Below, piece after piece: positions 1-64,000 of a stretch of DNA of 64,000 bases. The stretch's first letter is position 1, and every line of letters starts with the position of its first letter. Under the pieces are notes generated by a model that was given only the letters and a program-made list of their open reading frames with translations, searched no databases and was not told where the DNA came from. Position numbers and translations under genes: made by a program. Location: contig JAHBTR010000004.1 of the NCBI GenBank assembly GCA_019638475.1, positions 1 to 64,000 of the forward strand, read 5' to 3'. The stretch is from Chitinophagaceae bacterium (GTDB taxonomy: Bacteria; Bacteroidota; Bacteroidia; Chitinophagales; Chitinophagaceae).

Positions 1-123
1 CGGGCTTTGCGTTCGGGCGGGTTTCGGAGCACAAAACTGTCAACCAGCACTGAACTTGAATAGAAGAACAAAGTTCCAAGTTTGCACGTCAGCCCGCCTG
101 ACGCAAAACCCGTGTTATAGGGC
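1..123 (-). repeat. attC-like palindrome A (outer end lies outside the window)
   Basis: Imperfect inverted repeat. The arm at 1-21 (plus strand CGGGCTTTGCGTTCGGGCGG) pairs with the arm ending near 113 (CCCGCCTGACGCAAAACCCG), with unpaired bases inside the stem. The inner box at 114-123 reads GTTATAGGGC on the plus strand and supplies the TAA stop codon of the 115-1089 gene. An internal motif (TTTCGGAGC, a few bases, then ACTGTCAAC) is shared with sites B and C. The matching outer box should lie just left of base 1. The architecture follows integron attC sites; recombination activity is inferred. Confidence 0.6.
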
Positions 124-1089
124 GTTTTTCTTGTTTGGGTCAAGGGTGTCATTCGTGTCTTTGTAAAATGTGTTTTTAATTATGTCTGCTAATTCATTAA
201 CTTCTCCATTGTAACTTGTTCCAACGTTATAGTCATTGATTATATAATTTTTAGCATACCAGTCAAAATAGTCACTGCTGCTTTCTGTCGGATTTTCAAG
301 ATACTTTTTATAGGCGTTTACGATTTTTTCAGTTCCTAACTTTACACTTTCTAGGTCACTTATTAATTTGTCAGAACGAACTTGCATAACTCCTAATGTA
401 TGTGGCTTTTTTGTTAGCTTGAATTTCAAATTTTCAACTTGTCTTGCAATTTTTGGTCTATTAAAGTCTTCATAGATAATTATTGCATAAACAATGCTTT
501 CGAGTATTTCATTGTTTGTCAAGTCCTTGATAAGCTGTCCATAAAACCTTTTGAAATAATGATAACGGCTCTTTAAATATTTGTCTTTTCGTTTTTGTGT
601 CGCTTCTTGTGAAAAGCGTAGGTTGTTTGCTACTTGGAAAATAAAGATTAAGATAATTATCCAAAGTTCATTTGCAACAGTTGTGAAGTCAGGCAAAATA
701 TTCGCTTTAACTTTTATGAGTTTTTCGTAGGTGAAGTATGATATAACTACGATTGCTGTCCAATAAAGAAACTGTCTATACCAATTCAGTAAAAGTCCGC
801 GATTAGTAGCTAAATTGAAAATCAGTCTGAATAGTATGTAGTAAATGTTAACCAAATAAATATTCCAAACAAATTTGTCAAGTCCGAAATAATATAAACT
901 TGTCGAAACGATAATAATGTAGACAATGGGAGTAAGAACTCTAATCAGAAAGTTCAAAGCTGGAGCTTCTTCTGTCTTAACGAATATGGAAATTTCCATA
1001 TAGCCAATCGAGTAGGAATGTTTGCCTATCCAATTGATTAAGAAAAAAAGTCCAACGCCTAAGATTATATGAACTAAAAGTATCTCCAT
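115..1089 (-). CDS. Membrane protein with lysozyme-like C-terminal motif, last visible cassette
   Basis: 324 residues. The first half has about four or five hydrophobic segments (roughly residues 3-20, 50-68, 75-95, 105-122 and 140-155). The second half is soluble and charged. Between about residues 200 and 240 it contains IYEDFNRP and then TLGVMQV, an acidic residue followed by a G-x-MQ motif that recalls the Glu and GLMQ motifs of lysozyme/transglycosylase folds. That similarity is a visual impression and not a family assignment. The start ATG is 33 nt after the site B outer box. The stop codon TAA is formed by the inner box of site A, so the gene fills its cassette exactly. No family is recognised with confidence. 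The cargo next to it makes an envelope-acting defence effector possible. Confidence 0.7.
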   Translation of the reverse strand: MEILLVHIILGVGLFFLINWIGKHSYSIGYMEISIFVKTEEAPALNFLIRVLTPIVYIIIVSTSLYYFGLDKFVWNIYLVNIYYILFRLIFNLATNRGLLLNWYRQFLYWTAIVVISYFTYEKLIKVKANILPDFTTVANELWIIILIFIFQVANNLRFSQEATQKRKDKYLKSRYHYFKRFYGQLIKDLTNNEILESIVYAIIIYEDFNRPKIARQVENLKFKLTKKPHTLGVMQVRSDKLISDLESVKLGTEKIVNAYKKYLENPTESSSDYFDWYAKNYIINDYNVGTSYNGEVNELADIIKNTFYKDTNDTLDPNKKNAL

Positions 1090-1122
1090 TTTTTTTGTCT
1101 AGTTTGTTGTCGTCTTTAAAAT

Positions 1123-1260
1123 GCCCTATAACGTTTTGCGGCTTTGCGAAGAAGCGGATTTCGGAGCTCAAAACTGTCAACATAGCACAAAAGTTGATGC
1201 GAGGTAGAATGTTCAATTAACCACTGAACCCGCTTTTTTGCAAAACCGCTGTTATCGGTT
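1123..1260 (-). repeat. attC-like palindrome B
   Basis: About 138 bp imperfect palindrome between the 324-residue membrane protein and the restriction operon. The outer box GCCCTATAAC (1123-1132) and the inner box GTTATCGGTT (1251-1260) carry the AAC/GTT pair expected of attC ends. The inner arms are built from GTTTTGCGG-type sequence and pair with interruptions. The shared internal motif TTTCGGAGC...ACTGTCAAC is present. The minus-strand sequence leaving the outer box, GTTATAGGGC, is identical to the inner box of site A. The inner box does not match the start of the unit it should close (see site C), so this unit looks rearranged. Confidence 0.6.
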
Positions 1261-1297
1261 CGGTGTTCTTCTTCCGTCCTGTTTGTCAGTCGGTTGT

Positions 1298-1384
1298 GCG
1301 TTGGGTTTGCAAGCTCTTTGACAAAGCTTTGGTTGATGCGTTGGCTTGTGCGGCTTTGGCAATGTGCTTGCAAAATGCGTTGGC
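1298..1384. repeat. Covarying palindrome E1 flanking the restriction operon
   Basis: The arm TTTGCAAGC, a TCT bulge and TTGACAAAGC (1306-1327) pair with GCTTTGGCAA, a TGT bulge and GCTTGCAAA (1353-1374), with one mismatch. The loop contains GTTGGCTTGTGC. GCGTTGG flanks both sides in the same orientation. E2 at 6665-6752 has different arm sequences, but the same bulge triplets in the same places and the same loop motif. The following bases at 1379-1404 (GTTGGC...GTCGGCTTATTC) recur at 6806-6830. E1 and E2 therefore bracket the restriction-modification genes. Confidence 0.6.
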
Positions 1385-1398
1385 TTAAAGATGTCGGC

Positions 1399-4272
1399 TT
1401 ATTCATTTAATGAAATTTCTTTGATTAAGTCAACTATTTTGTTGTTGCTGAATTGTGTCTTGAACTCAATTTTTACTTTGCCGTCAAAGAATTTTTCAGC
1501 GTGTTTGATTTTGAATTTTTCTTCGTCACGAAGTCCGTCTTTGCTGTTTACGTCTTTGGTTTCTACAATGAAGTTTAGTTTTTGCTCTCCGTCTTTGAAT
1601 TTCAAAACATAGGCAAAGTCAGGTGAATATGATTTGCCACCTGCAACTGGAATTTTAATTGAGTTCTTCGGGATTTTCGTGAACACAATTACTTCTTTTA
1701 TTTCTGTCTTGATGTTAGATTTCTCCAAGTCAGAATCGTAATACAATTCGTCAAAGAAGTAAGAGTTTGCAACATCTTCGTCTGAAAACAAAACACCAAC
1801 ATCTGAAGCGGAAATTTCTTTCAACACATTTCCTTTTTCGTCTGTCAACTTGGTTGGATGAATGCTGTTTGAAACCTTTTTATATTCAATCGAATACTTG
1901 TCAAACGCTTGTGTCATTAAGAAAAAGTCAAAATTATGTTTGATTATTCTTAGTGTCGTTTGGTTAAGATATTTATTTATGTCTGTTTCTGCGTCAATGA
2001 TTGATTGATGTAATGTTGCGATGTTTATGTTTAGAATCTTTGAAAGTTCTTTCAAAAAGTCGCTGTATTTCATTATGGAAATAGTTGCGGTCTTTCGGTT
2101 GTAAACCGATTCAGGTTCGCTTGCAATTGCTTTGTTGTCCTTGATTTCAACTTTTGAAATTCTCTCATTAATTCCGTCCGAAGTGAAATTGTCTTTTTGT
2201 GCTTTTAAAAATTCAGTGAACAAAGTTTTGAAGTTGGCTTCGTTGTCAAACTTATATTCCAAAATTACTTTCTCATTCAGTTTTTCCCATAGGTCTTTCA
2301 GTTCTTGATATTTTTCTGTTCTCACAACAACTTTCTTTTTCGGGTCGGTTGCTTTGCGAACCTTATTAGAGTTTACGCCTTCAAATATTCTCGGATAGCT
2401 TTGTTTGATGAAGTCAAACCCACCTGTCTTGAATGAGTTTGTTCTTGTGATTACGTTGTTAGTGTCTAAAACTTCCAAAAGTTCGTCTTCGGTTGTTTCG
2501 TATAACTCGCAAATCTTTTTAATCATTTGCTCAGAAAGTTTGTCAGGAACTTGTTCAATGGAAATAGCTCCCGATTTCTGATTGATTTCATTCACCAATT
2601 TATCTACAAAGTCGCTTTCGGTAAAGTCAACAAAGTAGTTCAAATAAAATTGTTCGTCCTTTACACGGTTGCCATATTCATTCACTGGTAAACGTAAACC
2701 ACGACCAACTTCTTGAAGTTTTGAAATTTCGCTGCCACTGCTTCGGAGTTTGCAAATCTGAAATACGTTTGGATTATCCCAACCTTCACGCAAGGTCCAT
2801 TTTGAGAAAATAAACCGTCTTGGATTTTCCAAATCAAGCATTGCTTGTTTGTCGTGCAGAATTTCGTTTATCTCTTTTTCAATGGCTTCGTCTTTCTCCG
2901 TGTTGTCTTTTGAAAAATATCCTGCGTGTGTTGCCGAAAGGTCAAGCAATGTTTTTTCAAGATATGCTTTGTAAAAAGCATCTTTTTCTGTCTTTAGCAA
3001 TTCTTCAATTTCTGCTTTGATATATTGTTCAACTGTTTTACGGATATAGCCTTCTTTGTTTCGGTATTCGTCTATATTGTCAATGAAGAAAAGCGTTAAT
3101 GGTTTAATCTTTACTTCACGTGTCAATAGCTCTTTTTCAATTTCAAAGTGGTGCTTGATTGCCTTTTGAATCATTGTTTCCTGCAACTTTTCGGCATAAG
3201 AATAAGGGTTGATTTTATCTCCCTTTTTCATTTCTAAGCCGTTGGTTAAAACAACCGTGCTTTTATTCAAATTTTCAATTCCCAAGTCAGACATTTCAGG
3301 ATGTATCTTTTTCAGACTTTCCTTTTTAGAGACTGTTACTGTTTTTCGTCTGTCATTTTCAATCAATTCAAAACTGGCTTCGGTTCCATCTGAATCAATG
3401 AATTTTACGATTGCGTTTTCACCTGCATTAAATTCAGTGATGTGTCCGATTACGCCTTTCACTAAATTTCTGTTGAATGAATCAACGGCTGTTAGAGTGT
3501 AAATCAAGTTTTCATAACCTTGAAAAGTCGCACCATAACGCAAAATAAATTGGGGCTTCATTTTCTGAATGTTCTCCCAAGTCTTATTGCCTTGCCCAAA
3601 TTTGTGTGGCTCGTCAATAATCATAAAAGGTTTCGTTGCTCCAATGGCATCAAACGGAACGGTGTATTTGTCAAACAAACCTTTGTCAAAGCTTTTTTGC
3701 ATTGTTTCAGAGTTAATCATACCTGCGTTGATAATCATAACCTGAATACTGTTTTTCTCAAAAGTTCCAGCATTTACAAAACTGGTTACTGCAGGTGGTA
3801 TGAATGATTTTTTGCTCTTGCTGTTTTTCTGACTTTCTACAATATGCAAGTGAAGCGTTTTGCCATATTGTTCTTTGAAATGCTCACGGCTACTGTCCGA
3901 TTTCAAAAAATCAATTGTTCCTGCTTTGATGGATAAGGTTGGAACCACTACAATAAATTTGAAAATGCCGTAGTTTTTATTGAGTTCAAAAATTGTTTTG
4001 GTGTAGGTATAAGTTTTACCTGTTCCTGTTTCCATCATTATATCAATGATGTTGCTGTTACGCTTTATTTTTTCATTAACTCCGTTCCTTTCTTGAATGG
4101 CTCTTAAATTTTGTGGATAAGCCCAATCGCTTAAAAAATCAAATGTAGGGTTAATGCAGTTCTTATCCGCTTCTGTGGGCTGAACAAGGCTAATGTTCTC
4201 AAACACCGCAATAGTGCTATCTACTGCGTGTGATTGATGGTTCAGATTCTTCTCAAAATTAAATCCCTTCAT
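1399..4272 (-). CDS. res: Type III restriction enzyme, Res subunit
   Basis: 957 residues, a normal length for Res. It is the ATP-dependent helicase-nuclease of a type III restriction-modification system and needs Mod to find sites and cut unmodified DNA. Visible motifs are Walker A METGTGKT (residues 80-87), the DEPH box (220-223), a late helicase motif region with LREGWDNPNVFQ and EVGRGLRLP, and a C-terminal PD-(D/E)xK nuclease with PD at about 884-885 and ETK at about 904-906. All catalytic residues expected are present, so the gene looks intact. It starts 3 nt after the Mod stop codon, which indicates cotranscription and likely translational coupling. About 140 nt separate its stop from site B. 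Confidence 0.95.
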   Translation of the reverse strand: MKGFNFEKNLNHQSHAVDSTIAVFENISLVQPTEADKNCINPTFDFLSDWAYPQNLRAIQERNGVNEKIKRNSNIIDIMMETGTGKTYTYTKTIFELNKNYGIFKFIVVVPTLSIKAGTIDFLKSDSSREHFKEQYGKTLHLHIVESQKNSKSKKSFIPPAVTSFVNAGTFEKNSIQVMIINAGMINSETMQKSFDKGLFDKYTVPFDAIGATKPFMIIDEPHKFGQGNKTWENIQKMKPQFILRYGATFQGYENLIYTLTAVDSFNRNLVKGVIGHITEFNAGENAIVKFIDSDGTEASFELIENDRRKTVTVSKKESLKKIHPEMSDLGIENLNKSTVVLTNGLEMKKGDKINPYSYAEKLQETMIQKAIKHHFEIEKELLTREVKIKPLTLFFIDNIDEYRNKEGYIRKTVEQYIKAEIEELLKTEKDAFYKAYLEKTLLDLSATHAGYFSKDNTEKDEAIEKEINEILHDKQAMLDLENPRRFIFSKWTLREGWDNPNVFQICKLRSSGSEISKLQEVGRGLRLPVNEYGNRVKDEQFYLNYFVDFTESDFVDKLVNEINQKSGAISIEQVPDKLSEQMIKKICELYETTEDELLEVLDTNNVITRTNSFKTGGFDFIKQSYPRIFEGVNSNKVRKATDPKKKVVVRTEKYQELKDLWEKLNEKVILEYKFDNEANFKTLFTEFLKAQKDNFTSDGINERISKVEIKDNKAIASEPESVYNRKTATISIMKYSDFLKELSKILNINIATLHQSIIDAETDINKYLNQTTLRIIKHNFDFFLMTQAFDKYSIEYKKVSNSIHPTKLTDEKGNVLKEISASDVGVLFSDEDVANSYFFDELYYDSDLEKSNIKTEIKEVIVFTKIPKNSIKIPVAGGKSYSPDFAYVLKFKDGEQKLNFIVETKDVNSKDGLRDEEKFKIKHAEKFFDGKVKIEFKTQFSNNKIVDLIKEISLNE

Positions 4273-4275
4273 ATT

Positions 4276-6357
4276 TTAATACCTTGTTATAAAGTCAATG
4301 TCGCTTTTTTTCTTGTTGTTGTAAGTTTTTACGTTTTCTGAAATCTCTCGTAAACTCTTACTTTCAAAGTGATAGCCAAAGGCAATGATGCTTTTGGGTT
4401 CAAAATGTTTGTCTGTGTCAATCTTTTCCAACAATGCTTTTAGGCTGTCTGTAGTAAAGCCTTTGTGCATCAGATACAATCTGCCATTGCCGTAATAAGC
4501 GGTGTAACCGCTTAAATCAACACTTTCTAAATCTTGTGTCAATGCAATACCGTCATACGTTTTCCAAGTAGTCAATAAGGCTTTGATATCGTCTTCGGTT
4601 AGTTTGCCGGCATCAAACAGCGTTTGCGAACTATCAAACTGTTCTGCTTCAAAATTGTAATCTTCCCAGATTGGAGTTGTTTCAAAAATTTTGAATCCAA
4701 CATCAGGAACTTGTTTTTTTTGTTCTGGAAACATTCCAGCTTTCTTGTTTGAAGCTTCAATCTCCGATTTTATTTTATTTCCAGCTCTAATTATACGTTC
4801 CTTTGTTACTTCAAAAATTGTTGGCTCAGATTTGAGGGTATTCACAACAAATTCATATGCGGCTTTACTTTCTTTTTTCTTTGGGTCTATTGGCTCAGGA
4901 ATTTGAACTGTTATAAATTTTCTATCTCCACCATCTTCGGAATTTAATTGATAAATCGCTTCCGCTGTTGTCCCTGAACCTGCAAAGAAATCAAGAACTA
5001 TATCACCTTTTAATACACAAAAACGAATGAATTTTTTAATTACTTCTTCATCTTTAGGAAAAGCAAAAACATCTGCACCACCGAATAATTTTTTTAACCG
5101 TTTCTTGGCTCCCCTTGCATCTCTATAAAAAACACTTGATGGAACTTCAAATTCTGTTAAATGTAAATATCTCTTTAAGCAAGGAATAGTTTTTTCATCT
5201 GAACCAAAGTAAATTAAATCCTTTTCCAATAAATCAGGCAAGTTGTTTTCGTTAAATCGCCAACCACCATTTGGAACTTTGCAAGGTTTATTTGTTACTG
5301 GGTGTAGAATATCAAAACGTCCGCCATCACCAGTTCCTTGCGAAATGTCCCCAGCAAAAAAAACACCTGTTGCATCTGCCAAATTATAATGGTCGTGAGC
5401 TTTTGATGGATTATCATCACTTAGTGAGTCGTAAAAATCTTTTAAGCCATTAGAAATTTTGGCGTAATCATTACCAAATTCTGCTTTTAATTCTTCAAAT
5501 CTTTTATAAATCGGTTCGAGACCCTGTTTTCTTTCACGCCAAAGTTTTCCGTTAACTTCACTTTCATCATCTTCATTTATGATTTCTTCTGCTGATTGTT
5601 TGTTTTTTAAGTTTGCATAAATCACGCAATATTCGTGGTTGGTTGCAATCAATTTTGCCATTGATTTTCTTCCTGTGTTCCATATCATTGAAGCAATGAA
5701 ATTTTCTTCTCCAAAAATTTCGTCCATCAATAATCTGAGTTGAGCCACTTCATTATCATCAATAGACACAAAAATCACCCCATCGTCTTTTAATAATTGC
5801 TTTGCAATATAAAGTCGTGGATACATAAATGTAAGCCAAGCCGAATGACTGTTACTTTTTTGTTTTGTAAAATCTAAAATCCGTTTCGCTTTTTCTTCGT
5901 CTATACCAATAAGTTGCTGTAGTTCCTTTACTGTATATTTTCTATCGTCCTGATATAAGAACCCATCATTTCCTGTGTTGTAAGGTGGGTCTATATAAAT
6001 CATTTTTACTTGTTCGTAGTAGGCGTTGGCAAGGTGTTTCAGCACTTCCAAATTATCGCCTTTTATGAGCAAGTTTTCAGAATTAGCGTTTTCGGGTTTG
6101 CTATTATGAGTTTCGTCTGCTTTTAGCAAAGTGGTTGCTGGGTCGCTTGCCAAAAGCCGTGCATAGCTTTTGCCGAGCCAGTCTAAACCGTAACTCTCAG
6201 TAGAAAAATTGATTTCTTTTTCAGTCAGGTTAGCTTTAAATTTCTCTAATTGAAAATTTCCGTCTTTGTCAAAGCAATGCGGAAAGTGAATTTTCAATTT
6301 TTCCAAATCTTTGTTAGGCACTTTTATTTCAGTCGTAATTTTTTGCTCGTTACTCAT
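4276..6357 (-). CDS. mod: Type III DNA methyltransferase, Mod subunit
   Basis: 693 residues. It transfers a methyl group from S-adenosylmethionine to adenine in the recognition site and carries the target recognition region used by both Mod and Res. The DPPY catalytic motif is at residues 123-126, followed by NTGND. The AdoMet-binding motif FFAGSGTT lies far downstream, giving the beta-class order (DPPY before FxGxG) typical of type III Mod. The region between them is the probable specificity domain. The start codon overlaps the stop of the regulator gene in TAATG. No simple-sequence tract is visible in the gene, so the phase variation known for some mod genes is not suggested here. Confidence 0.95.
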   Translation of the reverse strand: MSNEQKITTEIKVPNKDLEKLKIHFPHCFDKDGNFQLEKFKANLTEKEINFSTESYGLDWLGKSYARLLASDPATTLLKADETHNSKPENANSENLLIKGDNLEVLKHLANAYYEQVKMIYIDPPYNTGNDGFLYQDDRKYTVKELQQLIGIDEEKAKRILDFTKQKSNSHSAWLTFMYPRLYIAKQLLKDDGVIFVSIDDNEVAQLRLLMDEIFGEENFIASMIWNTGRKSMAKLIATNHEYCVIYANLKNKQSAEEIINEDDESEVNGKLWRERKQGLEPIYKRFEELKAEFGNDYAKISNGLKDFYDSLSDDNPSKAHDHYNLADATGVFFAGDISQGTGDGGRFDILHPVTNKPCKVPNGGWRFNENNLPDLLEKDLIYFGSDEKTIPCLKRYLHLTEFEVPSSVFYRDARGAKKRLKKLFGGADVFAFPKDEEVIKKFIRFCVLKGDIVLDFFAGSGTTAEAIYQLNSEDGGDRKFITVQIPEPIDPKKKESKAAYEFVVNTLKSEPTIFEVTKERIIRAGNKIKSEIEASNKKAGMFPEQKKQVPDVGFKIFETTPIWEDYNFEAEQFDSSQTLFDAGKLTEDDIKALLTTWKTYDGIALTQDLESVDLSGYTAYYGNGRLYLMHKGFTTDSLKALLEKIDTDKHFEPKSIIAFGYHFESKSLREISENVKTYNNKKKSDIDFITRY

Positions 6358-6581
6358 TACTTGTCCTTTTTAATTTCGTTGTCAATCAATAGTTCCTTTA
6401 CATTTACGCCAAGAATTTCAGCGATTTCATAAAGCACTTCAATTCGTGGTTGTTGTCTGTTTTGCACATAAGCATTTACCATATTGTAGCTTTTGCCTAA
6501 TTGCTCGGCAAGCCAAGTCTGCTTGATGCCTTTTTCGTCCAACACTTCTTTTATTCTGTTCATTTGTTCAAATGATGTCAA
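6357..6581 (-). CDS. XRE-family helix-turn-helix regulator of the type III R-M operon
   Basis: 74 residues, almost entirely one Cro/C1-type helix-turn-helix. QTWLAEQLGKSYNMVNAYVQ (about residues 20-39) gives the recognition helices, followed by RQQPRIEVLYEIAEILGV. It is the first gene of the operon and overlaps mod by one base (TAATG). Small proteins of this family in front of restriction-modification genes usually act as controller proteins that delay restriction until methylation is established. That role is inferred from position. No operator could be picked out with confidence in the roughly 350 nt upstream. Confidence 0.85.
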   Translation of the reverse strand: MTSFEQMNRIKEVLDEKGIKQTWLAEQLGKSYNMVNAYVQNRQQPRIEVLYEIAEILGVNVKELLIDNEIKKDK

Positions 6582-6664
6582 GTCGCAAAGATAGGTTTAT
6601 AATTTTTAGTATCTCATTTTGTAAGATAAAAAGTAATCAAATTATTTTTAACAATCTCATAGGA

Positions 6665-6752
6665 GCATTGGCAAAAAACGGCTCTTTGGCTTTTGCCTGT
6701 GGGTTGGCTTGTGCAGTTGGGGCAAAAGCCAATGTGCCGTTTGTGCGTTGGC
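6665..6752. repeat. Covarying palindrome E2 upstream of the restriction operon
   Basis: The arm AAACGGC, TCT, TTGGCTTTTGCC (6676-6697) pairs with GGCAAAAGCCAA, TGT, GCCGTTT (6721-6742). The inner 12 bp are perfectly paired. The loop has GTTGGCTTGTGC, as in E1. The flanks are GCATTGGC on the left and GCGTTGGC on the right. The arms differ in sequence from E1 but keep the same folded shape, so structure and not sequence seems to be conserved. The rest of 6582-6940 has no convincing gene. It contains a second copy (6806-6830) of the GTTGGC...GTCGGCTTA segment that follows E1. Confidence 0.6.
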
Positions 6753-6940
6753 ATAAAATTGAATTAAAAAAAATGTGCGGTGGGGAAAATAAAAAATACA
6801 GAAGGGTTGGCAATGAGTGTCGGCTTACTCGTTGTCTGTTATGAATATCGTTTCCTGTTCTTTTGTAACCTGTCAAAATAGTTTGCTTTTTTTGTTTCTT
6901 GTTCCTGTTTCTCTGTCGGGTTGTATCGTCCGTTACACTT

Positions 6941-7077
6941 GCAGCCAACGGTTTGCCGCTTGCCGCAGTGGGGGATTTCGGAGCACTTCACTGTCAACCA
7001 AGCACAAATGTTGATAGAAGCACTGCACTTGATTTAACCACGTCAGCCCCCATTGCGGCAAACGGCTGTTAGCGGTT
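6941..7077 (-). repeat. attC-like palindrome C
   Basis: Outer box GCAGCCAAC (6941-6949) and inner box GTTAGCGGTT (7068-7077). The inner arm, minus strand AGCCGTTTGCCGC then GGGGG, pairs with CCCCC and GCGGCAAAC on the outer side. One side has extra unpaired bases, which is the asymmetry typical of attC stems. The shared motif TTTCGGAGC...ACTGTCAAC is present. The inner box supplies the TAA stop of the reverse transcriptase gene. Its complement GTTAGCGGT matches the first bases of the reverse transcriptase cassette at site D. Confidence 0.65.
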
Positions 7078-8859
7078 CGCCTTTCTTTGTCGTTCAATGA
7101 TTTGGTGATAGTAGCTAAATGGTTTGTCATATTTTACGTATTCTCTTATTTCTTTTCCATCGTCATCGTCAAGTTCTAATTCTGGTTCTTCAATTTCTTT
7201 GAGGAGCTTGTAATAATGTTTGCTGCGGTTCCTGTCAAGTTGTTTTATTTGTCTGATTGAATGTGGATTTACTGTTAATTCTCTAAAGCCGTTTTTCCAA
7301 CACATATCGGTAGAAACTTCGTCAAAGTTGTCAAGTCCAATTCTACCAACTGACATACCAATAAGTCTGTTTATTGCAGATTCTGTTGCAGTCCCTTTTG
7401 GTTTTCGCATTCCTACTTTAACTGCATTTTTGATTTCACGAATTATTGTTTTTTGTTTGGATAGTTCTTTGACTAAGGATTTTTTACGAACACGAATGTT
7501 GCCCAAATAGTCCATTTCATAACCTACAAAACCAATCCAAGGAAAGCCATTTTCTTCAACTTTACCCCACTTGTAAGGTCCTTTTGATTTTCCGTTCCAA
7601 AACTCCGTTAAATTTATTTTATCATTTTCATCAACTTTCTTTAGTTCATCTGAACTTTTGAATCTGTGAGGAAATAATTTAAGTTTTTTCAATTCATTCT
7701 CATAAGCGTTTTTTGCTTTATCACAAGTGTCATAATCTTTTGCAAGAATTATCATATCATCACAGAAACGTTGATAGAACACGTCAAATTTCTTTATTTC
7801 TATGTCTGCTTGATTTAGATAAATGTTTGCGATAAGCCCTGAAAGTGCACCACCTTGAGGAACGCCAATTCTTTCTTCTCTAATGTCTGTGTAATACGTT
7901 TTTATACTTGTGTCGTCAATCCATCCGAAAAAGCCGTTAGGAATTTCGTAAGAAGTCCAATATTCTAAGTCTGTTGATTTAGGAATATTAATGTTGAACG
8001 CAAAACTATTCAAATAACTTTTGAAAATCTTGATAGGTGTTTCGAGATTTAGTGTAGGATTACTTGTTTTTGCAGTATCAATCAAAGATTGAAACATTGA
8101 TAATGCGATTTTATGGTTTACAGTGTCATAAAATTTTTTCATATCACATTCCGCTACAAATAAATTGCAGGTTGCATTTTCGCTTCTAAATGCACCAATG
8201 CCAAGAATACAGTCGTGGTGTGAGATTATATTGCCTTGAGAGTTTCTTTTTGACCTGAAAGCATAAGAACTATCTTGAAATTGCTCATCAAAAACTCTTG
8301 TCAAAAATTTATTTGTTAAGCTCAATACAATTCTGTCTTTTAAGTTATAAATGCAAATTGGTCTGCACTCATTTGGTTTGTCAGCTTTTACTTTTTCTTT
8401 AAGCTTAGGGAAAATAATTGGTCTTGAAACTTCGTATTCATTTCCTTTAGAAACTGCAATTATTTCTTCTACGAATTTTTCTAAATTAAGAAACCAATTT
8501 GCTTTTATGGATTTTTTACTTTCTGCTTTTATTGTTTTTAAAAGGCTGTAATAATTTTTGTCATTTGATGTTAAAAATTCATTTTCTCTGTTTGGTTTTC
8601 GCCTTGATTGTTCCCCCAATTTCAGCCACTTTTTCCTTGGTGGTAAAATTGATAATAAAAAATCCGTTAGCTCTTTTTGATTTATTTCAAAATCATTTTG
8701 TGGTTCAGAATTGAGTTTGACGTGATAATTGTAGGCTGGATTTGAAGTTAGTAAGTGCAATAAATGCTTCTTGGACTTGTTCTTTGCAAGTTTGACACGA
8801 ACCTTGCAAATCATCTTCAAGATTTCATTTTTACTAAAATAACTTTCAAATGTCTTCAT
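7069..8859 (-). CDS. Reverse transcriptase of group II-like or unknown-group (DRT-like) type
   Basis: 596 residues. RT motifs appear in order: RPICIYNLKDRI (166-177), the first catalytic Asp in AECDMKKFYDTVNH (Asp at about 239), GVPQGGALSGLIANIYLNQ (332-350), the catalytic box FCDD (365-368, where most RTs have YxDD) and WIGFVGYEM (about 441-449). There is a long N-terminal extension of about 140 residues. No HNH nuclease of a mobile group II intron protein and no retron-type NAxxH motif is seen, so this is probably a stand-alone RT of the defence-associated or unknown-group kind. The gene begins a few bases after a structured RNA element (8868-9023). Its stop codon lies inside the inner box of site C. 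Defence function is inferred from the family and neighbours. Confidence 0.85.
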   Translation of the reverse strand: MKTFESYFSKNEILKMICKVRVKLAKNKSKKHLLHLLTSNPAYNYHVKLNSEPQNDFEINQKELTDFLLSILPPRKKWLKLGEQSRRKPNRENEFLTSNDKNYYSLLKTIKAESKKSIKANWFLNLEKFVEEIIAVSKGNEYEVSRPIIFPKLKEKVKADKPNECRPICIYNLKDRIVLSLTNKFLTRVFDEQFQDSSYAFRSKRNSQGNIISHHDCILGIGAFRSENATCNLFVAECDMKKFYDTVNHKIALSMFQSLIDTAKTSNPTLNLETPIKIFKSYLNSFAFNINIPKSTDLEYWTSYEIPNGFFGWIDDTSIKTYYTDIREERIGVPQGGALSGLIANIYLNQADIEIKKFDVFYQRFCDDMIILAKDYDTCDKAKNAYENELKKLKLFPHRFKSSDELKKVDENDKINLTEFWNGKSKGPYKWGKVEENGFPWIGFVGYEMDYLGNIRVRKKSLVKELSKQKTIIREIKNAVKVGMRKPKGTATESAINRLIGMSVGRIGLDNFDEVSTDMCWKNGFRELTVNPHSIRQIKQLDRNRSKHYYKLLKEIEEPELELDDDDGKEIREYVKYDKPFSYYHQIIERQRKANR

Positions 8860-8867
8860 AATTTAAA

Positions 8868-9023
8868 AAAGGAAGGGGGTTCCTGTAAAGCGATTTCTCG
8901 CATATTGACAAAGATACTGACATATAAATGTCTGCACATTTTAAACTGTCGGCTAGTGCTTTACCGTTATGACAGTGATACTTGCGAAGTTTTACAACTC
9001 CACCTTCGGAACCCCTTCCTTTA
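8868..9023 (-). ncRNA. Candidate structured RNA partner of the reverse transcriptase
   Basis: On the minus strand the segment begins AAAGGAAGGGGTTCC and ends GGAACCCCCTTCCTTT, a closing stem of about 15 bp with one bulged C, just before the RT start codon at 8859. Inside are clear hairpins. GAGTT and AACTT close a GTAA tetraloop. ACTGTC and GACAGT form a stem around about 20 nt. GACAT and ATGTC form another. GCGA and TCGC close a GAAA tetraloop. Two GNRA loops in 156 nt are unlikely in random AT-rich sequence. The 5' stem overlaps the last codons of the upstream gene. RTs of retrons and several DRT systems use an RNA encoded next to the RT; that this is one is inferred. Confidence 0.6.
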
Positions 9024-10041
9024 TTTTTTGTTGTTTTGTTTTATATCCTTTTTCATTTGCTAAATGTATGATACTTGCAAAATTTACATTACCATTTCTA
9101 GTTTCGTAACAGTTAATTAAAAAATTAATGCAATGAACTTCATTGAATTTTGCAACGTCCAATTTACTCAACTTAATAAAATATTTTAAACCAATATCAT
9201 AAGTGAATGTGTTTGCTATTGCCATTGCAACTTTGCACCATTCAGCGTATGAATAAGTAATTGATTTATTCTTGTTGGTTAAATAACGGATTATATCAGA
9301 CATTAATTTTCGGTCGTATTGATTATTCCTTTCAAAAGGATTGAGTAAAGCGTCTTTGTTGCTTACAAATTTAATTTGCCTAATCCTTCCATTTGTTGTC
9401 TTTGGTAAAGCAACAATGATATCTTCGTTATTGACTTGAAACTTATTAAATTTTTCTTTTTTTACAAGTTTGGTGTCATATGATAGAAAACACAAACGAC
9501 TTATATCGCTTCCGCTTTTGTCAAGTTCTATTTCGTAAGTGTTCTGAAAATAAGTTGATAATTTCTTAAATGCACTTTTATGTTTGGTGTCAAGGTCAAT
9601 TTCGTGTGCAATGTCTGCGAATTCTAACTGAACAAGTCCTTTGAAACCGTTGTTTGAGGGCGAACGCCAAAATGAAAACACAAATTCATCTTTCAAAAGT
9701 ATGTCATAACATTTTACAATTTGGTCTTCTTCAAGTTTGTCAATGTCAATTACGATAAGACTATTGTAATGTTTTACATTTTCTCTCGTTCGACTTGTGT
9801 TGAATGTTGCACTAAATGTTACTGCCGGCAAACGCTTTTTATTGTCATTGTAATAATCTGTGTTGCCGTTATTAAGATTAGTTCTTAGGTCTGTTACTTG
9901 TTGTTTGTGTTTGTCAGACTGTATATCTTCTAAAACGCTTTTTATTGTTGGTTCGATTGCAGAAACATTCGTCCAAGTGTTTTCTTGGAAAGAAACTTTC
10001 AAGTTTAATATGTCGGTTGTTTCTTGCATTGTCGTTGTCAT
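8992..10041 (-). CDS. BT4734-like (VirE N-terminal) primase-related protein
   Basis: About 349 residues from the ATG at 10041, 7 nt inside the cassette boundary. The longer reading frame up to 10104 would be translated from palindrome D and is rejected. The N-terminal half matches the BT4734/VirE_N family, which is related to archaeo-eukaryotic primases: VIDIDKL, then SPSNNGFKGLV, then SDISRLCFLSYD, consistent with DxD and later catalytic motifs. The C-terminal half (YDRKLMSDIIRYL...YAEWCKVAMAIANTF) resembles a primase C-terminal helical domain. It is followed by the candidate RNA and the RT within one cassette. It might prime or assist the RT; that is speculative. Its last nine codons overlap the 5' stem of the RNA element. 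Confidence 0.75.
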   Translation of the reverse strand: MTTTMQETTDILNLKVSFQENTWTNVSAIEPTIKSVLEDIQSDKHKQQVTDLRTNLNNGNTDYYNDNKKRLPAVTFSATFNTSRTRENVKHYNSLIVIDIDKLEEDQIVKCYDILLKDEFVFSFWRSPSNNGFKGLVQLEFADIAHEIDLDTKHKSAFKKLSTYFQNTYEIELDKSGSDISRLCFLSYDTKLVKKEKFNKFQVNNEDIIVALPKTTNGRIRQIKFVSNKDALLNPFERNNQYDRKLMSDIIRYLTNKNKSITYSYAEWCKVAMAIANTFTYDIGLKYFIKLSKLDVAKFNEVHCINFLINCYETRNGNVNFASIIHLANEKGYKTKQQKIKEGVPKVEL

Positions 10042-10047
10042 AAGGTG

Positions 10048-10247
10048 ACCGCTAACGGGCAGGGCTTTATGCAGGTTGGGCAATAGCATTCCGTCCGCCC
10101 ACACACCCGCTGCTGATTGAAAATATAAAGTTGAATGTAAGAACTAAAGTTGAAAGTTGTTTGTCCTGCCCGAACCCCAGCCTGGATTTGCAATTGGTTG
10201 ATGTTACAATGTCGAGCCCAACTTGCATAAAACCCAATGTTGTATGC
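10048..10247 (-). repeat. attC-like palindrome D
   Basis: The longest of the four, 200 bp. The left arm GGGCTTTATGCAGGTTGGGC (10058-10077 region) pairs with GCCCAACTTGCATAAAACCC (about 10216-10235), with two mismatches. The outer box ACCGCTAAC (10048-10056) and the inner box GTTGTATGC (10239-10247) carry the AAC/GTT ends. The central region differs from A, B and C and lacks their shared TTTCGGAGC motif, so this is a second subfamily. The inner box is identical to the proposed attI junction at 11140-11148. Confidence 0.65.
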
Positions 10248-10251
10248 AGTT

Positions 10252-11103
10252 TTAGTAGTACGTTATTTTTCTAAATTCAGTCCAGTAATTTTTGTCGTCA
10301 GTAGATTGTAATCGATAAATCCAACTTTCGTTGTCATACAAATATTTGTACACTTTTATTTGAACTGGCTTGCCAACATATTTGCTTTTACTAATTGTTT
10401 CATTTCCGTATTCATCAAATTCTTTTTCAAAATAGACCTGATATGTATAGTCGTCTTTTGACGATAACTCAAAATTTATACGATGCTCTAACTCTTTTCG
10501 CCTCTTATCAAGTCTTACAAAGTGTCTTTCTGCCAATATACCTTCTTTATTTATTCTGTCTTCGATGTAACTGTTTTCGTCTTTCCATTCATAAATCCTT
10601 GTTTCTTTTTCTGCATCATCATTATAAGAAGCATACTCGTCTCTTATTTTTTGTTTCTTTTCATTGTAACTAATTTTATTTCTTGCCCAAAAGCCTGTGC
10701 TATCAAATGTTCCATAATAATGTAAAATTTCAATGAGCAGGTTATTGTCATAAATATATTTTGAAAGGTAAGTTTTAGTAAGAGGCTGGTTGTAGTAGTT
10801 TTTGAAAGTCAGTTTTTCAATAAGATTATTGTTGTTGTCAAACTTATATTCTATCACATTGTCCGGATTTAAATCTCTGTCGAAACCGTTTTCCTTAATT
10901 AAGTTGCCGTGTGTGTCGAAATTCTCAACTTTCTGTAGTCCTGATTTTGTTTTAAATACCTCATCAGCCTTACTTGGGTCTAATTTCCCGTTTATAGTAT
11001 AATATTCAATACTCTTTACTTTTCTGTCTTTCATTTTGGATGAGTAACTAAATAATAAAAGAAAAAGAAACAGGTAATTATAGTTAAGTTTCATAAACCT
11101 CAT
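10252..11103 (-). CDS. Exported or membrane-anchored YD-repeat-like protein, first cassette
   Basis: 283 residues, or 280 if the ATG at 11094 is used. An N-terminal hydrophobic stretch (YLFLFLLLFSYSS) looks like a signal or anchor; no lipobox cysteine is visible. The rest is rich in short beta-type units such as NFDTHGNLIKENGFD, EYKFDNNNNLIEKLTF and KEFDEYGNETISKSKY. These resemble the YD/RHS-type repeats of surface and immunity-like Bacteroidota proteins. The stop codon lies 4 nt before the inner box of palindrome D. As the unit nearest the recombinase and the proposed promoter, it would be the most recently acquired and most strongly expressed cassette if the integron model holds. Function unknown. 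Confidence 0.65.
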   Translation of the reverse strand: MRFMKLNYNYLFLFLLLFSYSSKMKDRKVKSIEYYTINGKLDPSKADEVFKTKSGLQKVENFDTHGNLIKENGFDRDLNPDNVIEYKFDNNNNLIEKLTFKNYYNQPLTKTYLSKYIYDNNLLIEILHYYGTFDSTGFWARNKISYNEKKQKIRDEYASYNDDAEKETRIYEWKDENSYIEDRINKEGILAERHFVRLDKRRKELEHRINFELSSKDDYTYQVYFEKEFDEYGNETISKSKYVGKPVQIKVYKYLYDNESWIYRLQSTDDKNYWTEFRKITYY

Positions 11104-11139
11104 TAGTGGTTTTTGAAGTTTTTAGGTGTCGAACAAATT

Positions 11140-11258
11140 GCATACAACTCACAAATATACGCAACTATATAATTATTCAACAAAAAATATTAAATTTATT
11201 TTCAAAGATGGGTAAATAATTGGGGACCAATTTTTAATTGTAATTATTTGTTGCGTAT
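11140..11258. other. Proposed attI region of the recombinase
   Basis: The box GCATACAAC at 11140-11148 reads GTTGTATGCA on the minus strand and matches ten bases of the inner box of palindrome D. It is therefore the expected junction of the first cassette. Next to it ATACGCAAC (11157-11165) and GTTGCGTAT (11250-11258) form a perfect 9 bp inverted repeat, and a third ACGCAA lies at 11339-11344, just before the recombinase gene. These are candidate binding or autoregulation sites for the recombinase. The role is inferred from position. Confidence 0.5.
11152..11184 (-). promoter_or_regulatory. Candidate cassette promoter (Pc)
   Basis: On the minus strand TTTG (11181-11184) is followed after 21 nt by TATATTTG (11152-11159), a full match to the Bacteroidota -7 consensus TAnnTTTG at a fitting distance from the -33 element. 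Transcription would begin within a few bases of the proposed attI junction and run into the first cassette. This is where an integron Pc promoter is needed. Confidence 0.6.
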
Positions 11259-11361
11259 TTTAAATAATTTAATTTCGCATTTTATATATCTTAGTTGCTG
11301 AATTGGTGCACTTTATTTTTTTTATAACTATTTATTTTACGCAATTTTTAATCTTTTAATT

Positions 11362-12432
11362 ATGCAATTACAATTGGCTAATTACTCTTTTTCTTTTGGA
11401 ATTCATAACAATAAAAATGTTATTTGGATTCATTTTCCTAAAAATCAACATCTAATTAATCAGCTTAAAGAAAATATAAAAGTTTATTGGAGCAATTCAA
11501 ATAAATGTTGGTATGCTTTGGATAATCCTAATTATAGAAAATTATTAGACATTCCTTTAAAAAGCATAGGAGAGGAGATTTTATTAAAACTGCATTCTAT
11601 TAATAAAAATGAGCTTATTCGCTATCGTGATTTATTGGTTCTTAAAGCATATAGTTATAATACTATTCGTACTTATTTTATTGAATTTGCTCAACTCTTG
11701 TATGTTTTAAATGATTTTCCTGTTTATGATTTAAGTTCTGAACAATTACGTAGTTATTGCTTGTATTGTATAAAAAAATTAAAGTTATCTGAAAATCAAA
11801 TGCACAGCAGATTGAATGCTTTAAAATTTTATTTTGAAAAAGTTCTTCATAAAGAAAAATTCTTTTTTGATATTCCAAGACCTAAAAAAATTAATTCATT
11901 ACCAAAAGTTCTAAATTTGAATGAGGTGCGAAAAATGTTTTCTAAAACAACTAATTTAAAACATTTACTTATTTTAAAGTTATGTTATGGAATGGGTTTA
12001 AGAGTTAGTGAAGTAGTTAACTTAAAAATTGAACATATTGATAGTAAGAGAATGCAGGTTTTAATTGCTACTTCAAAAGGTAAAAAAGATAGATATGTTA
12101 AATTGCCTGATTCTATTTTGATTGAACTTAGAGAATATTATAAAACTTATAAACCCAAAGAGTATTTGTTTGAAGGACAAACAGGTGGTCAATATTCTAT
12201 AAGAAGCGTACAACAAGTGTTTAAAGCAGCTATGAAAAAAGCAGGAATTAATAAAACAATTGGTATTCATGGTTTAAGGCATAGCTATGCAACACACCTA
12301 TTAGAAATGGGCACTGATATAAGTTATGTTCAAAAACTTTTAGGGCATAAAGACATTAAAACTACTCTTATTTATACACATGTTTCTAATAGAAGTTTAA
12401 GTAAAATTTCTTCTCCATTAGATATGCTGTAA
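11362..12432 (+). CDS. Tyrosine recombinase with integron-like position
   Basis: 356 residues. The catalytic residues are visible: Arg214 in GMGLRVSE, Lys239 region in TSKGKKDR, His303 and Arg306 in HGLRHSYATHLL, His329 in LLGHKD and Tyr338 in TTLIYTHV. The C-terminus ISSPLDML resembles the SPLDxL tail of IntI and related Bacteroidota recombinases. The N-terminus (residues 1-65) has a small domain with WSNSNKCWYALD, common in Bacteroidota XerD-like enzymes. The segment of about 35 residues that IntI proteins carry between the catalytic Lys and the HxxR motif is absent. The gene runs divergently from the cassette-like array and starts about 210 nt from the proposed attI. It probably catalyses cassette exchange; this is inferred. 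Confidence 0.9.
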   Translation: MQLQLANYSFSFGIHNNKNVIWIHFPKNQHLINQLKENIKVYWSNSNKCWYALDNPNYRKLLDIPLKSIGEEILLKLHSINKNELIRYRDLLVLKAYSYNTIRTYFIEFAQLLYVLNDFPVYDLSSEQLRSYCLYCIKKLKLSENQMHSRLNALKFYFEKVLHKEKFFFDIPRPKKINSLPKVLNLNEVRKMFSKTTNLKHLLILKLCYGMGLRVSEVVNLKIEHIDSKRMQVLIATSKGKKDRYVKLPDSILIELREYYKTYKPKEYLFEGQTGGQYSIRSVQQVFKAAMKKAGINKTIGIHGLRHSYATHLLEMGTDISYVQKLLGHKDIKTTLIYTHVSNRSLSKISSPLDML

Positions 12433-12715
12433 TTTATTGTATTATTATTTTTGTGTAGAAAGACTTTTACGGCTTCGCCATTCTCAGTTACAAGTTTTTG
12501 TTTCTAAAATTTTGTGTTTATATGCAGCTAAAATAATGATGTTTTTGTTCAATAAAAAAAATTTTTAGATGAATATTATTTGATTGAAATATTTAAGCTT
12601 AATATCCCAGTTTAACGATAAGTAAATTTCTTTTTATTCTCATAAAAATATCATTCTTATATAACTTTTGTTGTAAGAATCAATTTATCATTATTTAAAC
12701 ATTGAATTTTTATAT

Positions 12716-12925
12716 GAACTTGTTTAGACTTTTATCAATTTAATATACACGAAGCTAAAAAAAGCGAAAGTTGTCAGGTTTTGTCATGTTGAGCTTGTCT
12801 AAACCGATTAATTGAAGCATATTTTTTAAACCTCGCCTTCGACACATTTCGACAGGCTCAATGTAACAAGGCTGACAGCGTTTTTTATTCACAATTCGTA
12901 AAAAATTAAAAGTCTAAACAAGTTC
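12716..12925. mobile_element. MITE-like palindromic element
   Basis: A perfect 19 bp inverted repeat, GAACTTGTTTAGACTTTTA at 12716-12734 and its complement at 12907-12925, bounds a 210 bp non-coding element. Inside is a second imperfect inverted repeat built on GTCATGTTGAGCTTGTC and GACAGGCTCAATGTAAC, a motif type common in Bacteroidota intergenic repeats. No target duplication could be identified. It sits on the outer side of the recombinase. The remaining bases of 12433-13015 show no gene. Confidence 0.6.
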
Positions 12926-12983
12926 TATATTTAAAAACCATTTCTCCAAAACAAAAAAACTTTTCTACTAACAACTGTTAGCT

Positions 12984-12991
12984 TAATTTTG
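12984..12991 (+). promoter_or_regulatory. -7 promoter box of the acyl-CoA dehydrogenase gene
   Basis: TAATTTTG fits TAnnTTTG and lies 24 nt before the ATG at 13016. This places transcription start after 12989 and rules out the longer reading frame beginning there. No clear -33 TTTG is seen. Confidence 0.5.
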
Positions 12992-13015
12992 CACTTCTTT
13001 TTAAAAATATATATT

Positions 13016-14170
13016 ATGCATTTACAACTTACCGAAGAACATTTAATGATTCAAAAAGCAGCACGTGATTTTGCAGTAAATGAATGTTTACCAGGTGTTA
13101 TTGACAGAGATGAACACCAACGTTTTCCAAGAGAACAAATTACAAAACTTGCAGAACTTGGTTTTATGGGTATGATGGTAAATCCTGAATATGGAGGAAG
13201 TGGTATGGACACTATTAGCTATGTGTTGGCTATGGAAGAAGTAAGTAAAATAGATGCCAGTGTAAGTGTATGTATGAGTGTAAATAATAGTTTGGTATGC
13301 TATGGTTTACAAGCCTATGGCTCTGAAGAACAAAAACAAAAATATTTAACCCCTATTGCTCAAGGCAAAAAAGATGGAGAACTATACATTGGTGCATTTT
13401 TATTGAGTGAACCAGAAGCAGGAAGTGATGCAACAAGCCAACGTACAACTGCTGAAGATAAAGGAGATTATTATTTATTAAATGGTACAAAAAATTGGAT
13501 TACCAATGGTAGTAGTGCAAGTGTATATTTAGTAATGGCACAAACAGATGCCAGCAAAGGGCATAAAGGAATTAACTGTTTTATAGTAGAAAAAAAATGG
13601 GATGGTGTTACAGTAGCTGCTAAAGAAAATAAATTAGGTATTCGTGGTAGCGATACGCATACTATTATGTTTAACGATGTTAAAGTACCCAAAGAAAATA
13701 GAATAGGTGCAGATGGTTTTGGATTTTCATTTGCTATGAAAACATTAAGTGGTGGGCGTATTGGTATTGCTTCTCAAGCATTGGGTATAGCAAGTGGTGC
13801 TTATGAACTTGCTTTAAAATATGCTAAAGAACGTAAAGCATTTGGTAAAGAAATAGCCCAACACCAAGCCATTCAATTTAAGTTGGCAGATATGGCTACT
13901 CGTATTGAAGCTGCACGTTTATTATGCCTTAAAGCTGCTTGGGAAAAAGATAATGGAATGGATTATGCTTTAAGCAGTAGTATGGCAAAAGTTTTTGCCA
14001 GCGAGACTGCTATGTGGGTTACTACAGAAGCTGTACAAATACATGGTGGCTATGGCTATGTAAAAGAATATCATGTAGAACGCTTAATGAGAGATGCAAA
14101 AATTACCCAGATTTATGAAGGCACCAGCGAGGTACAACGTATTGTCATTAGCAGAAGTATTTTGAAATAA
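13016..14170 (+). CDS. Acyl-CoA dehydrogenase
   Basis: 384 residues. FAD-dependent enzyme that introduces the alpha-beta double bond into acyl-CoA and passes electrons to ETF. Family marks are YIGAFLLSEPEAGSDATS (flavin/substrate loop), NGTKNWITNG, GIRGSDTH, FGKEIAQHQAIQFKLADMAT and the C-terminal AVQIHGGYGYVKEYHVER followed by IYEGTSEVQR. The Glu of YEGTSE is the expected catalytic base of short-chain/butyryl-type members. The start MHLQLTEEHLM at 13016 fits homologues and the promoter box upstream. Substrate chain length cannot be fixed from sequence. Confidence 0.93.
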   Translation: MHLQLTEEHLMIQKAARDFAVNECLPGVIDRDEHQRFPREQITKLAELGFMGMMVNPEYGGSGMDTISYVLAMEEVSKIDASVSVCMSVNNSLVCYGLQAYGSEEQKQKYLTPIAQGKKDGELYIGAFLLSEPEAGSDATSQRTTAEDKGDYYLLNGTKNWITNGSSASVYLVMAQTDASKGHKGINCFIVEKKWDGVTVAAKENKLGIRGSDTHTIMFNDVKVPKENRIGADGFGFSFAMKTLSGGRIGIASQALGIASGAYELALKYAKERKAFGKEIAQHQAIQFKLADMATRIEAARLLCLKAAWEKDNGMDYALSSSMAKVFASETAMWVTTEAVQIHGGYGYVKEYHVERLMRDAKITQIYEGTSEVQRIVISRSILK

Positions 14171-14262
14171 GAGGTTGCATTTGACTTTGTGTTCTCTGTT
14201 CCTCTACCGCATAGGCGGCACAAGTTGTGGTGAAAAAATAAATAGCTTTTAAGAAAAAACAT

Positions 14263-15915
14263 TTAGCTCATCATTTCTTTAGCACTTTCTAATGCTGCTG
14301 AACTTGGTTTTTCGCCACCAAGCATTTTTGCTATTGCCATCATTCTTTCTTCTTTATTAAGCAAACGAATATTGGTTTTTATAGTGTTGTTATCGGCTTC
14401 TTTATATACAAAATAATGTGCAGAGGCTTTTCCTGCTATTTGTGGCTGATGTGTTATACAAATTATCTGACGCTTTTCTGATAATTGTTTCATTATAGTA
14501 CCTACTTGTTTTGCAGCTTCTCCACTAATACCTGTATCTATTTCATCAAAAATCATTGTAGGCAAATTAATACTTTGGGCTACCAAACTTTTTATACAAA
14601 GCATTAACCTGCTAAGTTCTCCACCACTGGCTACTTTATATATTGGTTCAAAGCGTTGGCTTTTATTGGCATCAAATAAAAATTCAATATTGTCTTTGCC
14701 AAAATTATTTAATGCAACTTCTTGAATATTGATTTTTAATTTTGCATTTGGCATACCTACTTGTGCAAGTAATTGATTTACTTTTTTTTCTACATCACTT
14801 ACTTCTTTATGTCTTGTTTGTGAAAGGGTATTGGCTATAGTAGCTGTTGTATGATATAATGTAGTTACTTCTTTTTCTTTTGAAGCAATCGTTTCATCTA
14901 TTTGTAAAACTGCTTGTAATTTTTTATTCAATTCTTGATAAATGAGTAAAAGGTCTGCTGTGGTTTTTACCTGATGTTTTTTTAGAAGTTTATAACCCAA
15001 AGCAATTCTTTCATTAATAAAATCAATACGGGCTTCATCAAAACCAATTATATTATTTATTCGTTCTGTTTCTTCTGCTATATCTTGCAGTTCTATTTGA
15101 GCAGATTGCAACCTTTCAATAATAGAAGGTAAATCAGTATGGTAGTTGGCAAAATTGCTTAACTGTTGTGTTAGCTGTTTTATAGTAGTAACAATAGGCG
15201 TTTCACTTTCTTTTAAATCAAAATAAATTTTGTTGAGTATATTTTTTATTCCTTCGCTATTGTTCAATAATTGTAATTCTGTATCTAAATCTTCTAATTC
15301 ATTTTCTTTAAAGTTTGCATCATTCAACTCTTCAAAAAGAAATTGGTTATAATCAGTTTCTTTATTAAAATTATTTTTCTGTTGTAACAAATGTTCTAAT
15401 GCTTGTTTTGCTTGCTGCCATTCGTAGTAAGAAGTTTGATATTGAGCAAGTATAGAAAAATTATTGGCTAAAGCATCTAACACTTCTCTTTGAAAATGGC
15501 TACTTCTTAATGCTAATGTATCAAATTGTTGATGCAAATCAACCAATAATGATGCTACTTGTTTTAATTGAATAAGGGTAGCTGGACTATCATTAATAAA
15601 AGCCCTGCTTTTGCCTGTTGCAGCAATTTCTCTTCTTACAATCAGTTCTTCTGTTTCGTCTATATCATTTTCTTTCAAAAATATTTTTACTTGTTCATTA
15701 TTATTGATAGAAAAAAAACCTTCTATAAAACATTTCTTATTAGTATTTAATAAAACACTTGTATCGGCACGTTCTCCTAAAATTAAATTTAATGCTCCCA
15801 TTAAAATACTTTTTCCTGCACCTGTTTCTCCTGTTATAATATTTAGTGCAGAAGAAAAATTAATATCAATTTCATCAATAATGGCATAATTCTGTATGTG
15901 CAGTTTGGTAAGCAT
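14263..15915 (-). CDS. recN: DNA repair ATPase RecN
   Basis: 550 residues, full length. SMC-like ATPase that acts early in double-strand break repair. It shows the Walker A motif GETGAGKS (about residues 30-37), ERADTSVL, long central coiled-coil stretches, the ABC signature ASGGELSRLMLCIKS and Walker B PTMIFDEIDTGISG, ending with the His-switch ICITHQPQIAGKA. It is convergent with the acyl-CoA dehydrogenase gene, with a gap of about 90 nt. Confidence 0.96.
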   Translation of the reverse strand: MLTKLHIQNYAIIDEIDINFSSALNIITGETGAGKSILMGALNLILGERADTSVLLNTNKKCFIEGFFSINNNEQVKIFLKENDIDETEELIVRREIAATGKSRAFINDSPATLIQLKQVASLLVDLHQQFDTLALRSSHFQREVLDALANNFSILAQYQTSYYEWQQAKQALEHLLQQKNNFNKETDYNQFLFEELNDANFKENELEDLDTELQLLNNSEGIKNILNKIYFDLKESETPIVTTIKQLTQQLSNFANYHTDLPSIIERLQSAQIELQDIAEETERINNIIGFDEARIDFINERIALGYKLLKKHQVKTTADLLLIYQELNKKLQAVLQIDETIASKEKEVTTLYHTTATIANTLSQTRHKEVSDVEKKVNQLLAQVGMPNAKLKINIQEVALNNFGKDNIEFLFDANKSQRFEPIYKVASGGELSRLMLCIKSLVAQSINLPTMIFDEIDTGISGEAAKQVGTIMKQLSEKRQIICITHQPQIAGKASAHYFVYKEADNNTIKTNIRLLNKEERMMAIAKMLGGEKPSSAALESAKEMMS

Positions 15916-16032
15916 ATATTTTTTATAAAACTTTAATGTATAGTGAAGATAGTTTGATTTTATTGTAAAATGATAACCAATACAAATGTTACACTTTCTG
16001 CGTAAATGAACAATAGAGTAGCAGAAGTTTTT

Positions 16033-17523
16033 TTAATTTCCAGTACATCTTGCAATACCACTTTTGGCTCTTTGGTCTAAGCTGTTTTTATAGTCATGAT
16101 TATCCATGTCAATACATTTTTCATAAAATTTAATAGCTTGTTTTTTATCGCCTCTTTTTTCGTGAATCATAGCAATTTGCAAAGCTGCACGTGCAGCATA
16201 ATATTCAGTTCTGGTTTCACCAATATTAATGGCTTTTATATAAAAAGCTATGGCATCATCATAGTTTTGCAAATCGTCATTAATTCTTCCTACCCGATAA
16301 TTAAATTCTAATTGTTCGCCAACATCTGTAAAGCTACTGGTACTTTTTCCTTGCAGTAAATTAATAGCATCTTTGTTAAAACCTCCATCATTTAATATTC
16401 TTGCTTTTAGCAAAATTTGGTTATCCCATTTACCTCGTTTTGCTTCTCTTAGAGCTTGTTGGTCTGCATCTGTTACAGTAGCACCTTTGTTTATACAATT
16501 TTTTCTGGCTTCTTTGGCTTTAGTCATATTGCCTTGTAAATAATAGCACCAACTTATTTTTTGATAAATATCTTTTACATAAAAGTTGCCTTTAAATGCT
16601 TGTAAATAGCTTTCAAAATCATTGATAGCTTGTTGTGTTTGCAATCTGTATAAGTGTATAAAGCCTAATAGGAAATCCCAAACTGGTGTAGAAAAATATT
16701 CAGAAGATTTGTTTCTGTTGTTAATAATAATTTCAGCATCATTTACCTGTTTATTATTAAGACTGAGGTTGGCAGCCATGTATGCAAAGAGGTGATTGTT
16801 TACTACATCTAATTTTTTGTCTTTAATAAATTGTATTGATTCATCTTTTTTATTTTCTAAATAAAACATTAAATAGCAATACATAAATGCTGCTTCATTA
16901 GACATTAGTTTTGCCCATGGGTCATTAGAACTATTGGCAAAATGGCGTACTGTATTAATACCATTGGTAATGCTTCCTTTTATGCCAAATAATCCTGCAA
17001 TCCATTGATAACCTTTAGGAATAGTGCCAGCTACTGCTTGTAGGCTTCCATATAAAAGTTGATTAGGGGTAAATGTGGGATAAGCCTTTTTATTTTGTTT
17101 TATGTATTTATAAGCTGTTTGAAAATCTAATGCTGCCCTAACTTTATTATCAAACTTTATATTCACAGCAGATTTGTGTAAATACACAGCACTTAAACAA
17201 AATGTATAAAAAGGCGATGATTCTGAACCTTGTTTTAATAATTTTATTCTCTCTTCAAATTTGGGGTATCTTTTTTTGAACTCTAAAGGGTCTTCATTAA
17301 AAAATAGCACAAAAAAATCAATATAATTTTCTAATACAACTGGTATAAGATTATCGGGGTTTTGCTGCTTTGCTTTATTGATTAATGCCTGACCATTATC
17401 TAACCTTAAATGCATTATTTCTAAATAGGCTTGCTGACAAGTAGTGTTAAACTCATATACTTTATTGGCTCTAATGAAAAAACAATTTAAAATGATAATA
17501 GAAGTCGTTAATAAAAATTTCAT
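16033..17523 (-). CDS. Secreted tetratricopeptide-repeat protein
   Basis: 496 residues with an N-terminal signal peptide (MKFLLTTSIIILNCFFIRA). Helical repeats run through the protein. The clearest TPR units are near the C-terminus: FNYRVGRINDDLQNYDDAI, then AALQIAMIHEKRGDKKQAIK. The protein probably works in the periplasm as a scaffold. It lies upstream of recN in the same direction with a gap of about 115 nt. No specific partner can be named. Confidence 0.75.
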   Translation of the reverse strand: MKFLLTTSIIILNCFFIRANKVYEFNTTCQQAYLEIMHLRLDNGQALINKAKQQNPDNLIPVVLENYIDFFVLFFNEDPLEFKKRYPKFEERIKLLKQGSESSPFYTFCLSAVYLHKSAVNIKFDNKVRAALDFQTAYKYIKQNKKAYPTFTPNQLLYGSLQAVAGTIPKGYQWIAGLFGIKGSITNGINTVRHFANSSNDPWAKLMSNEAAFMYCYLMFYLENKKDESIQFIKDKKLDVVNNHLFAYMAANLSLNNKQVNDAEIIINNRNKSSEYFSTPVWDFLLGFIHLYRLQTQQAINDFESYLQAFKGNFYVKDIYQKISWCYYLQGNMTKAKEARKNCINKGATVTDADQQALREAKRGKWDNQILLKARILNDGGFNKDAINLLQGKSTSSFTDVGEQLEFNYRVGRINDDLQNYDDAIAFYIKAINIGETRTEYYAARAALQIAMIHEKRGDKKQAIKFYEKCIDMDNHDYKNSLDQRAKSGIARCTGN

Positions 17524-17615
17524 TCGTCAAATGTATTGTATTCAAATAAAACTATCTTTATTTAGCTTGGCAAAACAATGTGAAAATTTACTTTTTTTAG
17601 TGAATACCTTTACAC

Positions 17616-17623
17616 TACATTTG
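17616..17623 (+). promoter_or_regulatory. -7 promoter box of ccmC
   Basis: TACATTTG matches TAnnTTTG and lies 34 nt before the ccmC start codon. A typical -33 TTTG is not obvious upstream. Confidence 0.45.
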
Positions 17624-17657
17624 CATACTAATAATTTATCAGGCAGTAGCATTTATT

Positions 17658-18347
17658 ATGATGAAAAAGTTTTGGTGGAAAATTATAGCATTTGCTTTAC
17701 TAATGTACACTTGCACTATGGGTTTTCTTGTGAAAATTCCACAACAATTACCAGGTGTTCCATTACACCATTCTATACGAAACATATTTTTTCATGTACC
17801 TATGTGGTTTGCAATGATGATATTTTTTACAGTATCATTAATATATGCTATCAAATATTTAATAAAACCATCCCTTTCTCATGATTATTATTCATTAGAA
17901 TATGCACGTACTGGAATTGTTTTTGGCATTTTAGGTCTTGTTACAGGAGCTATTTGGGCAAATTTTCAATGGGGTGCTTATTGGAATGGAGACCCTAAAC
18001 AAAATGGAGCAGCTGTAGCCATACTCATTTATTGTGCTTATCTTGTTTTAAGAGGTAGCCTAACCGATGATGAAAAGAAAGCCAGAGTAGGTGCAGTATA
18101 TAATATTTTTGCATTTTTTATGCTTTTTCCTACTTTATGGATTTTGCCAAGAATGGTAGAAAGTTTGCATCCAGGTGGGCAAGGTGGTGCAGGTGGCAAT
18201 CCTGCATTAAATGGTGGTGATATGAGTGCAGAAATGAGAACAGTGTTTTGGCCCGCAGTTATAGGCTTTACACTTTTGGGTGTTTGGATAACTACTTTAA
18301 GAATAAGGTTTAATTTTATTAAAGAGAAAAAATTAGGATATGAATAA
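17658..18347 (+). CDS. ccmC: Cytochrome c maturation heme protein CcmC/CcsA type
   Basis: 229 residues with six predicted membrane helices. Members of this family handle heme at the periplasmic face during cytochrome c assembly. The heme-handling motif is recognisable as WGAYWNGDPKQNGA (about residues 105-118), where proteobacterial proteins have WGxxWxWD. The second tryptophan is replaced here. Conserved periplasmic histidines are present in PLHHSIRNIFFHVPMW and in ESLHPGG. An ATGATG start leaves the exact first residue open. It overlaps the following small gene by 8 nt, which indicates one operon. Confidence 0.85.
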   Translation: MMKKFWWKIIAFALLMYTCTMGFLVKIPQQLPGVPLHHSIRNIFFHVPMWFAMMIFFTVSLIYAIKYLIKPSLSHDYYSLEYARTGIVFGILGLVTGAIWANFQWGAYWNGDPKQNGAAVAILIYCAYLVLRGSLTDDEKKARVGAVYNIFAFFMLFPTLWILPRMVESLHPGGQGGAGGNPALNGGDMSAEMRTVFWPAVIGFTLLGVWITTLRIRFNFIKEKKLGYE

Positions 18348-18552
18348 ACTGAAAAGTATTGGAATATTTTTAATTATGTTGCTATCATCTTTGGTAGTGT
18401 ATGCTCAAGATGCAGCATTTGATGAAGTGAGAAAAGAACAAAGAATGCAACAAAGTATTTACATAGTTTTGGCAGTAGTTGTAACTATTGTAATTGGGCT
18501 ATTTATTTATTTATTTACTTTAGATAGAAAAATATCTAAACTTGAAAAATAA
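18340..18552 (+). CDS. CcmD-like small membrane protein
   Basis: 70 residues: a signal peptide ending near VVYAQ, a short charged stretch, one membrane helix (about residues 41-60, IYIVLAVVVTIVIGLFIYLF) and a basic tail. The size, the topology and the 8 nt overlap with ccmC suggest it fills the CcmD role of stabilising the heme-handling complex. Sequence identity to CcmD is too weak to claim by eye. Confidence 0.65.
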   Translation: MNKLKSIGIFLIMLLSSLVVYAQDAAFDEVRKEQRMQQSIYIVLAVVVTIVIGLFIYLFTLDRKISKLEK

Positions 18553-18606
18553 AAGTAATATTTGTATATATTAATTTGTTTAACTTAAATTTTAAAAATA
18601 TAAATC

Positions 18607-20025
18607 ATGTCAGGACAATCTTATAGCTTTTTTCAAAATGTAGAAAAAAGTTTTGATAAAGCAGCAGAATTTACCAAATGGGATAAAGGCTTATTAGAAC
18701 AAATAAAAGCCTGTAATAGCGTTTATAGAATGCGTTTCCCTGTAAAAATGGATGATGGAAGAATTGAAGTAATAGAGGCTTATAGGGTACAACATAGCCA
18801 ACACAAAAGCCCTTGTAAAGGTGGTATTCGTTTTAGTGATGAAGTAAATCAAGACGAAGTGATGGCATTAGCAGCTTTAATGACTTATAAGTGTGCTATT
18901 GTAAATGTGCCTTTTGGTGGCGGTAAAGGAGGTATCAAAATTAATCCTCGCAATTATAGTGCTTATGAATTAGAAAAAGTAACACGCCGCTATACAGCAG
19001 AGCTTGTAAAGAAAAATTTTATAGGTCCAGGTATTGATGTTCCTGCACCAGATTATGGAACAGGTGAAAGAGAAATGGCATGGATTGTAGATACTTACAG
19101 TTCATTAAAACCAGGAGAAATTGATGCAGCAGGTTGTGTAACAGGAAAACCAGTTTCTCAAGGTGGTGTTAGAGGAAGAAAAGGAGCTACAGGTTTAGGT
19201 GTGTTTTATGGAATAAGAGAAGTATGTAATATGCCAGATATGATGAAAAAATTAGGATTAACCACAGGCATAGAAGGCAAAACTGTAGTAGTACAAGGCT
19301 TAGGAAATGTGGGTTATCATAGTGCAAAATTCTTTAGAGAAGGTGGAGCAAAAGTAGTTTCTATTGCAGAGTATGAAGGAGCTATTTATAAAGAAGATGG
19401 CATTAATGAAGAAGAATTATTTCAACACAGAAAAAAAACAGGTTCTATATTAAACTTCCCTGGTGCTACTAATTTGGCAAAAAATACAGATGCTTTAGAA
19501 TTAGCATGTGATATTTTAATTCCTGCTGCTTTAGAAAATGTTATTAATGCCGAAAATGCATCAAGAGTTAAAGCAAAAATTATTGGAGAAGCAGCTAATG
19601 GACCTTTAACACCAGAAGCTGATGCCATATTTATACAAAAAGGAACTTTAGTTGTGCCTGATATGTATTTGAATGCAGGTGGTGTAACAGTATCTTACTT
19701 TGAATGGTTAAAGAATTTAAGCCATGTACGTTATGGTCGTATGGAAAAAAGATTTGACGAAAATCAAAATGCTAAAATACTTTCACAGTTAGAATCTCTT
19801 ACAGGAAAAAAAGTAACTGAGGCAGAAAGATTAAATATTATGCATGGTGCAGATGAAGTAGATTTAGTATATAGTGGTTTAGAAGAAACCATGATTTCTG
19901 CAACAAATGAAATCATGGATATTTGGAAAAGTAATCCTGCAATTCCAGATATGCGTACTGCTGCTTATGTAAATGCTATTAATAAAGTAGCTACCAGCTA
20001 TTCTGAATTAGGTATTTTCCCATAA
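18607..20025 (+). CDS. gdhA: Glutamate dehydrogenase
   Basis: 472 residues, hexameric Glu/Leu/Phe/Val dehydrogenase. It interconverts glutamate with 2-oxoglutarate and ammonia. The substrate site is visible in [13 protein letters not shown] (catalytic-region Lys), [15 protein letters not shown] and the loop [18 protein letters not shown]. The nucleotide fold has [14 protein letters not shown] (GxGxxG). [14 protein letters not shown] and the C-terminal [11 protein letters not shown] also fit. Cofactor preference (NAD or NADP) cannot be read safely. It ends before two strong terminators. Confidence 0.95.
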
Positions 20026-20054
20026 AAATAAAAAACTGTAACAAGCAAAAATAT

Positions 20055-20085
20055 AAAAGCCCTGAAACAATTTTCAGGGCTTTTT
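20055..20085. terminator. Terminator after glutamate dehydrogenase
   Basis: AAAAGCCCTGAAA and its perfect complement enclose CAAT and are followed by T residues. A-runs on the other side let it act in both directions. Confidence 0.85.
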
Positions 20086-20115
20086 AATACACAATAAATA
20101 GCTTTTATTGTTTTT

Positions 20116-20154
20116 AAATGAGCCGATTAAAGTACATAATCGGCTCATTTTTTT
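20116..20154. terminator. Second terminator in tandem
   Basis: A perfect 14 bp stem AAATGAGCCGATTA / TAATCGGCTCATTT with a 7 nt loop, followed by TTTT. With the preceding hairpin it isolates the gdh unit from the convergent ndk gene. Confidence 0.8.
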
Positions 20155-20283
20155 GCATATTTTAAACCGATTAATCATATTAATAGACTCAAGAAATCTA
20201 CTCAATCTAAAATTATCTGCCCTTAACTTCCCTTTCCATTATTACCAAAAAACAACTCATAATTCATAACTCCCAACTAACCT

Positions 20284-20709
20284 CTAAAATCTTTCTAAAG
20301 AAGAGAAGAAGAAATTACCTTCTATCATAGCATTTTCATCACTATCGCTACCATGCACAGCATTTTCTCCTACAGATGCGGCATATTTTTTTCTGATAGT
20401 TCCTTCATCTGCATTGGCAGGATTGGTAGCACCAATTAAAGTTCTAAAATCGGTTACTGCATTATCTTTTTCTAAAATAGCAGCTACAATAGGTCCACTA
20501 CTCATAAATGTTACTAACTCGCTATAAAATGGACGTTCTTTGTGTACAGCATAAAATTCTCCTGCTTGTTCAGCAGTAAGTTTAGTCCACTTCATGGCTT
20601 TAATGCTAAAGCCTGCTGCAATCATCATGTCTAAAATAGCACCTGTGTAACCTTTGGCAGTTGCATCAGGTTTAATCATGGTAAATGTTCTGTTATTCAT
20701 ATAATTCAT
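20284..20709 (-). CDS. ndk: Nucleoside diphosphate kinase
   Basis: 141 residues (138 from the ATG at 20700, which fits homologues better). It moves the gamma phosphate between nucleoside triphosphates and diphosphates through a phosphohistidine. The active site [12 protein letters not shown] carries the histidine. TMIKPDA at the start, [15 protein letters not shown] in the middle and FFFSSLERF at the end are typical of the family. All catalytic residues are present. Confidence 0.96.
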
Positions 20710-20852
20710 TTTTCAAATTGCCGCAAAAGTAGGGCTATATCTTTTATCTCAAAATAATAGTTAGCAAGGTTACTACTTGAACTTACATTAGTATTGATTA
20801 TGAATAAACCTATTTCTTTGAAATTTTGTATATTTGTACAAACATTACAGCT

Positions 20853-20977
20853 ATGCAAACAGTATTTAGAAAAACAACAAGAAATACACCTGTAAAAGCA
20901 ACGGAAAAAAACCTAAGAAAGGTTCTGTTGAAGCTATTTTAAAAGCTACACGTGAGTTGCAAAAAAAAGAAAGTTGA
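20853..20977 (+). pseudogene. Frameshifted antitoxin gene fragment
   Basis: The frame starting at 20853 (MQTVFRKTTRNTPVKA) runs off after about 15 residues into a short wrong tail. A second frame beginning near 20903 gives GKKPKKGSVEAILKATRELQ and stops at 20977. Joined, they give a small basic antitoxin-like protein just upstream of a PIN toxin gene. One lost or gained base near 20900 has broken it. The antitoxin call rests on size and position. Confidence 0.55.
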
Positions 20978-20995
20978 TTTAAGCTACATAAAACA

Positions 20996-21382
20996 ATGAA
21001 AGTAATTTTAGACAGTACCGCTATTTTTCATTTGTACTATCATTACAATAAAATGAATAATGTACTTAAAGAAAACTAGATAACCGAAATGGCTATTACA
21101 AGAATTAATTACTTAGAAATTTTATCAGGTGCTGCCAATAATGCAAAATTAGAAGTAAAGAAATATTTGCAACAATATCCTGTTATAGAGTTACACACAG
21201 CCGCCGTAACTATTGCAAACAATTTAGCTAAAAAATACCAAGTAGGTAGCAAACAAAAAATTGACTTTCTTATAGCCGCCATTGCTATAGCCAATAAACT
21301 ACCACTACTTACCGAAAACAATAAAGATTTTCCATACAAAGAATTAAAACTTATTCCTTACAAAATCTCTTTCTGGAGCTAA
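20996..21382 (+). pseudogene. VapC-type PIN toxin gene with in-frame stop
   Basis: The frame from ATG 20996 reads MKVILDSTAIFHLYY, with the first PIN aspartate, and meets TAG at 21077-21079. It continues in the same frame as ITEMAITRINYLEILSGA to 21382, ending with FLIAAIAIANKLPLLTENNKDF, the acidic C-terminal PIN motif. A single change (for example CAG to TAG) explains the break. A product started at 21089 would lack the first catalytic Asp and should be inactive as an RNase. Confidence 0.75.
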
Positions 21383-21435
21383 AAATTACTATATAAAAAA
21401 TTTGGTGCAATAAAACAAACTTCCCTATATTTTCC

Positions 21436-21570
21436 CTGCAAACACATAACAAAGTGAGTAATCACAATCATTTAACGGTAATAAAAAATAATCCCGGCGT
21501 ATCGGTGAAAGTCCGTAGCTTTTCTGCTTCAGCAGATGTGTTTGCAGCGACCGGGAGTTTTTTTTATTAC
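21436..21570 (+). other. Structured intergenic element with two competing inverted repeats
   Basis: The arms GTAATAAAAAATAATCCCGG (21478-21497) and CCGGGAG plus a T-run ending ATTAC (21551-21570) form a long closing stem with a few mismatches. Separately CTGCAAACACAT (21436-21447) is a perfect complement of ATGTGTTTGCAG (21536-21547), which lies inside that loop. Further small hairpins are CGG-TGAAAGT-CCG and CTGC-TTCA-GCAG. The 3' arm ends in a T-tract, as an intrinsic terminator would. The two pairings would form a pseudoknot or alternative folds, as in attenuators. It ends 14 nt before the small gene at 21585. Identity unknown. Confidence 0.5.
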
Positions 21571-21584
21571 GCAATTTAAAAAAA

Positions 21585-21785
21585 ATGCAAACACACAAAA
21601 ACAAAGCCATTACAAGCTCACAAAGCAGTAAGGCAGCAACACAAGGAAAAGAAACAGTTGCTATTATTGTAAACAAGGAAGATGCCCCCAAAATTGCAGA
21701 GGCACACCACCATAAGAAAATATATAATAGTCTGGAGGATATTGCATATACTTTAATAATTTATCCCGAAAAACAACAGGTATAG
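21585..21785 (+). CDS. Small hypothetical protein downstream of structured element
   Basis: 66 residues with a Ser/Thr/Lys-rich start (MQTHKNKAITSSQSSKAA), then ETVAIIVNKEDAPKIAEAHHH. The last 20 or so residues are read from sequence that, on the other strand, encodes the end of a broken integrase, so the C-terminus may be an artefact of a rearrangement. No family is recognised. It may be the surviving 5' part of an island gene. Confidence 0.35.
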   Translation: MQTHKNKAITSSQSSKAATQGKETVAIIVNKEDAPKIAEAHHHKKIYNSLEDIAYTLIIYPEKQQV

Positions 21786-22431
21786 CTTTATAAATAGTAT
21801 CATCATCTTTGGCAATACTGCCACTTAAAAACAATTTCCATTCGGTAAAAATTATATCCTCTATTTTTAGTTCTCTTATTTCTTTAGGTCTTAAATACAA
21901 AAAATATAAAAACTCTATAGCATCTCAAAGTTGTGTATCATTTTCCTGTGGATAATTTTTTATCAAATCAATTTGATAAGGAATAAAAGGCAGTTTGCTT
22001 TGTCCTTTTACTTTTTTTGTTTTCACTTTATCAAATGGGTTCTTTAGAATTTGCTCATATTCAGGCAGCTCATTAGCCAATGATTTTAAAACAATCATTT
22101 TATTGGCAATGGTATTTTTATGAAGTCCCTTTAATTGCAAATCCCGAATATACTCCGCAGGATTAATTTTTTTATTGGTTTTTACAGCAAGCCTATACCA
22201 TTGTGTAAAATGTTTTAAAATTGAAAAATAAGACTGATAGCTTTTCAATTCCATCCCCAGCCGTTTATGTTCTAAATGTTCAGATAGCAAGCTGCAAAGG
22301 TCATTGTATTTAGATAAGTTTCCACACTTCTTATATGCTCTCCCTGCTGCATCATAGTACTTAACAAACCACATCTTAGTTAAGTCTTCATTAATAGGGT
22401 AAACTTTTGGAGCAAAAATTTTTTTTATCAT
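21664..22431 (-). pseudogene. Phage-type tyrosine integrase, nonsense and truncation
   Basis: The frame from 22431 encodes the arm-binding and core-binding parts of a Bacteroidota phage-type integrase (YYDAAGRAYKKCGNLSKYND...KGLHKNTIANKMIVLKSLANE). After NDTQL there is TGA at 21925-21927 where homologues are expected to have Trp. The same frame then continues DAIEFLYFLYLRPKEIREL, including the catalytic-domain Arg region, to about YYIFSYGG near 21710, and then loses similarity. The later catalytic His, Arg and Tyr are missing. It begins about 110 nt from the 3' end of tRNA-Ser, the usual position of an island integrase. Confidence 0.8.
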
Positions 22432-22506
22432 ACACGTTAAAGTTTCAGCAACTCATAACACGTATAATTTGTACCATGCTGTACTATGGACGGTACTGTT
22501 AAAATT

Positions 22507-22531
22507 AAAACCCTTGTGTAGCAAGGGTTTT
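22507..22531 (-). terminator. Terminator downstream of tRNA-Ser
   Basis: AAAACCCTTG and CAAGGGTTTT enclose TGTAG. On the minus strand the stem is followed by AATTTT, 12 nt after the tRNA 3' end. Confidence 0.65.
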
Positions 22532-22542
22532 GAACGATTAAG

Positions 22543-22631
22543 CGGTGAGAGAGGGATTCGAACCCTCGGTACAGTTTAACCCGTACGACAGTTTAGCAAA
22601 CTGTTGATTTCAGCCACTCATCCATCTCACC
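22543..22631 (-). tRNA. tRNA-Ser(GCT)
   Basis: The minus strand folds as a class II tRNA. The acceptor stem GGTGAGA / TCTCACC has discriminator G. The anticodon arm CAGTTTGCTAAACTG gives anticodon GCT, the variable arm is long, and the T arm reads GAGGGTTCGAATCCCTC. CCA is not encoded. It is the likely insertion site for the integrase remnant next to it. Confidence 0.95.
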
Positions 22632-22765
22632 AACCTTTCCCTTTCTGCTATAACGAAAGGGCTGCAAATATAATGGCTAAAAATAAATAGAAAAAACAAT
22701 TTGCTTTAATTTAAAAAGTTTTTTGAGTAGAAGGCATCATCTGCATTTAGCAGCAAGTGTCTAAA

Positions 22766-22795
22766 CAAAAAGGAGTTGCTTATTAGCAACTCCTT
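22766..22795 (-). terminator. Terminator after rpoC
   Basis: AAGGAGTTGC / GCAACTCCTT with a 6 nt loop, followed on the minus strand by TTTTTGTTT, 29 nt past the rpoC stop codon. Confidence 0.85.
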
Positions 22796-22823
22796 GTATT
22801 GTTTAATTGTATTTGTGGGCTAT

Positions 22824-25800
22824 TTATTCATCATCATCAAAACTCATAGCTTCTCGTGCAGCAGAAAGTAATTTGTATTCTTCTTTACTACCTACTATTA
22901 AGTTTTCAAAATCACGCTGACCTGTACCTGCAGGAATTAAATGGCCTGTGATAACATTTTCTTTTAAGCCAGACATATAATCTGTTTTACCATTAATAGC
23001 TGCTGTACTTAAAACTTTTGTTGTTTCTTGGAATGATGCAGCAGAAATCCAACTTTGTACACCTAAAGATGCTTTGGTAATTCCTAATAAAACAGGTGTA
23101 GCAGTAGCTGGTTTTGCATCACGAACTTCAACAAGTTTTTTGTCTGAACGGCGAAGTATAGAGTTTTCTTCTCTTAACTCTCTGAGTGTTATTATTTGAC
23201 CTGCTCTCATTTTTGTACTTTCTCCTGCTTCTGTAACTACTTTTTTGTCAAATATTCTATCATTTTCTGCAATAAAATCTACTCTGTCTTCTAAATCTTC
23301 TTCTAAGAATTTTGTATCGCCAGCATCTACAATTTCTACTTTTTTCATCATTTGGCGTACTATAACTTCAATGTGTTTGTCATTGATTTTTACACCTTGT
23401 AAGCGATATACTTCTTGTATTTCATTTACTACATATTCTTGCACAGCAAAAGGACCTTTGATTGCCAAAATATCGGCTGGTGCAATTTGTCCATCAGATA
23501 ATGCAGTACCTGCTTTAACAAAATCACTTTCTTGCACAAGAGTTTGACGAGAAGTTGGTACTAAATATTTTTTAATCATTCCGTCTTTAGATTCTACAAT
23601 GATTTCTCTGTTACCGCGTTTTATATTTCCAAAGGTTACAATACCATCTATTTCACAAACAATAGCAGGGTTACCAGGGTTTCTTGCTTCAAATAATTCT
23701 GTTACACGAGGTAGCCCCCCTGTTATATCTCTTAATTTTCCTAATACACGTGGTATTTTCACTAATACTTGTCCTGCTTTTACTTCATCACCTTCATCTA
23801 CAGATAAGTGGCTTCCTACAGGTAGGTTGTATTGTTTGGTATCTTTTCCTGAGATAATAATAGTTGGAATTTTGGTTTTGTCTTTTGTTTCAATAATCAC
23901 TTTTTCATGGTGTCCTGTTTGGTCATCACTTTCATCTCTATAGGTTATTCCTTCTATTATTCCTTCATATTGTATTGTACCATTTGTTTCGGCTACTATA
24001 ACATTATTGAATGGGTCCCATTTACAAATGACATCTCCTTTTTTTACTGTTTGTTTATCTTTTACTAATAATGTAGAGCCATAAGGAATATTATTAGTAA
24101 TTAGTAATCTGTCATTTTTATCATCCATGATTCTTACTTCACCTGTACGTCCAATAACAACACTTTCTTTGTTGCCTTCATTGTTAATAGTGGTAACAGT
24201 GCGTAATCCATCAAAATGAATAGTACCATCAAATTTGGCAGTTAAGGTAGAATCAACAGTAGCACCACCTGCAACACCCCCAACGTGGAATGTACGTAAA
24301 GTAAGCTGTGTACCAGGTTCACCAATTGATTGTGCTGCAATAATACCTACTGCATCGCCTTTTTGAGCAATATAACCTGTGGCTAAATTTTTACCATAAC
24401 ATTTTACACAAACACCACGTTTAGATTCGCATGTAAGTACTGAACGAATTTCTACAGTTTCTATACCACTTTGTTCAATAGCTTTAGCAGTATCTGGAGA
24501 TATTTCTTCACCTGCATTTAATATTAATTCATTAGTAACAGGATGGTATATATCGTGTAGGGTTGTTCTTCCTTCAATTCTATCTGCTATTGGTTCTATA
24601 ATATCTTCATTATCTTTTAATGCACTAATGGCTATTCCACGTAGTGTGCCACAGTCTTCTTCAGAAATGACTACATCTTGAGCTACATCTACTAATCTAC
24701 GTGTTAAATAACCAGCATCTGCAGTTTTTAAGGCAGTATCAGCCAAACCTTTACGAGCACCATGCGTAGAAATAAAATAATCTAATACGTTTAATCCTCC
24801 TTTAAAGTTGGAAAGTATTGGATTTTCAATTACTTCAGAACCGCTTGAACCGCTTTTACGAGGTTTTGCCATTAAGCCTCTTATACCTACTAACTGTTTT
24901 ACTTGGGTTTTATTTCCACGAGCACCACTATCTAACATCATGAATACAGAGTTAAAGCCTTGTTTATCTGTAGTCATTTTATGAATTAGTGTATCGGTTA
25001 TTAACATATCTGCTCTATTCCATGTATCAACTATTTGGTTGTAACGTTCATTATTGGTAATTAATCCCATATTGTAATGTTCCCAAATTTCATCAACACT
25101 GTTTTGAGCTATTTCTAACATGTCTTTTCTTTCTTCTGGCACTACTAAATCATTTATACTAAATGATAAACCACCTTTAAATGCCATTCTAAAGCCCAAT
25201 GTTTTAATATCATCTAAGAATTTTGCTGTTGTAGGAACATTGGTTATTTTAATAATATCGCCAATGATTTCTCTTAAATTCTTTTTTGTAAGAAGTACAT
25301 TCAAATAGCCAACTTCTGTAGGAACAAATTGGTTAAACAAAACACGTCCAACAGTTGTTTCTATTATTTTCTTTACTAATTGTCCTTTTTCAAGAACTTG
25401 TGTACGCAATTTTATTTTAGCATGTAAATCAACAGCTTGCTCATTGTAGGCAATTACTACTTCATCTAAACTGTAAAATGTTTTACCTTCTCCTTTTATT
25501 GGTTCTTCTTTTGTAGAGTTTTTACTTTTAGTAATATAGTATAAACCTAACACCATGTCTTGAGAAGGAAGTGTAATTGGCGTACCACTTTGAGGGTTAA
25601 GAATATTGTGAGAAGATAACATTAATAACTGAGCTTCTAAAATAGCTGCACTACTTAATGGAACGTGCACAGCCATTTGGTCTCCATCAAAATCGGCATT
25701 GAACGCTGCTGTAACTAATGGGTGTAGTTGTATAGCTTTACCTTCAATTAATTTAGGTTGAAATGCTTGAATTGATAGTCTGTGTAATGTTGGGGCACGA

Positions 25801-27110
25801 TTGAGTAATACAGGATGTCCTTTTAATATATTTTCTAAAATATCCCAAACTACTGCTTCTTTTTTATCTACTAATTTTTTAGCAGATTTAACTGTTTTTA
25901 CAATGCCTCTTTCTATTAATTTTCTAATGATAAATGGCTTAAATAATTCGGCAGACATATCTTTAGGTAATCCACATTCGTGCATTTTAAGTTCTGGTCC
26001 TACTACAATTACAGAACGACCAGAATAGTCCACACGTTTACCTAATAAGTTTTGACGGAAACGACCTTGTTTTCCTTTTAATACATCACTTAATGATTTT
26101 AATGCTCTACCACCTTCTGCTTTTACTGCATTAGATTTACGACTGTTATCTAATAAGCTATCTATAGCTTCTTGTAACATACGTTTTTCATTGCGTAAGA
26201 TAACTTCTGGGGCTTTAATTTCTAATAAGCGTTTTAAGCGATTATTTCTGATAATTACACGGCGATATAAATCATTCAAATCAGATGAAGCAAATCTGCC
26301 ACCATCTAATGGTACTAATGGTCTTAATTCTGGTGGAATAACAGGAATATGTTGCATTATCATCCATTCTGGACGATTGGTAATTCTTTCTGTTGAATCT
26401 CTAAAAGCTTCTACTACACTTAAACGTTTTAAAGCATCTGCTTTACGTTGTTGAGAAGTTTCATTAGCAGCTGCATTTCTTAGTTGATAACTTAATTCAT
26501 CTAAATCTAATTTTTCTAATAAATCATGTACAGCTTCTGCACCCATTTTAGCTATAAACTTTTGTGGGTCTTCATCGGGTAAATATTGATTATCTTTTGG
26601 TAGTGCATCTACTATATCATTATATTCTTCTTCTGTTATTAAATCGCCAGCTCCTAAATTTTCATTTACACCACCTTGTATTACAACATAGCGTTCGTAA
26701 TAAATAATGCTTTCTAATTTTTTAGAACTCATTCCTAATAGATAACCAATTTTATTTGGTAAACTTTTAAAATACCAAATATGCACTACTGGAACCACCA
26801 GTTTAATGTGCCCCATTCTTTCTCTTCTTACTTTTTTTTCTGTTACTTCTACACCACATCTATCACACACTATACCTTTGTAACGAATACGTTTGTACTT
26901 ACCACAAGCACATTCATAATCTTTTACTGGACCAAAAATTCTTTCACAAAACAAGCCATCTCTTTCAGGCTTGTATGTACGATAGTTAATAGTTTCTGGT
27001 TTTAATACTTCGCCAAAACTTCTTTCCAAAACTGAATCTGGAGAGGCAAGGCTAATAGTAATTTTTGAGAAACTAGGCTTGGTTTTGTTAACATCTTTTT
27101 TTATAGCCAT
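22824..27110 (-). CDS. rpoC: RNA polymerase beta-prime subunit
   Basis: 1428 residues, full length for Bacteroidota. It forms the catalytic half of RNA polymerase. Visible parts are the N-terminal zinc-binding segment [20 protein letters not shown], the invariant active-site motif [12 protein letters not shown], which binds magnesium, the second cysteine cluster [15 protein letters not shown], and [20 protein letters not shown]. The gene is intact. It is unusual that no rpoB is adjacent. The nearest upstream gene on this strand encodes a small exported protein more than 400 nt away, and nothing resembling rpoB or ribosomal protein genes appears further upstream in the window. Confidence 0.98.
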
Positions 27111-27309
27111 AACACTAAGTAGAGTTTATATTGAAATATTTTTTCTTGGCTTTTTACAATTTTCAAGTTTCCATAGCTTACTGTATGTTGGTGATGCACA
27201 CAGTATTACTTGTACATTCTTATACTTTGGTATAAGACAAGGTGCAGTTTAACTTGAAGTGAATGTGAAAAAAGAACAATATTTCAAATTATTTAAGGCG
27301 GCGAAGGTA
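27111..27309 (-). promoter_or_regulatory. rpoC promoter and leader
   Basis: About 190 nt of non-coding sequence precede rpoC. On the minus strand TACCTTCG (plus 27302-27309) is one base off the -7 consensus TAnnTTTG. The leader has a 7 bp hairpin CTTATAC-TTTG-GTATAAG at 27219-27236. This supports separate transcription of rpoC. The remainder of 27310-27537 shows no gene. Confidence 0.4.
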
Positions 27310-27537
27310 GTGTTTATTTTTTGAAGTTTAAAGGAAAATTTGGCAAATTTTTAAAATAAAATAGTGCCGTTTTTCTTTGAGGTAGAAATGAATAATACCG
27401 AAGCAAAATAGATTGTAGTGTAAATTGTTTTTGGAGGGTATAATATACCTCAAATTTTTAATTAATCTTGCTCAGATATAGACCTTCAAGTAGTAGGTTG
27501 ATTTTTACTTAAATGATTGTAATACAATTAGAAAGAA

Positions 27538-27816
27538 TTATTTTTTTTCTTTTTTTAGCTTAATTTTTTTATCTTCTAAGATTGGGGTATAATGAGTTGT
27601 TGATTTTTGGCTTTTTACTTTAGCACATAACTTTTCATCTACTTGGTCTTTGGTAATGACATTGGTTTTTTTCAAAATGCCCAATGGTTTTAAAGTGCTT
27701 TTAATATTATACTGGGTATTTTTTTCTTTATTATCATTTAATGATATTTTATTATTAGCTTTTGCTTCAATAATTAAGGCTAATAAACAAACTGTGGCGG
27801 CAAACTGAATTTTCAT
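27538..27816 (-). CDS. Small exported protein of unknown function
   Basis: 92 residues with a signal peptide (MKIQFAATVCLLALIIEAKA), then an Asn/Lys-rich mature part with a lysine-rich tail (KKIKLKKEKK). No family is recognised. The reading frame is the only sizeable one in the region and has typical local codon use. It lies upstream of rpoC, with the candidate rpoC promoter between the two. Confidence 0.5.
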   Translation of the reverse strand: MKIQFAATVCLLALIIEAKANNKISLNDNKEKNTQYNIKSTLKPLGILKKTNVITKDQVDEKLCAKVKSQKSTTHYTPILEDKKIKLKKEKK

Positions 27817-28043
27817 AAAAAGTATTTTTACATTACCATTTTGATAAATATTGTTAATTCAGTTTTTCAAATATTGGATGATTATATTTACATTGATAAT
27901 TCTATGCCAAATTATATAAAACCTCCTTTTATTTTGAAGGGATTGATTTACAATGTGTTATGTATTTGGTGCAAAATGTTGTACATTTTATTAAGGTTAG
28001 TTTTCTTCCTGCTATGAAACTTGTTTCCCAAAAATAGACAATT

Positions 28044-29240
28044 TTATTTTTCAAAATATGCAATAGTGCCGCCAACCCAGTCTTTATCTTTATTGTATCT
28101 TACACCAATCATTTTTCCTTTACTTAATCTGGCTAAATTAAAAGTAGCCGTTGGTCTTTCTTCTCCTTCTTTCCAAAAGTAAAAAATTCTTACTTCAGCT
28201 TTTGCTGGTATATTGGGTGTTTCTATAATGTCGGCATAATTTACTTTTCGTTGTAAAATCCAGTTTTCTGGGTCGGCAATATTTTGTAAATCTTGCTGTG
28301 TTACATCAATTACTACACCTTGACCAGCAAAAGAGAATAATGGTTTTAAAACATAGTTTTCTAAATCATCAGGTATTTCTTTTAACTCATTAAGAAATTT
28401 TGTTTTAGGAACGTAAGGATGGTCTATATAAGGCAAAGTATATTTACTTATTCTGTAAAACCAATTAGGATGAGGCATCCATTCTACATCTAAGTCTTCT
28501 AACAATATTTTTCCTTTTTCCTGAATTTCGGTACTTTGTTGTTGTAAATCATCAAAAATAATTCGGTTGTATATTCTTTTAATGTCAATTTTCTGACCAT
28601 TTTTTATATAGTATAATTTTTTTCCTTCTTGCAAAAGTTCACTTATACATATAACATTAATACCCAAAAATTCTTGTGTGTAATAAAAATCAATTCTTGT
28701 TTTTTGTTCGTGTGGAAATACTTCTAATAAAACAACATTTTCAGTATTGTGATTGCCCACAATTATTTCTTTTAATAATTGTAGGTAGGTTTCTTCTGTA
28801 TAATTATTCAAATAAGCTGAATAGTTTTGAGGAATATAAAAATGCTTTCTGATAGTATTATCTAAAAATACTTGATAGGCAAATAGTGTTGGGAAACCTT
28901 GCATTTCTATAAGTTGGGGTTCAATAACGCCATCATTATTTTGACATATTCCAAAATCAAATGCTATAAAATGAGTATGGGCATTTTCGTTAGGCACACG
29001 CACATTGGCAGGAATACCATGAGAGGTAAGTGTTTTAAAGTTGAAGCCTGTAATAATATCTACAATACTTTCGCAAGCATTAAGTATTTTTTCTTTTAAA
29101 ATATTATCTATAAAAATAGGTGTTTCGGCTACACGAAATCCTAAAGATTCTGGATATTTGCTATTTAGTTCTTGAATAAATGCTTCATATTTTTGGTTGT
29201 TGAAATTTGCATTATATTCTTTTCTGATTGTTGAAACCAT
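28044..29240 (-). CDS. ATP-grasp-like protein paired with an amidotransferase
   Basis: 398 residues. The middle and C-terminal parts resemble circularly arranged ATP-grasp or glutathione-synthetase-like proteins: HFIAFDFGICQNN, LIEMQGFPTLFAYQ, then YVLKPLFSFAGQGVVIDV as the nucleotide-binding lysine and glycine-rich loop, and AEVRIFYFW near the end. Such enzymes join a carboxylate to an amine with ATP. The neighbour upstream on the same strand is a class I glutamine amidotransferase, so the two may act in one pathway, with ammonia or glutamine as nitrogen source. The substrate is unknown. A terminator hairpin lies between the two genes. Confidence 0.65.
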   Translation of the reverse strand: MVSTIRKEYNANFNNQKYEAFIQELNSKYPESLGFRVAETPIFIDNILKEKILNACESIVDIITGFNFKTLTSHGIPANVRVPNENAHTHFIAFDFGICQNNDGVIEPQLIEMQGFPTLFAYQVFLDNTIRKHFYIPQNYSAYLNNYTEETYLQLLKEIIVGNHNTENVVLLEVFPHEQKTRIDFYYTQEFLGINVICISELLQEGKKLYYIKNGQKIDIKRIYNRIIFDDLQQQSTEIQEKGKILLEDLDVEWMPHPNWFYRISKYTLPYIDHPYVPKTKFLNELKEIPDDLENYVLKPLFSFAGQGVVIDVTQQDLQNIADPENWILQRKVNYADIIETPNIPAKAEVRIFYFWKEGEERPTATFNLARLSKGKMIGVRYNKDKDWVGGTIAYFEK

Positions 29241-29270
29241 AATTCAAATAATTTATAATTTTTGAAAGAT

Positions 29271-29301
29271 AAAAAATCCTCTTCAAAAAAAGAGGAATTT
29301 T
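29271..29301 (-). terminator. Terminator or attenuator between amidotransferase and ATP-grasp genes
   Basis: On the minus strand AAAATTCCTCTT and AAGAGGATTTT form a stem followed by a T-run, 30 nt after the amidotransferase stop. It would reduce readthrough into the ATP-grasp gene. Confidence 0.7.
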
Positions 29302-29330
29302 ATTTATATAACTCAATAAAGGATATTTTT

Positions 29331-30167
29331 TTAAACTTCTGTTAATACACCTACTGCATTATTAAGAAAATTGGGAAGAATACAAGAATATGTCCATAAA
29401 ATTTTATCAGGGTCGCCTAATTGTTCAACCATACTTTTCCATTTTTCTTCTCCATAATTTGTAATAACAATTTCTTTTCTTTCTTCTGTTTGTAAATGTA
29501 ACCTCATACCTATTGCATCAGCTTCTGGATGAAATTGAGTGCCTATAAAATAGTCATTAAACCTTACAGCCATTATAGCTCTTTCATAAGGTACATGGGG
29601 TCTATTTTTTTCAATAGCTAAAATTTTTGCTCCTATTTCTCTTAGCCTTGTATGGTTGGGTTCTATTACTTGAAAATCTCTACTATCTACTACATAAAAA
29701 GGGTCTTTTAATCCTTCAAAAATAATTTCCTCTTCTCCTTCTTGTAATTTATGAACAGGAAAAACACCAAATGAAGTAGATTTTCTTTTACATACATTTC
29801 CTATACCATAATGCCTACAAATTAATTGAAAGCTATGACAAATAAAAAATACATGTTTTGGTTGATTGGCTATATTACTATTCCAATCTTCAATAGTTTG
29901 CAACCATTGAAAATATTTATTGTCCCAACTACTTCCTTTTGTATCTAATGGAGAGCCTGGACCACCAGTAGATATGTATATATCATAAGAAGTATCGGGC
30001 AGTTCTTCTTTTATTCTTACATCAAATTCATCAAAACTTACATTAAACTGATTATGCTCTGCCCAAGTATTGATAATTTCTCTTATACATCGCATTCCCT
30101 GATTTACATGCCCTTCATATAAATCTAAAATGGCTATTTTAATTTTTTGCTCTGTCCATTCAGTCAT
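29331..30167 (-). CDS. Class I glutamine amidotransferase (GMP synthase-like)
   Basis: 278 residues from ATG 30167 (MTEWTEQKIKIAILDLYEG). The in-frame extension to 30224 adds an unlikely basic stretch. The class I triad is visible: oxyanion region STGGPGSPLD, nucleophile elbow FFICHSFQLIC with the cysteine, and the histidine in GTQFHPEAD. It would release ammonia from glutamine for a partner enzyme; the ATP-grasp protein downstream is a candidate. TATGTTTG, a perfect -7 box, lies only 4 nt before this ATG, so the transcript may be leaderless or the real start may be slightly downstream. Confidence 0.8.
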   Translation of the reverse strand: MTEWTEQKIKIAILDLYEGHVNQGMRCIREIINTWAEHNQFNVSFDEFDVRIKEELPDTSYDIYISTGGPGSPLDTKGSSWDNKYFQWLQTIEDWNSNIANQPKHVFFICHSFQLICRHYGIGNVCKRKSTSFGVFPVHKLQEGEEEIIFEGLKDPFYVVDSRDFQVIEPNHTRLREIGAKILAIEKNRPHVPYERAIMAVRFNDYFIGTQFHPEADAIGMRLHLQTEERKEIVITNYGEEKWKSMVEQLGDPDKILWTYSCILPNFLNNAVGVLTEV

Positions 30168-30346
30168 AGAACAAACATAACATTTTTTAAAAACTATTGA
30201 AATATTGTGCATATTTTTATACACAATGTGTCATTATAATTTATTGTACATTATATATAAATGTAATTTTTTTTGAAAAAATCTTGTAAATACCAAATAG
30301 TTTCATTTACTTTAACATTTAATTACTTACTCAAAAATCATAACTT

Positions 30347-30634
30347 ATGAGAAAGTCAGACCTTATAAATAATATATCTGAGAAAACAGGTATTCCTAAA
30401 GTAGATGTATTAGTAACGGTAGAAAACTTTATTAAAGAGGTAAAAGATAATCTTGCTTCTGGAGAAAATATATATATAAGAGGCTTTGGGAGTTTTATTA
30501 CTAAAAAAAGAGCTGCAAAAATTGGTAGAAATATAAAACAAAATACAGCAGTACACATTCCTGAGCATTATATACCAGCCTTTAAGCCAGCAAAAGAATT
30601 TGTGGCAGAAGTAAAAGAAAAATACAAACCATAG
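30347..30634 (+). CDS. HU/IHF family DNA-binding protein
   Basis: 95 residues, the usual HU length. It binds and bends DNA as a dimer. It has the N-terminal helix pair MRKSDLINNISEKTGIPKVDV, the GFGSF turn (IYIRGFGSFITKKRAAK), the arm region GRNIKQNTAVHIPEHYIP with the intercalating proline context, and the final helix FKPAKEFVAEV. All parts are present. It is divergent from the amidotransferase gene. Confidence 0.93.
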   Translation: MRKSDLINNISEKTGIPKVDVLVTVENFIKEVKDNLASGENIYIRGFGSFITKKRAAKIGRNIKQNTAVHIPEHYIPAFKPAKEFVAEVKEKYKP

Positions 30635-30661
30635 CAAGTACATTTGCACTAAATTTTATTA

Positions 30662-31513
30662 GTGAAAAATAAACAAACAATTATCGTATTAGGCGGAGTT
30701 TTATTATTTGCTGCTTTGTTCTTTTTTGGTAAAACAGTAAATCCTGCAAAAGAAAATAAGCAAGTAGAACAGCATCATGCAGGTGATGGACATGACCATG
30801 GTATAGATTTTTCTGACTTGTTATTAAAAGCCAAATCTTCACTTTTGGCAGAAAAATTACAGCAAGTAGAAACGATTGAAAAGCAATTACAAAACAGTTC
30901 AACAGAAGAAAAAATACATATTTATCATAGATTAGCTTCTTTCTGGAAAGATAGTGTTGGCGTTTTTGAACCTTATGCTTATTATACAGCAGAAGCAGCA
31001 AAGTTGGATAATTCAGAAAAAAGCCTCACCTTTGCCGCCCAATTGTTCATTGATAATCTTTTTGATGAGGCAGAGCCTTCTAAGCAAAATTGGTTAGCAA
31101 CAAATGGAAAAGTTCTTTTAGAAAAAGCTTTAGAAATAAATCCGAATAATGATAGTAGTAAAATAGGAATAGGAGCTTGCTATCTTTTTGGCAATATTTC
31201 AGAAAACCCCATGGAAGGAATTTTGCAGGTAAAAGCAATAGTAGATAAAAACCCTGACAATCTTTATGCACAATGGGTATTGGCTTTAGGAAGTAAAAAA
31301 AGTGGACAGTATGATAAAGCTATTGACAGATTGTTGATTATTGTAGAAAAACAACCAACCAATCTTTCCGCTATTTTGCATTTAGCAGAATGTTATGAAT
31401 TGAATAATAATAATACAGAAGCTATTAAATGGTATAAAGTAATTAAAAACGTAATACCTAATCCAGAAGCAAAAAAAGAACTTCAACAAAGAATAGAACA
31501 ATTACAACATTAA
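30662..31513 (+). CDS. Membrane-anchored tetratricopeptide-repeat protein
   Basis: 283 residues, starting at GTG 30662, 27 nt after the HU stop. It has an N-terminal membrane anchor (TIIVLGGVLLFAALFFFG), a His-rich linker (HHAGDGHDHGID) that could bind metal, then TPR-type helices including IYHRLASFWKDSVGVFEPYAYYTAEAAKL, YAQWVLALGSKKSGQYDKAID and ILHLAECYELNNNNTEAIKW in sequence. It probably scaffolds an envelope complex. Close linkage with HU suggests one transcript. Confidence 0.75.
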   Translation: MKNKQTIIVLGGVLLFAALFFFGKTVNPAKENKQVEQHHAGDGHDHGIDFSDLLLKAKSSLLAEKLQQVETIEKQLQNSSTEEKIHIYHRLASFWKDSVGVFEPYAYYTAEAAKLDNSEKSLTFAAQLFIDNLFDEAEPSKQNWLATNGKVLLEKALEINPNNDSSKIGIGACYLFGNISENPMEGILQVKAIVDKNPDNLYAQWVLALGSKKSGQYDKAIDRLLIIVEKQPTNLSAILHLAECYELNNNNTEAIKWYKVIKNVIPNPEAKKELQQRIEQLQH

Positions 31514-31589
31514 AAACTGCTGTGTTTGTTTGTATAAATAAATACAGGTTTTATAATTTATTTTTTAACAGATTAAAATTTTGGATAGT

Positions 31590-31679
31590 ATGCCTTGTGG
31601 TAAAAAGAGAAAACGTCATAAAATTGCTACACACAAACGCAAGAAACGTTTAAGAAAAAATCGTCATAAGAAAAAATAA
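31590..31679 (+). CDS. 29-residue highly basic protein, ribosome-type (AURKAIP1/COX24-like)
   Basis: 29 residues starting MPCGKKRKRHKIATHKRKKR and ending RHKKK, with more than half Lys or Arg. Very short proteins of this form are conserved across Bacteroidota and carry the AURKAIP1/COX24 domain found in a mitochondrial ribosome subunit protein, so a ribosomal location is likely. The family assignment is from recall of the sequence pattern. The length is complete, from ATG to TAA, and easily missed by gene finders. Confidence 0.75.
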   Translation: MPCGKKRKRHKIATHKRKKRLRKNRHKKK

Positions 31680-31728
31680 TTACATTAAGTTTTCTTTTAC
31701 GAAGATGGAGGGTAATAAACCTTCTATA

Positions 31729-31771
31729 TGTATAAGTCTGTATTGAATATTTATTTAAACAGACTTATACA
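31729..31771. terminator. Perfect 13 bp inverted repeat after the small basic protein
   Basis: TGTATAAGTCTGT and its exact complement flank 17 nt. There is no T-run, so it may protect the 3' end or act as a processing site instead of a classical terminator. Confidence 0.5.
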
Positions 31772-31874
31772 AAATTAACATCACTAAAAAAGTAATTACC
31801 TCTTACTTAGCTGCAACTTTATCTTTCCCTTCCTTTTTTTCTTTTATGAGGCAAATTATTTATTGGTGGCATTG

Positions 31875-31903
31875 ATATATCTCCTTTTTTATAGGAGGTA
31901 TAT
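31875..31903 (+). promoter_or_regulatory. Hairpin hiding a perfect Shine-Dalgarno sequence upstream of rng
   Basis: ATATATCTCCT (31875-31885) pairs over 11 positions (one G-U) with AGGAGGTATAT (31893-31903), with a 7 nt loop. The 3' arm holds AGGAGGT at 31893-31899, spaced 8 nt from the ATG at 31908. Strong Shine-Dalgarno sequences are rare in Bacteroidota, so sequestration of one suggests regulated translation. Confidence 0.6.
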
Positions 31904-31907
31904 AATT

Positions 31908-31937
31908 ATGAATTTATTAAAGTTGCAAATTTTGTGA
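31908..31937 (+). CDS. Nine-codon upstream ORF coupled to rng
   Basis: ATG at 31908 encodes MNLLKLQIL and ends with TGA at 31935-31937, overlapping the GTG start of rng as GTGA. With the ideal Shine-Dalgarno sequence upstream, ribosomes would be delivered to the rng start by termination and reinitiation. The peptide itself need not have a function. Evidence is the spacing and overlap only. Confidence 0.5.
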   Translation: MNLLKLQIL

Positions 31938-33481
31938 ACAAAGAATTAATTATTAATACAGCTCCAACAGGTGTTGAAATTGCCTTGTTGGAAGAAAAGA
32001 AATTAGTAGAACTACATAATGAAAAAGCAGATGCAAGTTTTGGTGTAGGAGACCTTTACTTAGGAAAAGTAAAAAAAATAATACCAGGGCTTAATGCAGC
32101 ATTTGTAGATGTAGGATTTGAAAAAGATGCTTTTTTGCATTATACCGATTTATCTCCTTACATACGCACTATACTTAAATTTACCCAACAAGCATTAAAT
32201 GCTAATGGTGCAGAATTTGATTTTTCTAAATTTCAGGTAGAGCCTGAAATTGTAAAAACAGGCAAAATAAATGAAGTATTAAATGGAAAGCCTACCATAT
32301 TGGTACAAATTTTAAAAGAGCCTATTGCTGCTAAGGGTCCAAGATTAAGTTGTGAAATAAGTTTACCTGGTCGTTTTATTGTACTTACTCCTTTTAATGA
32401 AATAGTGGCTGTTTCAAAAAAAATTCATTCAGGAGAAGAACGAAAAAGATTGCATAAAATAGTAGAAGCTATAAGACCCAAAAATTTTGGTGTCATTGTA
32501 AGAACTGCAGCAGAAGGAAAATCAACTGCTGAACTTCATCAAGATTTATTGGAACTTACAGAAACTTGGAAAACTATTCAAAAAAATATTAATGGAGCAA
32601 AAGCACCTGCTAAAATATTAAGTGAGCAAAATAAAACTACCAGCATTTTAAGAGATTTGCTAAATGAATCTTTTAATAAAATAGTGGTAAATGATAAAAA
32701 CATTTATCATGAAATCAAATCGTACATTCAACGCATAGCACCTGAAAAAACAGATATTGTAAGCTATATAAATAATGGCACACCATTATTTGACCAATTT
32801 GCTATAACTAAACAGGTAAAAGGAGCTTTTGGTAAAACTGTTAATTTAGATAGTGGTGCTTATCTTATTATAGAACATACAGAAGCATTGCATGTAATAG
32901 ATGTAAATAGTGGTTATAAAAGTGTAAGTAATAGTCAAGAAGAAAATGCCTTACAAACTAATTTAGAAGCAGCAGAAGAAATAGCACGTCAATTAAGATT
33001 GAGAGATATTGGAGGTATTATAGTTGTGGATTTTATAGATATGAAATTGCCTGATAATAGAAAAAAATTACAAGAGGCAATGGAAGTTTATATGAAAACC
33101 GATAGAGCTAAACATGCAGTTTTACCCATTTCTAAGTTTGGATTAATGCAAATAACCAGACAAAGAATGAGACCAGAGGTAAATATTAATACTGCAGAAA
33201 ATTGTCCAAGTTGTGGAGGTTCAGGTAAAATAACCAGTACTTTATTATTAGAAGATGAAATAGAAAAAAGATTGCACTATTTGTCAGCTAATGGTCATAA
33301 GCATCTTTCTTTATTAGTGAATCCTATTGTTTACTCTCATCTTACAAAAGGTATTTTTAGTTCAATAGCTAAAAAATGGAAAAAAAGATATTCGATAAAA
33401 CTTTCTGTTCATCCAAATACAAATTATGGAATTGTTGAATATCATTTCTTTGATAAAAATGAGGAAGAGATAAAATTTTAG
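31934..33481 (+). CDS. rng: Ribonuclease G/E family endoribonuclease
   Basis: 515 residues from GTG 31934. Endonuclease that cuts single-stranded RNA in 16S rRNA maturation and mRNA decay. It has the S1 domain (VGDLYLGKVKKIIPGLNAAFVDVG with DAFLHYTDL), the RNase E/G core with the magnesium aspartates in LHVIDVNSG and GGIIVVDFIDMK, and the zinc-link cysteines in ENCPSCGGSG. It lacks the long C-terminal scaffold of RNase E, so RNase G is the fitting name. The start overlaps the TGA of a nine-codon ORF behind a sequestered Shine-Dalgarno sequence. Confidence 0.93.
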   Translation: MNKELIINTAPTGVEIALLEEKKLVELHNEKADASFGVGDLYLGKVKKIIPGLNAAFVDVGFEKDAFLHYTDLSPYIRTILKFTQQALNANGAEFDFSKFQVEPEIVKTGKINEVLNGKPTILVQILKEPIAAKGPRLSCEISLPGRFIVLTPFNEIVAVSKKIHSGEERKRLHKIVEAIRPKNFGVIVRTAAEGKSTAELHQDLLELTETWKTIQKNINGAKAPAKILSEQNKTTSILRDLLNESFNKIVVNDKNIYHEIKSYIQRIAPEKTDIVSYINNGTPLFDQFAITKQVKGAFGKTVNLDSGAYLIIEHTEALHVIDVNSGYKSVSNSQEENALQTNLEAAEEIARQLRLRDIGGIIVVDFIDMKLPDNRKKLQEAMEVYMKTDRAKHAVLPISKFGLMQITRQRMRPEVNINTAENCPSCGGSGKITSTLLLEDEIEKRLHYLSANGHKHLSLLVNPIVYSHLTKGIFSSIAKKWKKRYSIKLSVHPNTNYGIVEYHFFDKNEEEIKF

Positions 33482-33518
33482 GGTCATTTTGTCGCCTTTT
33501 TAATAAAATTGTAAAAAT

Positions 33519-33584
33519 ATTTTAGCCAAAATGGCATTTCTATTGACTTTTATAGTATTATTTTTTATTATATTTGGCTAAAAT
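33519..33584. repeat. Inverted repeat after rng
   Basis: ATTTTAGCCAAA (33519-33530) and its perfect complement (33573-33584) enclose 42 nt of AT-rich sequence. It could stabilise the rng mRNA 3' end. Confidence 0.4.
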
Positions 33585-33672
33585 GATGAAGTTTTTCACA
33601 TTATTAAAAAAATATTTTGCAGTCTGCCTCTAAATTGTAATTTAGCACATAGAATTTAATGGGTTAGTAAGT

Positions 33673-33702
33673 AAGAGGGTTAGCTATTTTGCTGACCCTT
33701 TT
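33673..33702. terminator. Intrinsic terminator between rng and the convergent membrane protein gene
   Basis: AAGAGGGTTAGC and GCTGACCCTTTT enclose TATTTT. The rest of 33482-33810 shows no gene. Confidence 0.65.
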
Positions 33703-33810
33703 ACATTGTATATCATCAACATCTACTAAGTTGATGAACAAAAATTGTAAGTAGCAAAAAAGAAGTATCTATTAATGCTAATAAGCAAAAATTCATCTAC
33801 ATATTTTCAA

Positions 33811-34317
33811 TTAATCCTTACTAAAAATGTGTTGATATAATTTTATCAACTTAAAAGTTAGTACAATATGCAATCCTATAATGATAGAATAAATGAGCAT
33901 AAAGTAACTAATAAATTTTAATAGTTTATGCATTAGTTCAGGAGGAAATTGTGTAGTGAAACCTCCTCTTTGTGCAGCTAAGTCTGTTATTAATTGCTCA
34001 GAAATGATTGATGGATTTCTTATAATGATAATGCTTTGCATAAGCATTAAAACTGCAAAAGTTATACTAACAAAAGCATTTACTTTTATCCAGTCTTTTA
34101 ATGTTTTTTTACAAGGAATTTCATTTTTAATTCCTTTCTGTAAAAAAATAAAACTACATACTATATAAATAAGTATGCAAATAAGCATAAATAAAGGAAA
34201 CAGTGCAGAGGGAGAAATAAAAGCAGCTAATATCATTGGTAAGGTTGTAAATAACATCAACAGTCCAAAGGGTAAAAGCAAAAGGCTTACAATGTTGTAA
34301 AGAGTTTTTAAGTTCAT
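33811..34317 (-). CDS. Four-helix membrane protein of unknown function
   Basis: 168 residues with four strongly hydrophobic stretches: residues about 5-35 (IVSLLLLPFGLLMLFTT), 40-62, 75-98 and 132-158. A soluble loop of about 30 residues between the third and fourth contains RGGFTTQFPPELMHKL. No family is recognised. It is convergent with rng and transcribed alone. Confidence 0.65.
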   Translation of the reverse strand: MNLKTLYNIVSLLLLPFGLLMLFTTLPMILAAFISPSALFPLFMLICILIYIVCSFIFLQKGIKNEIPCKKTLKDWIKVNAFVSITFAVLMLMQSIIIIRNPSIISEQLITDLAAQRGGFTTQFPPELMHKLLKFISYFMLIYSIIIGLHIVLTFKLIKLYQHIFSKD

Positions 34318-34504
34318 AAGTTTCTATACTATCTATAAATTTATTTTTTACATACTACTTGTTATGAGCCTTTATAAGCAGTAGTGTTTAAGGCAAAAAT
34401 AGATATTTGTATTTAGTTAATACCGAAGTGAAATAATTTTTAGTTTAAATTTTATTTGGTCTATATAATATGATTGAGTACAGAGTAAAATATTAAATGA
34501 TGAT

Positions 34505-35254
34505 TCATTTACTTTCAAACACTTCATCAGGATATTGAACAGAACATAGAAATAAACCTTCTGATGGTGCAGTAAAATCTGCTTGCATATTATTGTTGGC
34601 TTCTATAATTTGTATAAAATCTTGTTCAGATATTTTATTTCTTCCTACAAGTAGCATAGTGCTCACCAAACCTTTTATCATACCTCTTAAAAAACGATTG
34701 CCTTTTACATGATAAACTAACAAATCATTTTCATAATACCATTCAGAAAGTTGAAGGGTACATAAATAATTATTTACCTGAGTATGCTTTTTAGAAAAAG
34801 ATTGAAAATTATTATACTCAAGTAAAATGGCTGCTGCTTTCTGTAATTTTTGCATATTTATTTTATAAGGATACAACCAAGCCTTACCAACTGAAAAAGG
34901 ATTTTTTTGAGGAGAAATAAAATATTTATACTCTCTTGCTATAGCATCAAAACGTGCATGAGCATTGGGCTTTACAATACTTAAAGATTTTACGGTTATA
35001 TCAAAAGGCAAAACAGCATTAAGGTTATATACTTTCTTTTTATCTATCACTTCATCTTCATCAAAATGAAAATAATTTTGAAGAGCATGTACACCAGCAT
35101 CTGTTCTTGATGAGCCTGTTACTTTTACTTCTTTCTTTACAACTGTGTGTAATGCTTTTTCAATTTCGCTTTGAATGCTGTTGGCATTTTTTTGAACTTG
35201 AAATCCACTATAATTTGTTCCTAAATAAGCTACTTCTATAAAATAACGTGGCAT
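34505..35254 (-). CDS. truA: tRNA pseudouridine synthase A
   Basis: 249 residues. It converts uridines 38-40 of the tRNA anticodon arm to pseudouridine. The catalytic aspartate is in GSSRTDAGVHALQN (about residues 46-59). YFIEVAYLGTNYSGFQVQ at the start and RFLRGMIKGLVSTMLLVGR near the C-terminus match the family. It follows the DUF4476 gene with a 3 nt gap, so the two are likely cotranscribed. Confidence 0.95.
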   Translation of the reverse strand: MPRYFIEVAYLGTNYSGFQVQKNANSIQSEIEKALHTVVKKEVKVTGSSRTDAGVHALQNYFHFDEDEVIDKKKVYNLNAVLPFDITVKSLSIVKPNAHARFDAIAREYKYFISPQKNPFSVGKAWLYPYKINMQKLQKAAAILLEYNNFQSFSKKHTQVNNYLCTLQLSEWYYENDLLVYHVKGNRFLRGMIKGLVSTMLLVGRNKISEQDFIQIIEANNNMQADFTAPSEGLFLCSVQYPDEVFESK

Positions 35255-35257
35255 TAA

Positions 35258-36409
35258 TTATAAAGATTGACGAAATTGATTGATAACCGAAGATAATGTA
35301 AACTGCATTTCTAAAGAAGGATAATTAAATTTATCGTAAATAGTAGGATAGGCAGCAGAAAAGAATTTTAGCCTACTTTGTTCAGATAAAAAAAGCAATC
35401 CTAATTTTTGTATTTGTTCTACATAGTAACATTTTGTTCCAAAAGTTTTTTTAGCTACTTGTATCATTTTATCATCTGATGTTTCGGCAGACATTAATTT
35501 TCTTACTCTTAATACATCTGCTTCAGTAGCAAGATTTACACAAGCAGTATTGTATTGCTCATTTTTTGTATAATTGGTATGTACAATAGGTGGTTCTTCT
35601 GTTGTAGTTCCTTTTTGTGAAGTAGTAGTTTGTTCTTTTTGTATAGGAATAAAAACAATAATGGTATCTGATGGAGAGGTTGTATAATCTACATAAGTTT
35701 CATCTACACCATTAATACCAGCTTTTTGATATGTTCTAATAATACCTTTTTTATTTGTACTGGAAGATGTTGTTTGTGTTGTCTTATTTTCTTTCTGTGT
35801 TGTATTTGTAGCAGTAGTACTTTTACTATTATCAGGTGTTGTTGTTTCTTGTTCAGCGGTTACTGTATCTGTATTTTGTGTAATAGTTTTTGTTGTTTCT
35901 ACTACTTCTGTTTTTGCAGTAGTTGTTTCTGTTTGTTGGGTAGTTTTTTTATGGGTAGTTGCTGGTTTTTCTGTAGTTTTTATAACAGGGTTGATAGAGT
36001 AAGTATCGTCTAATGTTATGGTATCATTCTGCATTTTATCTTTTTCCCAATCATCTGCATTAGCCATAATTTTGGTAAAATCTATAATATTAAATAAGCC
36101 CCAACCTTCATTGCCAAATTGCTTTAATACAAAACCTACATCTTTATCATTAATAACATAAGAAAACTTTTGCTCAGGATATTTATCTTTTGGGAAACCT
36201 GCTACAAAAAAATATTTTCCATTTTTAAGTCTTGGAATAACCAAATAACCAGATAAGGAAGAACTATAATTTTTATTGTTTACCAAAACATAAAATGGTT
36301 CTTTATTTTCTGATTGAACATACATGAAATGTTTTCTTTGAGCATGTACATACATAACAGATAGAAAGCTAACTATAACTATCAATACTATTCTCTTATA
36401 AAAGTATTT
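35258..36409 (-). CDS. Secreted DUF4476 protein with Thr-rich linker
   Basis: 383 residues from ATG 36409, giving a clean signal peptide (MKYFYKRIVLIVIVSFLSVM then YVHAQ). The N-terminal region of about 110 residues is followed by a low-complexity Thr/Glu/Gln/Lys linker (about 130-260), and then a C-terminal DUF4476-type helical domain with ADVLRVRKLMSAETSDDKM and GLLFLSEQSRLKFFSAAYP. Function is not known. The domain is typical of Bacteroidota exported proteins. The product should be periplasmic or surface-exposed. It is placed directly upstream of truA. Confidence 0.8.
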   Translation of the reverse strand, partial: KYFYKRIVLIVIVSFLSVMYVHAQRKHFMYVQSENKEPFYVLVNNKNYSSSLSGYLVIPRLKNGKYFFVAGFPKDKYPEQKFSYVINDKDVGFVLKQFGNEGWGLFNIIDFTKIMANADDWEKDKMQNDTITLDDTYSINPVIKTTEKPATTHKKTTQQTETTTAKTEVVETTKTITQNTDTVTAEQETTTPDNSKSTTATNTTQKENKTTQTTSSSTNKKGIIRTYQKAGINGVDETYVDYTTSPSDTIIVFIPIQKEQTTTSQKGTTTEEPPIVHTNYTKNEQYNTACVNLATEADVLRVRKLMSAETSDDKMIQVAKKTFGTKCYYVEQIQKLGLLFLSEQSRLKFFSAAYPTIYDKFNYPSLEMQFTLSSVINQFRQSL

Positions 36410-36581
36410 CATTGAAATTGGTTGATTATAACGATACACGAATTTATATGTTTTTTTATTTAATTATGCCGATAAACACTTATTCAAATACAAAATATCC
36501 TTTTTTTTAACCTTTTATAAAACTATCTATGTCTTTATTTTGTGCCAACTTATATCTTTATCATTATATAAAATACATTTC

Positions 36582-39050
36582 ATGAAAAAAATGCTTCTTT
36601 TGGTAGGCTTATTCAGCTTTACCATTTCATTTAGCCAGCACACCAATAGCAGAAATGCAAAAGATGATAGCTGGAAAACAGTGTACAGAGAGTTTCCTAA
36701 AAAAATAAACGACCTTGTACACACAAAAATCAATGCAAAATTTGATTATGCCAATAGTTATCTTAATGGAAAAGTATGGATAACGCTTCAACCACACTTT
36801 TACAAAACAGATTCACTTGAGTTAGATGCAAAAGGCATGACAATACATAAAGTTGAGATAGTTAAAGCAAATAAAAATGCAGGTTTAAAATATAATTATG
36901 ATGGGCAGGTATTAAAAATATCACTTGACAGAACCTACTCAAGAAATGAAAAATATACCATATTTATTGATTATACAGCAAAGCCTAATGAATTAAAAGT
37001 AGAAGGAAGTGCAGCTATTACAGATGCTAAAGGTTTATACTTTATTAATCCTAAAGGGGAAGAAAAAAATAAACCAACACAAATTTGGACACAAGGCGAA
37101 ACAGAAGCTACATCTGTTTGGGTGCCTACTATTGATAAACCCAATCAAAAAACCACACAAGAAACTTACATGACTGTTCCTGCAAAATATGTTACACTTA
37201 GCAATGGAAAATTAGTAAGTCAAGTAAAAAATGCAGATGGTACCAGAACAGATTATTGGAAAATGGATTTACCACATGCACCTTATTTATTTTTTATGGG
37301 TGTAGGAGATTATGCTGTAGTGAAAGATACTTATAAAGGAAAAGAAGTAAGCTATTATGTAGAAAAAGAATATGAAAAAGTAGCAAGAAAAATATTTGGC
37401 AATACACCCGAAATGATGAAATATTTTTCTACTGTTTTAGGAATAGAATACCCTTGGGTTAAATATGCACAAATAGTAGGAAGAGATTATGTAAGTGGTG
37501 CAATGGAAAATACTACAGCTACACTACATCAAGAATCTGCACAACAAGATGCAAGACAACTAATAGATGGCAATGCTTGGGAATCAACTATTGCACACGA
37601 ATTATTTCATCATTGGTTTGGCGATTATGTAACAGCAGAAAGTTGGAGTAATTTAACAGTCAATGAAAGTTTTGCTAATTATAGTCAAACACTTTGGAAT
37701 GAATATAAATATGGTACAGATGCTGGTGATGAAGAAAATTATAATGATATGCAAGGTTACTTAATGAGTGGTAGCCAAAGCAAAGATTTGGTAAGACATT
37801 ATTATAGAGATAAAGAAGATATGTTTGATGCTGTTAGTTATAACAAAGGAGGTAGAATATTACACATGCTTAGAAACTATGTAGGCGATGAGGCATTTTT
37901 TAAATCATTAAATAAATATTTAACTGATAATAAATTTGGTACGGGCAATGCACATCAACTTCGGTTAGCGTTTGAAGCTGTTACAGGACAAGACTTAAAT
38001 TGGTTTTGGAATCAATGGTATTTTGGTAGTGGACATCCTCAGTTAGACATTTCTTATGCTTATAGCGAAGAAAGTAAAATAGCTTCTGTATATATAAAGC
38101 AATATCAAAGTGGAGATAAAATTTTTACTTTACCATTAGCAATAGATGTATATTTTGGTAAAGAAAAACATAGATACAATGTATGGTTAAAAAGTAAAAC
38201 AGATACTTTTAGTTTTAATGCACCAACAAAACCAGATTTAATTAATGTAGATGGAGATAAAGTTTTATTATGTTCTAAAAAAGATGCTAAAACATTAGGT
38301 GAATATATTCATCAATACAAGTATGCAGGAAAATATTTAGATAGGAGAGAAGCAATAGATTTTGCTGCTAAAAAAACAAAAGAACCAGAAGCAATAAAAT
38401 TTTTGGTTGATGTATTAAATGATGTGTATGCTCCATTAAGAATTAAAGCTATACAAGCTTTGGCAAAAACTACCTTAGATGAAGCTACTATCAAACAAAT
38501 AGAATCAATAGCATCAAATGATAAAAATGCTACTGTAAGAGCAGTTGCCATTGATGCTTTAGGAAATTTAGAAGATAAGCAATACCTTACTTTATTTGAG
38601 AAAGGAACTACAGATTCTTCTTATAATGTGGCTGGTGCAAGTTTAGAAGCATTAGCCTCTTTAGATAGTAATAAGGCTTTAGCTATTGCTAATAAATTAT
38701 CTAAAGAACCAGCAAAAGGGCGTTTAGCATCAGCTATTTCAAGTACTTTGGTAAAGTATGGAGGAGAAGATGCTTTTGATTTTATTGCAAATTCTTTTGA
38801 AAAAATGCCAATGTCTCAAGAAAAATTTGAAGCATTACAATCATTGGCAGATATATTGGTAAAAGTGAAAGATGCAACTAAGTTTAAAAGAGGTATAGAC
38901 TTGATTGTAGATTTTAGAGAATCTATACCAGAAGCATATAAAAGTCAAGTAAATGCTTATATTAATAATATGGTATTAAAAGGTATAGCAGATAAAAAAG
39001 AAAAAGCAGGTGAAACTGAATTAGCTAATTATGTAAGAAGTAAAATGTAG
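36582..39050 (+). CDS. M1 family aminopeptidase with HEAT-like C-terminus
   Basis: 822 residues from ATG 36582 with a signal peptide (MKKMLLLVGLFSFTISFS). Zinc peptidase that removes N-terminal residues from peptides. The exopeptidase motif is SGAMENTTAT. The zinc site HELFHH with the third ligand in NLTVNESFANY lies near residue 340. A catalytic-domain tyrosine region follows. After about residue 580 helical HEAT-type repeats appear (APLRIKAIQALAKTTLDEAT, then KNATVRAVAIDALGNLEDKQ). Periplasmic or secreted location is inferred from the signal. Confidence 0.92.
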   Translation: MKKMLLLVGLFSFTISFSQHTNSRNAKDDSWKTVYREFPKKINDLVHTKINAKFDYANSYLNGKVWITLQPHFYKTDSLELDAKGMTIHKVEIVKANKNAGLKYNYDGQVLKISLDRTYSRNEKYTIFIDYTAKPNELKVEGSAAITDAKGLYFINPKGEEKNKPTQIWTQGETEATSVWVPTIDKPNQKTTQETYMTVPAKYVTLSNGKLVSQVKNADGTRTDYWKMDLPHAPYLFFMGVGDYAVVKDTYKGKEVSYYVEKEYEKVARKIFGNTPEMMKYFSTVLGIEYPWVKYAQIVGRDYVSGAMENTTATLHQESAQQDARQLIDGNAWESTIAHELFHHWFGDYVTAESWSNLTVNESFANYSQTLWNEYKYGTDAGDEENYNDMQGYLMSGSQSKDLVRHYYRDKEDMFDAVSYNKGGRILHMLRNYVGDEAFFKSLNKYLTDNKFGTGNAHQLRLAFEAVTGQDLNWFWNQWYFGSGHPQLDISYAYSEESKIASVYIKQYQSGDKIFTLPLAIDVYFGKEKHRYNVWLKSKTDTFSFNAPTKPDLINVDGDKVLLCSKKDAKTLGEYIHQYKYAGKYLDRREAIDFAAKKTKEPEAIKFLVDVLNDVYAPLRIKAIQALAKTTLDEATIKQIESIASNDKNATVRAVAIDALGNLEDKQYLTLFEKGTTDSSYNVAGASLEALASLDSNKALAIANKLSKEPAKGRLASAISSTLVKYGGEDAFDFIANSFEKMPMSQEKFEALQSLADILVKVKDATKFKRGIDLIVDFRESIPEAYKSQVNAYINNMVLKGIADKKEKAGETELANYVRSKM

Positions 39051-39074
39051 ATAACTAATACTATCTTTTTAAAA

Positions 39075-39111
39075 GAAAAGGCTTTCTGATAAACTCAGAT
39101 AGCCTTTTTTT
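39075..39111 (+). terminator. Terminator after the M1 peptidase gene
   Basis: GAAAAGGCT...CTGA and TCAG..AGCCTTTTTT form an interrupted stem followed by a T-run. Confidence 0.7.
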
Positions 39112-39211
39112 ATTGAAAAGGACAAAATTTGTAAGTACATAATTATTAATGAGTTAAATGTTTTTTTTTATTTTATAAGAAAAAATATATGTATAATGTG
39201 AGATTTTTTTA

Positions 39212-39219
39212 TACATTTG
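39212..39219 (+). promoter_or_regulatory. -7 promoter box of the giant T9SS gene
   Basis: TACATTTG matches TAnnTTTG, about 130 nt before the start codon at 39352. The leader between them has no gene. No clear -33 box is seen. Confidence 0.4.
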
Positions 39220-39351
39220 TCTTCCCCTTTGTAAATTTATTGTTAATAATTTGTTAGGATAATGTTTTGTTAAAAATGATTAATACATTTTTAGATTACA
39301 CCTTCAATTAGAATTAGATTATTGATTTTAAAAAGAATTAAAACATACACT

Positions 39352-42300
39352 ATGAACTTTAAACTACCCTTAGAAAAAAGACTTATAACAGTTTTATTGT
39401 TATTCTTTTTTTCAGCTTTTATTGTTACAAAATCAGCAGCACAAACTACTTATTATGTTAATGATGCTTCGTTAGTAGGAGATGTAATCACTTCAGCAGT
39501 TGGAGATGATTTGAATAGTGGAACTTCCACTTCATCGCCTTATGCCACCATTTCAAAAGCTATGACTATGGCTACAAGTGGCGATATTATTTATGTAGAT
39601 GCAGGTACTTACATCCAAACTACTGGAATTACCATTAAAGCAGGGGTAAAACTTGCTGGTATGTGTCCAAGCAAAAGTATTATAGTGCTTTATAATAATA
39701 ATGCTGGAACAATAGTGGTAAGTTCCAATGCAGAGCTTACAAGGTTTACCATTAAACGTACTGATGGTTCTGATATGCCAAGTATTGCAGTATCTACAAC
39801 AACAGGTGGAACAGGCATGAAAATTAATAATTGCTTGTTTGTAAAATGCCGTTCAGCTATTTATGTAAATGGTACTACAGCTGCTAATGCATTAACTGTT
39901 AGTAACAATGATTTTGATGATAATAGAACAGGCTTAGTGCTTGCTGATGCTAATTATGCTAACATTACTATTTCAAATAATAATTTAGTAGATAGCAGAA
40001 GTTTTGGAATAATTTTTACTGGGGCAACTTCGCTTGCAAATATTGCTATTGACAACAATAACTTTACAGGAAACCTTGCAGGTGGCTTAGCTATTGAAGG
40101 AAGTGCTGCAAGTGGTATTACCTTAAACAATAACTGGTTTGGTACTGCCACGCCTGCCACCTATTCAGGTGTAGTAAATGGTGGTTTTAGTGTAGATGCA
40201 CATAATGTTGTTTCATCTTATCCATATAATTTTACTGATAATAATGGAGTTACTTTACCCAATTATCCCAACGATATTGCAGGTACTGCTGTAGCTGCAA
40301 TAAGTAGTGCTGTTCATGCATCTGCACCAATAACATATACTACTCCTTCTTGTGGCATTACTTCCACCGACCCTATAGCAACCTATTTCACTATACAGGC
40401 GGCAGTAGATGGTTCCAATGCAGGAGCAACCATTAGTATTCCACCAGGAGTATATGCAGAGAATGTAACAGTGAATAAATCTTTAACAATAGTAGGAACA
40501 GATAGTTCTAATACGATATTAGATAAAGGCGATGGTAATTATAGTGCATCAGGAGGCAATGGATTTAGTATTACAGCCGATAATGTAAGTATCAGTAAAT
40601 TAAAAATAAGGAACTATACATCAGGTATAAGGAATACAGTTGGCGTAAGCAATTTATCTATCTCTGAAGTTTCTTTATTAGAAAATTTTGATGCGGGCTT
40701 TTATAGTAATCAATCATTAAATGGATTAAGTATTACTAATTCTATTATAAAGAACAATGGTTATAAAAATAATGTAAATAGTGGAGGTCCTATCAGGCGA
40801 GGTATTATGCTACAATCAAGTGCTGCTGATTATGCCAATCTTGTTATTACAGGCAATACAGTAACAGACAATAGTTTAGTAGGAATAGATATAAACTTAA
40901 ATAAATCAACCGATGGCATCACTATTAGTAATAATACCTTAGCAAGAAATGGTGATGATGAGATAGGCGTATGGTTAGGCAATAATAATTCAGCAACCAG
41001 TGGAGCAGTATTGATAGACAATAATAATATTACACTGAGCAATGCTGTAAGATTTGGCATAGAGATAAAAAATCCGGATGGTACAGGAGCAACTTCAGGT
41101 ATAGGTAGTATCGTAGTATCTAATAATACGATTAATACAGTATCACATATAGGAGTAAGTAGAGATATGGGCGGTATAGTAGTCATCAGAAGAAAAGATA
41201 ACTATGCACCACCATTAATCAACAATGACCAACCAAAAGGTGTAGTAATATTGAATAATACGATAAATGACTTACAAAATATTCATGCCAATGATGATGA
41301 TGCTTATGGCATAGTCGTAGGCGGCACGAATCATTTAATCAAAGACAATACGATTACGAATACAGAAGTATCTATCCAGTTACAGAAGGGCAATGATAAT
41401 TATGATAACAATAATAACTCTGACCAAGCACATGTGGATTTTTATTTTAGTAGAGATAATTCTGCAGATGTATGTGCGTACTTAGATAATAATACTATAA
41501 CAGGTTCAGGTTTACCAAGATTGGTAACAGGAGTAGCTACAGCATCTGCTACTTTACCTAATAACGTATATAATACATCTACTCAAATGGCATTCTGTAC
41601 TATTCAAGATGCTATAGATAATGACTTTACTGTTGATGGTAATATTATTAATGTAGGTGCTGGTATTTTTACTGAAGAAATTCTCTTAAATAAGAATTTA
41701 TCACTTCGTGGAGCTAACTATGGTATTAATCCTAATACAGGTTCAAGAGTGGCAGAAACTATCTTACATCCATCAACATCAGGTGCAGACCCTAACGATG
41801 TAAGTGCTGTTGTGATGATTTATGTTGAACCAACAGGTAGTGGTTCTACTATTGATGGATTTACAATAGATGGAAATAATCCATTACTTACAAGTGGCAT
41901 CTTAATAAATGAAGGAACAACAGATGTTGATGCTATAGAAGCAATTAGTGCTTACGAAGGATTATCAAACTTTACTGTAACTAATAATATCATCAAGAAC
42001 TTCTCTTATGCTGGTATGGATTTGTATAACTATTACAATAGTGCTGCTGCTACTACAGATAATGTTGTAAGCAACAACCTTTTTGAAGGTATCAGACCAA
42101 CTGGTGGTTACGGAATTGGTGTATTGATATACAATAACTGTTATACAAATATTACAAACAATGTAATGAATGGAGTGAATGTAGGAATACAAACAGGCAA
42201 TTTTTATAATGCAGACCCTGGTAATAGTCATAGCATTGCTAATAATGCAATAGAAAGTGTAAACAGAGGTATATGGCACAATATGCCTTATTCCAATGCA

Positions 42301-44529
42301 GCAACATTTAGCATCTCAGACAATACAATTTCAACACATTCATCTGCTACTGCTAATCGTGGTATAATGATATCAACTGTTCAAGGAACAGCAACTGCTA
42401 CAGTAACTAACAATACTATTACAGGGGCAAAATATGGTTATTATTTATGGAGTAATCCTACTTCTAACAATATTACTATTACAGGTGGTTCTGTAAATAG
42501 TACAAATGGTATTGTTGCAGATAATTTCTTAGGATATAATACTAACGCCACTTCAAGCTCATATATAATTGACGGTGTAAATATTACTGCAGTAGATACA
42601 GGAATAATAGTAAGAGATGATGTCGCTAATACAAACAATGCAACTGTGGCTGTAACTATTAAAGGTAACACTACTGTAAGCAATGCAAATATTGGATTGG
42701 CTATTATAGGTAGCGATGCATCTGCTTCTGTTGTTACTACAGACCCTGATGTAGTTACTTTAAGTGGAGATATTGTAAACACAAGTGGTACTCCTCTAAA
42801 TGCTTCTACAGGTGATATTGCTCTTAATGGTACTACTTCTAATATAGAAGGAGGAGCTACTATTAGAAACCTTACACTTAACAATACAACAGGAGCTACC
42901 ATTGCAAGTGGTGTAGGTAATACAGTTAATATTTTAAATACCTATACACCAACAGCAGGAGTATTAACTACTAATAACAATTTAGTATTAAAATCTACTG
43001 CATCAACCACAGCAAGTATAGCACAAGGTAATGCAGCAGGAAATTATATTGATGGCAGCGTAGTTGTAGAACGCTTTGTTCCAGCTAAAGCAGCAAGAAA
43101 ATGGAATTTCCTCGCCAGCCCTATAACTCAAAGTATAGCTGATGGTTGGCAACAGCAAATTCATATTACAGGAGCAGGTACAGGTGGTACAGTTTGTCCA
43201 ACATTAACACCTCATACAAACGGATATGATGCAACTGTTAGCAATGCACCAAATATTTATACTTATGATGCAGCTAATGCAAGTGGCACAAGATGGACTA
43301 AACCAGCCACTACCAATGCAGATTTCTTAACTGCTGGTAAAGCATTTAGAGTAAATGTAAGAGGTGATAGAAACTTAGGTTGTAGTTTATTAGATGGCAG
43401 TCCAAGTGGATTAGTACCAACTGCTGTAACACTTAGCACCACAGGAGCTATCAACAACACCAATAAAAACGCTGGTAACTTTACTATAACATTCAATAAT
43501 GCAAAAGACGATAACAGTACAGATAAATATGTAATGATAGGAAACCCTTATCCAAGTATGCTTAGTTTTAGTGCATTACAAGCAGCTAATAATACAACCA
43601 TTGCTACCAATTATGCAATCTATATACCAGCTAACCCAGCAAGTATATACTCTTATTGGGATGCAATGACAAGTAGCTTTACAGGAGGTATAGGTTATGA
43701 CGATAGCTTTGGAGATGTTATAGCAAGTGGACAATCATTTTTTGTTCAATCATTATTAGTGAATGATAACTTCATGTCATTAGATTTTGCAGAAAATCAA
43801 AAATCTACTACAATGTTTAATGGCTATTTCAAACCACGTAGCTTTAATGAACAAATAAAAGTAAACTACATACAAAACAACAATAAAGTAGATGAAGTAA
43901 TTATTCGTTATGCAAATGATGCAGGCATTAGCAATACTGAAGTTGGCAACATGGATATACCATCTATGAATAGTGGTACATTTATTAGTAGTTTAAAAGA
44001 AAGTAAGAGAATGGTTATTCAAACCAGAGACTTACAAACATTAAACAACGATGAAGTATGGTTAAATGTAGGTGCTACAGAAAGTGGTTTCTACCAATTA
44101 AACTTTAGCGATTATGAAAACTTTGCAGGCACAGACATTTTCTTAATTGACCACTATACCAATGCTACACAAAATATCAGACAAAATGCTACATACTCTT
44201 TCTTAATTGATAAAGACAATGCAGCTACCAAAGGTTCTGAAAGATTTAGTATAGTATTTAATAGAACAGTTCAAGAAGTATATGTACAGAACTTAATTAA
44301 AATGTATCCTAATCCTGCAAATAAACAAGTAACAATAGAATTACCACAAGAAAACAATATCAGCTATACTATAAAAATAACAGATGTAGCAGGTAAAGTA
44401 GTAATGCAACATAGAACAAATGGAGGAACACAACAGTTAAGTATTGGAGAACTAATGACTGGAACTTATTTTGTAGAAATTATAGATAGCAAAGGAAATA
44501 GAAAAACAGAGAAATTAATTAAAAATTAA
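39352..44529 (+). CDS. Giant right-handed beta-helix surface protein with T9SS sorting domain
   Basis: 1725 residues from ATG 39352. It has a signal peptide, then long stretches of short repeated turns rich in Asn and Ile such as ISNNNLVDSRSFGIIFTGA and ITGNTVTDNSLVGIDI, the pattern of parallel beta-helix (pectate lyase/NosD-like) folds, in at least three blocks between about residues 50 and 1200. The C-terminal 75 residues (MYPNPANKQVTIELP ... GTYFVEIIDSKG) are a type A T9SS sorting domain, so it is exported and anchored on the cell surface. Catalytic residues of a polysaccharide lyase cannot be confirmed. An adhesive or glycan-related role is possible. Confidence 0.85.
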   Translation: MNFKLPLEKRLITVLLLFFFSAFIVTKSAAQTTYYVNDASLVGDVITSAVGDDLNSGTSTSSPYATISKAMTMATSGDIIYVDAGTYIQTTGITIKAGVKLAGMCPSKSIIVLYNNNAGTIVVSSNAELTRFTIKRTDGSDMPSIAVSTTTGGTGMKINNCLFVKCRSAIYVNGTTAANALTVSNNDFDDNRTGLVLADANYANITISNNNLVDSRSFGIIFTGATSLANIAIDNNNFTGNLAGGLAIEGSAASGITLNNNWFGTATPATYSGVVNGGFSVDAHNVVSSYPYNFTDNNGVTLPNYPNDIAGTAVAAISSAVHASAPITYTTPSCGITSTDPIATYFTIQAAVDGSNAGATISIPPGVYAENVTVNKSLTIVGTDSSNTILDKGDGNYSASGGNGFSITADNVSISKLKIRNYTSGIRNTVGVSNLSISEVSLLENFDAGFYSNQSLNGLSITNSIIKNNGYKNNVNSGGPIRRGIMLQSSAADYANLVITGNTVTDNSLVGIDINLNKSTDGITISNNTLARNGDDEIGVWLGNNNSATSGAVLIDNNNITLSNAVRFGIEIKNPDGTGATSGIGSIVVSNNTINTVSHIGVSRDMGGIVVIRRKDNYAPPLINNDQPKGVVILNNTINDLQNIHANDDDAYGIVVGGTNHLIKDNTITNTEVSIQLQKGNDNYDNNNNSDQAHVDFYFSRDNSADVCAYLDNNTITGSGLPRLVTGVATASATLPNNVYNTSTQMAFCTIQDAIDNDFTVDGNIINVGAGIFTEEILLNKNLSLRGANYGINPNTGSRVAETILHPSTSGADPNDVSAVVMIYVEPTGSGSTIDGFTIDGNNPLLTSGILINEGTTDVDAIEAISAYEGLSNFTVTNNIIKNFSYAGMDLYNYYNSAAATTDNVVSNNLFEGIRPTGGYGIGVLIYNNCYTNITNNVMNGVNVGIQTGNFYNADPGNSHSIANNAIESVNRGIWHNMPYSNAATFSISDNTISTHSSATANRGIMISTVQGTATATVTNNTITGAKYGYYLWSNPTSNNITITGGSVNSTNGIVADNFLGYNTNATSSSYIIDGVNITAVDTGIIVRDDVANTNNATVAVTIKGNTTVSNANIGLAIIGSDASASVVTTDPDVVTLSGDIVNTSGTPLNASTGDIALNGTTSNIEGGATIRNLTLNNTTGATIASGVGNTVNILNTYTPTAGVLTTNNNLVLKSTASTTASIAQGNAAGNYIDGSVVVERFVPAKAARKWNFLASPITQSIADGWQQQIHITGAGTGGTVCPTLTPHTNGYDATVSNAPNIYTYDAANASGTRWTKPATTNADFLTAGKAFRVNVRGDRNLGCSLLDGSPSGLVPTAVTLSTTGAINNTNKNAGNFTITFNNAKDDNSTDKYVMIGNPYPSMLSFSALQAANNTTIATNYAIYIPANPASIYSYWDAMTSSFTGGIGYDDSFGDVIASGQSFFVQSLLVNDNFMSLDFAENQKSTTMFNGYFKPRSFNEQIKVNYIQNNNKVDEVIIRYANDAGISNTEVGNMDIPSMNSGTFISSLKESKRMVIQTRDLQTLNNDEVWLNVGATESGFYQLNFSDYENFAGTDIFLIDHYTNATQNIRQNATYSFLIDKDNAATKGSERFSIVFNRTVQEVYVQNLIKMYPNPANKQVTIELPQENNISYTIKITDVAGKVVMQHRTNGGTQQLSIGELMTGTYFVEIIDSKGNRKTEKLIKN

Positions 44530-44548
44530 GAGTTAAAGAATTATGAGT

Positions 44549-44638
44549 TTGAGTGTTCCAATGTTTAATTGTTCAAGCGTTGGAACATTCAAACACTTGA
44601 ACTTGTAAACTTGTAAACTTGTGAACTTTTTAAACTTA
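44549..44638. repeat. Degenerate palindromic and tandem repeat
   Basis: GTGTTCCAATGTT and a matching inverted copy near 44578-44597 form an imperfect palindrome. It is followed by three or four copies of an ACTTGTAA-type unit. Such decayed repeats are common in Bacteroidota intergenic DNA. Confidence 0.45.
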
Positions 44639-44645
44639 TAAAACC

Positions 44646-44849
44646 ATGAAAACAAAATTGTACAAATTAATCGGCACATTATTATTAGCATTAGTATTAT
44701 CCTTACCTGCTATAGCACAAGATGAATTTGACCCACCATTAGATGATATACCTGTAGATGGAGGCTTAACTCTATTATTAGCAGCAGGTGTAGGTTATGG
44801 TGCTAAAAAACTAAGAGATAATAAGAAGAAACAACAACAAATAAAGTAA
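44646..44849 (+). CDS. Small exported protein with PVDGG/membrane/basic-tail sorting-type C-terminus
   Basis: 67 residues: signal peptide (LLLALVLSLPAIAQ), short acidic spacer (DEFDPPLDD), then PVDGGLTLLLAAGVGYGAKK and a Lys/Gln-rich tail. The order of a P-x-D-G motif, a short membrane segment and a positive tail resembles exosortase-type or PID-CTERM-like sorting signals in Bacteroidota. After signal cleavage almost nothing but the sorting region remains. It follows the giant T9SS gene in the same direction with a gap of about 115 nt and may share its function. Confidence 0.65.
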   Translation: MKTKLYKLIGTLLLALVLSLPAIAQDEFDPPLDDIPVDGGLTLLLAAGVGYGAKKLRDNKKKQQQIK

Positions 44850-44873
44850 AGCATTATTGTATAAACTACTCAT

Positions 44874-44911
44874 ATTAAAAGAGATTGTTTTTTAAGGCAA
44901 TCTCTTTTAAT
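44874..44911. terminator. Bidirectional terminator after the small sorting-type gene
   Basis: A perfect 14 bp stem ATTAAAAGAGATTG / CAATCTCTTTTAAT with a 10 nt loop, AT-rich on both sides. Confidence 0.65.
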
Positions 44912-44985
44912 TTATCCAAACTAAATACAGTCTCACATATACCTTTCTATTAGTTGTAAACTACAACATTTTTCAAACATCATGC

Positions 44986-44993
44986 TACGTTTG
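44986..44993 (+). promoter_or_regulatory. -7 promoter box of radA
   Basis: TACGTTTG fits TAnnTTTG and lies 13 nt before the radA ATG, implying a very short leader. No -33 TTTG stands at the usual spacing. Confidence 0.4.
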
Positions 44994-45006
44994 TTATCTT
45001 TACCTT

Positions 45007-46371
45007 ATGGCAAAAATTAAAACATCATTCTTTTGCAACAACTGTGGCTACGAAAGTACTAAATGGTTAGGAAAATGCCCAAGCTGTAATGAATGGAATA
45101 CTTTTATAGAAGAAGTAGTTGAAAAAAATAAAACACAAGACTGGAAAGGTTATACAAATGATGCAAAACAAAATAAAGTAATTGCATTAAACAATGTAAC
45201 CACATCAGAAGAAAGAAGAATAACTACTTACGATGCTGAACTAAATAGAGTATTAGGAGGAGGCATAGTTTTAGGAAGCCTTGTTTTAATAGCAGGAGAA
45301 CCAGGTATTGGAAAAAGTACCTTGTTTTTACAACATGGCTTAATGATAAAAGGATATAGAGTATTATACATAAGTGGAGAAGAAAGTGAACAACAAATAA
45401 AAATGCGTGCCGATAGATTAAAAATTGATAATAATAATTTTTATTTACTAACCGAAACCAGTACCCAAACTATTTTTCAAGAAATAAAAAAATTACAACC
45501 ACAGTTAGTAATTGTAGATTCTGTACAAACACTTCAAAGTAATTTAATAGATTCTGGTGCAGGCAGTGTAAGCCAAATAAGAGAATGTGCAGCAGAGTTT
45601 CAGCGTTTTGCTAAAGAAACCAATACACCTGTTTTTTTAATAGGGCATATAACAAAAGATGGTGCTATTGCAGGTCCTAAAATTTTAGAACACATGGTGG
45701 ATACTGTGCTACAATTTGAAGGAGACAGACATTATGCTTACAGAATTTTAAGAACATTAAAAAACCGTTTTGGCAGCACAGCAGAATTAGGCATTTACGA
45801 AATGACTAATGAAGGAATGAAAGCTGTAACAAACCCCAGCGAAATATTAATTACCCAAAAAGAAGAACAATTAAGTGGTAGTGCTATTGCTGCTACAATA
45901 GAAGGTATGCGACCTTTATTAATAGAAGTACAAGCATTGGTAACACAAAGTGTGTATGGCACACCACAAAGAACTGTTACAGGTTTTGATTTAAGAAGAT
46001 TACAATTATTGTTAGCTGTTTTAGAAAAACGAGGAGGATTTTTATTTGGTACAAAAGATGTATTTGTAAACATAGCAGGAGGCTTAAAAGTAGAAGACCC
46101 TTCTATTGATTTGGCAGTAATTTGTGCCTTACTTTCAAGCTATGAAGATGTGCCTTTGCCACAACAAATTTGCTTTGCTGGAGAAGTTGGTTTAAATGGA
46201 GAAATAAGGGCTGTAAACCGTATAGAACAAAGAATTGCAGAAGCCGAAAAATTAGGCTTTGAAAAAATATTTGTTAGTAAGTTCAACAAGAAAGGCTTTA
46301 ATCCTAAAGGATTTAAAATAGAAATTGTATTAGTAAGTCAAGTACATGAAGTATATCAAAAACTGTTTTGA
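45007..46371 (+). CDS. radA: DNA repair protein RadA
   Basis: 454 residues. RecA-like motor that helps branch migration in recombination. It has the N-terminal C4 zinc finger (Cys 10, 13, 24, 27), Walker A GEPGIGKST (97-105), the RadA-specific KNRFG motif in LKNRFGSTAEL, and a C-terminal Lon-protease-like domain (VFVNIAGGLKVEDPSIDLAV). Complete and typical. Confidence 0.96.
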   Translation: MAKIKTSFFCNNCGYESTKWLGKCPSCNEWNTFIEEVVEKNKTQDWKGYTNDAKQNKVIALNNVTTSEERRITTYDAELNRVLGGGIVLGSLVLIAGEPGIGKSTLFLQHGLMIKGYRVLYISGEESEQQIKMRADRLKIDNNNFYLLTETSTQTIFQEIKKLQPQLVIVDSVQTLQSNLIDSGAGSVSQIRECAAEFQRFAKETNTPVFLIGHITKDGAIAGPKILEHMVDTVLQFEGDRHYAYRILRTLKNRFGSTAELGIYEMTNEGMKAVTNPSEILITQKEEQLSGSAIAATIEGMRPLLIEVQALVTQSVYGTPQRTVTGFDLRRLQLLLAVLEKRGGFLFGTKDVFVNIAGGLKVEDPSIDLAVICALLSSYEDVPLPQQICFAGEVGLNGEIRAVNRIEQRIAEAEKLGFEKIFVSKFNKKGFNPKGFKIEIVLVSQVHEVYQKLF

Positions 46372-46443
46372 TACATTTCTATTTTATTAAGTAAGTTGCC
46401 ATTTTTCATTTTCAAGTATTCTTAGTAAAAGGTATTACCTATT

Positions 46444-46858
46444 TTATTGACGCAGTATTGCTCTTATACCATTTGTATTACTTATGCCCATAAAGTTTTT
46501 CTTTTGTAATCCTTTATATAAAACATTATCACCCGTCCAAAGTATTCCATTTACAAACATGGCAGTTGCAATAAATATGGTATCGTTTTTATCAATATCT
46601 TTTGTTAATTGATATGCTTCTATTAATATTTCATTAGAAATAAAATGCGAGGGAATAATACTTAATTTTTTCAATAAAAGTACTTTAGCATTTTCAAAGG
46701 CTTCACTTGTTAGTGAAGATGCTTTTAATAATTTATTGGAATGTTTTGTAAGTTCTATAAATGAATATTCACTCAAGTACAATTCATTTTTCTGCAATAA
46801 CACCTTTGGGTGTGATAAAAATGCTCGTTAAAATATTGGTATCAACTACAATATTCAT
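46444..46858 (-). pseudogene. Frameshifted VapC-type PIN toxin gene
   Basis: From ATG 46858 the frame reads MNIVVDTNILTSIFITPKGV, with the first PIN aspartate, and soon stops at TGA. The rest of the PIN domain (MLLQKNELYLSEYSFIELTK ... KNDTIFIATAMFVNGILWTGD, with the C-terminal acidic motif) is in another frame from about 46803. One indel near 46800-46820 separates the two. The start codon overlaps the antitoxin stop as TGATG, which fits a coupled toxin-antitoxin pair. The downstream part lacks the first catalytic Asp. Confidence 0.7.
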
Positions 46859-47079
46859 CAAATTTTTTGTTTTATCCTGCTCAATAAAGGCTTCATTAAT
46901 TCTTTTCTGCCTTTTTTCACGTCTTTCATTATTGTATCTATATCCTTTTGTGTAGCCTTTGATTTTGACACAATATTTTTAAATTCAATAGCATCAATTA
47001 ATGCCTGAATATTTTTGTTATAAATTTTTTTAGGAATCCTGATAACTATATCATTATTTTTTAATTCTGCTATATCCAT
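46858..47079 (-). CDS. Antitoxin partner of the broken PIN toxin
   Basis: 73 residues: a short N-terminal segment MDIAELKNNDIVIRIPKKI, then helices (ALIDAIEFKNIVSK, TIMKDVKKGRKELMKP). Its stop TGA overlaps the toxin ATG. The frame is intact although the toxin is not, as expected when an antitoxin outlives its toxin. Family not certain. Confidence 0.6.
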   Translation of the reverse strand: MDIAELKNNDIVIRIPKKIYNKNIQALIDAIEFKNIVSKSKATQKDIDTIMKDVKKGRKELMKPLLSRIKQKI

Positions 47080-47349
47080 AAAATTTCTTTTTCTAAAAGT
47101 ACAAATTAATTCTTATTTACTAACATCTTTCCTTAGTAAAAGCTAATAAAATGAAGAAAGTATATAAAGTGTATTAGGTATTTTCTTTTGAAAAATATCT
47201 TTACTTTTATACAACAAAATCTAATTCCTGAATAACAGGTTTATAAAGTAACCAATTCTGGCAAATTGATATTGTTATATGATAAATCAAAGAAAAAAGA
47301 ATTACCTTGGCAAAAGACCACTTATTGAAATGATATATTAACTACTTAT

Positions 47350-48051
47350 ATGCTTTCCACACTTCAATCATATCTCAAAGATTTTTCTCACCTTATTTTT
47401 CCTCATTATTGTGAAGGTTGTGGTACAGATGCTATACAACAACACGATTTTTTATGTATGAAATGTATAGCAAAACTTCCTGAAACAAATTTTGAAAATA
47501 TACCAAACAATCCTGTAGAAAAACTTTTTTATGGAAGATTGAATATACAATATGCTACTGCTGCTTTCTATTTCTCAAAACAATCTTTGGTACAACATTT
47601 AATTCATCAGTTAAAATATAAAAGCAATAAAGAGGCTGGTATTTTTCTGGGCAAAATGCTCGGCACTCAATTAAGTAAATCTGAAAAATTTAAACAGATA
47701 GATACCATTATTCCATTGCCATTAAATATTAAAAAAGAAATTAAAAGAGGCTACAACCAGTCTTTAGTTATTGCAGAAGGTATTGCCACCATATTTAATA
47801 AACCTATTGAAAACAAAGCTGTAGTAAGAACAGTTTTTACAGAAACACAAACACACAACAATCGTATCAATCGTTGGAAAAATATTGATGGCGTTTTTGC
47901 TGTTGCCAATCCCCATACTATTTATGATAAACATGTTTTATTGGTAGATGATATTGTAACCACAGGAGCTACAATAGATGCTTGTGGCAATACTATTATA
48001 AAAAGTGGCTGCAAGGCTTTAAGTATTGCAACAGTGGCTTGTGCTATGTAA
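47350..48051 (+). CDS. comF: ComF-family phosphoribosyltransferase-like protein
   Basis: 233 residues. It has an N-terminal zinc-type cysteine motif (CEGCGTDAIQQHDFLCMKC) and a C-terminal phosphoribosyltransferase signature VLLVDDIVTTGATI. KKEIKRGYNQS and RTVFTETQTHNNRINRWKNI are typical of ComF. It takes part in DNA uptake in competent bacteria, and probably in recycling incoming DNA here. About 270 nt upstream contain no clear gene. Confidence 0.88.
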   Translation: MLSTLQSYLKDFSHLIFPHYCEGCGTDAIQQHDFLCMKCIAKLPETNFENIPNNPVEKLFYGRLNIQYATAAFYFSKQSLVQHLIHQLKYKSNKEAGIFLGKMLGTQLSKSEKFKQIDTIIPLPLNIKKEIKRGYNQSLVIAEGIATIFNKPIENKAVVRTVFTETQTHNNRINRWKNIDGVFAVANPHTIYDKHVLLVDDIVTTGATIDACGNTIIKSGCKALSIATVACAM

Positions 48052-48199
48052 TACGAATTTGACTACTAAAATAGACTACTCTTTTCCACTAAAATCTTCA
48101 TCAGATAAAAATATTTTTTCAATTCTTGTAACCTTTTAGAAAAATGGTTACTCTAATCTTTTTGTGAACAATTTCAAACAACTAATAAAAATTTTTAAA

Positions 48200-48859
48200 A
48201 TGAAAAAAATATTATTGATAGCAACATTAACCTTAGCTTCATTTACTATTCAAGCACAACACATGAAGCACTCAGCAACAAATAGTAGCGATGTTAAAGA
48301 ATTGGCTAACTTTCAAAAAAGCCCTAAATATATGGCTTTAGATAAAGCTATGAGAGAGCTTTGGTCTGCTCACATGTATTGGACTTTAATAACTGTAGAT
48401 GCTTTTTTTAATGACCCCAAAGGTTTAGAAGCCAAACTTAATCGCTTATTACAAAACCAAAAAGATATTGGTGCAGCCATAGTACCTTATTATGGCGAAT
48501 CAGCAGGCAATAAATTAGCTCAGTTATTAACAGAACACATTCAAGGGGCAGTACCTGTTTTAAAAGCAGCACAAGAAAATAATAAAGAAGCATTAGACAA
48601 AGCTGTAAAAGATTGGTATGCAAATGCAAAAGAAATAGGCACATTCTTATCTTCTGCCAATCCTAAAAATTGGTCTGCTAATGATACAGAAGGTGCTTTA
48701 AAAATGCACATTACACACACTATTGCTTATTCTGTAGATATTCTTAAAGGCAATTATTCTCAATCTTTTGGTGGGTTTGAAGAAGCCTTACAACACATGC
48801 TACACTTAGCAGATTTATTAGCAGATGGAATAGCAAAACAATTTCCAGAAAAATTCTAA
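48200..48859 (+). CDS. Exported helical protein of unknown function
   Basis: 219 residues from ATG 48200 with signal peptide MKKILLIATLTLASFTIQAQ. The mature protein is all helical in appearance, with LWSAHMYWTLITVDAFFNDP, NQKDIGAAIVPYYGESAG and a second related half (MHITHTIAYSVDILKGNYSQ). This gives a four-helix-bundle look with repeated His near helix starts that might bind metal. Families with LWxxHxxWT and PYYGExxG motifs exist in several phyla without known function. Confidence 0.7.
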   Translation: MKKILLIATLTLASFTIQAQHMKHSATNSSDVKELANFQKSPKYMALDKAMRELWSAHMYWTLITVDAFFNDPKGLEAKLNRLLQNQKDIGAAIVPYYGESAGNKLAQLLTEHIQGAVPVLKAAQENNKEALDKAVKDWYANAKEIGTFLSSANPKNWSANDTEGALKMHITHTIAYSVDILKGNYSQSFGGFEEALQHMLHLADLLADGIAKQFPEKF

Positions 48860-48895
48860 AACAAGATATTAGTTTTCATATATAGGGTGCGTTTT

Positions 48896-48931
48896 AAAAG
48901 TTGCTTTATAATATTTTATAAGGCAACTTTT
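48896..48931 (+). terminator. Terminator after the exported helical protein gene
   Basis: AAAAGTTGC..TTATAA and TTATAA.GGCAACTTTT pair over a short AT loop, followed by T residues. It lies before the deaminase gene. Confidence 0.65.
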
Positions 48932-48956
48932 TTATTTTTGAAAAAATATTGCTAAC

Positions 48957-49409
48957 ATGACTATACAAGAAAAACAGTATTATGAAAAATTTATGCATCA
49001 ATGTATTGCATTGGCAAAAATTGCTAAAAATAGAGGAGATAGTCCTGTAGGTTCTATAATAGTTAATCAGCATACCATTATTGCAGAAGGAATTGAAGCA
49101 GGAAAAACAAAAAAAGATATTACTTTTCATGCAGAAATTGAAGCTATCAGAAATGCTGTAAAAAAAACAGGCAAAACAGATTTATCAGATTGTATTATGT
49201 TTACTACACACGAACCTTGCATTATGTGTTCTTATGTAATAAGACATTACAAAATAAAATCAGTTATTGTAGGAATAACAACTCAAGAAATTGGAGGATA
49301 TAGCTCTGCATTACCATTACTATTAGATACAACCATTACTAAATGGACAAAACCACCAACCATTATTACTGGTATTTTAGAGCAAGAATGTAAAAACTTA
49401 CATCAATAA
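48957..49409 (+). CDS. Nucleoside deaminase, cytidine/deoxycytidylate deaminase fold
   Basis: 150 residues. The zinc site is HAE in FHAEIEAIRNAV and PCIMC in HEPCIMCSYVI. The glutamate is the proton shuttle. The length and PVGSIIVNQ near the start match the tRNA-adenosine/guanine deaminase branch. Guanine deaminase, cytosine deaminase and TadA-type activities cannot be separated by eye. It is convergent with the STAS gene, 4 nt apart. Confidence 0.85.
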   Translation: MTIQEKQYYEKFMHQCIALAKIAKNRGDSPVGSIIVNQHTIIAEGIEAGKTKKDITFHAEIEAIRNAVKKTGKTDLSDCIMFTTHEPCIMCSYVIRHYKIKSVIVGITTQEIGGYSSALPLLLDTTITKWTKPPTIITGILEQECKNLHQ

Positions 49410-49413
49410 ATTA

Positions 49414-49806
49414 TTATACATCAAATGCTACATCATCACTATCTAAAAGTTCACGTTCTATTTCTTCCATTTGTACTATGTCCCATGCTTCACTTTCTGT
49501 TGGTGTAACATTCATTACTTCTAATAACTCAAATTTATCCAATGTGTTTTCCACTTCTTTTTTTAAGCAACAAATAACAAAGCTGGCATTGGCTGCATAA
49601 AAAGATTGTTGCAATTCTGCTAATCTACAAGCTGCTTGTTCATCAATTTCCTCAACATTGCTTAATTGAAGAATAATGTTTTTTACAGGCTTTGACAAAT
49701 ATGGAATACAAACTGTCGAAAGGCTTTCAGCCACATTGGCATACATATTTTGCTCATTGAGCATAATAGTCGTAAATTTCTCTTTGGTATCAACTTTGAA
49801 ATTCAT
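49414..49806 (-). CDS. STAS-domain protein (anti-sigma antagonist-like)
   Basis: 130 residues. One STAS-like fold: ESLSTVCIPYLSKPVKNIILQL, NVEEIDEQAACRLAELQQSF and ASFVICCLKKEVENTLDKFE. The usual phosphorylated Ser position after the conserved Asp is not clear, since the region reads VEEIDEQAACRL. It could bind a partner protein in partner-switching control. An acidic C-terminal tail follows. Confidence 0.65.
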   Translation of the reverse strand: MNFKVDTKEKFTTIMLNEQNMYANVAESLSTVCIPYLSKPVKNIILQLSNVEEIDEQAACRLAELQQSFYAANASFVICCLKKEVENTLDKFELLEVMNVTPTESEAWDIVQMEEIERELLDSDDVAFDV

Positions 49807-49893
49807 AATATATTTTCATTAACATTGTGTGAATAAAAGTGTAATAACTTAGCTCAAAAATATTCTTTATCATTGTATAAATCCAAACATATT

Positions 49894-52446
49894 ATGGATA
49901 ATAATTTTTCAACACAGGTAAAAGAAGTTATTTCTTTCAGTAGAGAAGAAGCATTAAGATTAGGAAACGATTTTATTGGTACAGAACATTTGTTATTAGG
50001 ACTGATAAGAGATGGAGAAAATCTTGCTATTAAAATACTAAAAAATCTTAATGTAAATTTATACGATTTACGAAAAGAAATAGAACTTGCTGTAAAAGAT
50101 AAAACAGGAAAAAATATTGCTAACATCAATAGTCTTCCTTTAACCAAACAAGCAGAAAAAGTAATTAGAATTACTGTGCTTGTAGCAAAAGAGTTAAAAA
50201 GCCCCTTAGTAGAAGCAGAACATTTGTTACTCAGCATACTAAGAAATAAAGAAAATATAGCCACACAAATTTTAAACCAGTTTGATGTAGATTATGATAT
50301 TTTTAGAACAGAATTAGGCATGGTTGGCATTGCTCCAAGCAGTCCTTCCACTCCTCCAAAATCAGAATTTACAGATGATGATGATGAGTTTGAAGATGAA
50401 AAAAAAGGAAGTGGTTATTCTGCTCAACGTAGTACAGCCAAACAAAGTAGTAATCCAAAAAGCAAAACACCTGTATTAGATAATTTTGGAAGAGATGTTA
50501 CCAAACTTGCCGAAATGGGTTCATTAGACCCTATTGTTGGTAGAGAAAATGAAATAGAAAGAGTTTCTCAAATTCTTTCTCGTAGAAAGAAAAATAACCC
50601 TATTTTAATTGGTGAACCTGGTGTTGGTAAAACAGCTATTGTAGAAGGTTTAGCCTTAAAAATTGTACAAAGAAAAGTAAGCAGAGTATTATTTGATAAA
50701 CGTGTTATTTCTTTAGACTTAGCAGCATTAGTAGCAGGTACAAAATATCGTGGACAGTTTGAAGAAAGAATGAAAGCTATTATGAATGAATTAGAAAAAA
50801 ACAGAGATGTTATTTTGTTTATAGATGAAATTCATACCATAGTAGGTGCAGGTGGTGCAAGTGGTAGTTTAGATGCAAGCAATATTTTTAAACCAGCTTT
50901 ATCAAGAGGAGAGCTTCAATGTATTGGTGCAAGTACATTAGATGAATATAGAATGTACATAGAAAAAGATGGAGCATTGGACAGACGTTTTCAAAAAGTA
51001 TTAATAGAACCACCAAGTGTAGATGAAACAATACAAATTTTAAACAACATCAAAGCAAAGTATGAAGACTATCATAGTGTAGCTTTTGATGACCTTGCAA
51101 TAGAAGCATGTGTAAAACTAAGTGATAGATATATTACTGATAGATTATTGCCAGATAAAGCCATTGATGTATTAGATGAAGTAGGAGCAAGAGTACATTT
51201 AAAAAATATTAATGTACCCAACGAAATAATAGAATTAGAAAAACAAATAGAAGAAATTAAAAACGAAAAAAATAAAGTAGTAAAAAGCCAACGATTTGAA
51301 GAAGCTGCTTCTTTAAGAGATACAGAAAAACGCTTAGGCGAAGAATTAGAAAAAGCCAAAAACATTTGGGAAGAAGAAAGCAAACACAAACGCTATCCTA
51401 TTACTGAAGAACATATTGCAGAAGTAATCAGTATGATGACAGGTATTCCTGTAAAGAGAATGGTAGAAGAAGAAACAGAAAAGTTGCGTAAAATGAGTGA
51501 TGACATGAAAGGAATGGTAATAGGACAAGATGAAGCAATATTAAAAGTAGTCAAAGCTATTCAACGTAATAGAGTAGGATTAAAAGACCCTAAAAAACCT
51601 ATTGGCTCATTTATTTTCTTAGGTCCTACAGGTGTTGGTAAAACAGAATTAGCCAGAAGTTTGGCTAAACAAATGTTTGATAGTGAAGATGCACTCATAA
51701 GAATTGATATGAGTGAGTATATGGAAAAATTTACAGTAAGCCGTTTAATTGGTGCTCCTCCAGGTTATGTAGGTTATGAAGAAGGAGGACAACTGACAGA
51801 AAAAGTCCGTAGAAAACCTTATAGTGTTATTCTATTAGACGAAATAGAAAAAGCACATCCAGATATTTATAATATTCTTTTACAAGTATTAGATGATGGA
51901 GTATTAACAGATGGTGCAGGTAGAAAAATTAATTTTAAAAATACACTCATCATCATGACATCTAATATAGGTGTAAGACAATTAAAAGAATTTGGCGATG
52001 GTGTAGGTTTTGCTACAGCTACTCGTATGCAAAATCAAGAAGAAAATCAGAAAGCAGTTATTGAAAAAGCATTAAAGAAAACTTTCTCACCAGAATTTTT
52101 AAATAGAATTGATGACATTATTATTTTCAATTCACTAACCAAAGAAAATATTTTCAGCATTATAGATATTTTGATGAAAGGTGTTACTACACGATTAAGC
52201 AATATTGGTTTTTCATTAGAATTATCTGAAGAAGCCAAAGACTTTATTGCAGAAAAAGGATATGATGTGCAATATGGTGCAAGACCTTTGCATAGGGCTA
52301 TTCAAAAATATTTAGAAGACCCATTAGCAGATGAAATTTTAAACACCAATGTAAAAGCTGGCGATATTTTATTAGCCAAATTAGATAAAGAAAACAATAA
52401 AATAATTTTTGAATTGAAAGAGAGAGAAGAAAAAGAAAAAGTGTAA
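49894..52446 (+). CDS. clpC: ATP-dependent Clp protease ATP-binding subunit ClpC
   Basis: 850 residues from ATG 49894 ([20 protein letters not shown]). Hsp100 unfoldase that feeds ClpP. It has an N-terminal double Clp repeat ([12 protein letters not shown] and [11 protein letters not shown]), a first AAA module with GEPGVGKTA, a UVR-type coiled coil ([20 protein letters not shown]), a second AAA module with GPTGVGKTE and Walker [14 protein letters not shown], and a C-terminal domain with [20 protein letters not shown]. Complete. Confidence 0.95.
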
Positions 52447-52505
52447 GCTATTTTACCATCGCATATTTCATCAATAATTTTATTTACTAAAAAAATATAC
52501 ATCAC

Positions 52506-53210
52506 TTGAGCAGTACTATTATTCATTTAGAAGATATTCAGAAAAGTTATTTCATGGGTAGTCAGGCATTGCCTGTACTAAAAGGCATTTCATTAAACAT
52601 TTTTAAAAATGAATATGTAGCATTGATGGGTCCAAGTGGTAGTGGTAAAAGTACCTTAATGAATATTATAGGTTGTTTAGATACACCTACCAATGGTAAA
52701 TACATACTCAATGGAAGTGATGTAAGCAAAATGAGTGATGATGCTTTGGCAGAAATTAGGAATAAAGAAATAGGATTTGTATTTCAGCAATTTAATTTAT
52801 TACCAAGATTAACAGCCATAGAAAATGTAGCACTTCCTTTAATATATGCAGGCATTGGCAAAAAAGAAAGAACAGAACGTGCTATGGATGCTTTAGAAAA
52901 AGTAGGATTGGCAGATAGAGGTCATCATAAAAGCAATGAACTAAGTGGTGGTCAAATACAACGTGTAGCCATAGCAAGAGCTTTAGTAAACAATCCTGCA
53001 CTATTATTAGCAGATGAACCTACTGGAAATTTAGACACAAAAACATCTATAGAAGTAATGGAAATTTTTGGAAAAATTCAAGAAGCAGGAAATACTGTTG
53101 TGCTGGTAACACATGAAGAAGATATTGCCAATTATGCCAAACGTATTGTAAGATTAAGAGATGGTATTGTAGAAACAGATATTTTAAAAGAAGAAGTTGT
53201 TGTTGGTTAA
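52506..53210 (+). CDS. ABC transporter ATP-binding protein, LolD/MacB type
   Basis: 234 residues from TTG 52506, which yields [11 protein letters not shown]. It has Walker [11 protein letters not shown]-loop [10 protein letters not shown], signature [15 protein letters not shown], Walker [13 protein letters not shown] and H-loop VLVTHEED. The [12 protein letters not shown] segment is typical of the MacB/LolD/FtsE group that works with FtsX-type permeases. No permease gene is adjacent. Confidence 0.9.
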
Positions 53211-53272
53211 TTACTTTGCAACTGCTTAAACCCCTTGAGTTTTGAAACATTCAAACTTTTTTATTTATGGCA

Positions 53273-53827
53273 ATGAAAATTTATACCAAAACAGGCGATG
53301 CAGGAAAAACATCTTTAATTGGTGGAACTAAAGTTCCCAAAAGTCATATTCGTATAGAAACCTATGGCACTATTGATGAGTTAAATTCTTACATAGGTTT
53401 AGTAAGCGATTATGCAACAGAAGAACACACAAAAATTATCTTAAAAGAAATTCAAGACAGATTATTTACCATTGGTTCTGCATTGGCTACAGACCCAGAT
53501 AAAGAACCTTTAATGAAATTGCCAGACTTAAAAGAAGAAGATATTTTGCTTTTAGAAAAAGAAATAGATGCGATGAGCAATGAATTGCCCAAAATGAAAT
53601 ATTTTATTTTGCCTGGTGGTCATGTTGCTGTATCTACTACACACATTGCAAGATGTGTATGCAGAAGAGCAGAAAGAAATTGTGTAGCTATGCAAGAAAA
53701 TGAAATGTTTATTAGCCCATTAATTATAAAATACATCAATCGGTTAAGCGATTATTTATTTATGCTTGCACGATATATGGGGCATATTTTACATGTAGAA
53801 GAAATTGCTTGGAAAGCAAGGGTATAA
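53273..53827 (+). CDS. ATP:cob(I)alamin adenosyltransferase, PduO type
   Basis: 184 residues from ATG 53273 (MKIYTKTGDAGKTSLIGGTK), which binds ATP. It converts cob(I)alamin to adenosylcobalamin. Further marks are YGTIDELNSYIGL and the late helix signature STTHIARCVCRRAERNCVAM with YINRLSDYLFMLARYMGH. Complete length for the family. Confidence 0.92.
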   Translation: MKIYTKTGDAGKTSLIGGTKVPKSHIRIETYGTIDELNSYIGLVSDYATEEHTKIILKEIQDRLFTIGSALATDPDKEPLMKLPDLKEEDILLLEKEIDAMSNELPKMKYFILPGGHVAVSTTHIARCVCRRAERNCVAMQENEMFISPLIIKYINRLSDYLFMLARYMGHILHVEEIAWKARV

Positions 53828-53998
53828 TATAATTGCTCCAACAATAATCTTCTTCTTCATATTTATTCAAAACAACTATTTTTGTTCCTCTTATTTACAT
53901 ATCCATTACCTATGAAAAATAGTGTAAACTAAAATCCAGAACACAAGTATCAATTAATCCTTAAAATACTTTATTACAAAATTTTAAAAATAAATATT

Positions 53999-55129
53999 AT
54001 GAGTACATCAGTTGCAGAGAAAGTAGCACAAGAAACAGCTAACGATTTCTTACCATTACAAGGTACAGATTATGTAGAGTTTTATGTAGGCAATGCAAAA
54101 CAAGCAGCACATTTTTATAAAACAGCTTTTGGTTTTCAAAGTGTAGCTTATGCAGGACCAGAAACTGGTGTAAAAGAAAAAGCCAGTTATGTAATTCGTC
54201 AAAATAAATTGACTTTTGTTTTAACTACTCCATTAAAAACAGATAACCCAATAGCAGACCATATATACAAACATGGCGATGGTGTAAAAGTGTTAGCACT
54301 TCGTGTAGATGATGCTAAAGATGCTTGGGAACAAACTACCAAACGTGGCGGTAAAAGCTATTTAGAACCAACTACTTTAAAAGACAATGATGGAGAAATA
54401 GTGTTAAGTGGCATTCATACTTATGGCGATACTGTACACATTTTTGTAGAAAGAAAAAACTATAAAGGAGCTTTTATGCCAGGGTTTAGAAAATGGGAAA
54501 CAAATTATAATCCATCAGGAACAGGACTTTTATATGTTGACCATTGTGTAGGAAATGTAGGTTGGAATCAAATGAATCCTTGGGTAAAATTTTATGAAGA
54601 TGTAATGGGATTTAGAAATATTTTAAGTTTTGATGATAAAGATATTTCAACAGAATACTCTGCTTTAATGAGTAAAGTAATGAGCAATGGAAATGGTTTT
54701 GTAAAATTTCCTATCAATGAACCAGCAGAAGGTAAAAAGAAAAGTCAGGTAGAAGAATATTTAGATTTTTATAATGGAGAAGGAGTACAACATGTGGCTA
54801 TTGCTACACACAATATTATAGAAACTGTTACTGAACTAAAAAGAAGGGGAGTAGAATTTTTAAAAATTCCGCCAACCTATTATGAAACTATTTTAGACAG
54901 AGTAGGAAAAATTGATGAAGATTTACAACCATTAAGTGAATTAGGTATTTTAATTGATAGAGATGATGAAGGCTATTTACTACAAATTTTTTCTAAGCCT
55001 TTAGAAGACAGGCCAACACTTTTCTTTGAAATTATACAACGTAAAGGAGCAAAAAGTTTTGGTAAAGGAAATTTTAAAGCATTGTTCGAAGCATTAGAAA
55101 GAGAACAAGAATTAAGAGGGAATTTGTAA
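53999..55129 (+). CDS. hppD: 4-hydroxyphenylpyruvate dioxygenase
   Basis: 376 residues. It converts 4-hydroxyphenylpyruvate to homogentisate in tyrosine breakdown. It has two vicinal-oxygen-chelate domains: the N-terminal one with DYVEFYVGNAKQAAHFYKTA, the C-terminal one with the iron ligands in YVDHCVGNVGW (His), GVQHVAIATHNI (His) and LFFEIIQRKGA (Glu). The C-terminal tail FGKGNFKALFEALEREQ is the family's gating helix. All ligands are present. Confidence 0.95.
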   Translation: MSTSVAEKVAQETANDFLPLQGTDYVEFYVGNAKQAAHFYKTAFGFQSVAYAGPETGVKEKASYVIRQNKLTFVLTTPLKTDNPIADHIYKHGDGVKVLALRVDDAKDAWEQTTKRGGKSYLEPTTLKDNDGEIVLSGIHTYGDTVHIFVERKNYKGAFMPGFRKWETNYNPSGTGLLYVDHCVGNVGWNQMNPWVKFYEDVMGFRNILSFDDKDISTEYSALMSKVMSNGNGFVKFPINEPAEGKKKSQVEEYLDFYNGEGVQHVAIATHNIIETVTELKRRGVEFLKIPPTYYETILDRVGKIDEDLQPLSELGILIDRDDEGYLLQIFSKPLEDRPTLFFEIIQRKGAKSFGKGNFKALFEALEREQELRGNL

Positions 55130-55133
55130 GGTA

Positions 55134-55208
55134 GTCCACAGACCATAGATGACAGTCCATAGTTCACAGATAGTTGACTATCGTCTGTTGATTGTGGTCT
55201 GTCGTCCA
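55134..55208. repeat. Imperfect palindrome between hppD and the TPR gene
   Basis: CCACAGACCATAGATGACAG and neighbouring related units are followed by the inverted form (CTATCGTCTGTTGATTGTGG, then TCTGTCGTCC). The element is about 75 bp and lies in the 5' region of the next gene. Similar short decayed repeats are frequent in Bacteroidota. Confidence 0.5.
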
Positions 55209-55235
55209 ACTAACAATCGAAACATAAACAACATA

Positions 55236-55991
55236 ATGAAGCAATTTTTTTTATTACTCATATCTATCAGCATCACTATTTTTTCTTTTGCTCAAAATGT
55301 AGATTCACTTTTAAAAGAAGCACAAAATACAGAATATACATTACAAGAACCAGCAGCTTTAGAAAAATACAAAGCAGTATTAGTAGTTGCCCCTAACAAT
55401 ATGAAAGCACTCATAAAAACTACTGAACTAAGTGTTGCTATTGGTACAAGACAAACAGATAAAAAAGAAAAATTATTATACTATCAATCTGCTATGAGTT
55501 TTGCTGAAAGAGCTATTGCCATAGACTCTAATAGTGCAGATGCTAATTATATAACAGCATTGGTATATAGTAAAATGACTGATATAGAAAAAGAAAATAA
55601 AAAAATATCGGCAAATATAAAAGCCACCAAACTGTATGTAGATAAGGCTTTGCACTTAAACAACAATCATGCAAAAGCAGATTATTTAATAGGTAATTGG
55701 CATTTTGAAATGGTTAATTTAGCAGGTGTTAAAAAAACAGCAGTAAAACTATTTTATGGAAGTTTACCAAAAAGCAGTTTAGATTCAGCCATATTTTTTA
55801 TGGAAAAATGTAAAACATTAGACCAATATTATATGCTGAACTATATGACCTTAGCAAAAGCATATATACAAAATGATAAACCAACCAAAGCAATAGAAAT
55901 ATTGCAGCAATTAATAAAACTACCTTTACGCACTGCAGATGATGCAGCTTTAAAAGAAGAAGGCAAAAAAATGCTTACAGAATTACAATAA
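55236..55991 (+). CDS. Exported tetratricopeptide-repeat protein
   Basis: 251 residues from ATG 55236; the longer frame to 55149 runs through a repeat and is rejected. Signal peptide MKQFFLLLISISITIFSFAQ. TPR-type helices cover most of the protein, for example SAMSFAERAIAIDSNSADAN and LAKAYIQNDKPTKAIEILQQ. It is close to the acyl-CoA-binding protein gene (11 nt) and probably in one transcript with it. Partner unknown. Confidence 0.75.
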   Translation: MKQFFLLLISISITIFSFAQNVDSLLKEAQNTEYTLQEPAALEKYKAVLVVAPNNMKALIKTTELSVAIGTRQTDKKEKLLYYQSAMSFAERAIAIDSNSADANYITALVYSKMTDIEKENKKISANIKATKLYVDKALHLNNNHAKADYLIGNWHFEMVNLAGVKKTAVKLFYGSLPKSSLDSAIFFMEKCKTLDQYYMLNYMTLAKAYIQNDKPTKAIEILQQLIKLPLRTADDAALKEEGKKMLTELQ

Positions 55992-56002
55992 AAAATACAA
56001 CT

Positions 56003-56260
56003 ATGGAATTACAACAACTATTTGAACAAGCAGTAACCAACAGTAAATTATTAGCAGCAAAACCCGATAACGATATATTGCTACAGCTATATAGTTTATA
56101 CAAACAAGCCACAGTAGGCGATAATAACGAAGATGCTCCTTCTAATGCTTTTGATTTTGTAGCAAAATTTAAACATGAGGCTTGGAACAAATTAAAAGGC
56201 ATTACCAAAGAAAATGCTATGCAACAATATATAGACTTAGTTAATAAGTTAAAAGGCTAA
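56003..56260 (+). CDS. Acyl-CoA-binding protein
   Basis: 85 residues, the normal ACBP length. It binds long-chain acyl-CoA esters in a four-helix bundle in the cytosol. The family signature is present: LQLYSLYKQATVGD (about residues 27-40) and KFKHEAWNKLKGITKENAMQ (about 56-75), with the ligand-binding Tyr and Lys positions. The gene is intact. It follows an exported TPR gene by 11 nt. Confidence 0.9.
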   Translation: MELQQLFEQAVTNSKLLAAKPDNDILLQLYSLYKQATVGDNNEDAPSNAFDFVAKFKHEAWNKLKGITKENAMQQYIDLVNKLKG

Positions 56261-56291
56261 TCAACTAAGCAATAAATACTGTTTCATTAAT

Positions 56292-56340
56292 CATTGAACA
56301 TTGAACATTGAACATTGAATATTGAACATTGAACATTGAA
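56292..56340. repeat. Seven tandem copies of a 7-base unit
   Basis: Seven exact-length copies of CATTGAA, the fifth starting with T instead of C. It sits at the border between the ACBP gene and the truncated methyltransferase. Confidence 0.9.
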
Positions 56341-56357
56341 TTATACAATGAATAGCT

Positions 56358-57729
56358 TTATTGTTCTTCAATCATGTTTATTTCATCTGTAGTAAGATTA
56401 TACAATTTGTAAACAAGCTGATTAATTTTATCTTCTGCATAAACAATTCTGTTTTTCAGTTGTTCTATTTTTTCAGGTAGTGTTTGAGTTAGTAGCTCTT
56501 TATTCAGTTGCAAAAGTTGTTCAACAAGTTTGATGATGTCGTTTTCTTGTTCTTTTGTAGGATTTGTTTTGATAGGTAATTTTGACAAATAAGGAATATC
56601 AAAACGTAAATATCCGCCTGACATATGTGTATTGTCAAATTTTGTTTTGAAATAATAATTGAGAAGTTTTGAGTTTAATAAACCCAATAAATACTTACTA
56701 TTTACTTTAGGATTTATAATTAATGACGATTTACCCAAGTAATGTTTTTCATAGTCAATCGTTGCTTGAATAGATTTCGTAAGTCTTGCAATAATTATTT
56801 TTTCCTTTTGTTCAAATAAGTTAATTACAGAGTTTGAGTAAATACTTTTTTGAATATATTCTCCTTGCCACGAAATTCCATAAGATTTAATATCTGCTGT
56901 TTGTAAAACTTTTTCATAATTTTCTTTTTCATTCTTTTTCAATTTTTCAAAATCTTCTTTTTGTATTTTGTATGATTTAAAGCCTGTTATTGAAGTTCCC
57001 CAAACAAATTTTTCACATAGACCTCCTAACTCTTTTTCATTTTTCTCAAGTTTTCCAATAAGAGAAAGGTTATTTTTATTAAATGTAGTTGAAATAATGA
57101 AATCCGTTTTTTCAGTTATCTCTTTTTGCTTTATAGTATTGAAGTCTTCGTCTAAAAATGTTTCCATGCTTTGAGGGTATGCTAATTTAATTTCATTTTT
57201 TTTTATTAAATTTTTTATTAAGGAACAGTAAAACAGGATATGTTCCAACATTTCCAAAGACTTTAAGTTTTGAAACATCTTTTATTTCACTAATACTACT
57301 TTCTTTTATTAAATATTCTCTCAATTTCAATCCCATATTTGTTGCTAAAAATGTATTGGGAATGATAAAGCCAAATTTTCCATTTGATTTAAGTAATTTG
57401 TGTCCTAACTCAATAAATGGAATATAAAGACTATATTTTTCTTTTGTATTTGCAGAATGATATTTTCCTTTGAAATAAGTAATTTCATTTTCACTTATTA
57501 AACGATAATCAACATAAGGTGGATTGCCAATAATACAATCAAAACCACCTATAAAATCACGTCTGGTTTGTGTTTCATTATCATCTCCTTTTCTGTAAAA
57601 CTCTTTTTGCTCATCAAATCTTTTTATCAAAGATTTTATTTTTATCAAAGCTGCTTCTTTCGTTTGCATGTATAGCTTTTTTTCTACAGTAAAAAGTGGA
57701 TCTAATGTTTTATTAGTACTACCACACAA
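56358..57729 (-). pseudogene. Truncated, frameshifted type IIG-like (Eco57I-type) methyltransferase
   Basis: The 5' part (57193-57729) carries the adenine methyltransferase motif GNPPYVDYRLI and FGFIIPNTFLA, then ends NKKFNKKK at a run of nine A (minus strand). In another frame the protein continues NEIKLAYPQSMETF and runs to 56358 with a target-recognition-like region (LKSYKIQKEDFEKLKK-type sequence and GGYLRFDIPYLSKLPI). The N-terminal nuclease, helical region and AdoMet-binding motif I are missing upstream of 57729, so the locus is a remnant even if the homopolymer slip is reversible. Confidence 0.8.
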
Positions 57730-57955
57730 TGCTCAAATGTACATAACAAGTTTTGGATATAACTTAGTAAAAAGAAAAATCTTATATGCACTAAGTTTTA
57801 ATAGATTGGTTGATGATGCTAAATAATAGATTATACCAATCAAATAAAATTTAAACTAAATCTATTTCACTTTACTATTTCATTTAGTTTTTCAAACAGC
57901 AATTACTCAATTTCAAGTATCTAACTAAAGAAATAAGATTATTTACAAATTCAGT

Positions 57956-57963
57956 TATATTTG
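57956..57963 (+). promoter_or_regulatory. -7 promoter box of the matrixin gene
   Basis: TATATTTG matches TAnnTTTG and lies 16 nt before the start codon. No clear -33 TTTG is seen. Confidence 0.5.
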
Positions 57964-57979
57964 CCTCAAATATTTTTTT

Positions 57980-60664
57980 ATGACAAAGAGATTTTTACTT
58001 ACAGTAGCCATTCTTTTACAAATTACTTGTTTATTTTCTCAAGCACTATATCAGGTAGATAATGAGGAAAAAGCAGTGAATGCTACTTTAATTATAGAAG
58101 GAAAAGTAGTAGATAAAGTTTCATTTTGGAATGAAACACAAACCATGATTTATACTTCTAATAAAATAAAAGTATATAAGGTTTTTAAAGGAGAAATTAA
58201 TACAGATTATATTGAAGTAATTACAGAAGGTGGCACTATTGGAGAATATGCAGTTCATGCAAGCGATTTGCTTGAATTAGTAAATGAACAAGAAGGAGTA
58301 TTTTTTTGTTTTCCAAATATAAAAGCAAGAAAATCGCCAACTACCAATAAAGTTTTATTTGATGTATATTCAAGCTCTCAAGGTTTTTGGATATATAATT
58401 TATATGAAAATAAAGCTACAGACCCTTTTAATACTTATCAAGGTATTACTACTACTGTATATCCTTTATTAAAGCAATTAACAGGACAAGATTATGTAGT
58501 AAAAGACCCTACCTTTAATGTAGAAGGTCAGAAACAAGCACAGCAAACACAAGCACAAAAAGTGTTATTCCCATCTATTACTTCATTTTCACCATCTACA
58601 GTACATGGAGGAGCTATGAGAGATGCAGTAAATAATGTACTAACAATTACTGGTAGTGGATTTGGGACTTTTACAGGAACAGCTGCAGTTTTATTTAATG
58701 ATGGAAATACTTCACCAGGTACAGATTATCCAGTAGCTGCAAATGATGCTCAATTATCGCCATTAATTATTTCATGGACAGATACAGAAATTAAAGTAAA
58801 AGTACCAGCAAGAGCAAGTTCAGGATTTTTTAAAGTAAGAGACCAATCTGGAAGTATTGCTTATTCACCTGATTACTTAAATGTATTTTTTGGAATAATC
58901 AATTTTACAACACAATCTGGAGGTATTTATCATACTAAAGAATTTAATTTGATGAATATGGATGGTATAGGAGGCTATACTATTTATTATAGCAGTAGTA
59001 CAGCAGGCAATGGTGTTAATTTTGATGGAAGTACTGCAAAATTAGCTTTTCAAAGAGCATTAAATACATGGAAAGAAATTGCTGGTTTTAATATTACAGA
59101 AGGCGGCTCTACAGTAAACCAAGCAGTTAGTTCAGGTGCAGTATGCACCATCATGTATGATAACCAAAATACAGGTAATAATCCTTTACCATCAGGAGTT
59201 TTAGCAGTGTGTTATTCTTATCCAGAAGTATGCAATAGCAATGTAGCTAATATACAAGGCAGAAGAAAAAAGTTTGATATAGTAGTAAGAAATAATGCAG
59301 TATCTCAAGGTTCTACTTCTTTTAATAATGGACCTTGCCCTTCTCTTTCATCTATAGGAGTTAATACAAATTCACCAATAGATTTAGAAACTGTATTATT
59401 ACATGAATTAGGTCATGCTATAGGACTTGCTCACGTTAATTCAGGTCCAATGGGTGCTGGTTTAGGAAATACCAATCCAGGCTCTGTTATGCACTATGCA
59501 ATTTCAGGAAGTAATAGACGTACATCGCCTGATGCTTCACCAAAAGCTGGAGCAAACTATTCTATACAACCACAAAGCAATAGTTATGGTACTTGTACTT
59601 CACTTACTGAAATGATTCCTTTAACTACTATTGCAGAGCCAAAAGATGATTGCCCACTTTCATTTCCTACTTCTGCTACACCTAATCCTACTACAGTATC
59701 TTTTGATATGGTACACTCTACCAGTAACGTAAAAGTTGACCCTGAGCTTACACAAATTAGATGTGATGCTGTAGGTACAGCCATTACTAACAATACTTAT
59801 TATGTAGTTAAAACAAATGATAATGCTGGTAGTGCTACACTTTCTATTATGGTTTCTGGTTATGCTACTTCACCTGCTGCTTTGGCAAATTGCACACACA
59901 GCACACTTCCTGCTTCTGGATTTAGATTAAGTGTGTATAAAGTAAATAGTTGCCCTACTGCTAGTAGTTTTCCTAATCCTGTAGCATGTAGAACATTTGC
60001 TGGTAATGGTCCAATAGCAGATATTACAGGTTTACAAGCAAATACTACTTACTTAATTTATATTGGAGCTATTGAAAATACCAAAGCTGTATTTGATTTA
60101 ACTTTTAGTGGTTCAGCATTACTACCTATTAAATTAAGTTCATTTACAGGTGCTACAAAATCAGATTTTAATAATTTAGACTGGGTAGTTGAACAAGTAA
60201 TTAATGTAGATAAAATAGTTATAGAAAGAAGTAGCAATGGCACTGAGTTTAATGCAATTGGCGAAATAAAAGGCAATGAAGCATATCTTAAAAAAGGAAA
60301 CTTTAAAGATTATAAACCATATATCATCAGCTATTATCGTTTAAAAATAATTAATACAGATGGTAGTGCAGAATATTCTAAAACCATAGTTCTAAAAAGA
60401 AATGACAAAGTATTATTTACTGTAAACCCTAATCCTGCAACTACTTATTCAGAAATACAAATATCATCTGAAATAAAAGGCAAATACAGTTTAATGATAT
60501 ATAATATTAATGGACAAGCTATTTATAAAAAAGACATCATTATAAACCCAGGCATCAATAGCCATAAAATAAATACAGCTGCTTTTGCTAAAGGGGTATA
60601 TCGTATAGTATTATTTAATGAACAAAATACCAATGCTCATTCAAACACATTAATAGTACAATAG
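57980..60664 (+). CDS. Secreted matrixin-like metalloprotease with TIG and T9SS domains
   Basis: 894 residues. Signal peptide, then an N-terminal region of about 170 residues. An IPT/TIG beta-sandwich follows (FSPSTVHGGAMRDAVNNVLT with GSGFGTF). The zinc protease domain has the HExxHxxGxxH-type site LLHELGHAIGLAHVNSG near residue 475 and the Met-turn SVMHYAI. The C-terminal sorting domain (VNPNPATTYSEIQISS ... FAKGVYRIVLFN) is of the T9SS type A form. The protein should be secreted across the outer membrane. Substrate unknown. Confidence 0.88.
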   Translation: MTKRFLLTVAILLQITCLFSQALYQVDNEEKAVNATLIIEGKVVDKVSFWNETQTMIYTSNKIKVYKVFKGEINTDYIEVITEGGTIGEYAVHASDLLELVNEQEGVFFCFPNIKARKSPTTNKVLFDVYSSSQGFWIYNLYENKATDPFNTYQGITTTVYPLLKQLTGQDYVVKDPTFNVEGQKQAQQTQAQKVLFPSITSFSPSTVHGGAMRDAVNNVLTITGSGFGTFTGTAAVLFNDGNTSPGTDYPVAANDAQLSPLIISWTDTEIKVKVPARASSGFFKVRDQSGSIAYSPDYLNVFFGIINFTTQSGGIYHTKEFNLMNMDGIGGYTIYYSSSTAGNGVNFDGSTAKLAFQRALNTWKEIAGFNITEGGSTVNQAVSSGAVCTIMYDNQNTGNNPLPSGVLAVCYSYPEVCNSNVANIQGRRKKFDIVVRNNAVSQGSTSFNNGPCPSLSSIGVNTNSPIDLETVLLHELGHAIGLAHVNSGPMGAGLGNTNPGSVMHYAISGSNRRTSPDASPKAGANYSIQPQSNSYGTCTSLTEMIPLTTIAEPKDDCPLSFPTSATPNPTTVSFDMVHSTSNVKVDPELTQIRCDAVGTAITNNTYYVVKTNDNAGSATLSIMVSGYATSPAALANCTHSTLPASGFRLSVYKVNSCPTASSFPNPVACRTFAGNGPIADITGLQANTTYLIYIGAIENTKAVFDLTFSGSALLPIKLSSFTGATKSDFNNLDWVVEQVINVDKIVIERSSNGTEFNAIGEIKGNEAYLKKGNFKDYKPYIISYYRLKIINTDGSAEYSKTIVLKRNDKVLFTVNPNPATTYSEIQISSEIKGKYSLMIYNINGQAIYKKDIIINPGINSHKINTAAFAKGVYRIVLFNEQNTNAHSNTLIVQ

Positions 60665-60685
60665 ATTTATAACCAATATTTTACT

Positions 60686-60720
60686 AAGAAAAGTACATCA
60701 TTATAAGATGTACTTTTCTT
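60686..60720 (+). terminator. Terminator after the matrixin gene
   Basis: A 14 bp stem AAGAAAAGTACATC / GATGTACTTTTCTT with a 7 nt loop, followed by T residues. Confidence 0.8.
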
Positions 60721-60768
60721 TTTATAACTAAATAGCTGATTTTCAATAACGTAGAATATTTTTTTTTC

Positions 60769-60799
60769 TTTGTTATAAAAAAATACTCCCTTACTTTTG
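60769..60799 (+). promoter_or_regulatory. Promoter of rpmI-rplT
   Basis: TTTG at 60769-60772, a 19 nt spacer and TACTTTTG at 60792-60799 form a full Bacteroidota promoter. Transcription would start near 60806. Confidence 0.75.
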
Positions 60800-60805
60800 C
60801 ACTCC

Positions 60806-60893
60806 TAAAAAATTTATTACCCACAAGGCTCTACAAGTGTCTCATCTGTTTGAGAACGCCAGCAGGGTGTAATCTTAAAATAAGATTATTTTA
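60806..60893 (+). promoter_or_regulatory. Structured leader of rpmI-rplT
   Basis: Within about 87 nt ATTACCC (60816-60822) can pair with GGGTGTAAT (60865-60873), closing a region with hairpin TCTCA-TCTGTT-TGAGA (60840-60855). A further perfect hairpin AATCTTA-AAA-TAAGATT (60871-60887) ends 5 nt before the L35 start codon. The AAT at 60871-60873 is shared, so the folds compete. Autoregulation by L20 is known in other phyla; here it is inferred from structure and position. Confidence 0.5.
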
Positions 60894-61090
60894 TGCCTAA
60901 AGTAAAAACAAATTCAAGTGCCAAAAAAAGATTTAAAATAACAGGCACAGGTGAAATTACTTTTCAAAAACCTTTTAAGCGTCACATTTTAACCAAAAAA
61001 TCTAAAAAACGTAAACGCAATCTTAATAAAAAAGGTATTGTTGGTTCTGCTAACAAAGATTTTGTTCAAAGATTATTGAGATTAAAATAA
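60893..61090 (+). CDS. rpmI: Ribosomal protein bL35
   Basis: 65 residues, [20 protein letters not shown] at the start and a basic C-terminal half ([18 protein letters not shown]), all typical of bL35 of the large subunit. It is the first gene of an rpmI-rplT operon with its own promoter. The translation initiation factor gene infC, usually just upstream in bacteria, is not present here; a T9SS protease gene takes that position. Confidence 0.96.
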
Positions 61091-61180
61091 ACTCAGCTAA
61101 AAAGAAAAGTAAACAACAACATTATTTCACCAATTCGGATTAAATAATTACTAATGCCGAATTTTAAATAAATTAAAAAT

Positions 61181-61525
61181 ATGCCACGTTCAGTAAATGC
61201 AGTTGCTTCAAGAGCACGCCGCAAAAGAATATTAAAACAAGCCAAAGGCTTTTATGGCAAACGTAAAAATGTATATACCGTTGCCAAAAATATAGTTGAA
61301 AAAGGTCTTACATACAGCTATGTGGGTCGTAAATTAAAGAAAAGAGAATACCGCCAATTATGGATTGCTCGTATTAATGCAGCAGTAAGAGAAGAAGGTT
61401 TAACATACAGCCAATTTATCAATAAACTTTCTGCAAAAGGTATTGAACTAAACAGAAAAGTATTGGCAGATTTAGCTATGAACAATCCAGAAAGTTTCAA
61501 AGCTTTAGTAGCTTCTGTTAAATAA
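61181..61525 (+). CDS. rplT: Ribosomal protein bL20
   Basis: 114 residues. It starts [20 protein letters not shown] and continues [20 protein letters not shown], then the globular part [20 protein letters not shown] and [13 protein letters not shown], typical of bL20, which is needed for 50S assembly. It is 90 nt after rpmI and is followed by a terminator. Confidence 0.97.
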
Positions 61526-61548
61526 TATCAACACTTAAATACTTATAC

Positions 61549-61579
61549 AAAGTCGGAGAATAAATTCTCTGACTTTTTT
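61549..61579 (+). terminator. Terminator after rplT
   Basis: AAAGTCGGAGAA and TTCTCTGACTTT (one mismatch) enclose TAAA, followed by T residues. Confidence 0.85.
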
Positions 61580-61604
61580 ATTACTATTGCATAGCACAAA
61601 TTAT

Positions 61605-61612
61605 TACTTTTG
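61605..61612 (+). promoter_or_regulatory. -7 promoter box of the arginine decarboxylase gene
   Basis: TACTTTTG matches TAnnTTTG, 49 nt before the ATG at 61662. No well-spaced -33 box is seen. Confidence 0.45.
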
Positions 61613-61661
61613 TTTCTCAGATATAAAGTATCTTTTAATTTTTTAATTGTTAGTTAAAAGA

Positions 61662-63092
61662 ATGACAAACAGCTATACTTCCTTGGTAAACCAAACCTTT
61701 CACTTTCCACAAGAAGGGTTTGCCATTAATGATGAAAATGATTACTTAGAATTTAATGGTATTAATCTAAAGCCTATTATTGAAAAATATGGCACTCCTT
61801 TAAAACTTACTTACTTACCCAAAATAGGTATGCAAATAAATAAAGCAAAGCAAATGTTTGCCAATGCTTTTAAAAAACATAAGTATGAAGGAATGTACAA
61901 CTATTGCTATTGTACTAAAAGTTCTCATTTTTCTTTTGTGGTAGAAGAAGCCTTAAAACATGGTATTAATTTAGAAACTTCTTATGCCTATGATATTGAA
62001 ATAGTCAATCAGTTATACAAAAGAAGAAAAATAAATAAAGACACTTTTATTATTTGTAATGGCTTTAAACAAAAAGCATATACTTCAAGAATTATTAAAT
62101 TAATAAATGCTGGATTTAAAAATGTAATACCAGTATTAGATAATAAAGAAGAATTACAAGCATATAAAAGAGGTATAAAACAACCTGTTGGTATTGGTAT
62201 TAGAATAGCAGCAGAAGAAGAACCTACTTTTCCTTTTTATACATCAAGATTAGGTATTAGAGCAAAAGATATTTTAGAATTTTATGTAGATGAAATAGAA
62301 GGAAATGAAAATAAATTTTATTTAAAAATGCTACACGTTTTTTTAAATAAAGGCATCAAAGATGATATTTATTATTGGAGTGAATTAAATAAAATCATCA
62401 ACCTATATTGTCAATTAAAAAAGATTTGCCCTGAATTAGATTCTATCAATATTGGTGGAGGTTTTCCTATAAAACATTCATTAGGTTTTGAATATGATTA
62501 TCAATTTATGATAAATGAAATAGTTGGTAACATAAAGAAAACTTGCAAAAAAGCAAAAGTGCCAGTACCAAATATTTTTACAGAATTTGGCAGTTTTACT
62601 GTAGGCGAAAGTATGGCACATATTTATAGTGTAATAGGAGAGAAAAGACAAAATGATAGAGAAACATGGTATATGATAGACTCTTCTTTTATTACCACTT
62701 TACCAGATACTTGGGGTATTGGAGAAAAATTTTTATTGCTACCTATTAATAAATGGGACAATGAATACCATAGAGTAGTATTAGGAGGAATTACTTGCGA
62801 TAGCCATGACTATTACGATAGTGAAGAACATATAAAAGAAGTATTTTTACCTAAAAGAAAAAGCAACAATAAAGAAGATATAATAAACAAAGAACCACTG
62901 TATATAGGCTTTTTTCATACAGGGGCTTATCAAGACCAAATAAGTGGTTATGGAGGAATAAAACATTGCTTAATACCCTCTCCTAAACACATTATTATAG
63001 AACATGATAAAAATGGCAACCTCATTGACTGGGTTTATGCCAAAGAACAAACAGCAGCAAGTATGCTGAAAATTTTAGGATACTTACGTTAA
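61662..63092 (+). CDS. speA: Arginine decarboxylase, fold III PLP enzyme
   Basis: 476 residues from ATG 61662; an in-frame TTG at 61647 is less likely. It converts arginine to agmatine for polyamine synthesis. PLP lysine region YNYCYCTKSSHFSFVVEEAL, ETSYAYDIEIVNQL, phosphate-binding INIGGGFPIK and the C-terminal substrate-site block GGITCDSHDYY, with GFFHTGAYQDQISGYGGI, fit the short Bacteroidota-type decarboxylases. Diaminopimelate or another basic amino acid cannot be fully excluded as substrate. Confidence 0.85.
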   Translation: MTNSYTSLVNQTFHFPQEGFAINDENDYLEFNGINLKPIIEKYGTPLKLTYLPKIGMQINKAKQMFANAFKKHKYEGMYNYCYCTKSSHFSFVVEEALKHGINLETSYAYDIEIVNQLYKRRKINKDTFIICNGFKQKAYTSRIIKLINAGFKNVIPVLDNKEELQAYKRGIKQPVGIGIRIAAEEEPTFPFYTSRLGIRAKDILEFYVDEIEGNENKFYLKMLHVFLNKGIKDDIYYWSELNKIINLYCQLKKICPELDSINIGGGFPIKHSLGFEYDYQFMINEIVGNIKKTCKKAKVPVPNIFTEFGSFTVGESMAHIYSVIGEKRQNDRETWYMIDSSFITTLPDTWGIGEKFLLLPINKWDNEYHRVVLGGITCDSHDYYDSEEHIKEVFLPKRKSNNKEDIINKEPLYIGFFHTGAYQDQISGYGGIKHCLIPSPKHIIIEHDKNGNLIDWVYAKEQTAASMLKILGYLR

Positions 63093-63115
63093 TTATTTTT
63101 TACAAAAATTACAAC

Positions 63116-63850
63116 ATGAAAAAAACATTTTTTCTTCTTGCATTATTGCCTATAATGGCAATGGCACAAACAACTAAGCCAAAACCAAAATCACCTGTTG
63201 CAAAAGCCAACCCACAAGTAGTTGCAAAACCTACTAATGCACTTACAACAGGATTGGATTCTTTAAGCTATGCTTTAGGCACAAGAATTGCTTTAAACTT
63301 AGCTGCCAATAATATAGATACTTTAAGTTACAATGCTTTTGTAGCAGGTATTAAAGACGTACTGAAAAAAAGTAATTTAAAATTTGATGATAATACCTGC
63401 AACAATATTATTAATACTAAACTACAAGAACTTGCTAATATGAAAGCTACCAAAGAAAAAGCAGCCAGTGAAAAATTTCTGACAGAAAATAAAAAGAAAC
63501 CTGGCATTACAGTAACCCCAAGTGGATTACAATATGAAGTAATTACTATGGGTACTGGCATAAAACCTACTTTACAAGATACAGTAGTTTGTCATTATCG
63601 TGGTACTTTAATTAATGGACTTGAATTTGATAATAGCTATTCAAGAGGAGAGCCTATTACATTTCCTGTAACAGGTGTTATTAAAGGCTGGACAGAGGCT
63701 TTACAGTTGATGCCACAAGGCAGTAAATGGAAATTATATATTCCATCTGAATTAGGTTATGGAGATAGAGGAGCAGGAAATGATATACCTGGTGGTGCTG
63801 CATTAATTTTTGAAGTAGAATTGGTTGGAGTAAAAACAGCTGCTCATTAA
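63116..63850 (+). CDS. Exported FKBP-type peptidyl-prolyl isomerase
   Basis: 244 residues. Signal peptide MKKTFFLLALLPIMAMAQ, a Lys/Pro linker, an N-terminal FKBP dimerisation region (LSYALGTRIALNLAANNIDT), then the FKBP domain: VTPSGLQYEVITMGTG, VCHYRGTLINGLEFDNSYSR, VIKGWTEALQLMPQGSKWKL, YGDRGAGNDIPGGAALIFEV. All active-site aromatic and Asp positions are visible. It is a periplasmic folding helper of the FkpA/Mip type. It starts 23 nt after the decarboxylase gene and may share its transcript. Confidence 0.92.
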   Translation: MKKTFFLLALLPIMAMAQTTKPKPKSPVAKANPQVVAKPTNALTTGLDSLSYALGTRIALNLAANNIDTLSYNAFVAGIKDVLKKSNLKFDDNTCNNIINTKLQELANMKATKEKAASEKFLTENKKKPGITVTPSGLQYEVITMGTGIKPTLQDTVVCHYRGTLINGLEFDNSYSRGEPITFPVTGVIKGWTEALQLMPQGSKWKLYIPSELGYGDRGAGNDIPGGAALIFEVELVGVKTAAH

Positions 63851-63894
63851 TTATACTTATTGAAGTGCTAAAAATATTTGCATAATACTTAACT

Positions 63895-63927
63895 AAGTTT
63901 ACTGAACTATTATCAGTAAACTTTTTT
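63895..63927 (+). terminator. Terminator after the FKBP gene
   Basis: AAGTTTACTGA / TCAGTAAACTT with a 7 nt loop, followed by a T-run. The remaining bases to the window end show no gene. Confidence 0.8.
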
Positions 63928-64000
63928 GTTTTATACTAAATTACTTTATTACAAAAAAAGACTTCTTACAGCACCATACTATAAAAATATGCACCTATTT

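Follow-up and report, generated by a model that had tools for sequence, protein, structure and literature searches.

The DNA considered here, referred to as the window, spans the opening 64 kb of contig C7 in a genome of 2.59 Mb assembled in 12 contigs. Its beginning raises the question of whether a row of gene units divided by hairpin sites can be an integron, and by which enzyme it would be run. Integrons are defined by the integrase IntI and its unique domain. Four hairpin sites, A to D, separate the cargo units of the window, site A being cut by the contig end, and a tyrosine recombinase gene at 11362-12432 (+) points away from the cargo genes, all of which lie on the minus strand, so that the divergent recombinase at the array head described by the sequence-only reading is indeed present. 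Sequence comparison indicates that the window very probably opens an integron-like array of roughly 105 kb, in which the adjacent recombinase, devoid of the IntI-specific domain, would insert and excise cassettes at a single attI. The features are listed below; the coordinates of sites A to D include both R boxes, and R1 denotes a covariance model built from 28 sites.

11362..12432, plus strand: tyrosine recombinase, 356 aa, non-IntI clade (Pfam PF00589; TIGR02249 below cut-off)
11362..11590, plus strand: extra N-terminal domain, about 75 aa (conserved W43-S44, predicted model)
11146..11230, minus strand: attI (equivalent breakpoint in loci L121, L122 and L132; motif also in L035 and L038), in which the minus-strand crossover G^TT falls between 11148 and 11147, after TTGCGTATATTTGTGA
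10252..11103, minus strand: cassette 1 gene, 283 aa, no predicted function and no family match; cassette ends GTTGTATGC (11148-11140) and its complement (10239-10247)
10048..10247, minus strand: site D, long type, 188 nt from AAC to GTT (palindrome scan)
8992..10041, minus strand: cassette 2 gene 1, VirE/PriCT-2 primase-like DRT partner (PADLOC RTasVirE-PriCT2, 432.8 bits), start placed inside the cassette, the mechanical ORF extending to 10104
7069..8859, minus strand: cassette 2 gene 2, UG39 defence reverse transcriptase (PADLOC RT_UG39, 668.6 bits)
6941..7076, minus strand: site C (R1 111.5 bits, training-set member)
6357..6581, minus strand: cassette 3 gene 1, HTH regulator (family match)
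4276..6357, minus strand: cassette 3 gene 2, type III methyltransferase (family and PADLOC matches)
1399..4272, minus strand: cassette 3 gene 3, type III restriction enzyme (profile and PADLOC matches)
1124..1259, minus strand: site B (R1 118.4 bits, training-set member)
115..1089, minus strand: cassette 4 gene, 324 aa, no predicted function; cassette ends GTTATAGGG (1132-1124) and its complement (114-122)
1..122, minus strand: site A, the rest removed by the contig end (R1 95.3 bits with the 3' end cut; outside the training set)

The four palindromes are genuine, with A, B and C found by R1 and D by a palindrome scan, in which this longer type scores highly while reaching an R1 E of 0.09 only. 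The count of four units, by contrast, fell far short, the window holding the recombinase-proximal end of the array alone. A search of the genome with site C as DNA query finds most of the further copies in contig C8, with a common orientation, and curation of C8 (positions 1-120,000) yields 42 plus-strand sites between 679 and 95,150, including one decayed half-site. Together with A to D this gives 46 sites, one a decayed half, spanning about 105 kb if C7 and C8 are joined. Contig C7 starts within site A and C8 starts ahead of its own first site; we infer that the two contigs are adjacent and form one array, which is predicted to continue from site A onto C8. Past the last C8 site, a fragment of an IS3-type transposase is followed by elongation factor G. 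Across the 2.59-Mb genome R1 yields 49 matches: 38 on C8 (37 on the plus strand at 0.7-95 kb and one that reads a site among them in reverse), three on C7 (A, B and C) and eight, some of them weak, away from the main array, on contigs C6, C5 and C1. Stray sites outside the main array of this genome (G000) are seen at C6:125142, C5:81074, C5:82386 and C5:437022. An unbroken counterpart occurs in genome G581 (locus L132), in which a single contig has, next to the recombinase, 27 array-strand sites with 22 of 26 joins chained, nine other-strand palindromes standing outside the chain count. At many recombinase loci the contig stops some 2 kb or less downstream of the gene, which is what assembly breaks at repeated sites would produce, and arrays are probably under-counted.

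An integron cassette carries R' at its start and the complementary R'' at its end, and the array obeys this rule. On C8, R' of one site is the complement of R'' of the next over nine bases at 36 of 41 joins, and the largest number of matching joins in 20,000 permutations is 10, so that the palindromes are arranged well above chance. At a threshold of eight bases, complementarity appears in 60 of 1681 non-adjacent pairs and in 3 of 42 pairs of R' and R'' from the same site. One pair remains complementary despite a mutated core (GTAAGGTGC with GCACCTTAC), and the half-site at C8:53384 is among the five joins that break the rule. Within the window, R' and R'' agree in cassettes 1, 2 and 4 (three of four) and disagree in cassette 3, the type III restriction-modification unit (R' 6941-6949, R'' 1251-1259). 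Two more hairpins, at 6676-6742 and 1306-1374 of the window, lie near both ends of cassette 3 and are possibly relics of other sites. Gene orientation follows the same order, with 80 of 82 C8 ORFs of 90 aa or more pointing one way, and the integron-like organisation with attC-like units proposed earlier is borne out by both measures. Chaining extends to relatives, at 19 of 19 joins in L107 and 18 of 21 in L104, with one on the opposite strand in each. The body of C8 cassette 15 is also present in another genus (L139:1501-2020, contig C19 of G007) at 87% identity; this copy ends exactly at GTTGGCAGC and GCTGCCAAC, and no hairpin site follows it.

The insertion point is defined by loci that are nearly identical on one side and different on the other. 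Related loci are named Chitinophagaceae or near kin, for example Chitinophagales bacterium UW2SPNA023 (recombinase 92% identical) and Sediminibacterium sp. In three public MAGs, SZAS-3 (L121), UWPOB_BACT3 (L122) and BAC2 bin 38 (L132), the recombinases are 100% identical and the recombinase-side DNA is 98.8-99.6% identical across 6.2-6.4 kb; homology stops at ...TTGCGTATAATAAAGAG^TTA, the GTT of attI, beyond which the first cassettes differ, reading GTTAGGCGC in L121, GTTAGTGGC in L122 and GTTACAGGT in L132. The complement of the first R' opens a later hairpin 1855, 1229 and 3907 bases on, respectively. On exchange of units between strains, which the sequence-only reading had put forward as a check, near-identical loci show different units at one exact base. 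In eight of the 10 divergent loci examined (the present locus, L120, L121, L122, L123, L132, L035 and L038), a later hairpin begins with the complement of the R' adjoining attI; the other two, L037 and L116, have no such complement at a later hairpin. The attI of the window reads TTGCGTATATTTGTGAG^TT, and both L035 and L038 have TTGCGTATATTTG. A promoter-like TTTG-N21-TATATTTG, read by eye against the promoter consensus, overlaps the attI of the window. The module L121:11177-16044, present also in L122 and L132, comprises 6 kb beside the recombinase at about 99% identity, with a tRNA-Leu gene at its end. The common 6.2 kb of these loci further encodes a large serine recombinase (PF00239 and PF07508), and since it ends at tRNA-Leu together with that gene, the three platforms probably ride a tRNA-integrated island, whose movement may explain part of their difference. 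The present locus is colinear with L119 over 11247-20024 at 83-90% identity; comparison of the 69.9 kb of site-bearing contigs in the L119 genome with the present array gives a single match of 250 bp or more (263 bp, 70%).

The recombinase carries Pfam PF00589, and its residues R214, K239, H303, R306, H329 and Y338, which we take to be the catalytic set, are invariant in 54 aligned sequences. Three tyrosine recombinases are found in the genome, namely XerD, above its cut-off, one nearest to XerC, below its cut-off, and the array-adjacent one, which falls under the cut-offs of both XerC (TIGR02224, 168.4 of 335.15) and XerD (TIGR02225, 164.5 of 329.6). Among 195 genomes of the same family, the recombinase occurs in 69 (1e-50) and R1 sites in 114 (0.001), and the two are associated: sites are present in 62 of 69 recombinase genomes versus 51 of 126 others (Fisher p = 5e-12; 113 site genomes typed). 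The family is usually found with such palindromes, its occurrence without them being the outcome that the earlier reading had named as damaging to it. A2-like recombinases are found in 109 of 395 GTDB genomes of the phylum sample (1e-80), the N-terminal part being missing in some. In most relatives having matches, recombinase and array are co-directional, with the array downstream: 16 of 20 loci show this layout, one being divergent and three without matches, and a further 16 loci comprise six downstream co-directional, five divergent and five without matches. A plasmid of Chryseobacterium sp. SNU WT5 (L193:11974-22095) bears a co-directional member of the recombinase family and six repeated sites of 140 nt. 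Three of the five joins there are chained, and the cargo is ordinary, Crp/Fnr and RidA genes being examples. A run of sites is also seen in the single-contig genome G022 (contig C1, about 2.62-2.64 Mb), in which no recombinase of the family is found at 1e-50. A true cassette system in which XerC/XerD or a recombinase supplied in trans acts, the adjacent gene being a passenger or decayed, would accommodate the 51 genomes with sites and without the recombinase family at 1e-50, as well as the stops in some relatives; it is nevertheless very unlikely, in view of the intact presumed catalytic residues, the identity of the remaining two tyrosine recombinases as XerD and XerC-like, and the conserved adjacency of the recombinase to attI.

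Against the integron integrase profile TIGR02249 the array-adjacent recombinase scores 191.3 bits, under the cut-off of 265. The additional I2 domain characterises integron integrases, according to PMC9668308 and PMC4792948; the latter, a 2016 paper, describes the accommodation of extrahelical bases by this domain, which had not been identified elsewhere. In the alignment, the insertion is missing in 35 of 35 sequences (the present recombinase and 34 relatives) and present in all 10 canonical IntIs, chosen from 30 loci fetched; correspondingly, the stretch from GLRVSE to HGLRH measures 91-94 aa in the former 35 and 133 aa in the latter 10. The Xer proteins of the genome likewise have no I2 insertion in this alignment. 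Canonical IntI sequences form a separate clade in the tree, with support 100/100. The family has as a trait the extra N-terminal domain of about 75 aa, with a predicted strand-strand-helix-strand-strand fold (model pLDDT 80.6) and W43-S44 invariant in 22 aligned sequences. Weak DUF5710 matches fall on this domain in 10 of the 22 members (best E 0.0021), the protein of the window having none.

The sites differ from canonical attC in a parallel manner. Their stems are supported by covariation, 11 of 14 predicted pairs showing changes on both sides. Extrahelical bases of attC are defined on the R''-L'' arm, as given in PMC2727003, and a gapped-stem comparison finds extra bases on that arm in 0 of 25 chained sites of the present array versus 34 of 34 canonical chained sites from the same phylum (1-4 bases each; four of 15 loci, L169, L170, L171 and L173, on the strand opposite intI). 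Among the relatives L104, L107, L114 and L108, 49 of 54 sites have no extra R''-L'' bases and five have them. One extra base occurs on the opposite arm in 12 of 25 sites of the present array, and this argues against describing the stems as free of bulges. A 4-nt spacer offset is seen in 18 of 25 sites, the spacers being exactly 1 and 5 nt in 10. R1 reaches at most 24.9 bits on the 15 canonical loci. It is highly improbable, given the absent insertion, the separate IntI clade, the difference in extra bases and these low R1 scores, that the locus is a canonical IntI integron with an integrase that simply scores below the profile cut-off, even though the cassette rule and attI logic are the same, the C-terminal SPLD tail resembles that of IntI in the alignment, and VchIntIA (2a3v, E 4.7e-16) is the top Foldseek match. 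Membership of the recombinase among canonical IntIs is thereby refuted: as judged from its sequence it is not an IntI, as the earlier reading had maintained, and the system works like an integron run by a non-IntI recombinase while standing outside the IntI integrons by membership. Canonical IntI itself is found in one of the 195 family genomes, partial and with a stop. In the phylum sample it exceeds the cut-off in 105 of 395 GTDB genomes, and 106 of 107 matching genomes are labelled with the same phylum only. It is commoner there than a survey of complete genomes suggests, nearly all cases being labelled outside the class of the present genome.

The cargo of the window comprises the type III restriction-modification system and the UG39 reverse transcriptase with its primase-like partner (PADLOC), so that four of seven cargo genes are defence-type, or five counting the small HTH regulator. 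The 41 intervals of C8 have a median of 1.1 kb and hold two or more ORFs in 17 cases, the longest, a single 9.4-kb cassette with matching ends, containing MzaC/D/E and a DrmMII-like methyltransferase. PADLOC (1e-8) matches 26 of 40 C8 proteins, submitted from the 82 ORFs with selection towards multi-gene cassettes and one cut at the locus edge; some matches are generic (DEDDh, HTH). Other C8 cargo includes type I-like M and S, a type II methyltransferase with restriction enzyme, AbiEi/AbiEii pairs, AbiU, PD-T4-6-like and large helicase-like proteins. The description of the cargo as almost entirely defence is right in part; many cassettes are predicted to defend against viruses. Such cargo, and the eight R1 matches outside the array on C6, C5 and C1, would also suit a defence island strewn with MITE- or REP-type hairpin repeats beside an unrelated recombinase, a prospect next to negligible because transposed repeats would not give flank complementarity to the next site (36 of 41) or one insertion point beside the recombinase common to several loci.

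In the favoured reading, an integron-like array served by its own non-IntI recombinase, the enzyme would act on a cassette circle whose attC-like site is folded into a hairpin, joining R' of that site to G^TT in attI, and the array would grow outward by repeated insertion beside attI, where the overlapping promoter-like motif may drive the most recently inserted cassettes. The choice of strand and site would come from the unequal stem spacers, and perhaps from the extra N-terminal domain, instead of an IntI I2 helix reading extrahelical bases. With several genes per cassette, a whole system of the restriction, DRT, MZA-like or AbiE-like kind would move, and be gained, in one step. We lean, with moderate confidence, towards a broader proposal, namely a second integron class in which recombinases without I2 would read the hairpin of attC-like sites devoid of extrahelical bases through a DUF5710/HARP-like N-terminal domain; such integrons would occur in a large part of Bacteroidota, carried by chromosomes, tRNA-borne islands and plasmids, would transfer defence cassettes of operon size, and would have been missed since integron surveys require the IntI domain.

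Bacteroidota are listed among integron phyla in PMC8618304, and a complete-genome survey, PMC9024848, reports few Bacteroidetes integrons, with that of Salinibacter ruber M1 complete and In0 before it. The present system could explain why so few were found when R1 sites are present in 113 genomes listed for one family. Open-licence literature, preprints excluded, yielded no description of such an integron class, and if the cassettes form one array beside a non-IntI recombinase, the class of gene-capture platform would be new to description. The joint absence of the I2 domain and of R''-L'' extra bases, with cassette logic intact, makes the need for both directly testable.

Compared with known systems, the array closely parallels the sedentary chromosomal integrons of the IntI-based Vibrio superintegron type, sharing a large one-direction array, attI beside the integrase, R'/R'' complementarity in each cassette, hairpin sites alike within the genome and, at the present locus, a divergent integrase. 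It departs from them in a recombinase without the IntI-specific domain, in sites without extra R''-L'' bases and with spacers mostly offset by 4 nt, in intervals of up to 9.4 kb with several genes, and in the downstream, co-directional array of most relatives with matches. Archaeal Xer (XerA) offers a second likeness, NF040815, 'site-specific tyrosine recombinase/integron integrase', being the best NCBIfam match (201.7 bits) and 4a8e the closest PDB sequence; unlike XerA, the present recombinase remains below the NF040815 cut-off of 220, has the extra N-terminal domain and lies beside a cassette array. Phage defence genes occur as integron cassettes in Vibrio and Xanthomonas, and the present array likewise carries defence genes as cassettes, while differing in its multi-gene systems within single cassettes, its non-IntI recombinase and its Bacteroidota host.
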